A stretch of DNA of 40,235 bases from Gammaproteobacteria bacterium (GTDB lineage Bacteria; Pseudomonadota; Gammaproteobacteria; Steroidobacterales; Steroidobacteraceae). The translations under genes were made by a program, and so were the position numbers. Positions 1 through 40,235 of this stretch are shown one piece after another. The number at the start of each line of letters is the position of its first letter. The stretch's first letter is position 1. Location of the stretch: contig JAFAPI010000049.1 of NCBI GenBank assembly GCA_019247195.1, forward strand, positions 1 through 40,235, read 5' to 3'. The notes beneath the pieces are model-generated. The model saw only the letters and a list, made by a program, of their open reading frames with translations, ran no database searches and was not told the origin of the DNA.

Positions 1-1
1 A

Positions 2-100
2 GCGGGGAGCGTGTTCTACCTCTATACCCCGCAACTCGATCACCTGTCCAACGACGCCGAGAACTTCGGCGGCCTGATGACGGAAGTTCACATTCTTTAG
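2..100 (+). CDS. C-terminal end of an upstream gene, probably a cupredoxin-like domain
   Basis: An open frame enters from the left edge and ends at TAG 98-100, coding for the last 32 residues (ending TEVHIL). The piece contains a YLYTPQLDH stretch followed about ten residues later by FGGLM. That spacing resembles the type-1 copper loop at the end of multicopper oxidases, where an HCH motif is followed by a second His and then a Gly-Met ligand. Here HCH reads TPQ, so if the alignment is right the copper site is damaged. The next gene starts within a few bases, which suggests one operon. The coding call is firm because the frame and composition match. The cupredoxin assignment is an inference from a very short fragment. 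Confidence 0.5.
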   Translation, partial: AGSVFYLYTPQLDHLSNDAENFGGLMTEVHIL

Positions 101-103
101 GGG
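99..103 (+). promoter_or_regulatory. Ribosome binding site choosing between two ATGs
   Basis: AGGGG overlaps the previous stop codon. It directly abuts the ATG at 104 but lies six bases before the ATG at 110. The spacing favours 110 as the start of the multicopper-oxidase-like gene. Confidence 0.5.
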
Positions 104-109
104 ATGCCG

Positions 110-1759
110 ATGCGCACACAGATCACAACGAATGTGGCTCCGATCTATCGGCTGCTGTCCCTGCTGCTCGCAGGCGCCGCGGTGCTGACCGCTCCGCCGG
201 GGCAGGCGGCCGCGCCGGGTATTACCGGTGGAGGTAGTGCGCCAGTCTTTAATCTGACGGCCCAGCCCGCCTACCTAAATCAGCCCGACGGCAACCAGGT
301 CTATGCGTGGGGATACGGGTGCAACGGTGCACCGGCCGGCTTTGCCCCGACGTTGCCCAACCAGAATTGCGGGTCGATGCAGGTCCCGGGCCCGACGCTG
401 ATCGTGACCGAAGGGCAGACGGTGACGGTGAATCTGTCGAACGGCCTGCCGGCACCGGCGGGCAACACGTCGATCCTCTTTCCCGACTTCCACGTGACGA
501 CGAGTTGCAATGCGGCTACTCCCTCGGGAGCCCAGGGACTCCTCACCTGCGAGGCCGCACCGGGCGGCTCGGTCACTTACACCTTCACCGCGACCACCCC
601 CGGAACCCACGCGTACTACAGCGGCACCCAGGCCGACCTGCAGATAGAGATGGGACTCTATGGGGCCGTCATCGTGCTGCCCAGCAACGTGCCCGGCGTA
701 TGTGCCGCCGGGTTGCCCGTGACGAATCCGGGCGGCAACAAGGCGGCCCAGGCGCAGTGGAAAGAGACGGATTTCCGCCTGGCGCCGGCCGCCTACGATC
801 ATCCCGACAGCTGCTACGACCGCGAGTACCTGTTCCAGTTCGCGGAGATGGATCTGAACATCCACCGCACGGCCCTGGCGCAAGTCATGGCCGCGGGCAG
901 CTGCACGGCGGGCAAGCCGGGCTGCAGCCTCGCCGTGCCCACCGAGCCCTACCACCCCAGCTACTTCGTGATCAACGGCCGGTCGATGCCGGATGACATG
1001 GATCCGAACTTCGACGGGGTCTACCCACACCAGCCCTATAACGGCAACCCGCACATGCACCCGGGCGAGCAAGTGTTGATTCGGGTGATCGGCCAGGGAC
1101 GTTGGCAGCATCCCTTCCACGAGCACGGTAATCACGTGCGCATCCTGGGGCGCGACGGCAACCTGATCACCAGTACTTCGACGATCACCTACGCGGGGAC
1201 GACGACCCCGGCCCCGGCACTCGCCGGACCGCTCTTGTTCACGACCGATACCACGCCCGGCCAGGCCTTCGACGGCATCTTCTACTGGAGCGGCAGGGGT
1301 CTGAATTGGGACGCCTATGGGCACAACCCGGGCTCCTCGGACCCTGCCGCGACCTTGCCGTGTACGCCGGATGCGAATGGCTATAACACGGGCGCGCCGA
1401 CCGCCATCAACTATTTCGAATGGTGCCAGGACCACAACAAGCCCCTGCAGGTCGCGCCCTTTGGCGATGTGCCCGCGGGCGGTCCGGCCACGCTGCCCGA
1501 TCCCAACATCTTCACCAACGGCGCCTGGTACGGCGGCAGTCCTTACCTCGGGCCGGACGCGACCACGCGCGCAACCGGACCGACGACCTCGTTACAGCCT
1601 TCAAACGTACAGGCCAATCCCGCCAATGAGCGTGGCTTCGCCTTCATGTGGCACTCGCACAACGAGCGCGAAATCACCACCAACAACGTATTCCCGGGCG
1701 GGATGCTGATGATGATGCTCGTTGATTCCCGCGAGTTCGTGATCGACGAGTCCATGTAG
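110..1759 (+). CDS. Secreted multicopper-oxidase-like protein with altered copper sites
   Basis: About 549 residues with an N-terminal signal peptide (hydrophobic LLSLLLAGAAVL, then an Ala-rich cleavage region). The fold is cupredoxin/multicopper oxidase. The first domain has the usual VPGPTL and EMGLYGAVIV landmarks. A later domain has HPFHEHGNHV (1109-1135), and the last has WHSHNERE followed by FPGGM (1649 onward). Active oxidases carry HWHG and HSH in domain 1 and HCH in the last domain. Here the domain 1 positions read DFHV and YYSGT, and HCH reads HSH, so the type-1 Cys is absent and only part of the trinuclear ligand set remains. It could be a reduced-site metal-binding or structural surface protein, or a member of a divergent oxidase subgroup. 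It precedes the giant protein by 19 bases, and the two share an N-terminal PDG..V..WGY.C motif. Confidence 0.8.
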   Translation: MRTQITTNVAPIYRLLSLLLAGAAVLTAPPGQAAAPGITGGGSAPVFNLTAQPAYLNQPDGNQVYAWGYGCNGAPAGFAPTLPNQNCGSMQVPGPTLIVTEGQTVTVNLSNGLPAPAGNTSILFPDFHVTTSCNAATPSGAQGLLTCEAAPGGSVTYTFTATTPGTHAYYSGTQADLQIEMGLYGAVIVLPSNVPGVCAAGLPVTNPGGNKAAQAQWKETDFRLAPAAYDHPDSCYDREYLFQFAEMDLNIHRTALAQVMAAGSCTAGKPGCSLAVPTEPYHPSYFVINGRSMPDDMDPNFDGVYPHQPYNGNPHMHPGEQVLIRVIGQGRWQHPFHEHGNHVRILGRDGNLITSTSTITYAGTTTPAPALAGPLLFTTDTTPGQAFDGIFYWSGRGLNWDAYGHNPGSSDPAATLPCTPDANGYNTGAPTAINYFEWCQDHNKPLQVAPFGDVPAGGPATLPDPNIFTNGAWYGGSPYLGPDATTRATGPTTSLQPSNVQANPANERGFAFMWHSHNEREITTNNVFPGGMLMMMLVDSREFVIDESM

Positions 1760-1778
1760 TTTAAGAGGACGAACACTA

Positions 1779-4700
1779 ATGCGATCCAACATCCTGACGC
1801 CCTCCCTGACGCACGGGCTCGCGGCTTCGGTTCTCCTCCTCGCCGGTAACGCCGCGTTCGGCCAGTCGGTCACGGTCACCCCCAGCGGGGCGGTCGACGC
1901 AGGCGGCAGCTTCCAGACCGGGACGGTGACGCTGAATGCCCCGGCCGGCGCTCCGATCCTTGCCGGCAGCGTCACTGTCACCGGGCTCACGACCGAGTTC
2001 ACTTTGGACGGCGGCTGTGGCGGCGGGGCGCCCGCCGCCGGCTCCTGCACCATGAACGTGACCTTCAGCCCGACCAGCTCGGATCACGGACTGGTCAGCG
2101 ACGCCATTAGCCTCAACGCGACGAGCGTCGACCCGGTGACCCTCGTCCCGACATCCATTGCGTTGCCCGCCACATTGTCCGGAACGGCCGTAGTGCCCAC
2201 CGCGACTCCTGGGACGGTGACCTTTACCGACCCAGGGCCCGGTAACACGACCCCAGCGCTGCAGGTCACCCTCGCTAACCCCGCACTGAATCAGGCGACC
2301 TTTACCGCAACTTCCAACAACGCCGCCTATGCCATCGCACCGGGTGGCAGCTGTGCGAGCCCGATCGTACTGGGCGGGGCCACCCCCAGCTGCACGGTCA
2401 ATGTAACTTTCACAGACCCCGGCACGCCGCCGGGGGGTACGGTGGATCCCCCAGGGATCCTGACGATCAACTGGGCCATCGGAGCGGCATCCCCTACCCA
2501 GCTCGCGCAGATCAATCTCGTCGACCAGAACCCGGGCGGTGTCACGGCGGGTCCCGGCTCAACCGTAGAAGTGGAGCTGACGGCCGTCGCCAGCTCGTTA
2601 AACCTGCCCGATGGCTCGACGGTGCCCATGTGGGGCTACCGCTGCGGCGCGAACAGTCTGGCGTGCAGCACGCTGAACCCGGCCGGAGGCAAGGGTTGGG
2701 CGCCGGTCGTCATCACGGCGGCGGCCGGACAGACTCTGGCAATCGACCTGACGAATAACCTGTCATTCCCGGCGGGCAGCGGCACCAACAACATACCGAC
2801 CTCGCTGGTGATCGTCGGGCAGTTGGGGGGCGGGCTCGGCGGGACACCGACGCGCACGGATTCTCCTGACCACGCCCAGCTGGGTGTCACCTGGTCGACG
2901 ACCAACACCGCGGGCGGTGCCAACCCGACCTTCTCGCCACCCACCCAGCCGCGTCGCGTGCAGTCGTTCGGCACCGAGGTGCCGACCGGCACGACGACGC
3001 GCCTCGTATGGAACAACCTCCGGGCGGGCACCTACCTGATCGAGTCGGGGACGCATCCCTCGATTCAGGGACCGATGGGCCTGTACGGCATTCTGGTCGT
3101 CACCACACCGCCGACCATTTCAGCGGCCGGCATCGCCTACGTAGTCGGCGCCAATGCAGTGAATTACAACGCAGAGGTTCCGCTGATCCTGAGTGAAGTC
3201 GATCCGGTTCAGAACAACGCCGTCCAGGCGGCCGTCACCACCGCCGGTTTCAGCGAAACCGCGACCCTGAACCTGCGCGACAACGTGGCCTCGGTGGCGC
3301 CCACGAACGCCGCAGGTTCCGGCGGAACCGGTTACAAAGTCGGCGATGTCGTGAACCTCGTCGGCGGAAACAACACGGCCGTTTGCCCCGGTAGTTCCCC
3401 CGCCTGCGCAACGGCGCAGGTGGCACAGGTGAATGGCAGCGGCGCCATTCAGGCCATCAACGTCACGAGCGCCGGCAGCGGCTACACCTCCCCGCCGACG
3501 GCGACCGTGGTGAGCAGTACCGGCAACGGGGCCAGCCTCCAGGTTTTCCTCTCGCTCAGTGCGAGCACGCTCACACAATGCTCGGCGGGCGCGGCGGCCT
3601 GCTATCCGCCCGCCGTGAACTTCACCCCGGTCTACTACCTCATCAACGGTGTCGCCTTTGACCGGACGAACGCCTCGAACTCCGTTTTCCCCGCCCTGAC
3701 GGGCGCGGCAGGCCTCGCCCCGCCCGGCAGCACTCTGCTGGTCCGCGTGGTCAATGCGGGTCTGCGGATGCACGTCCCCTCGATCGTGGGATCGACGGCC
3801 GCCTGCACCCCGGTTCCGGTGGCGGGCTGCCCCGGCGGCTTCACACTCGTCGCCGAAGACGGCAACCCGGTGCCCGGCACCGCCTCGCGCATCCAGAGCG
3901 AAGTGTTCATGGCGGCGGGCAAGACCTTCGATCTCGCCATTCAGGTACCGCCGACCCCCGCCGGTGCGCTAGCCCCGCCCACGCTGCCGATCTATGACCG
4001 CGAGCTCAGCCTCTCGGGCAACTCGGTCAATCGCGACGCGGGCATGCTCGCTTACATCGGGGTCAACGGCGCGGCGGCTCCCGCTGCGAGTTCGGCGGGC
4101 CCGGCCGCCGCTAACCCGGACCAATACAACTCGGTCGTGGCAGGACAAACGCTTACGATCTCCGATCCGGCCAAGGGCGTCGTCGCGAATGACGTCAACG
4201 TGTACGGCGTCAAGATCATTTCCGGCGGCGCTGCGCAGACTGGGCCTGTCCCGGGCACGAACGGCACGATCACCCTGAACACCAACGGTACCTTCACCTA
4301 CGTCGCGAATGCGAGCGCGCCCACCACGGGCCAGGTGGATCAGTTCACTTATTGCGGCAACGGGGCCGTCTCGGGGCCCGCCTGCAGCACGTTGACCCTG
4401 AGTGCGGCAACGCTCGAGGCGGCAGGCAACATCAGCTGCGCCGCCCCCTCATTCACATCCAACGTCGCCACGTCCCTGGCCATCAAACCGCCGGGCGTTC
4501 TGGGTCCCTGCGCGGACGCGGCGGGCTACCCCCTGACGGTCGCCGGCGCTTCCACCGGGTCACCGCTCACCGTTTCCCTCACCGGTCCCGGATCGGGGTC
4601 GGCGGTCGTCGATGCGAACGGCGGGTTCACCGCGACGGTCTCGGCGCCCGGCACTTACACCTTCGGCTTCAACGCGCAGAGCTCACAGGGCGTGCTGGGT

Positions 4701-7700
4701 GGCTGCTCGCCAACCCCGTGCGCGGTGACGGCAACCCTGAACTTCCCCGTGGGCAGCGGGTTGCAGGTCACGGTCCTCGACGGCTCCACAAATCAACCTT
4801 TGACCGGCGGCCTCAATAACCAGGGCGACTATCGCTGGATCATCGAGGAAGACCGGACCTTCTACATCAACCCGAATTGCGTGCAGAACCCGCCGCCGGC
4901 GGGCTGCCCCACCACGGCCTCCGGAATCGTCCCGACGCTCGGCGTGAATTTTCACACCAGCTACATGCCGTACGTGGCCCAGGGCTGCACCGGGCCGCTG
5001 TCGTGCGAGTTCGGGCAGACCCAGCTGGGTGCTCCGGTCGTCTGCGACGTCGGCAACGGTGCCTGTCGGCCGGATACCGGAGATGGGACCGCGAGCGGCG
5101 GCTCCACCTGGGTAGCCCCGGGCCAGGTGCACCTGGATCCGACCAAACGTTATTACATCTCTGTGCTGCCGGGCGATGCGGCCAATCCCTTCATAGCGGC
5201 ATACGGCGGCGCGCCTGACTGCACCAACGCTGCACACTGCGGACACGGCATGGGCGGGGCGCCCATCGGCATCGATCCCAACACGGGGGTGCAGCAGTCC
5301 GCGGTCACGGTTGTCTCGCAACCCTCGCCCTATCCGCCCTCGCAATTGTCGGTGTTCGTGTTCGAGGACGACTTCCCGCTGAATGGCGAACACGACGCCG
5401 GCGGCGGGGTCGATGTGATCGCGCCCAATGAGCCAGGCCTCGGTGGATTCGAGATCGTCCTGTGGGATGCCATGGGTGGCAACGGTGACTTCACCGGGCA
5501 GATGACCCATGACATGTTCAATCAGCCGCTGTCCAACAGTCTCGCCGGCACCAAAGATCCGATCACCGGCTTCGATGCCTGCCCGATCGCCGCGCAGGTC
5601 ACGCAGAACGTCCTGCAGGGCGATGGCACCCAGAAGGGCATCACCGGCCGGATCGTGACGTGTCCGAAATACGAATCGGACGGCAAGACGCTGTCGCCGC
5701 TGGCCGGTCAGGCGGTGGTCAACAATCTGATGCCCATGCGCGTCGGCGTCGTGGCCACACCGGGCGCGGACCGCATCGCCCGCGGCGAGGAGTGGCTGCA
5801 GACCAACACGCTGGACGGACAGAAGGCGCACGATGCCTTCTTCCGGATCGGCGAGCCCAGCTATTTCCAGGAGTTCGGACCGGCCTCCTATCACGTCACC
5901 ATCGGCTTCGCCAACCCCGCGATCATCAAGTCGCGCCTGAAGTACGTGTGCAATGGCACCGATCCGAACCTCACCGCCGCGAACTGCAACAACACCCTCA
6001 CCGGGATGGTCACGGGCCAGCGCCTGAGCCGCACCCCGGATGAGCGGCTCTACAGCAGCAGCAGCCACGATGCATTCTACTGGACGCAGTGCTACGTGAG
6101 CGTCGGCGATCCGGATGGCGAGGACTTCGCGTTCACCAAGTGCAACGCCGACGGCTCCTTCAAGCTCACCGGCCTGCCGGATGGGGACTGGCGAATCACC
6201 ACCTTCGACCAGTGGAACGATCAGCTGGTGGATGGTCTCTCGACCCCGGTGCGCCTGGGCGGGACGGCCTGCGGCGCGAGCCCCACCCCGGGCTGCAATC
6301 CCGCGGCGGATCCGCACAACGTGAACATGGAGATCGCCGCCACGCAGTGGCAGACCAACCTCTACACGAAGACCTTCATCGACGATAACGGGGACGGAAT
6401 CGCGCAGGCTGGCGAGACGGGCATTCCCTTTGCCAACGTGGCGGTGCGGCTGCGCGATGGCAGCCTGGAGAACTTGCTCGTGACCGACTTCACCGGCACG
6501 GCCAATTTCAACGAGACCTTCCCGCTCTTCGGCTGGTACGTGGTGGAAACGGATGTGACCCGCTACAAGAACACGGGCACTCACGTCGTCTACGACGTAG
6601 GCGGCCCGGCCGACGGGTCGACCTCGTGCGGTGTCGCCGGTTATCCGCCCTGTGGCAACTCGAGCATCGGCAAGCACCTCGCCAATACCGCGGAACTGGT
6701 TTCAGTTCCCCCCAGCCTGCGTGTGCCCGGTGCGCTGTACTGCGCGGATGCCGACTGCTCCACGCATGCGACCGGCATCAAGGCGGGCGCCGCCGCCAGC
6801 GATCCGCCCAGCAGCTGCTCGACGAACTCGACCGGTGCGACCACTTGCACCACGAGCCTCTCCTCCGGGCGTATCGATCCGCCCTGGGTCGGAAATGAGG
6901 GCTGGCAGGGCTTCCCGGGTCAGAACAACTTCCTCGAGTTCGGCAAGGCGCCGTACGCGGCAGGCGAAAACGGTGGCATCAAAGGACACGTCATCTATGC
7001 CTCGACGCGCCCCTTTGATGATCCGCAGATGCTAGTGCAGACCCAGTGGGAGCCGCTGGTTCCACACATCGGCATCAATCTGTATCAGGAGGGCGTGGGC
7101 GCCGACGGCGTCACGCCGACGCTCACCCTCGTGGACACCACGTACACCACGAGCTTCGATGATTTCGCGCAGGGATTCCGCGTTGACGCGAATGGCCAGC
7201 GCATCATCAATCCGGACGGCAGCGGTGTTCCGAACATGAACTGCCCCGGGCAGGGCGGGACCACTGGCCCGATTCCCGACCTGTTCTCCTTCTCCTTGTA
7301 CAACCAGCCGCAGTACCTGGACCTGTACAACAACGTCCTGCACGGCAGCGCGGCTGCACCCACGCCCTTGCCCAACAACTCGCAGTTCAAGTGCTACGAC
7401 GGCATGCACAACTGGAACCAGCTGCAGCCGGTGCCGTATGACGGTCAATACAAGTTTCCGAGCGTCGTCGCCAAGGTCGGCGCGAGCGGCGCGCTGCCCG
7501 CGGGCCAGGCAGGTACCGACTGGTCGCTCCAGCTCGATCCCACGAGTTACAAGACCAACTGCACGATCTGCAAGCCGAACCCGGTGGACGGCACGCCGAT
7601 GCTGCCGGCCGGCAAGTACGTGGTCGAGGTGGTGTTGCCCCCCGGCTTCGAGCTGGTGAAGGAGGAGGATAAGAACATCCTCATCGGTGACAACTACATC

Positions 7701-10700
7701 GCGCCGGCCACACAGGAGTTCGGCGGCCTTGGTAACGTCTTCATTATCCCCGACCAGGCGTCTATAGCCGGTACGTACAGCTCTGGCGCTGGTTATAACT
7801 CCTACAACGCGCAGAACCCGACGCAAAATCTCGGAGCGACCCCGAACAATGGGATCGTGCCGGGCTTCGTGCCGGAGCCGACCTGGCCCTGTGTCGGCGA
7901 GCTACGCATCGTCCCGGATTACATCAGCCTGTTCCCACAGTCGCACCAGGTCGCGCCGTTCGCGGGCGCGAGCCGGCACCTCTGCGATCGCAAGGAAGTC
8001 ACGCTGAGCGAGCAGACGGGTGCGATCGCCAAGTTCTACGTCTACACCTCGACGCATGTCGCCTCGAAATTCACCGGTGGCATCACGGACGACTACACCT
8101 CCGAGTTCGACCCGTTCTCGCCGCAATTTGGGGAGAAGTTCGCCCCGCCGGATCTGCCGGTGTCCATCAAGGACTGGACCGGCATCGAGACCAACCGGGT
8201 CTACGCCGACCACTGGGGTGCCTACAACGGCATGACCTACTCGACCTGGGAAGTGAATCCGCCCAATCCGACCGGCTATGCACCCACCATGATGGTGTTT
8301 TGCATGAATGACCCGGGCCCGATCACGGACACCCGGCCGGGCTCGCCCACCAACGGCAAGCAGATCACCGATCCGCTCTTCACCCACGGCTATAGCCAGT
8401 TCTGCTACGAGCTGCCCTTCATGCCGGGCACCACCCAGTACCTGGACACCCCGGTGGTTCCGACCTCGGCCTTCGCTGGGGCAGGCTACAACAACGTCGA
8501 CTGCGCCGAGCCCGACGCGACCCCTGCGATCAGCGAAGTGGACGGCGACGGTAACGTCGGCCCGTGGGTCAGTGCGAGCGGTGCCCGCCAGCTCACGATC
8601 ACCGCACTCGGTGACGCCCCCGTGCCGAACTATGCCTACAGCGGACCGGCGGCGACGACGGCGCCCTACAACCAGAAGACGGTGAATCGCCACTACGGCT
8701 TTGGCTCACAGGCTGGCACCGTGGTGCTGATCGGTGCCGACGCCAAGTCATATCCGCTCACCAATGTCACCTGGAGTGATACGACCATCACCGGCACGGT
8801 GCCGGCCAACCTGCCGGCCTGCCCGCTGCAGCAGCAGCCGATCTATGGCGGCCCGGGAGCGGCCGTGAATCCGCCACCTCCGGCCCAGTGCGGTCAGCTG
8901 TTCATCACCACGGCCAACACCGCCCCGGCGGGCCAGCCCTCCAACTCCAAGCAATCGATCGATGCCATCACCGTGACGGTTGGTGGCAAGCCGCCGACGC
9001 ATGTCGCGGCTTCCGCTTCGATCCAGACGGCCATCGACACCGCAAAGCCCGGCGACCTGATCATCGTCGACCCCGCGGTACCGGCGACCGCGGGCAAGCC
9101 CGCCTCCGTGGCGGCCCATAACGAGCTCGTGGTGATGTGGAAGCCGGTCCGCCTGCAAGGCGTTGGCGCCTCCGCGAGTGTCATCAATGCGAATACCCAA
9201 CCGGCCGGTAAACTGACGCCGTGGCGTGCACGGGTGGCATGCCTGTTCGGCTTGGGAACCGATGGCACCCCCAACAGCTTCGACCCGTCCTGCGGCTCGG
9301 GCTGGGTTGGGTTCAATCCGACCAGCTTTAACCCGCAGGTGGATCGAATCGCCTTCGAGGCTGTGGTGGGCTGGGACGCCTCCGGCAACGGTAACCTCGC
9401 CCAGCTGTTGCAAGAGCCCACTCTGATGGGCGCCCTCGAGGGCGCCGGCATCACCGTGGTCGGCAAGGGGGTCCACTTCCCGTCGAACCCATTCGACCCG
9501 TCTCTCACCCTGGGCTTCCCCGACGGCACGACACTCTTCACCGCCGGTAACAGCAGCACCTACTGCGACGGAACCTATCCGAGCAACTTCCAGTGCAACC
9601 CCTCGAGCATCGATGGGCTCGGTATTACCAACAGTTCGCAGGGGGGCGGCGGCATCTTCGTGCACGCCTGGGCGCATAACCTGCAGATCGCCAACAATCG
9701 GGTCTATAACAACGCCGGGACCCTCTCCGGCGGTATGAATATCGGTCTTGGCGAATTCCCGCCGAACGCCACCCAGGGGGGCGCCGCCAACGTCGCGCCA
9801 GGGTCCTGCGAGACTTCCCCGGTGAATGGCGTCCAGCTGCCGTACTGCCTGGACACCAATGTGAATGTGCATCACAACTACGTCTCGTTGAACAACTCCA
9901 CGGGCGACGAACTGTTCTCGGCCACGCCGGCCGGGGCGGGCGGTGTGAGCATCTGCACCGGCTCCGATTACTACAAGTTCAACTACAACTGGGTGTGCGG
10001 CAACCTGTCCAACGGCGACGGCGGTGGTGTTGGGCACCTGGGTTTCAGCAAGAACGGCGACATCGAGCACAACTGGATCCTGTTCAATCAGAGCACCAAC
10101 CCGACCATTCCCACCAACGGTGGCGGCCTGGTGGTCATGGGCGCCCCGGACGTGGATCCGGCCTGCGGCAGCAACAGTGACCAGGACTGCGTCAGCCCGC
10201 TGGGACAGATCGCACCGAGCGACGGCGTCGGTCCAGGACTCGTGATCAACGCCAATCTCATCATGGGCAACGCTGCGGAGAGCGGCAGCGGTGGCGGCAT
10301 CGCCTTCCAGAACGTGAACGGCACCGACGTGATCGCTTTCCCCCAGACTCCGAGCCAGTGGCACCACGTGCTCGTGACCAACAACATCATCGCGGACAAC
10401 GTCGCGGGTTGGGATGGCGGCGGCATTTCGCTGCTGGATGCGCTCAACATGGACATCGTGAACAACACGATCGTCGCGAACGTGACCACCGCCTCGGCCG
10501 GTGTTCTGACCAACACCCTGGGAGCGCCACTCGCCAGCACCCAGAACTGTCCCCCGGGGCAAACCGGTGCCAATGGCTTCTGCAAGGTGCAGATCACGAC
10601 CTCGACGCCCCAGCCTGCCGGACTGGTGAGCATCAACGACAGCGCGATCCTGCTCGCGAACCTAGGCACGATCGTCTGTCCGGCGAACCACTACGCCCCA

Positions 10701-13145
10701 GGCACCTCGGCCACCAACGGCAGCTGCAAGAACGCCTCGTACCCGGCGCTGAACAACAACCTGTTCTGGCAGAACCAGTCGTACTACATCGCATCCGGCG
10801 CGGTGAGCCCGCAGTTCCAGCAGAGCGTGGTGTCGCTGTACAACGCCTTTAACAACACCCTGGCCGGCAATCAGCTGACGACAGGCAGCTGCACGCAGAC
10901 GGCGGCGAACGGCAATCCGGGCAGTCCTGCGGCCGGCTACTGGGACATCGGCGTACGCGGTGATACCGGGCCGGGCAACCATGCCTCGGGCGTGACCCTC
11001 AATCCGGTCTACTCGGTGCTGACGGATGCGGCGGATTATCCGGGCGCGAACAATCAAGGAACCGACCCGAGCGTCGTCAGCCAGTACTGCAATGGCTCGC
11101 GGCAGCCGCCCGAGGCCTGCAGCGTGACGGGCGGGTGTGGGTGGGCCGTGCCGCCGGGGATCTCGGATGCGACCGTACCGAACCCGATCTTCAACCTCAC
11201 GCCTGTGGCCACGGTCGATGAGGGCAACAACTGGATCAATGTGCGATGGGGCCCCCTGTCGCTCACGAATCCGTCAGTCAAGGGTGCGGACGGTAATTAC
11301 GGCGGCGGCGCAGCACTCGGCAATTACTCGCTGAATGCAGCGTCACCGGCCATCGACAGCATCCCCGTCGCCGCGGGCGCCTCGCTGGGTGCCCCGAGCA
11401 CCGATTTCTTCGGCAACCCACGGCCCTCCGGTAGCGGCTATGACATCGGAGCGGTGGAGTACACGGAGCTCTCACTCGCGCCGAATCCGCTCAGCTTCGG
11501 CAACCAGGCACTGTTCGCGACGAGCGCCAGTCAGGTCGTGACGCTGAGCAACCCCGCGAACGGGGTGCTGGTTAGCGGCATCGCCAGCAGCCTGACGGGG
11601 CCGAACGCGGCGGACTTTGCGATCGCGAGCAACACCTGCGGCAGCAGCCTCGCGCCGGGTGCCCAGTGCACGATCGGGGTGACCTTCACGCCTTCGCTGC
11701 TCGGCCCGAGGACGGCGACTCTGTCCATCGCCAACAGCCAACGAGCGTTGACGGCCTCGCTCACCGGCACCGGGACCGGACCGCTCTATAGCGCCAACCC
11801 GGCGTCGCTGAGCTTCCCCAACACCGTGGTGAACACGGTGAGCGTGTCGCGGCAGCTGCAGGTGCGAAACAACCAGCCGGTGCCGATGACGATCACCGCG
11901 CTGAGCCTGAACGGGGCGTTCCCCGGCCAGTACGCGATTGCGGCCGGGACGACTTGCACGGTCAACGCCGCCATTGCCTCGGCAGCGACCTGCGTCGTCA
12001 ATGTGACATTCAACCCGCAGGCGGTCGGAGGCTTGGGCGGCAACAGGCCGGCCAACCTGGCGTTGACCGCAGCCGGGCTCACGACGAACGTTGCCCTGAG
12101 TGGCACGGCGATCCTGTTCCCGGTGGACGTGACGCCGAAGGGCGTGTTCGGGATCAACGGGCAGCTGACCTACCCCAACACGCAGGTGGGGCAGGTGAGC
12201 GCGCCGATGATCGCGACTCTCTCTAACTACCAGAGCACGCCCGTGACCGTGAATTCGATCACGATGCCGACGCAGTTCCAGATCGTGAGCGGGGCGGCGA
12301 CCACGTGCACCAACGGCACCGTTCTGCCGGCGGCCAGTGCCAACGGCACGCCGAGCACGTGCACGGTGGCGATCACGTTCTTACCGAACGCGCAGAACCT
12401 GTTCCTTGGGTTCAACGTTCCGTGGATGCAGACAGGCACGTTCAACCTCGCCGGTTCGTCCGCGAACCCGACCGTCACCCTCATCGGGACGGCCCTGAAT
12501 ACGGCGATCGGCGGCACGGGCGGGTTCGGCAACCAGGTGATCGGCACCACCAGCGCATCCCACCTCTTCACCTACACCAACAATGGCGCGGGCCAGGTCG
12601 GCATCGGTGCAGGCGGGGTCACGCTGAGCGGCGCAAACGCCGGTGACTACAAGCTGGTAAACAACACCTGCGCAGGTGCGGTCGTTGCGTCGGGCCTGAC
12701 CTGCACGGTAGGGGTCACGTTCACGCCCGCCGCAGCCGGCAACCGGACGGCGACGTTGAACGTCAATGACGGTGCGGGTATTCAGAGCGTGGCCCTGAGC
12801 GGCACCGGGGTGCCTGCGGTGTCCTTCACCGGCCCGGCACCTGCTTTGAACGGAGGGGGGCTCACCACTAAGAACGGCACCGTCACCGTGCACAACGCCG
12901 GTCCCGCCATCACGCTCTCTTCCGCGCCCACCATCACCAAGGTCAGCGGTACAGGAACCGGGACCGCGTCGATTCAGCCGGGCGGTACTTGCACGGCGGG
13001 CGCGGCCGTGGCGAGCGGAGGCAGCTGCACGATCAACGTGCGCTGGGTGCCGACCAATGTCAGCACCGCGAACCTCGCGGTGACCATCACTGATAGCGGC
13101 GGAGCAACGACGACGCAAACCAGTCCTACCTTCCCGGCGAACTAG
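1779..13145 (+). CDS. Giant secreted multidomain protein (cupredoxin, Ig-like, SdrD-B-like, beta-helix, ASH repeats)
   Basis: This is a 3788-residue protein with a clear signal peptide ending AAFGQ. AAGAGGA nine bases before the ATG supports the start. Approximate domain order: two ASH/choice-of-anchor-D-like Ig folds (30-257); a degenerate cupredoxin domain related to the upstream gene (264-444); a GSGYTSPPT-type insert (517-595); a second cupredoxin-like domain (616-763); a cadherin/VCBS-like Ig fold (778-878); several SdrD-B or carboxypeptidase-regulatory-like beta-sandwiches (about 995-1800), one with a DDNGDG calcium-type loop near 1530; a TIG-like segment (2301-2403); a right-handed beta-helix of N-rich, GGG-rich turns (2405-3226) closing with a GYDIGAVEY motif; and five ASH-like repeats (3230-3788). 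No heme motif, no transmembrane segment and no C-terminal sorting signal are visible, so the export route and anchor are unknown. Its role is inferred to be an extracellular scaffold or ligand-binding surface protein. Codon use matches its neighbours. Confidence 0.85.
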   Translation: MRSNILTPSLTHGLAASVLLLAGNAAFGQSVTVTPSGAVDAGGSFQTGTVTLNAPAGAPILAGSVTVTGLTTEFTLDGGCGGGAPAAGSCTMNVTFSPTSSDHGLVSDAISLNATSVDPVTLVPTSIALPATLSGTAVVPTATPGTVTFTDPGPGNTTPALQVTLANPALNQATFTATSNNAAYAIAPGGSCASPIVLGGATPSCTVNVTFTDPGTPPGGTVDPPGILTINWAIGAASPTQLAQINLVDQNPGGVTAGPGSTVEVELTAVASSLNLPDGSTVPMWGYRCGANSLACSTLNPAGGKGWAPVVITAAAGQTLAIDLTNNLSFPAGSGTNNIPTSLVIVGQLGGGLGGTPTRTDSPDHAQLGVTWSTTNTAGGANPTFSPPTQPRRVQSFGTEVPTGTTTRLVWNNLRAGTYLIESGTHPSIQGPMGLYGILVVTTPPTISAAGIAYVVGANAVNYNAEVPLILSEVDPVQNNAVQAAVTTAGFSETATLNLRDNVASVAPTNAAGSGGTGYKVGDVVNLVGGNNTAVCPGSSPACATAQVAQVNGSGAIQAINVTSAGSGYTSPPTATVVSSTGNGASLQVFLSLSASTLTQCSAGAAACYPPAVNFTPVYYLINGVAFDRTNASNSVFPALTGAAGLAPPGSTLLVRVVNAGLRMHVPSIVGSTAACTPVPVAGCPGGFTLVAEDGNPVPGTASRIQSEVFMAAGKTFDLAIQVPPTPAGALAPPTLPIYDRELSLSGNSVNRDAGMLAYIGVNGAAAPAASSAGPAAANPDQYNSVVAGQTLTISDPAKGVVANDVNVYGVKIISGGAAQTGPVPGTNGTITLNTNGTFTYVANASAPTTGQVDQFTYCGNGAVSGPACSTLTLSAATLEAAGNISCAAPSFTSNVATSLAIKPPGVLGPCADAAGYPLTVAGASTGSPLTVSLTGPGSGSAVVDANGGFTATVSAPGTYTFGFNAQSSQGVLGGCSPTPCAVTATLNFPVGSGLQVTVLDGSTNQPLTGGLNNQGDYRWIIEEDRTFYINPNCVQNPPPAGCPTTASGIVPTLGVNFHTSYMPYVAQGCTGPLSCEFGQTQLGAPVVCDVGNGACRPDTGDGTASGGSTWVAPGQVHLDPTKRYYISVLPGDAANPFIAAYGGAPDCTNAAHCGHGMGGAPIGIDPNTGVQQSAVTVVSQPSPYPPSQLSVFVFEDDFPLNGEHDAGGGVDVIAPNEPGLGGFEIVLWDAMGGNGDFTGQMTHDMFNQPLSNSLAGTKDPITGFDACPIAAQVTQNVLQGDGTQKGITGRIVTCPKYESDGKTLSPLAGQAVVNNLMPMRVGVVATPGADRIARGEEWLQTNTLDGQKAHDAFFRIGEPSYFQEFGPASYHVTIGFANPAIIKSRLKYVCNGTDPNLTAANCNNTLTGMVTGQRLSRTPDERLYSSSSHDAFYWTQCYVSVGDPDGEDFAFTKCNADGSFKLTGLPDGDWRITTFDQWNDQLVDGLSTPVRLGGTACGASPTPGCNPAADPHNVNMEIAATQWQTNLYTKTFIDDNGDGIAQAGETGIPFANVAVRLRDGSLENLLVTDFTGTANFNETFPLFGWYVVETDVTRYKNTGTHVVYDVGGPADGSTSCGVAGYPPCGNSSIGKHLANTAELVSVPPSLRVPGALYCADADCSTHATGIKAGAAASDPPSSCSTNSTGATTCTTSLSSGRIDPPWVGNEGWQGFPGQNNFLEFGKAPYAAGENGGIKGHVIYASTRPFDDPQMLVQTQWEPLVPHIGINLYQEGVGADGVTPTLTLVDTTYTTSFDDFAQGFRVDANGQRIINPDGSGVPNMNCPGQGGTTGPIPDLFSFSLYNQPQYLDLYNNVLHGSAAAPTPLPNNSQFKCYDGMHNWNQLQPVPYDGQYKFPSVVAKVGASGALPAGQAGTDWSLQLDPTSYKTNCTICKPNPVDGTPMLPAGKYVVEVVLPPGFELVKEEDKNILIGDNYIAPATQEFGGLGNVFIIPDQASIAGTYSSGAGYNSYNAQNPTQNLGATPNNGIVPGFVPEPTWPCVGELRIVPDYISLFPQSHQVAPFAGASRHLCDRKEVTLSEQTGAIAKFYVYTSTHVASKFTGGITDDYTSEFDPFSPQFGEKFAPPDLPVSIKDWTGIETNRVYADHWGAYNGMTYSTWEVNPPNPTGYAPTMMVFCMNDPGPITDTRPGSPTNGKQITDPLFTHGYSQFCYELPFMPGTTQYLDTPVVPTSAFAGAGYNNVDCAEPDATPAISEVDGDGNVGPWVSASGARQLTITALGDAPVPNYAYSGPAATTAPYNQKTVNRHYGFGSQAGTVVLIGADAKSYPLTNVTWSDTTITGTVPANLPACPLQQQPIYGGPGAAVNPPPPAQCGQLFITTANTAPAGQPSNSKQSIDAITVTVGGKPPTHVAASASIQTAIDTAKPGDLIIVDPAVPATAGKPASVAAHNELVVMWKPVRLQGVGASASVINANTQPAGKLTPWRARVACLFGLGTDGTPNSFDPSCGSGWVGFNPTSFNPQVDRIAFEAVVGWDASGNGNLAQLLQEPTLMGALEGAGITVVGKGVHFPSNPFDPSLTLGFPDGTTLFTAGNSSTYCDGTYPSNFQCNPSSIDGLGITNSSQGGGGIFVHAWAHNLQIANNRVYNNAGTLSGGMNIGLGEFPPNATQGGAANVAPGSCETSPVNGVQLPYCLDTNVNVHHNYVSLNNSTGDELFSATPAGAGGVSICTGSDYYKFNYNWVCGNLSNGDGGGVGHLGFSKNGDIEHNWILFNQSTNPTIPTNGGGLVVMGAPDVDPACGSNSDQDCVSPLGQIAPSDGVGPGLVINANLIMGNAAESGSGGGIAFQNVNGTDVIAFPQTPSQWHHVLVTNNIIADNVAGWDGGGISLLDALNMDIVNNTIVANVTTASAGVLTNTLGAPLASTQNCPPGQTGANGFCKVQITTSTPQPAGLVSINDSAILLANLGTIVCPANHYAPGTSATNGSCKNASYPALNNNLFWQNQSYYIASGAVSPQFQQSVVSLYNAFNNTLAGNQLTTGSCTQTAANGNPGSPAAGYWDIGVRGDTGPGNHASGVTLNPVYSVLTDAADYPGANNQGTDPSVVSQYCNGSRQPPEACSVTGGCGWAVPPGISDATVPNPIFNLTPVATVDEGNNWINVRWGPLSLTNPSVKGADGNYGGGAALGNYSLNAASPAIDSIPVAAGASLGAPSTDFFGNPRPSGSGYDIGAVEYTELSLAPNPLSFGNQALFATSASQVVTLSNPANGVLVSGIASSLTGPNAADFAIASNTCGSSLAPGAQCTIGVTFTPSLLGPRTATLSIANSQRALTASLTGTGTGPLYSANPASLSFPNTVVNTVSVSRQLQVRNNQPVPMTITALSLNGAFPGQYAIAAGTTCTVNAAIASAATCVVNVTFNPQAVGGLGGNRPANLALTAAGLTTNVALSGTAILFPVDVTPKGVFGINGQLTYPNTQVGQVSAPMIATLSNYQSTPVTVNSITMPTQFQIVSGAATTCTNGTVLPAASANGTPSTCTVAITFLPNAQNLFLGFNVPWMQTGTFNLAGSSANPTVTLIGTALNTAIGGTGGFGNQVIGTTSASHLFTYTNNGAGQVGIGAGGVTLSGANAGDYKLVNNTCAGAVVASGLTCTVGVTFTPAAAGNRTATLNVNDGAGIQSVALSGTGVPAVSFTGPAPALNGGGLTTKNGTVTVHNAGPAITLSSAPTITKVSGTGTGTASIQPGGTCTAGAAVASGGSCTINVRWVPTNVSTANLAVTITDSGGATTTQTSPTFPAN

Positions 13146-13169
13146 GCCAAAGTTACGAGAGACCCGAAC

Positions 13170-13595
13170 ATGAACCTCAAGTTACTGATGTTGATCGGTG
13201 CCGCGTCTGCCATGTCACTGGTCGCGGCAGCGGCGACGGCCACCGCGCCGGCCACCGCGCCGGCGAGCGCGCCGGCCAGCGCGCCGGCCTCGTCCAGTAC
13301 CCTGGACGCGACGACCCTGGGGCACATCGATGCGGTACTCACTTTGTGCGCCAAGGCGGACGAGCGGGACCGCGTATTCTTCAAGACACTGCGTGAGGAA
13401 TTGATCGTCTTTGGCGAAGGCACGCCTCATGAGATGAATGCCCCGGGGGTCAACACACCCGCGTTCAGGCAAGCGCGCGATGCGGTCATCGACGCCGCCC
13501 GCAAGGTAGGGGAGCACGAGGACTTGGCGCAGCAGTGTCACCGAATGATCGGCAGCCCGCCCCCCAAGGACGAAAAATCAAAGCATGACCAATAG
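13170..13595 (+). CDS. Small secreted protein of unknown function with an Ala-Pro-rich linker
   Basis: This 141-residue protein has an N-terminal signal peptide, an Ala/Pro/Ser/Thr linker encoded by a 12-bp tandem repeat, and then a charged helical domain of about 95 residues. That domain has two cysteines (in LTLCAKA and QQCHRM) that could form a disulfide. It starts 24 bases after the giant gene's stop and has a purine-rich ACGAGAGAC upstream, so co-transcription is likely. I do not recognise the family. The two Cys do not form a heme motif. A periplasmic or outer-membrane accessory role for the giant protein is possible but unsupported. Confidence 0.65.
   Translation: MNLKLLMLIGAASAMSLVAAAATATAPATAPASAPASAPASSSTLDATTLGHIDAVLTLCAKADERDRVFFKTLREELIVFGEGTPHEMNAPGVNTPAFRQARDAVIDAARKVGEHEDLAQQCHRMIGSPPPKDEKSKHDQ
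13239..13286 (+). repeat. Four 12-bp tandem units inside the small secreted gene
   Basis: Units of the form GCCACCGCGCCG or GCSAGCGCGCCG occur four times in frame and encode ATAP/ASAP linker units. Units 1 and 2 are identical, and 3 and 4 differ from them by one or two bases. Copy number may vary between strains. Confidence 0.75.
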
Positions 13596-13604
13596 CGGGC
13601 GTCG

Positions 13605-13629
13605 GCGGCGGCCAGACCGCGGCCGCCGC
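13605..13629 (+). terminator. GC-rich hairpin without a T tract
   Basis: A perfect 9-bp inverted repeat (GCGGCGGCC and GGCCGCCGC) with a 7-base loop lies just past the 13595 stop, inside a 128-base gap. No T run follows. It could be a processing site or a partial attenuator between the giant-protein genes and the downstream genes rather than a full intrinsic terminator. The rest of the gap shows no other clear element. Confidence 0.35.
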
Positions 13630-13723
13630 AACCACGAGCCCGCGGCGAGCTCGGACAGCCTATCTCCGACGACTTCGATGATCGCCACGGATACCCCCCA
13701 GGACCTAAGATAGGGCGAGCAGC

Positions 13724-14257
13724 ATGGAGCATTCGAATCACTGCAGGCCCTCGCCGGGGCTTCGCACCTGCGCGGCACTCGTATCCGGATTCCTGTTGGC
13801 CTCGGTCGTGCTGGCCCAGAGCACGCCGTCGGCCCGAGCCAAGGCACCCAGCCCGACCCAGGCCAAACCCGCCGCCGCCGTGGATCCCTACCGGCCTAAC
13901 CGCTTCGCCGGCCGGGCAGGGCAGTTCTACAAGTACGTCTGGGGCATCGATTCCCTCAACGTTCGGCTGATGGAATCTGGTGAGCTGGTGCGCTTCACGT
14001 ACCGCGTGGTGGACCCCGACCGGGCCAGCCTGCTGAACGACAAGAACCTCGCGCCTTCCCTGATCGATCCGCGAGCCGGGGTGAGCCTGGTCGTCCCTAG
14101 CATGGAAAAGATCGGGCAACTTCGACAGAGCGCAATTCCTGAGCTCGGGAAATCCTACTGGATCGCATTTTCGAACAAGGGCCGTACCGTCAAGCACGGC
14201 GATCGCGTTAATGTGGTGATCGGCACCTTTAGGGCCGAAGGCCTCATGGTGGATTGA
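13724..14257 (+). CDS. Secreted protein of unknown function
   Basis: 177 residues: a signal peptide (SGFLLASVVLAQ), a Pro/Ala-rich linker to about residue 52, and then a compact domain beginning at YRPNRFAGRA. The domain has a regular mixed alpha/beta pattern (FYKYVWGIDS, LVRFTYRVVD, VNVVIGTFRAEGL) and no metal, heme or catalytic motif that I recognise. It stands 28 bases before the next gene, which has its own strong ribosome binding site. The context suggests a periplasmic or envelope partner of the LolA-like pair that follows. Function unassigned. Confidence 0.65.
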   Translation: MEHSNHCRPSPGLRTCAALVSGFLLASVVLAQSTPSARAKAPSPTQAKPAAAVDPYRPNRFAGRAGQFYKYVWGIDSLNVRLMESGELVRFTYRVVDPDRASLLNDKNLAPSLIDPRAGVSLVVPSMEKIGQLRQSAIPELGKSYWIAFSNKGRTVKHGDRVNVVIGTFRAEGLMVD

Positions 14258-14285
14258 GGATTGGGACTTACAAGGAGTTTCGAAG

Positions 14286-15179
14286 ATGTCGAGTAAGAAC
14301 AAGGTTGCGCTGCTGGCAGCCTGTGTGGCGCTGGGAGCTGCAAGCGTCCCCTGGGCAGCCGAAGTCAAGCCGGCGGCGCCGGCCGCCCCAGCCAACCTGA
14401 CGGCGGCGCAAATCGTGGAGCGCAACGCGGCTGCTCGCGGTGGTCTGGCCGCCTGGCACGCCGTGCAGACGATGTCTTGGTCCGGCAAGATGGATGCGGG
14501 CGTTGGCGATTCGATGGCACGCAGCGAGAACTACGTCAAGCAGATGTGGGCCAACAAGAAAAAGTCCACTGGACATGGCCAAGGCGCTGCTGAACAGACC
14601 AACACGCCGGTGACCCAGCAGGTGCAGCTGCCCTTCGTGCTCGAGATGAAGCGCCCCGGCAAGTCGCGCATCGAGCTGGAGTTCGCCGGCAAAACCGCGG
14701 TACAGGTGTACGACGGCAAAGAAGGCTGGCTCAAGCGGCCGTATCTCAATCGCGATGACTGGGAGCCGTTCTCCGCCGAGCAGCTCAAAGCCTCGGAGGG
14801 CAAATGGGACATGGACGGACCACTCCTCGACTACGCCGCCAAGGGAACCAAGCTGGCGCTCGAGGGCGTCGAGAAGGTGGACGGGCAAAACGCCTACAAG
14901 CTGAAGTTGACCCTGCGGAACGGCACCACGCAGCACGTCTGGATCGATACCCACACTTTCCTCGACGTGAAGGTCGAGGGTACGCCGCGTCGCATGGATG
15001 GCAAGCTGCGCACCGTGTGGGTCACGCAGCGTGACTTCAAGTCGGTGCAGGGACTGATGGTGCCGAGCAGCCTCGAGACTGCCGTCGACGGCTACCCCGA
15101 GACGCACAAGATGTTGATCGAGAAGATCGCCGTGAACCCAAAACTGGACGACTCGCGGTTCACCAAGCCAAAGGCGTAG
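14286..15179 (+). CDS. LolA/RseB-like periplasmic protein, copy 1
   Basis: 297 residues with a signal peptide cleaved near VPWAAE and an excellent ribosome binding site (AAGGAG at 14272-14277). The mature part has an AQIVERNAAARGGLAAW start and alternating beta-strands (FVLEMKRPGKSRIELEF, VQVYDGKEGW). This resembles the half-barrel of the outer-membrane lipoprotein-sorting (LolA/LolB/RseB) superfamily, whose members bind acyl chains or unfolded lipoproteins. The next gene is a clear paralog (ARGG.(E/A)AW, P(L/S)(I/L)DYA.KG, W.D...FL(D/E)). It could chaperone a lipoprotein or hydrophobic component of the envelope system encoded here. The superfamily call is by pattern only, and the specific ligand is unknown. 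Confidence 0.6.
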   Translation: MSSKNKVALLAACVALGAASVPWAAEVKPAAPAAPANLTAAQIVERNAAARGGLAAWHAVQTMSWSGKMDAGVGDSMARSENYVKQMWANKKKSTGHGQGAAEQTNTPVTQQVQLPFVLEMKRPGKSRIELEFAGKTAVQVYDGKEGWLKRPYLNRDDWEPFSAEQLKASEGKWDMDGPLLDYAAKGTKLALEGVEKVDGQNAYKLKLTLRNGTTQHVWIDTHTFLDVKVEGTPRRMDGKLRTVWVTQRDFKSVQGLMVPSSLETAVDGYPETHKMLIEKIAVNPKLDDSRFTKPKA

Positions 15180-15201
15180 CACCGGCCTTGGCCGCCCTAG
15201 C

Positions 15202-16167
15202 ATGGCGAGTGGGTACATGCAGTGTATGGCTGCTGTGATCGCGCGGATGGGCTTGCGTTCCTTGCGCATCACCACGCTTGCTGTGCTCGCGGCGGCCTTG
15301 AGCGCGGCAGCGCTGGCTCAACTCAAAACAGTTCCCCTGCAACTCAGCGTCGAGCAGATTATCGCGAGAAACGTGGCCGCGCGCGGCGGACTCGAGGCTT
15401 GGCGCAAGATCGAGACCATGGAATGGTCGGGGCACATAGAGAGCACTCATGCTCCAGTTCCCAGCGTGCTGTTCGTGCTCGAGCAAAAGCGACCCAACAG
15501 AACACGCCTGGAGATCGACGCGATGGGCCAGCGTACGGCCCGCATGTTCAACGGCCTGCAGGGCTGGAAGCTGGTGCCGGGGCGTGAGGGAGGGCCCCGA
15601 GCTCAACGCTATACCCCAGATGAGCTGAAGTTCTCACAGAGCGCCCCGGGCATCGAGAGCCCACTGATCGACTACGCAACCAAGGGTAATGTCGTGACGC
15701 TCGAGGGCGTTGACGAGCTCGAGGGTCGCGACGCGTATCGCCTGGGCTTGCGGCTGATCTCGGGCGAGCGGGATGAAATCTGGATCGATGCGGCGAGCTT
15801 CCTCGAGCTTCGTTATGACCGCACGACAGATGGTCCGGTGAAGGGTATCCCGGCGCGGGTGGTGACGGTCATCTACCGTGACTACAAGACCTACGAAAAC
15901 CTCAAGATTCCCTCGATCATCGAGACCGGCTCCGGACCGCCGAGCGCCCGCGACCGGATGGTGATCGAGAAAGTCGTTCTCAATCCACCCCTGGACGATC
16001 GAATGTTTGGCGATCCGAGCGCGCCGCGTCCGCGCCACACCGCGCGCTTTGGCACCGGCGGCTCGTGGGGTCCGCAGTTGCGGATGCCGCGGCAGAGTCC
16101 GAGCCCAGGCGCAAGTCCGGCAGCCGCCTCGGGCCAGCAAGCCGGACCCGCTCCCGACTCCCCATGA
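15202..16167 (+). CDS. LolA/RseB-like periplasmic protein, copy 2
   Basis: Up to 321 residues and paralogous to the preceding gene along its whole folded part: EQIIARNVAARGG, PLIDYATKGN, IWIDAASFLE and the C-terminal VIEKVVLNPPLDD block all have counterparts. It differs by an extra C-terminal Pro/Ser/Ala-rich tail of about 55 residues. The start is uncertain. ATG 15202 lacks a good ribosome binding site, and ATG 15247 would begin right at the signal peptide (GLRSLRITTLAVLAAALS). Its stop overlaps the next start as ATGA (16164-16167), so translation of the two is probably coupled. The role is inferred from the superfamily only. Confidence 0.6.
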   Translation: MASGYMQCMAAVIARMGLRSLRITTLAVLAAALSAAALAQLKTVPLQLSVEQIIARNVAARGGLEAWRKIETMEWSGHIESTHAPVPSVLFVLEQKRPNRTRLEIDAMGQRTARMFNGLQGWKLVPGREGGPRAQRYTPDELKFSQSAPGIESPLIDYATKGNVVTLEGVDELEGRDAYRLGLRLISGERDEIWIDAASFLELRYDRTTDGPVKGIPARVVTVIYRDYKTYENLKIPSIIETGSGPPSARDRMVIEKVVLNPPLDDRMFGDPSAPRPRHTARFGTGGSWGPQLRMPRQSPSPGASPAAASGQQAGPAPDSP

Positions 16168-17810
16168 ACGCCTGGCGGGTGGCGGCCACGAAGCTGCTGC
16201 TGCTCGCGATGCTTGCGACGGCCGCGCATGGGGGCACCCCCTCCGCTGCCAGCGTCGGTGAGTCCATTTATCTGCGCGGGATACTGAGCTCCGGTGCGCC
16301 CCTGGAGGGTACCCGCGAAGCCGGCACCACCGCCCACGCAGCCGATGCGGCGTGCGTCAATTGCCACCAGCGCAGCGGGCTCGGCTCGCGCGAGGGCAAC
16401 CTCTCGACCCCGCCGATCACGGGGGACTATCTGTTCCATGAGCATACCCATGGTCCCGCCGAGCCCGTGCTGCCCTACGTCGAGAGCATGCGCCATCGTG
16501 AGCCGTACACCGACGCCACCCTGGCGCGCGCGATTCGCGAGGGGGTCGATCCCACCGGGCGGCAGCTGAGCTACCTGATGCCGCGCTTCACTATCGGTGA
16601 TTCGGACATGGCCGCCCTGATCGAGTACCTGAAGAAGCTGGCGGTACACCGGGTGCCGGGCGTGACCGATTCAGTGCTGCATTTTGCGACCGTGTTCACC
16701 CCGGATGCGGACCCTGCCAAGCGCGAGGGTGTGCGCACGGTGCTCGAGCAGTTCTTCGCCGAAAAGAACAAGTTTCCTTTCGGTCCGAGTCCGCGGATGT
16801 GGACCTCCGACAAGACCGCCTACAGCAAGAGCATGTACATGGCCAAGCGTCGCTGGCAGCTGCATGAGTGGCAGCTTACCGGCCCCGCCTCGTCCTGGCG
16901 CGCGCAACTGGACAAGCTCCTGACCGAGGAGCCGGTATTCGCGGTCCTCTCTGGGGTGGGTGGCAGCAACTGGGCACCGGTGCATGAGTTCTGTGAGGAG
17001 CAGGCGCTCCCTTGCTTGTTTCCCAACGTCGAGGTGCCGGTCGTCGCCGACCGCGACTTTTATTCCGTGTACTTCTCCAAGGGGGTGCTGCTCGAGGCGC
17101 AGCTAATCGGGCAAAGCATCGTCGGCTCGGATCACCAAGTCGCGCCGCGGCTGGTGCAGCAGATCTACCGGGCGGGGGACAGCGGCGAGCCGGCCGCGGC
17201 TGCACTGGCGAAACAGCTCGAGCAGCACGGCATCAGCGTACGGAGCGAGAGCTTGCCGCCGGGTCCGGCAGGGCGGGGTCTCGCCGCGGCATTGCGCGCC
17301 GCCGCCCGGTCGGACGTCATCGTGCTGTGGCTGCGCCCGGGGGAGATCGCCGCACTGGGGCCCGCGCCGCGGGGATCGCAGATTGTCTACGTCTCAGGAC
17401 TGATGGGAGGTCTTGAGAGCACCCCCTTGCCTGCCGCCTGGCGCCCGCAGACCCATCTCGCTTACCCCTTCGATCTGCCGGACCGGCGCGGCGTGCGCCT
17501 CGACTACCCGCTGGGGTGGTTCAAGTTCCGCCATATCCCCGTGCTCGCCCAACAGGCCCAGGCGGACACTTATCTCGCCTGCAGCCTGATCGCGGATGTC
17601 CTGAACAACCACATGGCCGACAGTGCTTCGCGAGCTTATTTGATCGAGCAGCTCCAGGGCATGCTGGAGCGGCGGATCATGACGGGGTACTACCCGCACC
17701 TGGCCCTCGCCATCAACCAACGGTTTGCCTCCAAGGGCGGCTATATCGCGCATTTCAGCGACGTCCCGGGGGATCGACTGGTCGCCGACAGCGCCTGGCT
17801 CACCCCGTAG
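16164..17810 (+). CDS. Cytochrome c domain fused to a type-1 periplasmic-binding-protein-like domain
   Basis: 548 residues, starting at the ATG of the ATGA overlap and immediately followed by a signal peptide (KLLLLAMLATAAHG). Residues about 30-160 form a mono-heme class I cytochrome c domain with CVNCH at 64-68 and a probable axial Met in YLMPRF (M139). Residues about 168-548 look like a type-1 solute-binding/ligand-sensing fold: FATVFTPD at the first strand, a VFAVLSGVG loop, and LPCLFPNVE followed by a VYFSKG stretch as in branched-chain amino-acid-type receptors. No transporter genes lie nearby, so this is more likely an electron-transfer or sensing protein than an uptake component. It may dock a substrate or partner and pass electrons through its heme. 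It lies between the LolA-like pair and a SCO-type gene. Confidence 0.75.
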   Translation: MNAWRVAATKLLLLAMLATAAHGGTPSAASVGESIYLRGILSSGAPLEGTREAGTTAHAADAACVNCHQRSGLGSREGNLSTPPITGDYLFHEHTHGPAEPVLPYVESMRHREPYTDATLARAIREGVDPTGRQLSYLMPRFTIGDSDMAALIEYLKKLAVHRVPGVTDSVLHFATVFTPDADPAKREGVRTVLEQFFAEKNKFPFGPSPRMWTSDKTAYSKSMYMAKRRWQLHEWQLTGPASSWRAQLDKLLTEEPVFAVLSGVGGSNWAPVHEFCEEQALPCLFPNVEVPVVADRDFYSVYFSKGVLLEAQLIGQSIVGSDHQVAPRLVQQIYRAGDSGEPAAAALAKQLEQHGISVRSESLPPGPAGRGLAAALRAAARSDVIVLWLRPGEIAALGPAPRGSQIVYVSGLMGGLESTPLPAAWRPQTHLAYPFDLPDRRGVRLDYPLGWFKFRHIPVLAQQAQADTYLACSLIADVLNNHMADSASRAYLIEQLQGMLERRIMTGYYPHLALAINQRFASKGGYIAHFSDVPGDRLVADSAWLTP

Positions 17811-17875
17811 CCGGCCCCGAGCGGCGGTTCTTGCCCGCGGTAGGGTTTTCACTCAGCGGCCGCTCCAGTAAAGGC

Positions 17876-17898
17876 CCCCTGCCCGGTAGGGTCAGGGG
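17876..17898 (+). terminator. Possible hairpin between the cytochrome and SCO genes
   Basis: CCCCTGCCC, loop GGTA, then GGGTCAGGGG form a nearly perfect stem with one bulged T. No T run follows. The 189-base gap (17811-17999) otherwise contains only the ribosome binding site AGAGGA (17990-17994) of the next gene and no convincing promoter. Confidence 0.3.
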
Positions 17899-17999
17899 CG
17901 GCCACCACTCAGTAATGGGCGTAACTGCGGCTGGCTGGGCGGGCAACTATCGTTGTCACAGGCGGGATCCAGCCGCGATCCCGGACAGAAGAGGAAAGC

Positions 18000-18671
18000 A
18001 TGTTGGCATCGCGCGCCACGGTGCACGCTAACCACGACCTGACTCGCTGGGTGATGATCTCGGTCCTTGCGCTCGTGACGCTGCTGCCGCCCCCGGCGAG
18101 CGCCGGGGGGGTCCCCGGCCCGCAGGCTGCAGTCAACTCCGCGCCAGCCCGCCACACCCTGATCACGACCTCCCGCTACACGCTGCCGGCCATTCTCCTG
18201 GTGCGCGATGACGACAAGACCGTGTCGCTGCCGGAGGAGGTGAACGACGGTCGACCCGTCGTGCTCAACTTCGTGTTCACGACCTGCAGCTCCATCTGTC
18301 CGGTTATGAGCCAGGTGTTCGCGCAATTCCAACAGAAGCTCGGTGCAGCCAGCGAGCAGGTGCATCTGATGTCGATCTCGGTGGACCCGGAGGAGGACAC
18401 GCCGGCGCGACTGCGCGAGTACGCCCGCAAGTTCCATGCGGGTCCCGGCTGGCAGCACTACACGGGCACGCTGGAGGCGAGCCTGGCGGCCCAGCGTGCT
18501 TTTAACGTCTGGCGCGGCGACAAGATGAGTCACAGCCCGGTCACGCTACTGCGACGCGCGCCCGATCAGCCGTGGGTGCGCATCGACGGCTTCGTCACCC
18601 CCGATGAGCTGCTGCAGACATACCGAGGTCTGTCCGGGCCATCGGGCGGGGAGACTTTGGCGACGCGCTAG
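18000..18671 (+). CDS. SCO1/SenC-family copper chaperone or thiol-redox protein
   Basis: 223 residues with an N-terminal hydrophobic segment (MISVLALVTLLPPP) acting as signal or anchor. The thioredoxin-like fold carries the family's metal site: C96 and C100 in FTTCSSICPVM (CxxxCP), and the conserved His178 in DKMSHSP. The strand LMSISVDPEEDTP is also diagnostic. SCO proteins deliver copper to cytochrome oxidase CuA or act as thiol reductases in the periplasm. No oxidase subunits are in the window, so the client could be the multicopper-oxidase-like proteins upstream, or it could keep heme-site cysteines reduced. AGAGGA five bases upstream supports the ATG. Confidence 0.85.
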   Translation: MLASRATVHANHDLTRWVMISVLALVTLLPPPASAGGVPGPQAAVNSAPARHTLITTSRYTLPAILLVRDDDKTVSLPEEVNDGRPVVLNFVFTTCSSICPVMSQVFAQFQQKLGAASEQVHLMSISVDPEEDTPARLREYARKFHAGPGWQHYTGTLEASLAAQRAFNVWRGDKMSHSPVTLLRRAPDQPWVRIDGFVTPDELLQTYRGLSGPSGGETLATR

Positions 18672-18788
18672 CTCTTAAGGCTTGGTGCCGTGGCGGCGGA
18701 CCGCGAGTCGCATTTCATGGACGAGGTGAGCTCGCAGGCAGGACCGCTCAGCGACCTCGGTTCGCTTCCTTGAGCGTGGCCGCCAAAC

Positions 18789-19376
18789 TCAATCCTCACC
18801 GTTCATGTGGCGCACGAAATCGCGCAGGGCGGGGCGACGGTCCTCCCACAGCTCGTAATCGAGCACGGTATTGCCCGTGTCCATCCGCAGCGCCAGGTGG
18901 CGCGATTCGGCGAGGAAACGGATCACGGACAGGTCGGTGGCGTACGCCTCGGGGTGCGCGTCCATCCCCGGCGGTGCGTGCACCGCCATGCCGATCCCGG
19001 CCTCGTGCGCGCTGGAGCCCTTGGGGTGCAGCTCGATCTGGCGGTCATCGGCGAGGAGCGTCACCTGCGTGGCTGCCGCAGGGGTGTCCTCGCGCAGGCG
19101 CGGGTCGATGGTGGACCAGAAATACGCGATCAGGACGTAGCTGACCGTGCCCATGCGATTGACCGCCGCGGGGGCGAGCGTCACGTAGTCACGGGCATTG
19201 GCGGCGAGATCACGCCGCGCGAACGCGAACACCAGTGGCTCGTCGACCACCGTCACGGTGGCGGCGGTCTCCTCGTCGAGGTATTCGCGCGGCGGATGGC
19301 TGGCGGCGGCGGCATAAGGCGGCGCAGCGAGGGCAAGCAGGGCGCCCAGTGCCGCGCGCACTTGCACCCGCCTCAA
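18789..19376 (-). CDS. Small exported protein, last gene of the multiheme operon
   Basis: Up to 195 residues. The frame opens with TTG at 19376-19374, overlapping the TGA of the porin-like gene (TTGA). GTG at 19361 is an alternative start just before the signal peptide (AALGALLALAAPPYAAAA). The mature domain is rich in beta-type segments (VTVVDEPLVFAFAR, VTLLADDRQIELHP) with no Cys, heme motif or membrane segment, and I do not recognise the family. Coupling to the porin-like gene suggests a periplasmic or outer-membrane accessory of the conduit. It ends facing the SCO gene, with a 117-base convergent gap that shows no clear terminator. Confidence 0.65.
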   Translation of the reverse strand: MRRVQVRAALGALLALAAPPYAAAASHPPREYLDEETAATVTVVDEPLVFAFARRDLAANARDYVTLAPAAVNRMGTVSYVLIAYFWSTIDPRLREDTPAAATQVTLLADDRQIELHPKGSSAHEAGIGMAVHAPPGMDAHPEAYATDLSVIRFLAESRHLALRMDTGNTVLDYELWEDRRPALRDFVRHMNGED

Positions 19377-21847
19377 TGCTGAAAGCCAATGCGGTAAGCC
19401 ACGCTGACATAGTAGCGCGAGGTGTTCTGCGTCTGCACGAACTGCCCGGTGGCAAGCTGCAGCACCGCCTCGCGGTGGCCGAGTTGTCCGCCGGCCTCCA
19501 CCTGCAGCAGACGATTGCTGCGCTGCCAGTCGAGCAGCAGGGAGGGGAGGTAGCTCAGCTGATTGGTCCCCTCGGCTCTTGCGTTGAGGCGGTCGATGGT
19601 CAGGCGCGGGCCGAGGCGCCAGGCACCGCCGATCGGAAAGCGGCTGTTGAGGCTCACCGAGTCGATGACGCCGAGCTCGGTGTTGCCGTGGGTGAGGGTG
19701 ACGACGTTGAAGTCACCGGCGTGCCAGAGGTCCGAGCCGTAGAGCTGCGCCTGGTAGGTGAGCAGCAGGCCGGTGGCCGGCTCACTGGGCACGCCGCCCG
19801 AGGCGGGGGTCGCGGCGGTCTCGCTCGCCGCGACGATGGCACTGAAGGTGAAGCGCTGGCCGAGCGGCCGGCTCACGGTCGCGCTGTAGTTCTGTGTCTG
19901 TGGCGTCCGATCCCGTGCCAGCTGGTAAATCTGGTCCGGGGTCAGCTCCTGCAGCAGCTGGTTGAGGTCGGTGAAGGGCTGGCCGATCAGTGCATTGCGG
20001 GTGGTCAGCACCGGCGAGTTGCGCCGCTCGGCGTCGAAGCTGACCGTCCAGCGCGAGGGCAGCTGCAGGGTGCCCAGCACGCTCGCGGTATTGAGCGCGT
20101 GATAGAAGACATCGTAGTCGATGACCGCGACCAGCGAGCCGCGCGAGCTCAGGAGGCGCGACTCGGCCCCCACCGCGCGCCGGTCCTTGAAGCCGTCGAA
20201 CTGCTGCACGGCCGCGAACAGGCTCCCATCCCAATGCGCATTCGGCGGGGTGTACGCCAGGGCCAGACTCTCGAAGCGCTCCTGTGACTGCGGGGCGACG
20301 TTCAGCTGCTCCACGGGATAGCCGGCGGCGACGTTCAGCGCCCAGGAGGGGCGGAACTGCCACGAGAGAAACAGCCCGTCGAAGGTGCCGAGGATGCCGT
20401 CCTCGTTATGCGCCTGGCGGCCGAGCCGGGCGAGCAGGCCCAGCGGCCGGTCGAGCACCTCGATCGAGGCGAGGCTCACCCGGGTGGCATTGCCGAAGCT
20501 CGTCTGGCCGAAGACCTTGTCGTAGCCGGCGCTCAGACGTCCGACCCAGTCGTAGCTCTCCCCGCGCCGCCGCGCCAGCAGGTCGACGTCGGTGAAGAGC
20601 GCGTTCTCGTTGGTCGTGTCCTGGGTGGCGAGCGGCACGGTGTTCGGTGGGGGGGCGCCGTTGGAGACGCGCGTGCCGTCGTAGCGGGCCAGCTGGGCAA
20701 AACCGCCACTGACATGCCAGCCGCCGGCCTCGCCTGCCACCAGCCGGCCGGTGCGTGCCCGTGCCTCCGCCGCGCGCAGAATCTTCAGTCGGAAAGTGAT
20801 GCGTTCGGCGGCCTCGCCGTGCGGGTAGCGCCGCAGGTACTCCTCGTACTCCGCCTTGGCGTGCGCGAGCTGGCCCGAGCGCTCGCGCGCCAGCCCGAGC
20901 AGCTCCTGTGCCGCGGCCCGCCCCGGAAACTCTGGCTGCCGTTGCAGCCGGGTCAGCAGCGTGATCGCGCGCGGATAATCGCGCGCGGCCAGGGCCGCGC
21001 GGGCCTCGCTGAGCAGCGATTTGAGCTGCGTCTCCGGTAGCGCAGGGTCGCTGCCGGGCTTCTCCACCGGGGGCGGCGGGGCCGCGGCGGGTGCGCCGAG
21101 CGGGGATTCGCTGGTCACCGCGTCATCACCGATCGCCAGCCAGGCGCGCGGGTAGTCGGTGAGCGCCTGAGCGAGCAACCGGTCCGCCTCGGTGCGGCGC
21201 GCGATAGGCCCCACGCGCAGGCGGTACCACTTTTCCCCCTCGACCACCGTCTCCGAGACGAACGCGGGCGCCCGCAGGCGCTCGTGGGCGCGCTCGATCT
21301 CGGCGGGGTCGAAGGGCTTCGGCTGGGAATCGAGGTTGATGGCGAAGTTGCTGACCGCCTCGTTGAGCTCGCCGATGCGTACCTTGCCGCGCCCCCGGCC
21401 CCGGTCGATGAGCCGTAATCGCAGGCCGCGCGGATCGACCCCCTGCGCCAGCACGAACCGCTCGTTGCGGGCGAACGTGAGGCTCAGGGTCACCTGCCCG
21501 GGGGCGAGCGACTCGAGCCGGCCGGCGAGCACGATTCCGCCGCCGCCGGAGATGGGGAGGATCTCGCTGGAGATCTGTGCCAGCGGCCCGACCCCGCAGT
21601 CAGGCAGTGGCGCGAGCTGGATGTGGACTTCGCGGCCTTCGTTCGCGGGGACGCTGTTCACGAAGCGCATCGAGCAGTTGAAGACCAGGGTCAGGTCCGC
21701 CTGGTCCTCGTGCTCGTTGACCTCGATCACCTCGATGAGGCGCGTGACGGCCTGCGCGCTGAACTGCGCGTCCGCCGGCGAGGCGGCGAGGAGCAGCAGG
21801 CCGAGGAGGACAGGCGCTGGGATCGGCTCAGCGCTTGAACGTCGCAT
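19373..21847 (-). CDS. AMIN-like/SPOR/TPR protein with a C-terminal outer-membrane beta-barrel (candidate conduit porin)
   Basis: 824 residues. A signal peptide ends near ADAQ. Residues 30-175 form an AMIN-like beta domain, 197-243 a SPOR-like domain (KWYRLRVGPIARRTEADRL), and 275-360 helical TPR-like repeats (AKAEYEEYLRRYPHGEAAE). Residues 375-824 are about 450 residues of alternating amphipathic strands with aromatic girdles (GGWHVSGGFAQLARY, YDWVGRLSAGY, YYVSVAYRIGF), the pattern of an outer-membrane beta-barrel. The gene overlaps the 45-heme cytochrome gene by 20 bases. In known porin-cytochrome conduits a barrel of this size sheathes a multiheme cytochrome, so this is the natural candidate here. 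The SPOR and TPR parts may tie it to peptidoglycan or to the cytochrome. It could instead be a polysaccharide or peptide exporter of the TPR-barrel type, though no synthesis genes are near. Confidence 0.75.
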   Translation of the reverse strand: MRRSSAEPIPAPVLLGLLLLAASPADAQFSAQAVTRLIEVIEVNEHEDQADLTLVFNCSMRFVNSVPANEGREVHIQLAPLPDCGVGPLAQISSEILPISGGGGIVLAGRLESLAPGQVTLSLTFARNERFVLAQGVDPRGLRLRLIDRGRGRGKVRIGELNEAVSNFAINLDSQPKPFDPAEIERAHERLRAPAFVSETVVEGEKWYRLRVGPIARRTEADRLLAQALTDYPRAWLAIGDDAVTSESPLGAPAAAPPPPVEKPGSDPALPETQLKSLLSEARAALAARDYPRAITLLTRLQRQPEFPGRAAAQELLGLARERSGQLAHAKAEYEEYLRRYPHGEAAERITFRLKILRAAEARARTGRLVAGEAGGWHVSGGFAQLARYDGTRVSNGAPPPNTVPLATQDTTNENALFTDVDLLARRRGESYDWVGRLSAGYDKVFGQTSFGNATRVSLASIEVLDRPLGLLARLGRQAHNEDGILGTFDGLFLSWQFRPSWALNVAAGYPVEQLNVAPQSQERFESLALAYTPPNAHWDGSLFAAVQQFDGFKDRRAVGAESRLLSSRGSLVAVIDYDVFYHALNTASVLGTLQLPSRWTVSFDAERRNSPVLTTRNALIGQPFTDLNQLLQELTPDQIYQLARDRTPQTQNYSATVSRPLGQRFTFSAIVAASETAATPASGGVPSEPATGLLLTYQAQLYGSDLWHAGDFNVVTLTHGNTELGVIDSVSLNSRFPIGGAWRLGPRLTIDRLNARAEGTNQLSYLPSLLLDWQRSNRLLQVEAGGQLGHREAVLQLATGQFVQTQNTSRYYVSVAYRIGFQH

Positions 21848-24800
21848 CCGTCACTCGGTGATACGGTCCTGGCTGGCTCTTGAGGAGAGGGGGCGGCAGG
21901 CCTGCGCCGTAGACGTGGCAGGCCCCGCTGCAGTTGGTCAGTTCGCTCGCGCTGTAGCTCTGCGCCTTGGTGCGCGGGTGGGCGGCGGGGCGGAAGTCCT
22001 TGCTGTGGCAGCCCCCGCAGCTGCCGGCGCCGGCGGGGTTCGCGTAGCTCACCTGCTCGGTCCCCGAGGCGTGGCAGGCGGTGCAGGCAAGGGCGGCACG
22101 GTGCTCGCCCGGGTAGGCGGCGCTGGTATGGCGGAAATGCACCGCTCCCCAGTCCGGGTAGCTGTGACAGCTTCCACAGTCGCGGCGCGTCGCGAGGTGG
22201 CCGGGCGGCATGCCGACCGCGCCGGCGTTGTTGTGACAGACGGCACAGGCGCCGAGCGCAGTGCTGTGGTCGAAGCGCACCGGCACCCAGGCGAGGGTGC
22301 CGTGGCAGGTGTCGCACGGCTGGGCAGTCGGGATGTGCGTACGGGGCAGGCCGATCGCGCGGACCGCGTTGTGACAGCTGACGCAGGTGTGGGGTGCGAC
22401 CGCCGCGTGATCGAAACGGGCGGGTGTCCAGGCGTTGGTGGTATGGCAGCTCTCGCAGGCCGTGCTGGTGGGCAGATGGTGCGGCCACTTGCCGGCGGCC
22501 GTCGTCCCGTCGTGACAGGACACGCAGCTGCCGCGCACCTGGGCGTGGTCGACCCGCAGCACCGGCAACCAGGCCGTGAGGCCGTGGCACGCCCCGCAGC
22601 TGTCGCTGCTCGCCAGATGGCCGGCAGGCTTGCCGGCTGCCTGTGTCCCTGCGTGACAGCTCGCGCACGCCGTGCTCACGGCGGGGTGCACGGCGCTCGT
22701 CGCCGCGGTGGCATGCGGCGAGCTGCCGCGCGTCGCCGCCGGGGCTTGGGAGGTAGCGGCCGCCACCGGCCGCACGGCGCGCCTGTCGCGGGGGCTATGG
22801 CAGCCCGAGCCGCCACAGTCCTGGCCGCCGTGGTGGTTGGGCGAGGGGCGGGTCCAAAGTCCCCCGTTCGTCTTCCAGTTCATGTTGTATTCGTGGCAGC
22901 TCATGCACGGCATCGCGGTGACGTATGCGTGGCGCATCACCGTGCCGGAGAAGCTGGTGAACACGGTCGGCGAGTGACACAGCTCGCAGGCGATGCTGGC
23001 CGTGCCGTTGGGCGGCACGGCGGGGATGTGGCCGCTCGGCCCCGACGGCGGCTCCTTCAGAGTCGGCGGCGCCATGTTGTAGAAGCTGCGTCCATAGGCG
23101 TGGCACTGCGCGCAGTTGCTGGTGATGCCGCCATGCCCGGTCGCGCCCATGACGTACGCCGCATAGTTGCCCGCGGTGGTGTGGCACTGGGTGCAGGGGG
23201 CCGTGGTCGGGATGTGGTTGGCCGGCTTGCTCCCCCCCGACTCGTTGCTGGTGAAGGTGGGGGTCGTCGTGTGGCAGCCGTTGCAGTCACCGCTCGCCGG
23301 ATGCGCCGGGTCGAGCGCCATCGGGCGTGAGTCGCCCGCCACCGAGGCGGTACTGGCCACCATGCCGACGTAAGGCGCGCTCTCGTGGCAGCTCTGGCAG
23401 CCGGCCACTGCCTTGGCGACGGTGGCGTGGCCAGCGACGGTGAGCGTCGGCGTATTCACGTTGGCGGCACCGATGCGGAAGCCGCCGGGGTTCACGTTCG
23501 CCGTGGTATGGCAGCCGGCGCCATTGCAATCGAGCGAGCCGACCGGCATGTGGTTAGCCGGCGTGGTCGTGATCGAGATGTTGGCGAAGGTGCCGGCCAC
23601 ACTCGCCGCGTGGCAGCTGAGGCAGGTGCTCACCCCCTGGTGCACGCCCGGCCGCGAATAGAGCGAATAGTTGCCGGCGGTGGTGTGGCACTGCGCGCAG
23701 GGGGCGGCGGTGGGGATGTGGTTCGGGGGCTTGGCGTTGCCAGTCTGATTCAGGGCGAAGGTCGGCGTGGTGGTGTGGCAGCCGCTGCAGTCGCCGCTCG
23801 TGGGGTGGGCCTTGTCGAGCGCGGCCGAGGGGCGCGAGTCTCCCGCCGTCGCACCGCTCGCCACCATGCCCGCGTACGGGGCGGTCTCGTGGCACGCCTG
23901 GCAGCCGGCCACGGCCGCCTTGACCGTGTTATGGCCGGCCACGGTGAGCGTTGGGGTGTTGATGTTCGGATTGCCGAGCTTGAAGCCGCCCGGATTTACG
24001 TTGCTCGTGGTATGGCAGCCGGAGCCGTTGCAGTCGAGGGCTCCGATCGGGAAGTGGTTGGCGGGCGTGCTGACGATCTTGATGTTGGCGAAGGTCCCCG
24101 CCACCGCGGCGGCATGGCAACTGAGGCAGGCGCCCACCCCCTGATGCGTGCCGGTGACGGAATAGGAGGCGAAATTGCCCGGCGTGAGGTGGCACTGCGG
24201 ACAGGCGGCGGTCGTCGGGATGTGGTTGGCCGGCTTTACCCCGCCGACCACGTTGGTCTTGAAGACCGGGGTCGTGACGTGGCACTGGCCGCAGTCACCC
24301 GTGGCCGGATGGCTCGCATCGAGCTGCGCGGACGGCCGCGAGTCAGCGGCGGTGCTCGCGGTGCTCGGGGTCATGCCCAGATACGGCGCACTCTCGTGGC
24401 AGGTCTGGCAGGCGGGGACCGCCGCCAGCACCGTGGTATGGCCCGCCGCGGTGAGCGAGGGCGGATTGATGGTCGGGCCGCCGATGTTGAACCCGCCGGG
24501 GGCGAGCTTGCTGAGCGTGTGGCAGCCCGAGCCGTTGCAGTCGAGGCCGCCGATCGGGATGTGATTGCCGGGGCTGGTCACGATGGTGATGTGGGCGAAG
24601 GTACCGGCCACCGCCGGCGCATGGCACGCCAGGCAGGCGGTCACACCCTGGTGAGTGCCGGTGATGGAGTACTGGGTGTAGTCGTTCGCCACGGTGTGGC
24701 ACTGCGTGCACGGCGCGTTGGTGGGGATGTGGTTGGCGGGCTTGCTGCCCGCGGTCATGTTGGAGCCGAAGGTGGGCGCGGTCGTGTGGCAGCCGCCGCA

Positions 24801-26060
24801 GTCGCCGGTAGCGGGGTGGTGCGCATCGAGCGTGCTCAGCGGACGCGAGTCACCGGCCGCACTGCCGGTGCCGGCCACCATGCCCAGATACGGCGCCGTC
24901 TCATGACAGGTCTGGCAACTGGCGACACCCGCCACGGTCGCGTGCCCGGCGGCGCCGAGCGTCGGGGCGTTGATGCTCGCAGTGCCGAGCCTGAAACCGC
25001 CCGGGTTGAGGTTGGCGGTGCTGTGGCATCCGGAGCCGTTGCAATCGAGGCTGCCGATCGGGATGTGGTTGCCGGGGGTGGTGACGATGGTCACGTTGAC
25101 GAAAGTCCGCGCCACTGTCGGGGCATGGCAGGCGAGGCAGCTGCTCACCCCCTGATGCACTCCGGCCACCGAGTAGAGCGCGTTGTTGCCCGGGGTCGTA
25201 TGGCACTGGATGCACGGCGCGCTGGTGGGAATGTGGTTGGCCGGCTTGATCGCCGCGGCGGCGAACGAGACCGTGTCGTGACAGCCGCCGCAGTCCCCGG
25301 TCGGCGGATGTTTGGGATCAAACGCCATCGGCCGCGAATCAGCGGCCGCGCTGGCCGTGCTCGGGTGCATGCCGCGGTAGTTGGCGGTCTCGTGGCAGCT
25401 CGCGCAGCTGAGGGCGGTCACCGCTGCGTGATTGATGGTGGTGCCGGCCCAGGTGACAAAGTTTGTGGGCGAGTGGCAGCCCTCGCAGGGCACGTTGGGC
25501 GGGCCGGTGGGGAAGTGGTTGGCCGGCTTGCCGGTGGCCTGCACGCCGTCATGGCAGCTCGCGCAGTTGCCCGTCACCCCGGCGTGGGTGAACATCGCGC
25601 CGCCCCACGAAAGCGTGGTGTGGCAGGCATCGCACTCGAGATCGGTGGTGATGTGAGTCGGTCCCTTGCCCTGCGCCTGCACTCCGTTGTGACAGGTCGA
25701 GCAGCTGCCGCGTGCCTGGCTGTGGTCGAAATTCACCGCCGGCCGGAAGGCGATCGGGGTGTGGCAGGCGTCGCACCGGTCCGTGGAGAGGATGTGGGTC
25801 GCGGGTTTGGCGGTGGCGCGGATCGCGGTGCCGACGCCGTGGCAGGCGCCGCAGTCCTTGGGCGTGCCCTTGAAGATGGCATTGGCGTGGCAGGACTCGC
25901 ACGGCAGGTCGCGATGCTGGCCGATGAGCTCGAACCCGGTCGTCAGGTGGTCGAACTGCGCGCGATCGGGCGGGGCGGCGGAAGCGGCGCCGACCCCCAG
26001 CAGACCTAAGAGGGCGAGCAGCGTTGCGCGCAGGGCGTGCAGCGGGCAGGTGTGCGGCAT
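21828..26060 (-). CDS. Very large multiheme cytochrome c with 45 candidate heme sites
   Basis: 1410 residues. The longer open frame has about 73 extra codons, but translation should start at ATG 26060. That ATG overlaps the previous stop as TGATG, has AAGG upstream, and is followed directly by a signal peptide (LLALLGLLGVGAASA). I count 39 CxxCH, five CX4CH (four CNGSGCH/CNGAGCH and one CGGSGCH) and one terminal CX3CH (CSGACH). Residues about 1-250 and 1130-1400 follow a CxxCH...FDH pattern like the neighbouring 21-heme protein. The middle is four tandem five-heme units of about 168 residues. There is no membrane anchor. Multiheme proteins this size act as periplasmic or extracellular electron wires, and operon position points to transfer between the 21-heme cytochrome and the outer-membrane barrel. 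Whether every site binds heme is unproven. Confidence 0.9.
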   Translation of the reverse strand: MPHTCPLHALRATLLALLGLLGVGAASAAPPDRAQFDHLTTGFELIGQHRDLPCESCHANAIFKGTPKDCGACHGVGTAIRATAKPATHILSTDRCDACHTPIAFRPAVNFDHSQARGSCSTCHNGVQAQGKGPTHITTDLECDACHTTLSWGGAMFTHAGVTGNCASCHDGVQATGKPANHFPTGPPNVPCEGCHSPTNFVTWAGTTINHAAVTALSCASCHETANYRGMHPSTASAAADSRPMAFDPKHPPTGDCGGCHDTVSFAAAAIKPANHIPTSAPCIQCHTTPGNNALYSVAGVHQGVSSCLACHAPTVARTFVNVTIVTTPGNHIPIGSLDCNGSGCHSTANLNPGGFRLGTASINAPTLGAAGHATVAGVASCQTCHETAPYLGMVAGTGSAAGDSRPLSTLDAHHPATGDCGGCHTTAPTFGSNMTAGSKPANHIPTNAPCTQCHTVANDYTQYSITGTHQGVTACLACHAPAVAGTFAHITIVTSPGNHIPIGGLDCNGSGCHTLSKLAPGGFNIGGPTINPPSLTAAGHTTVLAAVPACQTCHESAPYLGMTPSTASTAADSRPSAQLDASHPATGDCGQCHVTTPVFKTNVVGGVKPANHIPTTAACPQCHLTPGNFASYSVTGTHQGVGACLSCHAAAVAGTFANIKIVSTPANHFPIGALDCNGSGCHTTSNVNPGGFKLGNPNINTPTLTVAGHNTVKAAVAGCQACHETAPYAGMVASGATAGDSRPSAALDKAHPTSGDCSGCHTTTPTFALNQTGNAKPPNHIPTAAPCAQCHTTAGNYSLYSRPGVHQGVSTCLSCHAASVAGTFANISITTTPANHMPVGSLDCNGAGCHTTANVNPGGFRIGAANVNTPTLTVAGHATVAKAVAGCQSCHESAPYVGMVASTASVAGDSRPMALDPAHPASGDCNGCHTTTPTFTSNESGGSKPANHIPTTAPCTQCHTTAGNYAAYVMGATGHGGITSNCAQCHAYGRSFYNMAPPTLKEPPSGPSGHIPAVPPNGTASIACELCHSPTVFTSFSGTVMRHAYVTAMPCMSCHEYNMNWKTNGGLWTRPSPNHHGGQDCGGSGCHSPRDRRAVRPVAAATSQAPAATRGSSPHATAATSAVHPAVSTACASCHAGTQAAGKPAGHLASSDSCGACHGLTAWLPVLRVDHAQVRGSCVSCHDGTTAAGKWPHHLPTSTACESCHTTNAWTPARFDHAAVAPHTCVSCHNAVRAIGLPRTHIPTAQPCDTCHGTLAWVPVRFDHSTALGACAVCHNNAGAVGMPPGHLATRRDCGSCHSYPDWGAVHFRHTSAAYPGEHRAALACTACHASGTEQVSYANPAGAGSCGGCHSKDFRPAAHPRTKAQSYSASELTNCSGACHVYGAGLPPPLLKSQPGPYHRVTDATFKR
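23289..25295 (-). repeat. Four tandem ~504-bp units in the 45-heme cytochrome gene
   Basis: Measured from one GDCxxCH codon block to the next, the units are 492, 507, 504 and 504 bp. Each encodes five heme sites in the same order (CxxCH, CxQCH, CLxCH, CNGxGCH, CQxCH) with shared linkers such as KP(A/P)NHIPT, HQGV and LDCNG. The strong similarity suggests internal duplication and makes the locus prone to copy-number change and assembly error. Confidence 0.9.
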
Positions 26061-27622
26061 CAGTGCACCTTGGCGCCCTTGAAGGTGCTCGTGGTGTGGC
26101 AGCGGTCGCACTGACGGCCGTACTGCCCGAGGTGCACGTCGTCCTTCTCGTGACAGGACAGGCAGTCCTGCTTCAGTTTCACCTCGTCCGCGGGCCGGCG
26201 GTGGCAGGCCTCGCAGGCGAGCTTGCCGTGCGCGCCGGCGAGCGCGAAGCCCGTCTCGCGTCCATGGTCGAACTCCCACAGCCGCCAGCCGTTGGGTGAG
26301 TGGCAGCGCTGGCAGTCCTTGCCGAGATTGCCCTTGTGCACGTCATCGGCGCGGTGGCAGTCGATGCAGTCCTTGCCGACGTCGCGGTATTGCCGGGTGA
26401 GGTGGCACTGCTCGCACGGCACGGTAACGTGCTGACCGACGAGCGGATAGCTGGTCAGGTCATGATCGAAACTGACGCTCGCCCGCCAACCCTCCGGGGT
26501 GTGGCACTGCTCGCAGTCGCGCCCGAGCTTGCCGAGGTGCACATCGCTGGCGCGGTGACAGCCGATGCAGTCGTGCGGCAGCTTCTGCTGCGCCAGCACC
26601 GCGGAGTGGCAGGCGTGGCAGCCGAGCTTCTCGTGGTGGCCCACCAATGGCCATTGGGTGTCGCGCGTGTGATCGAAGGTGCTCGGCTTCCACTTCTCGT
26701 TGCCGTGGCACTTCTCGCACTCACGCCCCAGCCGCCCGGCGTGCGAATCCTGCCCGCGGTGGCAGCCGAAGCAGTCGCGCGGCAGCTTGTCCTTCAGGTT
26801 ACCGCTGCGGTGGCAGTCGTTGCAGGCGATGCGGTCGTGTACGCCCTCGAGCGCGAAACCGGTCTCCTGCGTATGGTCGAATTTTGAGTTCTTCCAGCCC
26901 TTGGTGGTGTGGCAGTCCGCGCACTTGCCGCCGCGCTCACCGTGGTGCACGTCGTCGGGTTCGTGACAGGAGACGCACTCGCGCGGCGTGCCCTTGTAGT
27001 GGTTGCCAAAGTGGCAGGACTGGCACGGGAGGTCACGGTGGCGGTCATGCAGCGGAAAGCTGGTCTTGTCGTGGTCGTAACTGACGTGCCGCCACGCCAC
27101 GACGTCGTGACAGGTGGCGCAGTTGCGCGCCACCCGGCCCTCGTGCGGATCCTCGCGGTGGTGGCAGCCCACGCACTCCTCCGTAGCGCTGCGGTAGGGA
27201 CGGCCGGCGGCGTGGCACGCATCGCAGGCGACGCGCTGGTGCGCGCCGCGCAGTGGATAGTTGGTCAGCTCGTGGTTGAACTGCTCGCGGCTGAGTTTGC
27301 GGATATCCGCGTCGCGGCCGCGGTGCTCGGAGTGGCAGGCCCGACACTGCGAGGTGTCCATGGCGGCGAGCCGGCCGTGGTAGCCCTTGTGCTCGCGCAG
27401 ATCGAGCGCGATCTCCTTGTGACAGTCCAGGCACAGCGCGCTCTGGCGGTTGCGATCGCTGCGGTCATGGCACAGCGAGCACTGCTCCTCGTACTTGGCG
27501 TGCGCGCTGCTGAGTTTGCCGGGCATGAGCAGGGTCTCGGGATTGACGGCGTCAGCGCGCCGCGCCGCCACGGCGCCCAGCATCACCAGGAGCAATACTC
27601 CGAGACATCGGCCCCCCTGCAT
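26060..27622 (-). CDS. 21-heme periplasmic cytochrome c
   Basis: 520 residues, starting at ATG 27622 because the signal peptide (CLGVLLLVMLGAVAARRADA) begins there. The longer open frame upstream is a shadow of the membrane cytochrome gene. It contains 21 CxxCH motifs and no other heme motif type. Six repeats of about 70 residues follow an initial three-heme block. Each repeat has three hemes with DVH(x)G between the second and third, then W...FDH, then (F/Y)(A/P)L.G.H before the next heme. The extra His residues are good candidates for distal ligands, giving mostly bis-His low-potential hemes. It starts five bases after the membrane cytochrome stop and overlaps the 45-heme gene. The inferred role is to accept electrons from the inner-membrane cytochrome in the periplasm and pass them on, or the reverse. 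Confidence 0.9.
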   Translation of the reverse strand: MQGGRCLGVLLLVMLGAVAARRADAVNPETLLMPGKLSSAHAKYEEQCSLCHDRSDRNRQSALCLDCHKEIALDLREHKGYHGRLAAMDTSQCRACHSEHRGRDADIRKLSREQFNHELTNYPLRGAHQRVACDACHAAGRPYRSATEECVGCHHREDPHEGRVARNCATCHDVVAWRHVSYDHDKTSFPLHDRHRDLPCQSCHFGNHYKGTPRECVSCHEPDDVHHGERGGKCADCHTTKGWKNSKFDHTQETGFALEGVHDRIACNDCHRSGNLKDKLPRDCFGCHRGQDSHAGRLGRECEKCHGNEKWKPSTFDHTRDTQWPLVGHHEKLGCHACHSAVLAQQKLPHDCIGCHRASDVHLGKLGRDCEQCHTPEGWRASVSFDHDLTSYPLVGQHVTVPCEQCHLTRQYRDVGKDCIDCHRADDVHKGNLGKDCQRCHSPNGWRLWEFDHGRETGFALAGAHGKLACEACHRRPADEVKLKQDCLSCHEKDDVHLGQYGRQCDRCHTTSTFKGAKVH

Positions 27623-27627
27623 TGAGA

Positions 27628-28755
27628 TCAGTACACGTGCACGGCTATGACGTGGATGATCGCGGCGATGATCATCATGAACATGAGTGGAATGTGCAGC
27701 GCGTGCCAGAGCGAGAACAGGCGCTCGTATCCGGCGAAGCCCGCCACCTTGCGCGTGGCGCTCAGGCGCCGGTCGACGTAGGCGCACGCCACCGCGCGCA
27801 GCCGGCGCTGTTCGCTCGCCAGCACCGAGGACTTGCGCGCCCCCGCGCGCAACGCGCTGCGCACGTACCCGTGCAGCCGCCAGCGCAGCCCCGTGCTGAG
27901 GCAGCCGACCACGAGGGGCTTGAGGAACCCGAGCATCGCCCCCCGCGGACTGGCGTTGAGCAGTCGGTGCTCGGCCTGCTCCAGTCGCTCCACCAGCTCG
28001 GGCACGAAGCCCACGCTGGCACGCAGGTTCTTCAGCCCCTCCGCACCGGCCCGCAGCTCGCTGAGCTGCAGTTTGTGGCCGTAGAGCCCCTGGTGCACCC
28101 GGGCGTAGATATAGCGGCCGATGATGCCGCTGCCGGCCACGGTCAGCATGCAGAAGAGGGCGACGTTGCTGTTGGTTGCACCGGTGCTGAAGTTGGCGTG
28201 GTAGAGGATGCAGAGCGGGCCGAGGATTCCCAACACCATGTGGAAGCGGAACCAGCTCGGCGTCGCGCCGAGGAAGCGCAGCCAGCTGTAGCGCTTGCGC
28301 GCCGAGTAGAGGAGCAGGATCAGCATCAGGCTGCCGCCGATGATGCCGAGGGCATAGCCCGCACCGCGCTTTGGCGTGATGTAGTGCTCGGTGGGAAGCA
28401 GCCACCCCAGCAGCAGCAACACCAGCACCCCGGCGGTGAACACGCGCCCGGGGCTCAACCCCCGGCGGGTTACGGTCGCGGTGCGCGCTTCGGGGTGTGC
28501 CACGCCCGGACGCGCCGCGGGCACGGCAGCCGGCATCGCGGGGGCGGGAGCGGGCACGGCGACTGGAGCCAGAAAATCGATCGCCGCACTGGCCGCAGGG
28601 CCGGGCTGGGCCACCGGCACGGGCTCGGGAGCTGCCGCCGGCGGCACTGGGAGCGGGGCGCGGAGTTTGCCCTGCAGCTCCCCGAGCCGTACCACCCGCA
28701 CGCGCAGTTCGCTGGGCTCGTCGGCCTCGGGTAGCGGATGCGGCTGGGCGGCCAT
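27628..28755 (-). CDS. Multi-histidine membrane cytochrome b-like protein
   Basis: 375 residues. Residues 1-100 are hydrophilic and Pro/Ala-rich. Membrane segments lie at about 104-120, 133-150, 171-187, 196-214 and 352-375, with a charged Arg-rich stretch (215-345) between the last two. Histidines sit in or beside the helices: H172 and H186 in segment 3, and H351, H354, H368 and H373 around segment 5. This is the pattern expected for one or two bis-His b hemes, as in cytochrome b561 or ferric-reductase-like proteins. It starts nine bases after the CcmI-like gene and is followed five bases later by the 21-heme cytochrome, so it is likely the inner-membrane quinol- or flavoprotein-linked partner. 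No close family is recognised, and the heme count is inference. Confidence 0.65.
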   Translation of the reverse strand: MAAQPHPLPEADEPSELRVRVVRLGELQGKLRAPLPVPPAAAPEPVPVAQPGPAASAAIDFLAPVAVPAPAPAMPAAVPAARPGVAHPEARTATVTRRGLSPGRVFTAGVLVLLLLGWLLPTEHYITPKRGAGYALGIIGGSLMLILLLYSARKRYSWLRFLGATPSWFRFHMVLGILGPLCILYHANFSTGATNSNVALFCMLTVAGSGIIGRYIYARVHQGLYGHKLQLSELRAGAEGLKNLRASVGFVPELVERLEQAEHRLLNASPRGAMLGFLKPLVVGCLSTGLRWRLHGYVRSALRAGARKSSVLASEQRRLRAVACAYVDRRLSATRKVAGFAGYERLFSLWHALHIPLMFMMIIAAIIHVIAVHVY

Positions 28756-28763
28756 ACGCGGCG

Positions 28764-30014
28764 TCAGCCGATTTCCCGGTCGATGGTCAGGGCGAGGGCG
28801 GCCGCGGCGCCGGGTTTGAGCACCGCGCTCGTGGTGTAGAGATCGCCGCTCTGCGGGGTCGCCTGGCCGCTGCGCGAGAGTCTCGCCTCCACCACGACGC
28901 GGTCGAACTGCGACAGGCGCCGCGAGGGCAGCATAGCCATCGAGTCATCCAGCCGGAAGCTCACCGGCCATGAGGCCGCGGTGGTACGCAGCACGGCAAG
29001 CGGCGGACCGGGTGCGTCGGCGGCCTTGGCGTATATGAAGAGCACCGCGTTGGGAGCGATACGCCCCCGCAGCCGCGGATCGACCGAGACGGTGCCCGCC
29101 ACCGCGACATCCGCGGTCTGGGTCGCGGCGCCCGGAGTGGCGAGCTCGCTGTCCTCGGTGATGTTGCCGGCAATGATCCGGGCGTCGGGGCTGTCGGCGG
29201 GGAGCAAGGCCTGCAAGGTACGCCAGTCCGCGAGCGCCTCGCGGTAGCGGTGCTGCTCATGCGCCTGACTCGCCTTGAGCCACAGCGCCTTGATGTTGTG
29301 CGGATCGAGTACGAGCGCCTGATCGATAGCCTCGCCGGCGGCTCCGCCGAGCGAGCCGCCGGCGAGCGAGGCCAAGACATCGGCGTAGTCGGCCCAGCTC
29401 TGCGCAGTCATCGCCTTAAGTCCAATTGCGTGTCCGTAGGCATCGCGAGCGCCGGCATAGTCGTGCTGGCCGCGGCGTGCGTCGGCGAGCTTCAGCCATC
29501 CGGCGGCATCGGTTGGCGGCGCGGAGCGCTCCGGTGCGCCCGCCTCGGCCCGGGGGGCGGGCCCCTCGAGGCTCGCGGCCTGCGCGGCCAGGGCGCTCGG
29601 GGTAAGCGGCGGCGCGGTCGACGGGCTTACGAGTTTTGCCCGCGCACGGCGCGCATCCTCCGGGCGACCCTGAAAGTCATAAGCTCGGGCCAGGAGATCC
29701 CAGTCCGCATCCGAGCCGCCGCCGCGGGCAAGACGCGCCTCAAGACCTGCGACCGCCGCGTCCATGGACTCACCACTGGTGCCCGCGGCCGCCGCGGATA
29801 CCGTGTGGGGAAGCGCGTGCGACGGCGGAAAGCGCAGAGCGAAGTAAAGGACGCCGGCTGCGAGCAGGACCAGGACTCCGAGCGCGGGCACGTAGAGGTA
29901 AGGGCGGCGCACCGAGAGCCTCAAGCTCGCGGCGCGACCGCGCACGAGGCGCGCGAGTAGGAGGCCGGCGCTCGCACCAACCAACACTCCAAGTACAAAG
30001 GAAGCCCAGGACAT
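28764..30014 (-). CDS. ccmI: CcmI/CycH-type cytochrome c maturation protein
   Basis: 416 residues from ATG 30014 (a GTG at 30017 is also possible). Two membrane helices (about 5-22 and 40-60) flank a short basic segment, followed by TPR-like helices (WDLLARAYDFQGRPEDA, WLKLADARRGQHDYAGARDAY). The final 100 residues match the CcmI C-terminal domain: SVDPRLRGRIAP, AVLFIYAKA, a LDDSMAMLPSRRLS-like block, and ARLSRSGQATPQSGD. CcmI holds unfolded apocytochrome c in the System I maturation pathway and passes it to the heme ligase. No other ccm genes are present. As the first gene of the multiheme operon it is probably a dedicated apocytochrome chaperone for the 66 candidate sites encoded downstream, supplementing a genomic ccm set elsewhere. 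Confidence 0.85.
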   Translation of the reverse strand: MSWASFVLGVLVGASAGLLLARLVRGRAASLRLSVRRPYLYVPALGVLVLLAAGVLYFALRFPPSHALPHTVSAAAAGTSGESMDAAVAGLEARLARGGGSDADWDLLARAYDFQGRPEDARRARAKLVSPSTAPPLTPSALAAQAASLEGPAPRAEAGAPERSAPPTDAAGWLKLADARRGQHDYAGARDAYGHAIGLKAMTAQSWADYADVLASLAGGSLGGAAGEAIDQALVLDPHNIKALWLKASQAHEQHRYREALADWRTLQALLPADSPDARIIAGNITEDSELATPGAATQTADVAVAGTVSVDPRLRGRIAPNAVLFIYAKAADAPGPPLAVLRTTAASWPVSFRLDDSMAMLPSRRLSQFDRVVVEARLSRSGQATPQSGDLYTTSAVLKPGAAAALALTIDREIG

Positions 30015-30081
30015 CACTTCAAACCAACACCTGAACGACGCGAATCTGCGCGAGCGTACGCGGTTTGAAAGTCAATGCACG

Positions 30082-30122
30082 ATGTCGGAACTCACAGACA
30101 GGTTGTCTCCGTTCACCGACAT
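30082..30122. promoter_or_regulatory. Concentric inverted repeat, candidate operator
   Basis: Outer arms ATGTCGG (30082-30088) and CCGACAT (30116-30122) are perfect inverse copies. Inner arms AGACA (30096-30100) and TGTCT (30104-30108) share the same centre (30102), with seven bases between inner and outer arms on each side. The two halves also contain a near-direct repeat, TCACAGACA and TCACCGACA. Such layered symmetry in a divergent promoter region suggests a binding site for a dimeric or tetrameric regulator, but no regulator gene is in the window. Confidence 0.45.
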
Positions 30123-30143
30123 AACTCCTGAGAAAACAGGCAG

Positions 30144-30171
30144 TTGAACAGGGTATCTCCGCGATTAGAGT
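30144..30171 (+). promoter_or_regulatory. Weak sigma-70-like promoter match
   Basis: TTGAAC and TAGAGT with a 16-base spacer each match four of six consensus bases. It would give a leader of about 150 bases before the flavoprotein start at 30331. In GC-rich DNA such a match has modest weight. Confidence 0.25.
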
Positions 30172-30192
30172 GCGGGTGGGTCGCGAGGGGGG

Positions 30193-30219
30193 ACAAGTAG
30201 GGGAAATACCCATTCTTGT
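30193..30219 (+). promoter_or_regulatory. Imperfect leader hairpin
   Basis: ACAAG (30193-30197) pairs with CTTGT (30215-30219), and GGG within 30200-30203 pairs with CCC (30209-30211). This gives a short interrupted stem in the presumed 5' leader of the flavoprotein transcript. There is no T tract and no recognisable riboswitch. It could be incidental. Confidence 0.25.
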
Positions 30220-30330
30220 GCACCCCGTCACACCTTTGGATCGTGCAGGCCGCAGGTACCCTCGGTGGCAACGAGCGGCCGCGATACGCTTGTTCGTCCT
30301 CAAGCGGCGTGGCGTGCTAGAAGAGCGCGG

Positions 30331-31638
30331 ATGGATTCGGTGATCTACCTCGTCTACGGCATTCCCGTGGCGCTGCTGCTCGTGTGGCATGTGCGGCGCC
30401 GGCGTCGCATCGAAGCCCGCAGCATCGCGGTGCAGGACAGCATGGGCAGCGCCGAGCCCGCCTCGCTCCACCCCCACATCGATCCGGCGCGTTGCATCGG
30501 CTGTGGCTCCTGCCTCAAGGCCTGCCCCGAGCAGGAGCACCACGCGGTCCTCGGCCTGGTGAGCGGGCGCGCGGTCCTGGTCAGCCCGGGCGACTGCATC
30601 GGACACGGGGCGTGCAAGACCGCCTGCCCGGTCGAGGCGATCACCTTGGTGTTCGGCAGCGAGCGCCGCGGCGTCGACATCCCCCTCGTCAGCCCGAGCT
30701 TTGAGTCCACCGTCCCGGGCATCTACGTGGCCGGCGAGCTGGGGGGTATGGGCCTGATTCGCAATGCGCTCGAGCAGGGGCGCCAGGCCGTGGAGGCGAT
30801 CGCGGCGCGCGCACGGCGTGGGGGGGCTGCGGGGGATGCCCTCGACCTCCTCATCGTCGGCGCCGGTCCGGCGGGGTTCGCCGCCTCGCTCGCGGCGCTC
30901 TCGCGCCGGATGCGCTACGTGACGCTCGAGCAGGAATCCCTCGGCGGCAGCGTGTTCCAGTACCCGCGCGGCAAGCTGGTGATGACCGCGCCTGCCACCC
31001 TGCCACTGGTGGGCAAGGTGAGCTTCCGGCAGACCAATAAGGAGGAACTGCTGCAGTTCTGGAAGGAGACCGAGCGCAAGACCGGGGTGCAGATCCGCTA
31101 CCAGGAGCGGGTCGAGGAGATCACCCGTGAGGGCGAGCTGTTCCGGGTACGCAGCAGCAAAGGCGAGTATCGCGCGCGCACGGTCCTGCTCGCCATCGGC
31201 CGCCGCGGCTCGCCGCGCAAGCTCGGCGTCCCCGGGGAAGAGCAGCCGAAAGTCGTGTACCGCCTGATCGAGGCCGAGCAGTACGTGAACCAGCGCGTGC
31301 TGGTGGTGGGGGGCGGTGACAGCGCTCTCGAGGCCGCCGCCAGCATCGCCGCCGCCGGCAGCGAGCAGGTCGTCCTCTCCTATCGCGGCGAAGTGTTCGA
31401 CCGCGCCAAGGCGCGCAACCGCGAGCGCGTGCAGCAGGCCGCCCGCGCCGGGCGCCTGCACGTGCTCATGAAGTCCAACGTCAAGCAGATCGGCACCGAC
31501 CACGTGGCCCTCGAACACGAGGGGAAGGTCGTCTCCCTGCGAAACGACGCGGTGATCGTCAGCGCGGGGGGCGTTCTGCCCTCGGATTTCCTGCGCAAGG
31601 TCGGCATCGAGGTGGAGACCAAGTATGGGACGGCCTGA
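30331..31638 (+). CDS. Membrane-anchored two-cluster ferredoxin/flavin NAD(P)-type oxidoreductase with permuted flavin domain
   Basis: 435 residues from ATG 30331, chosen because a membrane anchor (SVIYLVYGIPVALLLVW) and a stop-transfer RRRRR follow at once. Cluster 1 ligands are C55, C58, C61 and C65. Cluster 2 reads C89-x2-H92-x2-C95-x3-C99, with His in place of the usual second Cys. Residues 128-157 (VPGIYVAGELGG, LIRNALEQG) match the C-terminal flavin-contact segment of thioredoxin-reductase-like proteins, yet precede the FAD loop (IVGAGPAG, 175-182). The NAD(P) loop VVGGGDSALE is at 325-334, and the protein ends without the usual terminal segment. The redox CxxC of thioredoxin reductase is absent. 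It would link NAD(P)H or ferredoxin with a membrane acceptor, plausibly the cytochrome b-like protein encoded divergently. Confidence 0.85.
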   Translation: MDSVIYLVYGIPVALLLVWHVRRRRRIEARSIAVQDSMGSAEPASLHPHIDPARCIGCGSCLKACPEQEHHAVLGLVSGRAVLVSPGDCIGHGACKTACPVEAITLVFGSERRGVDIPLVSPSFESTVPGIYVAGELGGMGLIRNALEQGRQAVEAIAARARRGGAAGDALDLLIVGAGPAGFAASLAALSRRMRYVTLEQESLGGSVFQYPRGKLVMTAPATLPLVGKVSFRQTNKEELLQFWKETERKTGVQIRYQERVEEITREGELFRVRSSKGEYRARTVLLAIGRRGSPRKLGVPGEEQPKVVYRLIEAEQYVNQRVLVVGGGDSALEAAASIAAAGSEQVVLSYRGEVFDRAKARNRERVQQAARAGRLHVLMKSNVKQIGTDHVALEHEGKVVSLRNDAVIVSAGGVLPSDFLRKVGIEVETKYGTA

Positions 31639-33616
31639 GCGCGCGGCCCTCTGGCTGCTCGCCCTGCTGAGTGGGGTCGCACTCGCGGCCGTCTCCCCGC
31701 CCCGGGCTGACGAGCACCTGGAGCCGGTCAAGGCGGCCGTGCGGCTCAAGAACTTCAGCGAGGCGCTGCGCACGCTGCGGCCGCTGGCGGAAGGGGGGGA
31801 TGCCGAGGCGCAGTACATCCTCGGCACCTTCTACCTCAATGGCCTCACCGGGCCGCCCGATGCCCCCCAGGCGCGCGCCTGGTTGGAGAAGGCGGCAAAC
31901 GCGGGCCATGCCCGCGCGGCCTTCAGTCTCGCCAACCTGCTGGCGAGCACCGATCCGCCGGATCCGGCGGCCGCCGAGCGCTGGCTGAACCGCGCGCGTG
32001 AGCTCGGTTTCCGCGCCCCTGCTGCTGCCGCGAGCGCGGGTGGCCGAAGCGCCGCGCCCGCCAGCCTGCTACCGGCCGCCCAGATCACGGATCCCGCCGC
32101 GCGGCGCGAGGCCTTCTGGCTCGCGGCGGCCAGCGACGACGTCCCGACGGTGAAGCTGCTCGCCGCACACCCCGAACTCGTCAATGACCGTGATGATTTC
32201 GGACGGGGCGCCTTGGCGCGCGCAGCCGAAACCGGGGCGCAGGGCGCCGTGGGGGTGCTGCTACAGCACGGTGCGGCGGTCGACACCCCCGACAGCGCCG
32301 GGGTCACGCCGCTCATGCTCGCCGCCGCCAGCGGTGACGCCGCCAGCGTGACGGCGCTGCTCAAGGCGGGGGCGCGGGTCGACGCGGCCGATCAGCGCGG
32401 CAATACCGCCCTCATGTACGCCGCGCGGGCCGGCAAGATGCCCGTCGTCCAGCGTCTGCTCGAGGCGGGGGCCAGCCCCCTGTTGCGGGACGTCCAGGAC
32501 TGGTCCGCCCTCGATTTCGCGGAGACGAGCGGCGCGACGGAAGTGGCGGCGCGCCTGCGCGAGCGGGGTGCCACGGCCCTGCACCGCAGCCCGATCATCG
32601 AGACCGCACCGACCACCGTGCAGCACGCGACGAGCGCGCGCGATCTGTACGCGGGCTGGCCCGATGCGGCGGTCGCCGCGGGCCGCGATGCGCCGACGCT
32701 CTTGCGCGCGGTCCTGAGCCACGGGGCGGACCTGACTGTCGCGACGCCGGACGGGACACCCGTGCTGGGCTGGGCTGCGCTCAACAGCTCGCCCGCCACT
32801 GTCGCGCTGCTCTTGGATGCGGGGGCGCCTGCCGGCCGCGCCGATCGTCGCGGCAGCTCACCGCTTCTGCTGGCGGTCGACAACGGCCGTGATGACATCG
32901 TGGGCGCTCTGCTGGCCCACGGGGTCTCCGCCGACGGCGGGCACGACGACGCGGAGGCCCCGCTGCTCGCCGCGGCGAAGATGGGGCGAGCCACGGCCGT
33001 ACGTGCGCTGCTGGCGGCGCATGCCCACGTCGAGGTGCGCGACAGGCTCGGCACGAGCGCCCTCATGGTGCTCGCGCACAGCGGGGATCTGGACTCAGTA
33101 CGGGCCTTGCTAGAGGCGGGAGCCGCGGTGGACGGTGTCGACAAGGCCGGCCGCACGGCGCTTTGGTATGCGGCCCGAGCCGGTCGCGCCGAGGTCACCC
33201 AGCGCCTGCTCGCCAGCGGCGCGGATCCTCAGCACGCGGACGGCGCCGGCGTCACGCCGCTCATCGCCGCCACCCTCGGCGGCAGCGTGGCCGTGACCGA
33301 AGCGCTGCTGACCAAGGGCGCCCAGGTCGATGCCCACACCGCCGGCGGGGACACCGCACTGCTGCTCGCGGCCAACCTCGGAGCCCTGCCGCTCATCGAG
33401 AGGCTGCTCGCTCACCAGGCGGACAAGGACGCCCAGAACGCATTTGGCGATACGGCGCTCATCATCGCGAGCCGCAACGGCAACCTGGCGCTGGTACGGA
33501 GGCTGCTGGCCGCCGGCGCGAGCACGCTGCTGCGCAATAAGGATCGATTCACGGCGGCCGACGTGGCGGCCGCGCGCTCCTTCGGCGAGCTCGCAAGCCT
33601 GTTGAAGGGCGCCTAG
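31625..33616 (+). CDS. Secreted Sel1-repeat and ankyrin-repeat protein
   Basis: 663 residues with a signal peptide (LWLLALLSGVALAA). Residues about 35-130 hold Sel1-like helical repeats (AEGGDAEAQYILGTFYLNG, AANAGHARAAFSLANLL). From about 165 to the end there are some 14-15 ankyrin repeats (GNTALMYAARAGKMPVVQRLLEAGA type), interrupted near 315-345 by a non-repeat linker. No catalytic motif is seen, so this is a protein-interaction scaffold, most likely periplasmic. The start overlaps the flavoprotein stop by 14 bases, so the two are translationally linked, and the scaffold may organise the periplasmic cytochromes. It ends 52 bases before a convergent gene, and no terminator is visible there. 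Confidence 0.85.
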   Translation: MGRPERAALWLLALLSGVALAAVSPPRADEHLEPVKAAVRLKNFSEALRTLRPLAEGGDAEAQYILGTFYLNGLTGPPDAPQARAWLEKAANAGHARAAFSLANLLASTDPPDPAAAERWLNRARELGFRAPAAAASAGGRSAAPASLLPAAQITDPAARREAFWLAAASDDVPTVKLLAAHPELVNDRDDFGRGALARAAETGAQGAVGVLLQHGAAVDTPDSAGVTPLMLAAASGDAASVTALLKAGARVDAADQRGNTALMYAARAGKMPVVQRLLEAGASPLLRDVQDWSALDFAETSGATEVAARLRERGATALHRSPIIETAPTTVQHATSARDLYAGWPDAAVAAGRDAPTLLRAVLSHGADLTVATPDGTPVLGWAALNSSPATVALLLDAGAPAGRADRRGSSPLLLAVDNGRDDIVGALLAHGVSADGGHDDAEAPLLAAAKMGRATAVRALLAAHAHVEVRDRLGTSALMVLAHSGDLDSVRALLEAGAAVDGVDKAGRTALWYAARAGRAEVTQRLLASGADPQHADGAGVTPLIAATLGGSVAVTEALLTKGAQVDAHTAGGDTALLLAANLGALPLIERLLAHQADKDAQNAFGDTALIIASRNGNLALVRRLLAAGASTLLRNKDRFTAADVAAARSFGELASLLKGA

Positions 33617-33668
33617 CCGTAAGCGTTGGGCAGCGACCGCACATCCGTCGACGGCGGGGACGAGTCCG

Positions 33669-34424
33669 TCAGCCCTTCGAAGCCGGGTGGCAGAAGCCTT
33701 CGACACGCTTGAGGGCGTCCGGGGCCAGTCCCTCGTTCTTGAAGATCTCCAGGCCATGGGCCGCGCGCAGACTGAGCCCATCGCTCTCCTGCAGTGCGCG
33801 CTTGCTGACCTGGTTGGCGTACCAGGAGTTGGCGAGGATGTCGGCGGCGAGGGCTGTGAGGCGCGCCTCGAATTCCTCGTCGGCGAACACGAAGTTGGCG
33901 AGATGCATCTCGTGGGCCTCGGCGCCGCTGTAGCTGCGGCAGGTGTACATCATCTCGGCCGCCTTGGCGCTGCCGATGCGGTGCGGCAAGCGCAGGCTCA
34001 GACCCCACAGCGGCGTCAGGCCCCAGCGGCTGTAGGCGTCGGAGAAACGGGCCGAGTGCGCGGCGACGATCAGATCGGCAGCCAGGGCCAGCTCCAGTGC
34101 CCCGGTCGAGCAATGCCCCTGCACGGCGGAGATGACCGGCTGCGGCAGGGAGGCGAGCTTCTCAATGACCTCTGAGTTGAAGTGCGGCTTGGCGTGTGCA
34201 CGCACATGGGCGAGGACCTCGTGCATGTCATAGCCGGAGGAGAAGTTGCCGCCGGCGCCGCGCAGGATGACCAGACCGACCGTGCGGCTGGCCCGCGCGA
34301 TCTTGTCCACGTGCCGCTCCAGGGCCTCGAACAGTTCCTTGCTCAGTGCGTTCAACTTATCGGGGCGGTTCAGCGTGAGGATCGCCGCGCCGTCGCGGTC
34401 CTCGCGGGTGACGAGCTCGCTCAT
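33669..34424 (-). CDS. Crotonase (enoyl-CoA hydratase/isomerase) family protein
   Basis: 251 residues from ATG 34424, which overlaps the stop of the outer-membrane efflux gene (ATGA). The crotonase fold is clear: ILTLNRPDKLNALS, the first oxyanion-hole loop GAGGNFSSGYDM, and the second loop QGHCSTGALELALAADL. The Glu in GALE fits the first catalytic acid of enoyl-CoA hydratase (E144 in the rat enzyme). At the second acid position (E164) the sequence reads FSDAYSRWGL, with no Glu, so classical hydratase chemistry is doubtful and an isomerase or other CoA-ester reaction is more likely. Being coupled to a metal efflux operon is unusual, and no fatty-acid genes are nearby. Confidence 0.85.
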   Translation of the reverse strand: MSELVTREDRDGAAILTLNRPDKLNALSKELFEALERHVDKIARASRTVGLVILRGAGGNFSSGYDMHEVLAHVRAHAKPHFNSEVIEKLASLPQPVISAVQGHCSTGALELALAADLIVAAHSARFSDAYSRWGLTPLWGLSLRLPHRIGSAKAAEMMYTCRSYSGAEAHEMHLANFVFADEEFEARLTALAADILANSWYANQVSKRALQESDGLSLRAAHGLEIFKNEGLAPDALKRVEGFCHPASKG

Positions 34425-35893
34425 CCCTTGTCTCCTTGCTCGCGCTGCCACCAGCCGCCGCCGAGCGCCTGGAACAGGGCGATGGTGTCCGCGTAGCGAT
34501 TGGCGCGCGCTTGAATCAGATTGAGAACCGCCTGCTGATAGGTCTGCTCCGCATTGAGTACCGCCACCTGGCTCAGCCCGCCGAGCTGCCGTTGCTGCCG
34601 AGCGATCTCGAAGGCCTGCTGACCGGTGCGCTCGGCCTGGCTGGCGGCCACCAGCGCATCCGCGTCGGTATCCAGAGCGTGCAGGGTATCGGCGACATTC
34701 TGGCAGGCAAGCAGCACGGCGGCGCGATACTGGGCGCCCGCCTGGTCGAGCGCGGCATCGGCGGCGCGCTTGCGGTGTAGCAGGGCACCGGCATCGAAGA
34801 GGGTCTGAGTCAGCGTCGCGCCGGCGCTCCAGAATCCGGTGTAGGAGGTGAACAGCTGGCGCAAGGCCAACGAGGATGAGCCGAGGGTGCCGTTGAGCTC
34901 GAACTGCGGCAGCATGTCCGCGATGGCGACCCCCACCTGCGCACTGGCCACGTGCAGATTGGCGAGCGCCTGGCGCACGTCGGGGCGCTGCTCGATGAGA
35001 TGCGCGGGCACGCTCACCGGCAAGTCGGTCGGCAGGGTCAGCTCCTCCAGGCGGAAGCGCTCCGCTGGCCCGGAGGAGGGGAGCTCACCCGCCAGCGCCG
35101 CCAGCGCATCGCGCGTCTGGGCGAGCTGTTTCCGCAGCGGCGGCAGCAGCGCCGCGGTCTGTGCTTCGGCGGCCTGCTGGGTGAGGAGGTCGAGCTCGCT
35201 CGCGCCGCCCAGACTGCGCTGCTGCGCGACCGTGTGCGTGAGGCGTGTCTGTATTTCCAGCAGTCTCTCGGTTGCCTCGATCTGCGCCCGCAGGGAGGCC
35301 TCCTGCACGGCCGTCACCGCCACGTTACTCGCCAGCGTGAGGTAGGTGGCCTCGAGCTGAAAGCGCGTGGCTTCCGCCTGGGCGCCGGCGCTTTCCACTG
35401 CCCGGCGCGACCCGCCCCACACGTCGAGCAGGTAGCTCACGCTCAGTTGGGCGGTGAACAGGTTGTAGTACGGATCCTGCTGCGGCAGGCTCGTCGGGTT
35501 CGCAAGGGTGAGCAGCGCATTGCGCGCGCGCTGCGCACTGAAGCTGCCCTGCAGGGCAGGGAAGAGCGTGGCGCGCTGCGCCTTGTAGAGCTCGTTCGCC
35601 TCGCGTAGCGCCGCCTGGGCTGCCGCCACGTTCGGGTTGTTGCGGCGCGCACGCGCTTCGAGGGCATCGAGCGAGGCTGAGCCGAAGCGGGTCCACCAGT
35701 CGGCCGGCACCTCCGCGCCCGGCACGAAGCGCTGCGCGGCGCCGTCCGGTGCGTCGCTGCTGGCGGTCGGTCCGTGCATCGGTGCCTCCCCGTAATCCTC
35801 GGCTCGCGGCGGCGCCGGGGGCCGGAAGCGCGGTCCGAGCGCGCAGGCCGTCAGCAGCAGCGTCAGGACGAACACGACGCAGGGCGCGCGCAT
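34421..35893 (-). CDS. Outer-membrane factor of an RND efflux system (NodT/TolC-type lipoprotein)
   Basis: 490 residues from ATG 35893, which overlaps the pump stop as TGATG. An in-frame ATG at 35905 is less likely. The N-terminus is a lipoprotein signal with lipobox LTAC. The rest shows the duplicated TolC/NodT pattern: long heptad helices (AAQAALREANELYKAQRATLF-like and AEQTYQQAVLNLIQARANRY-like stretches) and paired strands (FSAQRARN, LSVSYLLDVWGG). It would form the trimeric channel through the outer membrane for the coupled RND pump. Its length is normal for the family. It is the third gene of the operon, after the fusion protein and the pump. Confidence 0.9.
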   Translation of the reverse strand: MRAPCVVFVLTLLLTACALGPRFRPPAPPRAEDYGEAPMHGPTASSDAPDGAAQRFVPGAEVPADWWTRFGSASLDALEARARRNNPNVAAAQAALREANELYKAQRATLFPALQGSFSAQRARNALLTLANPTSLPQQDPYYNLFTAQLSVSYLLDVWGGSRRAVESAGAQAEATRFQLEATYLTLASNVAVTAVQEASLRAQIEATERLLEIQTRLTHTVAQQRSLGGASELDLLTQQAAEAQTAALLPPLRKQLAQTRDALAALAGELPSSGPAERFRLEELTLPTDLPVSVPAHLIEQRPDVRQALANLHVASAQVGVAIADMLPQFELNGTLGSSSLALRQLFTSYTGFWSAGATLTQTLFDAGALLHRKRAADAALDQAGAQYRAAVLLACQNVADTLHALDTDADALVAASQAERTGQQAFEIARQQRQLGGLSQVAVLNAEQTYQQAVLNLIQARANRYADTIALFQALGGGWWQREQGDKG

Positions 35894-38800
35894 CAGCGGT
35901 TCCATGGCAGCCGAGTACCGCGCTCCTCGGCCCAGTGCTCCATCGTGTGATAAAGCGAAGGCAATACGATCAGCGTCAGCAAGGTGGCCACCGCCAGCCC
36001 GCCCACCACCACCGTGGCGATGCCGCGTTGCACGTCGGAGCCCACGCCGGTATGCAGCGCGGCCGGCAGCATGCCGAGCGTCGCCACCGTGGCGGTCATG
36101 AGTACCGGCCGCAACCGTTCGGTCGCGCCCCGCATCACCGCCTCGTGCAGCTCGTAACCGGCTTTGCGCATGCGGTTCAGGTTAGCGACCATGATGATGC
36201 CGTTCTGGACCGCGACCCCGAAGAGGGCGATAAAGCCCACCCCGGTGGCGACGTTGAGCGTCTGCCCGGTGAGGTGCAGCGCGACCAGCCCGCCGAGGGT
36301 GGCGAGGGGTACCACACTGAGGATCAGGGCCGCCTGGCGCAGCGAGCCCACGCCCACGGTGAGCAGGATCAGCATCATGCCCATGACCATAGCGAGGATC
36401 ACCAGCAAGCGCGACTCGGCACGGCGCTGATTCTCGAACTGGCCGCCCCACTCCAGGCGGATACGGGCCGGATCGAAGTGTACCTGCCGGGCGATGCGGC
36501 GCTGCGCCTCCTGCAGATAGGAGGTCAGGTCGCGATCGCGGTTGTCGATGCGGATGGTCAGATTGCGCTTGCCGTTCTCGCGCGTCACCGTGCTCTCCCC
36601 GGAGCGGACCCGCACGCTGGCGACCTGCGACAAGGGGATTTGCTGACCGCTCGCGCCGCGGACCGGCAGATCACCGAGTGAGTCGGGATCGCTGCGGCTC
36701 ACCGCGTTGTAGCGGACGGTGAGCGGGTAGGTCCGCTCGCCGACGTACACGGTGGAGACCGGGGCCTGCCCGACGCCCGTCTGGATCACGTTCTGCACGT
36801 CGCTCATATTGATGCCATAGCGGGCGGCGCGCTCGCGGTCGAGCCGGATCTCGACCTGTGGAACGGGTGGCTCCTGGAAGATCGAGGCGCTGGATGTGCC
36901 ACGGATCTCATAGAGCACCGCGACGATCTGGCGGCCGATCTCGCGCAGCTCGTTCAGATCATCGCCGTAGATCTTGACCACCAGCGGGCTGTGCGCACCG
37001 CCGATCATGTCGTTGACGCCATCGATGATCGGCTGGCTGATCCCCACCGCGAACCCCGGCAGCTCCCGGGCCAGGTCCTGCGCCAGACGATCGACGAAGT
37101 CCTTCTTGCTCTCGCCGGCGGGCCAGCTGTCGTAGGGCCGCAGGCCCACCGGGGCCTCCACGTGCGACATGGTCCAGGAGTCGGTGCCGTCATCGTTGCG
37201 CCCGGTTTGCGTGAGGACGTAGGCCACCTCGGGGTGCTTGAGTATGGCCCGCCGCAGCGCGCTCGCCATGTCGCTCGCCTGATTCAGCGCCAGGCCGGTG
37301 GGCATCTGTACCTGCAGCCACAGCGCGCCTTCGTCGAGGTCCGGCAGGAAATCCCGACCGATGGTGGCACCGAACCCGACCACGGCGAGGAGTGCGAACA
37401 GGGTGATCCCGTACACCACCGGCGGCTCACGCAGGCACACGGCCAGCAGGCGATCATAGAAACCCGTCAGGCGCTCTAACCAGCGGTTGGTGTAGACCGC
37501 ACGCGGCTTGCGGTACGCGTAGTAGGCCAGCCCCGGCACCAACGCCAGCGTGGTGAGCAGCGCACCGAACAAGGCATAAGCCATGGTGTAAGCCATCGGC
37601 GTGAACAGCTTCGCCTCGGCGCGCTCGAAGCTGAACAGCGGCATGTAGGTGGTGATGATGATCAGGCTGGCGAAGAAAATCGGCCGCGTAACCTGCAGGG
37701 CGGCGGCCCGCACCTCGCTCTCGCTCAGCTCAGCGGCCGGGGTCGCCTCGCGACGGCGCAGCACGGCCTCGGTGACCACGATCGCCCCGTCCACCAGGAT
37801 GCCGAAATCGAGCGCACCGAGTGACAGCAGGTTGGCCGACACCTTGGTGAGATTGAGAAAGGAGAACACCGACACCAGCGCCATCGGGATCGATACCGCC
37901 ACCACGAAGGCGCTGCGCGGACTGCCGAGGAAGACGATCAGCACGATGAACACCAGGCCGATGCCCTCGGCGATCGTGCGACCGACCTTGTGGACGGTCA
38001 TCTGCACCAGCTGGTCGCGGTCGATGTACGGGGCGATGCGCACCCCTTCGCGCGCCAGCACTCGGTTGAGCTCCGCCACCTTGGCGTGCACGCCGCGCAG
38101 GGTGTGCGAGGGATTCTGATACTTCAGCATCAGGACGATGCCCTCGATCGTATCGGGGTTGGCGTCCTTGCCGAGAATGCCCTCGCGCTCCTGGTGGCTG
38201 AGGGTGGCGCGACCGAGGTCGCGGACCAGCACCGGGGCGCCATTGATCTGGGTGACCACGGTGTTCTCCACATCCTGCAGGGTATGCAGCAGGCCGACAC
38301 CCCGGATCACGTAGCTCTGCTCGCCCAGGGAGACGCGCCCCCCACCCGCGTTGGCGTTGTTGCTGTTCAGGGCGTTGATGACGTCACCGATGCCCAGCCC
38401 GTAGTGCTCCAGCTGCCGCGGCTCCAGGTTCAGCTGGTACTCGGTCGTGAAGCCGCCGAAGTTTGCGACGTCGACGACACCATTGACCGACTTCAGCGCC
38501 GGTATCACGCGCCAGCGCTGGATTTCCGACAGCTCCTGCAGATTCTTGGCGTTGGACTCGAGCGTGTAGCGATAGATCTCGCCGCCGGGTCCCGTGACCG
38601 GGTCGAGGGTGGGGCTCGCGCCCGCGGGCAGGACGGCCTGATTGATGCGCTCGAGCAGGCGTTGGCGGGCCCAGTAGTCCTCCGAGCCGTCACGAAACAG
38701 CACGGTGATCAGCGACAGGCCGAAGGTGCTCGAGGAGCGCATCAGCAGCAGTCCGGGGGTGCCGTTGATCTGCCGCTCGAGCGGCACGGTGATCAGCTGC

Positions 38801-38985
38801 TCGACTTCCTCCGCGGCAAGCCCGGGCATCTGTGTGGTGACCTGGGCCGCAACGTCGCCGAGCTCCGGGTAGGCCTCCACGGAGAGTGTCTCCCACGCAT
38901 AGACACCGAAGCCGGCCAGCAGCAACGCCAGGACGAAGATCGGGCGCCGGTGCTGCAGGCAGAAGGCGACAAAACGATCAATCAT
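35893..38985 (-). CDS. czcA: Heavy-metal RND efflux pump, CzcA-type
   Basis: 1030 residues, the usual size for a heavy-metal RND transporter. The fourth membrane segment carries the metal/proton-relay signature DFGILVDGAIVVTE (393-406), equivalent to D402, D408 and E415 of CzcA. This places it with the Co/Zn/Cd/Ni-type pumps rather than CusA, whose motif differs. A second membrane bundle (GSLRQAALILSVVPLATLGG onward) and two periplasmic porter loops are intact. The start ATG overlaps the fusion protein stop by eight bases, and the stop overlaps the outer-membrane factor start, so all three are co-translated. It exports divalent metal ions from periplasm or cytoplasm by proton antiport. The exact metal cannot be read from sequence. 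Confidence 0.9.
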   Translation of the reverse strand: MIDRFVAFCLQHRRPIFVLALLLAGFGVYAWETLSVEAYPELGDVAAQVTTQMPGLAAEEVEQLITVPLERQINGTPGLLLMRSSSTFGLSLITVLFRDGSEDYWARQRLLERINQAVLPAGASPTLDPVTGPGGEIYRYTLESNAKNLQELSEIQRWRVIPALKSVNGVVDVANFGGFTTEYQLNLEPRQLEHYGLGIGDVINALNSNNANAGGGRVSLGEQSYVIRGVGLLHTLQDVENTVVTQINGAPVLVRDLGRATLSHQEREGILGKDANPDTIEGIVLMLKYQNPSHTLRGVHAKVAELNRVLAREGVRIAPYIDRDQLVQMTVHKVGRTIAEGIGLVFIVLIVFLGSPRSAFVVAVSIPMALVSVFSFLNLTKVSANLLSLGALDFGILVDGAIVVTEAVLRRREATPAAELSESEVRAAALQVTRPIFFASLIIITTYMPLFSFERAEAKLFTPMAYTMAYALFGALLTTLALVPGLAYYAYRKPRAVYTNRWLERLTGFYDRLLAVCLREPPVVYGITLFALLAVVGFGATIGRDFLPDLDEGALWLQVQMPTGLALNQASDMASALRRAILKHPEVAYVLTQTGRNDDGTDSWTMSHVEAPVGLRPYDSWPAGESKKDFVDRLAQDLARELPGFAVGISQPIIDGVNDMIGGAHSPLVVKIYGDDLNELREIGRQIVAVLYEIRGTSSASIFQEPPVPQVEIRLDRERAARYGINMSDVQNVIQTGVGQAPVSTVYVGERTYPLTVRYNAVSRSDPDSLGDLPVRGASGQQIPLSQVASVRVRSGESTVTRENGKRNLTIRIDNRDRDLTSYLQEAQRRIARQVHFDPARIRLEWGGQFENQRRAESRLLVILAMVMGMMLILLTVGVGSLRQAALILSVVPLATLGGLVALHLTGQTLNVATGVGFIALFGVAVQNGIIMVANLNRMRKAGYELHEAVMRGATERLRPVLMTATVATLGMLPAALHTGVGSDVQRGIATVVVGGLAVATLLTLIVLPSLYHTMEHWAEERGTRLPWNR

Positions 38986-40147
38986 TCAGCAGGATCCCGC
39001 CGCGCACCACCACCTGCTCGCCCGCCTCGAGGCCGTGGCGGACGGCGGCGCGCTCGCCTTCCTGGAGGTCGAGCTCCACGGTGCGGCGCTGGAAGCGCCA
39101 CGGGGCGGTAGCGACGAAGACGCTGATGCGGTCGTTGTTCATGAGCAGCGCCGAGGTCGGCACGGTCACCTCGTCGTGGCTGGGTCCATTCAGGATCACC
39201 GTGGCGAACATGTTCGGCTTGAGACGGTAGTCGGCGTTGGGGAACGCGATTCGCACCTTGGTGCGACGCGAGTCGGCCTCCACCACGTCACTGACGGTGA
39301 GCACGGTGCCGTGCAGCGGGTGTTCGGGATCGGCGTCGAGAGTGACCTGGGCGGCGGCGCCCGGCGCGAGCAGCGGGATGTCCTTCTCGGGGGCGAGGGC
39401 TGTCACCCACACCGTGCCGAGATGCACCACCGTCATGAGCGGTTGGGTGACGTCATTGACCATGTTGCCGGTGGCGACCGACAAGGTGGTCACGCTGCCG
39501 GCGAAGGGCGCACGTACCTCAAGCCGGCGCGCGTGGGTGGCATTGGCGTCGGCCCCGACGGCCCGCAGTCGCGCCCGGGTACGCTCATACTCGGCGCGTG
39601 CCTGCGCGAAATCACTGCGCGCCTGCTCCAGATCGCGCTCCGCTACCGCGCCTATTTTCGCCTGCGCGCTCTGACGGGTGAGGTTGCGCTGAGTCAGCGC
39701 GAAGACGCTGGCTGCCCTGGCGTTGTCATCGTAGGCCTGCGCAAGATCCGGCGAGTCGATGACCGCGAGCACCTGCCCCATCGCGACCCGATCGCCCGGG
39801 CGCACCCGCAGCTCGAGGATGCGCCCGGCGAGTGGAGTGAGCACCGGCGCGGTGCGTCCCGGGTCCGACTCCACCACCCCGGGCACCACGATCTTGCCGC
39901 TCACCGCGACCGCCTCGGCCGGCGCGGTCACCAGCCACGCGCGCAGCGGGGAGGCCTCGGGCACCACGAGGGTGGCGCCGTGTCGTTCCACGGCCGGGGG
40001 CGGCGCAGGCGGGGGCCGACTCGCAAAAAGCCCGAAGCCGCGGGTGTAGAGCAGCACCAGCAGCAGCAAGCCCAGTACGGCTCCGCCGATCAGGAAGCGG
40101 CGGCCGCGCGGAGTGAGCGGATGAGCGTTGTTGGTCGGATCATTCAT
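38978..40147 (-). CDS. Membrane fusion protein of the heavy-metal RND system (CzcB/CusB-like)
   Basis: 389 residues from ATG 40147 (GTG 40156 is possible). A membrane anchor at about 17-34 (LIGGAVLGLLLLVLLYTRGF) is followed by a Pro-rich linker. The two lipoyl half-motifs are visible (LTPLAGRILELRVRPGDRV and VRAPFAGSVTTLSVATG) on either side of a coiled hairpin (RDLEQARSDFAQARAEYERTR). A beta-barrel and a membrane-proximal domain complete the normal HlyD-type layout. It bridges the RND pump and the outer-membrane channel. No His- or Met-rich metal-binding extension is present, unlike some CzcB and CusB proteins. Confidence 0.9.
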   Translation of the reverse strand: MNDPTNNAHPLTPRGRRFLIGGAVLGLLLLVLLYTRGFGLFASRPPPAPPPAVERHGATLVVPEASPLRAWLVTAPAEAVAVSGKIVVPGVVESDPGRTAPVLTPLAGRILELRVRPGDRVAMGQVLAVIDSPDLAQAYDDNARAASVFALTQRNLTRQSAQAKIGAVAERDLEQARSDFAQARAEYERTRARLRAVGADANATHARRLEVRAPFAGSVTTLSVATGNMVNDVTQPLMTVVHLGTVWVTALAPEKDIPLLAPGAAAQVTLDADPEHPLHGTVLTVSDVVEADSRRTKVRIAFPNADYRLKPNMFATVILNGPSHDEVTVPTSALLMNNDRISVFVATAPWRFQRRTVELDLQEGERAAVRHGLEAGEQVVVRGGILLND

Positions 40148-40179
40148 CGAACGCACCAGCGAATAGCGTGGAGCAGGGC

Positions 40180-40235
40180 TTAGCCTTCCATCTCTTCGGC
40201 GCAGTGGGGGGTCGTGCAGTCACCCTCCTCGATCT
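40180..40235 (-). CDS. C-terminal end of a gene entering from the right edge
   Basis: On the minus strand a frame ends at TAA 40182-40180 after 17 visible codons, with two Cys and a His in a DCTTPHCAEEMEG tail. It lies 32 bases before the fusion-protein start and so may be the first or an earlier gene of the metal efflux operon. The short Cys/His tail could bind metal, but too little is visible to name a family, and a chance open frame cannot be excluded. Confidence 0.4.
   Translation of the reverse strand, partial: IEEGDCTTPHCAEEMEG

Follow-up and report, generated by a model that had tools for sequence, protein, structure and literature searches.

The window analysed here, a stretch of DNA of 40,235 nucleotides, carries what its gene order and content identify as a PCC3 porin-cytochrome cluster, accompanied by a divergently transcribed, membrane-anchored Fe-S flavoprotein whose gene occurs almost wherever that of the cluster's cytochrome b-like inner-membrane protein (IMP) occurs. 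We read the locus as a PCC3 cluster with a cytoplasmic redox partner, in which the flavoprotein would feed the IMP, and assign this reading a probability of about 0.55. While the cluster is known already, we did not find the divergent Fe-S flavoprotein in print as its constant partner in the literature searched.

A constant partner provides a concrete handle on PCC3. If the flavoprotein feeds the conduit, PCC3 would be an outward reductase tied to NAD(P)H, and its presence would not by default mark iron oxidation. Such NAD(P)H-linked clusters would represent a class of extracellular electron transfer that takes its electrons from the soluble nicotinamide pool without passing through that of quinone. 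The flavoprotein also looks unusual in itself, with a FAD module that is apparently permuted and an Fe-S motif that carries a conserved His.

Gene order and assignment to PCC3

An earlier note on this DNA had proposed an electron conduit made up of six overlapping or near-touching minus-strand genes and a divergent Fe-S flavoprotein gene, all of which lie where it had placed them. The features of the locus are:

18789..19376, minus strand: 195-aa protein encoded at the end of the operon, with an apparent signal peptide (by eye)
19373..21847, minus strand: outer-membrane barrel protein with N-terminal beta domain, SPOR and TPR (SPOR 2.6e-6, AlphaFold model)
21828..26060, minus strand: MHC2, presumed surface cytochrome c with 45 haem sites (Pfam Cytochrome_C7; MtrC/MtrF-like domain II/IV)
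26060..27622, minus strand: MHC1, periplasmic-type cytochrome c with 21 haem sites (Pfam Cytochrome_C7 1e-27)
27628..28755, minus strand: IMP, cytochrome b-like inner-membrane protein (two WX3HX13H motifs and SGXXG)
28764..30017, minus strand: CcmI/CycH-like membrane TPR protein (Pfam Ig_CycH 3e-31, TPR_CcmH_CycH 7e-16)
30331..31638, plus strand: membrane-anchored Fe-S flavoprotein (Pfam Pyr_redox_3 3e-41 (2.8e-41), Fer4)
31625..33616, plus strand: Sel1 and ankyrin-repeat protein with an apparent signal peptide (by eye) (Ank_2 1e-64, Sel1 6e-10)

On the minus strand, gaps of 8 and 5 bases separate the CcmI-like gene from the IMP gene and the latter from MHC1, and the other three junctions overlap by 1 (MHC1/MHC2), 20 (MHC2/barrel) and 4 bases (barrel/195-aa protein). 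Pfam agrees with the CcmI-like, SPOR barrel and Fe-S flavoprotein identities suggested earlier, the TPR of the barrel protein falling below its cut-off, and motif counts bear out the 21 and 45 haem sites. What did not hold is the earlier impression that no described system has this arrangement: order and content correspond to PCC3, published in 2017 and defined by four genes with a quinone-linked model (He et al. 2017, PMC5566968). The published reading of this cluster type, a conduit from the inner membrane to the cell surface (PMC5566968), is also what best fits the gene content here, as the earlier note had proposed.

PCC3 has been reported in alpha-, beta- and gammaproteobacteria; among the best 80 of 292 IMP relatives, PCC3 loci were also found in metagenome bins labelled Nitrospinaceae, Deltaproteobacteria, Acidobacteriota and Omnitrophota. 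Bradyrhizobium sp. STM 3843, which is named on the published PCC3 list (PMC5566968), matches the window at 45% in the IMP and 54% in the flavoprotein and has two MHC genes in order, with no porin match before the end of the contig. A Sideroxydans sp. locus matches at 36% in the IMP and 28% in the porin, with 24 + 29 for its two MHCs. A multicopper-oxidase island adjoining the cluster was considered as a part of PCC3 and rejected, being rare (3/40 genomes including the window's own) and lying on the other side of PCC3 in the one relative that has both close together.

Inner-membrane protein, cytochromes and barrel

The two WX3HX13H motifs of the IMP (W168, W350) and its SGXXG at 209 suggest that it is a probable two-haem-b relay, and their W, H and SG..G columns are invariant in 18 homologues. 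No Pfam family scored above cut-off for the IMP, nor did its profile match any PDB chain at E 0.1. Hydropathy exceeds 1.5 in four separate regions, with peaks at 105-123, 131-149, 198-216 and 354-372, and stays below this value in the helix with the first WX3HX13H; the published PCC3 IMP has five transmembrane helices. A long loop (218-345) holds 23 K/R vs 9 D/E.

MHC1 contains 21 CXXCH motifs in 520 aa, and MHC2 contains 39 CXXCH, one CX3CH and five CX4CH, i.e. 45 sites in 1410 aa; 500 shuffles of the two proteins gave means of 1.0 and 1.3 motifs and maxima of 5 and 7. Cytochrome_C7 was found in both. MHC2 additionally reached 88.9 bits against the Pfam MtrC/MtrF-like domain II/IV (cut-off 30), a match that suits a surface cytochrome, with the caveat that haem-rich profiles readily cross-match. 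MHC1 had no PDB relatives at 1e-5. Where frames lay within the contig (71 of the 80 loci for MHC1 and 46 for MHC2, loci being the best 80 of 292), the periplasmic cytochrome had 21 haem sites in 59 of the 71 relatives, and the outer one ranged from 7 to 74 sites. MHC2 contains a clear 168-aa internal repeat, its best self-match lying at an offset of 168, despite which TRF found the DNA of the cytochrome genes free of tandem repeats.

The AlphaFold model of the barrel protein (mean pLDDT 82) predicts 22 strands in residues 377-823, by our own count. The barrel domain had no Pfam match at E 0.01, and the three PDB matches of the profile at E 0.01 all fall on the SPOR or TPR parts.

An unusual flavoprotein

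The flavoprotein probably starts at the ATG at 30331 (435 aa), 66 bases downstream of the GTG of its open reading frame, and consists of a membrane anchor, two Fe-S motifs and a thioredoxin-reductase-like FAD/NAD(P) module. In the second Fe-S motif a conserved His replaces the second Cys, and the resulting CIGHG[AST]C...CP motif is present in 70 of 71 relatives; single deviations concern the locus L047, whose protein lacks the first Cys of this motif, and L082 and L089 (2/71), which lack the first Fe-S motif. Since all seven Cys of the window's protein belong to the Fe-S motifs, it has no catalytic disulphide.

An AGELGG segment precedes the GxGxxG-type motif in all 67 frames (of 71) that have both, so the FAD/NAD(P) module is apparently circularly permuted. 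The AlphaFold model is moderate (pLDDT 72, below 50 in the Fe-S region) and thus leaves the permuted fold without structural confirmation, and the term circular permutation was absent among the matches listed in the literature searched. In genome G178, a flavin module 34% identical to that of the window and sharing its order of motifs is joined by fusion to a membrane part of the polyferredoxin type, which may serve as a precedent, by analogy, for a flavin module feeding a membrane redox path. Given the RRRRR directly after the flavoprotein's anchor and the K/R-rich loop of the IMP, both proteins should face the cytoplasm.

Co-occurrence with the inner-membrane protein

The flavoprotein gene shares a locus with that of the IMP in 71 of 80 cases, the loci compared being the best 80 of 292 IMP relatives, and in 57 of the 59 among them with at least 4 kb upstream; the porin is present in 38 of the 39 with at least 9.5 kb downstream. 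The synteny check suggested in the earlier note thus came out in its favour, and it had rightly singled out the flavoprotein as the odd part. Among the nine loci without a linked flavoprotein, eight have a genome with a copy elsewhere, in one of these (G409) as a piece at a contig end.

Genome samples gave the same picture. The class sample comprised 41 genomes with both genes, 1 with the IMP only, 4 with the flavoprotein only and 323 with neither; the corresponding figures were 33, 0, 2 and 45 in the family of the Sideroxydans genome (G407) and 6, 0, 1 and 391 in the phylum sample. The flavoprotein therefore accompanies the IMP in 41/42, 33/33 and 6/6 genomes of these overlapping samples (G000, G125 and G178 occur in both class and phylum, and G838 in the phylum coincides in its places with G415 in the family), and in the sole exception an internally deleted remnant adjoins the IMP. 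Fisher p-values of 1e-48 and 2e-20 are too small, because related genomes were counted as independent. For the class sample, 48 of 51 flavoprotein places (without G178, G340 and the second piece of the G073 copy, which a stop splits in two) and 47 of 48 IMP places (without a second partial match in G302) were entered, and for the G407 family 43 of 44 IMP places (without a second partial match in G480); the genome-level tallies took in all genomes. Where a genome had more first-look candidates, the best 4 or 21 for the flavoprotein and the best 6 for the IMP were scored, making absences slightly less sure. The genomes of L043 (G411) and G229 hold no intact flavoprotein, and G125 and G471 retain it unlinked to the IMP.

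The two proteins are also co-inherited, their distances correlating at r = 0.74 across 63 of the 71 flavoprotein loci, a value reached in 0 of 2000 permutations (Mantel test). In the G407 family, however, seven of eight multi-cluster genomes have one flavoprotein for two to three IMPs, so not every conduit has the flavoprotein as a fixed subunit. No word beginning with 'flavo' appears in the main texts of PMC5566968, PMC10734462, PMC13386937, PMC12442390 and PMC8788666; Fig. 6 or the tables of PMC5566968 may show the neighbour gene.

Companion genes

Among the companions of PCC3, the CcmI-like and Sel1-ankyrin genes are common but optional. Among the best 80 of 292 loci, the former occurs in 47 and the latter, counting only ankyrin matches above 80 bits, in 45 (37 of the 55 with at least 6.5 kb upstream). 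The gene for the 195-aa protein, which had no Pfam or NCBIfam match at E 0.01, was found in 25 of these 80 loci and in 24 of the 39 with at least 9.5 kb downstream. At E 0.01, the window's genome has just one other CcmI-like match, of 33% identity, which adjoins CcmF, AhpC/TSA-Redoxin and CcmH genes (locus L106), a ccm gene set; the CcmI-like protein of the cluster is probably a dedicated haem-ligation chaperone.

Proposed electron path and alternatives

The flavoprotein is most likely the cytoplasmic redox partner of the IMP, which would link PCC3 to NAD(P)H and not to quinone alone. In the path we propose, for which we infer protein locations, electron flow, donor and direction alike, electrons would pass from NAD(P)H or another soluble carrier to FAD and the two Fe-S clusters of the anchored flavoprotein, then to the cytoplasmic-side and on to the periplasmic-side haem b of the IMP. 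MHC1 would take them up as a 21-haem periplasmic wire and hand them, through the 22-strand barrel, to the 45-site MHC2 at the surface and thus to an extracellular acceptor; electron exchange between IMP and quinone may occur as well. The use of NAD(P)H is suggested by Pfam and by motif comparison. With this donor outward flow would be energetically favoured, while the inward route from Fe(II) to NAD(P)+ would cost energy. The CcmI-like protein probably supplies the cytochrome c maturation system with the haem-rich apocytochromes. More tentatively, PCC3 may be NAD(P)H-linked, the flavoprotein acting as the dehydrogenase half of a split NADPH-oxidase-like reductase whose electrons exit by the 21-haem wire, with one such half driving several conduits and the quinone pool being bypassed.

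According to the published view, PCC3 works inward and is quinone-linked, drawing on an extracellular donor such as Fe(II), in which case the flavoprotein would be a co-regulated accessory with a separate task. The model of He et al. and their IMP-quinone argument (PMC5566968) speak for this, as does the presence of PCC3 in 33/80 genomes of the G407 family sample; in addition, iron-oxidising conditions are reported to raise one PCC3 IMP gene of Sideroxydans CL21 (PMC12442390), and many Gallionellaceae iron oxidisers to carry PCC3 (PMC10734462). However, this view leaves unexplained why the flavoprotein stays wherever the IMP stays, even unlinked as in G125 and G471, and expression of the PCC3 genes of ES-1 fell with Fe(II) (PMC8788666). 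Moreover, a search of the window's 92%-complete genome for the RuBisCO large subunit found none, and autotrophy thus gives no obvious reason there for drawing electrons inward. We regard an inward PCC3 with an accessory flavoprotein as rather unlikely.

Still less probable, in our estimation, is that the flavoprotein, the CcmI-like protein and perhaps the ankyrin protein form a maturation set that keeps haem or apocytochrome thiols reduced or helps assembly. Its thioredoxin-reductase-like sequence and fold, the position of the CcmI-like gene between flavoprotein and IMP in many loci and the ability of a single flavoprotein to serve several clusters per genome, as a trans-acting factor would, are all compatible with such a role, but the protein has no active-site disulphide to offer, the flavoprotein gene occurs in 66 and the CcmI-like gene in 41 of the 68 loci (among the best 80 of 292) that extend 2 kb or more upstream, and the genome already encodes CcmF, redoxin, CcmH and CcmI-like proteins elsewhere. 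Export of polysaccharide or another polymer by the barrel, by analogy to the TPR and barrel of PgaA/BcsC and with the cytochromes as unrelated periplasmic carriers, appears highly improbable: TPR does adjoin the barrel and AlgE is among the generic Foldseek matches listed, yet the 50 listed are generic barrels and ushers with TM-scores of at most 0.28 on the query, none of the eight cluster proteins has a polysaccharide-synthesis domain in Pfam, and the barrel is kept at nearly every sufficiently long locus. PgaA/BcsC/AlgE-type exporters have synthase genes nearby and barrels of 16-18 strands, fewer than the number modelled here. A PCC3 conduit fed by the flavoprotein remains our preferred reading.

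Comparison with known systems

The cluster shares with PCC3 the gene order IMP, periplasmic MHC, extracellular MHC and porin (PMC5566968), which is also that of Slit_1446-1449 of Sideroxydans lithotrophicus ES-1 (PMC12016527). Its haem sites (21 and 45) compare with published medians of 21 and 34, and its 24.8 (520/21) and 31.3 (1410/45) aa per haem with a published range of 22-39 (PMC5566968). The IMP has the same SGXXG and two WX3HX13H motifs at 375 aa, owing to an N-terminal Pro/Ala-rich extension, vs about 300 aa as published, and both clusters include a large outer-membrane barrel, here an AlphaFold prediction. The difference lies in the Fe-S flavoprotein, present here and in nearly all relatives examined, often with CcmI-like and Sel1-ankyrin genes. 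In PCC4 subgroup II, too, a gene for an Fe-S protein lies upstream of the IMP gene (He et al. 2017, PMC5566968), but PCC4 has no extracellular MHC, and its IMP has no significant overall homology to that of PCC3 (PMC5566968).

With MtrCAB, MtoAB and PioAB the cluster has in common the idea of a porin with periplasmic and surface cytochromes and the Pfam MtrC/MtrF-like domain match of MHC2. In contrast, the barrel has no MtrB/PioB Pfam match at E 0.01, and against the decahaem NCBIfam models MHC2 reaches at best 65.6 bits (cut-off 192.2) and MHC1 has no match.

The flavoprotein shares FAD and NAD(P) Rossmann motifs with YpdA and thioredoxin-reductase-type ferredoxin-NADP reductases, and YpdA (7a76) is its best match in both sequence and Foldseek, although it scores below the YpdA NCBIfam cut-off (169.5 vs 339.9 bits). 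Unlike thioredoxin-reductase-like enzymes, it lacks the catalytic disulphide, adds an anchor and two Fe-S motifs, and has its second FAD segment before GxGxxG instead of after the NAD(P) domain. Finally, the PCC3 IMP was likened by He et al. to the membrane half of NADPH oxidase/ferric reductase (PMC5566968), likewise a membrane protein that binds two haems and has HX13H pairs on two of its helices, and the pairing with a cytoplasmic flavin module that we propose would extend this likeness, whereas the present locus has separate genes, a flavin module of the thioredoxin-reductase type that carries Fe-S motifs, and an exit through 21 haems.

The flavoprotein accompanies the inner-membrane protein

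Scanning an alignment of the cytochrome b-like inner-membrane protein (IMP) against genome contigs recovered 292 relatives, and the best 80 of these 292 loci were fetched. Among them, the Fe-S flavoprotein is found in 71, the porin (the SPOR/TPR barrel) in 48, the CcmI-like gene in 47, an ankyrin gene in 45 and the 195-aa gene in 25. As many of the 80 contigs are short, the recount was limited to loci with enough flanking sequence, i.e. the flavoprotein is present in 57 of the 59 loci with at least 4 kb upstream of the IMP and the porin in 38 of the 39 with at least 9.5 kb downstream, and the ankyrin and 195-aa genes are present in 37/55 and 24/39, respectively. The conservation of gene order elsewhere, which the earlier note had proposed as a check, was thus observed. 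The window also has the divergent flavoprotein and all six minus-strand genes where that note placed them; absent from its finding was one further gene:

31625-33616, + strand: Sel1-ankyrin protein gene, sharing 14 bases with the flavoprotein gene at the latter's end

Flavoprotein and IMP lie on opposite strands in 65 of the 71 loci, and the six same-strand loci include two titled Nitrospinaceae, two Deltaproteobacteria and one Omnitrophota. Two loci with long upstream sequence, L070 and L092, lack the flavoprotein; their genomes carry it beside another IMP. Of the nine loci without a flavoprotein, eight belong to genomes that have one (in G409, a piece at a contig end), and the contig of the ninth (L043, genome G411) is cut upstream.

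Co-occurrence also holds by genome. In a class sample of 369 genomes, 42 carry the IMP, 45 the flavoprotein and 41 both, including G073, whose flavoprotein is split in two and contains a stop. A second sample of 80 genomes covers the family of G407; this genome contains L092 and is titled Sideroxydans, which places it in the Gallionellaceae. Of the 80, 33 have both proteins, none the IMP alone and two the flavoprotein alone; the corresponding numbers for a phylum sample of 398 genomes, which like the other two shares a few genomes with the rest, are six, zero and one (G178). In G229, the sole IMP-only genome of the class sample, the IMP remains together with a cytochrome frame bearing 21 haem motifs, and a flavoprotein remnant adjoins the IMP:

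L120:3805-4152, + strand: flavoprotein remnant with the anchor, the Fe-S part including the first Fe-S motif and the last residues kept, and the FAD/NAD(P) part lost

The four flavoprotein-only class genomes are G137 and G340, with pieces (that of G340 at a contig start), G216, which is 72% complete, and G178, which has a different protein, a fusion. The flavoprotein lies no more than 3 kb from the IMP for 37 of 47 IMPs in the class and 29 of 43 in the G407 family, and 65 of 66 adjacent pairs are divergent. Distances of the two proteins correlate (r = 0.74 over 63 loci, a value reached by 0 of 2000 permutations), which, computed without species-tree control, shows co-inheritance only. In G125, the cluster is spread over two contigs (L100 and L101), one with flavoprotein, ankyrin, porin and 13-site cytochrome genes, the other with those for the IMP, a 21-haem cytochrome and a further cytochrome.

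A likely permuted FAD/NAD(P) module

The flavoprotein begins with a hydrophobic anchor (residues 3-21), followed by RRRRR and then CIGCGSCLKACP and CIGHGACKTACP. The first Fe-S motif is seen in 69 of 71 relatives, IGHG[AST]C in all 71 and the complete CIGHG[AST]C...CP in 70. After the Fe-S motifs comes PGIYVAGELGGMGLIRNALEQG, which resembles the second FAD segment of the thioredoxin-reductase superfamily, and only then GxGxxG, the NAD(P) motif and the chain end. We consider it likely that this order reflects a circular permutation, based on four observations. A profile of the PGIYVAGELGGMGLIRNALEQG segment gave 17 PDB hits, 15 of them, weakly (E 0.0055-0.99), at second FAD segments, which in glutamate synthase small chain, transhydrogenase, ferredoxin-NADP reductase and others stand after the NAD(P) domain; the remaining two are esterases. 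When the full profile was aligned with YpdA, the order was permuted, with background-level scores for the second piece (-0.3 and 0.4 bits). In all 67 of the 71 relatives showing both motifs, the FAD segment precedes GxGxxG. Finally, Foldseek likened the FAD/NAD(P) part of the AlphaFold model (pLDDT 72; Fe-S part <50) to YpdA, with low TM-scores on the query (0.29-0.31 for the YpdA matches). The fusion in G178, whose module is 34% identical to the flavoprotein, again has the FAD segment in front; its partner part carries Fer4_5 and 4Fe-4S dicluster domains, with the 4Fe-4S sites C-terminal:

L118:3910-6249, - strand: 780-aa fusion frame, apparently a permuted thioredoxin-reductase-like module plus a polyferredoxin-type part

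A putative dehydrogenase half for the IMP

He et al. (2017, PMC5566968) proposed quinone exchange for the IMP of the porin-cytochrome cluster type PCC3, which they likened to the membrane part of ferric reductase/NADPH oxidase. By positive-inside reasoning, the charged long loop of the IMP and the soluble part of the flavoprotein should both face the cytoplasm. Given this likeness and shared facing, we propose that the flavoprotein would act on the IMP as its dehydrogenase half. The donor (NAD(P)H or ferredoxin), stoichiometry and direction are inferred; with NAD(P)H as donor, the favourable direction would be outward. We also retain, as an unlikely alternative to the dehydrogenase role, that the flavoprotein serves cytochrome maturation, because one flavoprotein can accompany several clusters: seven of eight G407-family genomes with two or three IMPs have a single flavoprotein. 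In the class sample, all five two-IMP genomes have two.

Cytochromes, barrel and CcmI-like protein

The 21 and 45 haem motifs of the periplasmic-type cytochrome MHC1 and the presumed surface cytochrome MHC2 are far above chance (means of 1.0 and 1.3 in shuffled versions). Among 71 relatives, MHC1 has 21 sites in 59, 18 in seven, 24 in two, and 27, 33 or 23 in one each, so that the number is divisible by three in 70 of 71. For MHC2, the 46 relatives counted have between 7 and 74 sites. Internal repeats measure ~68 aa and multiples in MHC1 and 168 aa in MHC2. In our reading, these patterns fit three-haem units assembled into a periplasmic wire whose length is fixed, and a surface part that can vary freely. 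PMC10734462 lists 21, 24 and 27 haems for the Gallionellaceae periplasmic subunit and states that the periplasm could be bridged by 21-27 haems. The match of MHC2 to the Pfam MtrC/MtrF-like domain II/IV (88.9 bits, cut-off 30) lends support to a surface cytochrome. None of the NCBIfam decahaem models scored above cut-off, and we do not conclude MtrCAB membership from the Pfam match.

The AlphaFold model of the barrel protein has N-terminal beta, SPOR and TPR parts and 22 strands (377-823), of which strands 13 and 14 are separated by a helical insert (616-646). The 50 Foldseek matches listed comprise generic barrels and ushers, and a profile search of the PDB gave matches in the SPOR and TPR parts only; these searches indicate neither MtrB nor the polysaccharide exporter that the earlier note had considered as a counter-reading. 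The window's CcmI-like protein looks like a dedicated paralogue, since the one further copy found in its genome at an E cut-off of 0.01 (L106; 33% identical) adjoins CcmF, CcmH and redoxin (CcmG-like) genes.

Neighbouring genes

A separate plus-strand cassette (104-18671) adjoins the cluster and possibly encodes an extracellular metal-oxidising system. Its products include a multicopper oxidase of 551 aa and a protein of 3788 aa that looks multicopper-oxidase-like by eye in its N-terminal part and carries an ASH domain in its C-terminal part. Also encoded are small proteins, a LolA-like protein next to one resembling it, a protein of 581 aa that has a single CXXCH, and SCO1/SenC. Most of this gene set recurs in G010 (L115), ~15 kb from its PCC3 flavoprotein, and in G005 (L117), where PCC3 genes were unmatched within the 20 kb read. 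The multicopper oxidase was found in three genomes of 40, one of them the window's own, and each of the three has a PCC3 IMP. A fragment at a contig start (G000:C227:3-389), 97% identical to the first 129 residues of the oxidase, is a duplicate or an assembly overlap. On its other side, the cluster is flanked by an AcrB-type RND pump and an outer-membrane efflux protein (34421-38985, - strand); G001 has this pair too (L107; pump 85% identical), ~7 kb from its PCC3 genes.

Comparison with known porin-cytochrome clusters

The window is an entire contig of a 3.18-Mb draft genome (92% complete), and its close relatives are entries labelled e.g. Gammaproteobacteria or Proteobacteria bacterium. The earlier note recognised no described system here; by haem numbers, gene order and IMP motifs, however, the locus is a PCC3 cluster as defined by He et al. 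(PMC5566968). According to PMC12442390, PCC3 function has not yet been put to the test, and PCC3 genes of Sideroxydans CL21 are expressed above the mean; in ES-1, they were lower on Fe(II) (PMC8788666). The likeness extends to the 45 and 21 haem sites of the cytochromes, to IMP motifs that are exactly those of the definition (PMC5566968) and to a gene order equal to that of Slit_1446-1449 (PMC12016527). Moreover, the IMP scan recovered an organism on the list of He et al., Bradyrhizobium sp. STM 3843 (L066; PMC5566968), whose genes are homologous and syntenic as far as the contig end.
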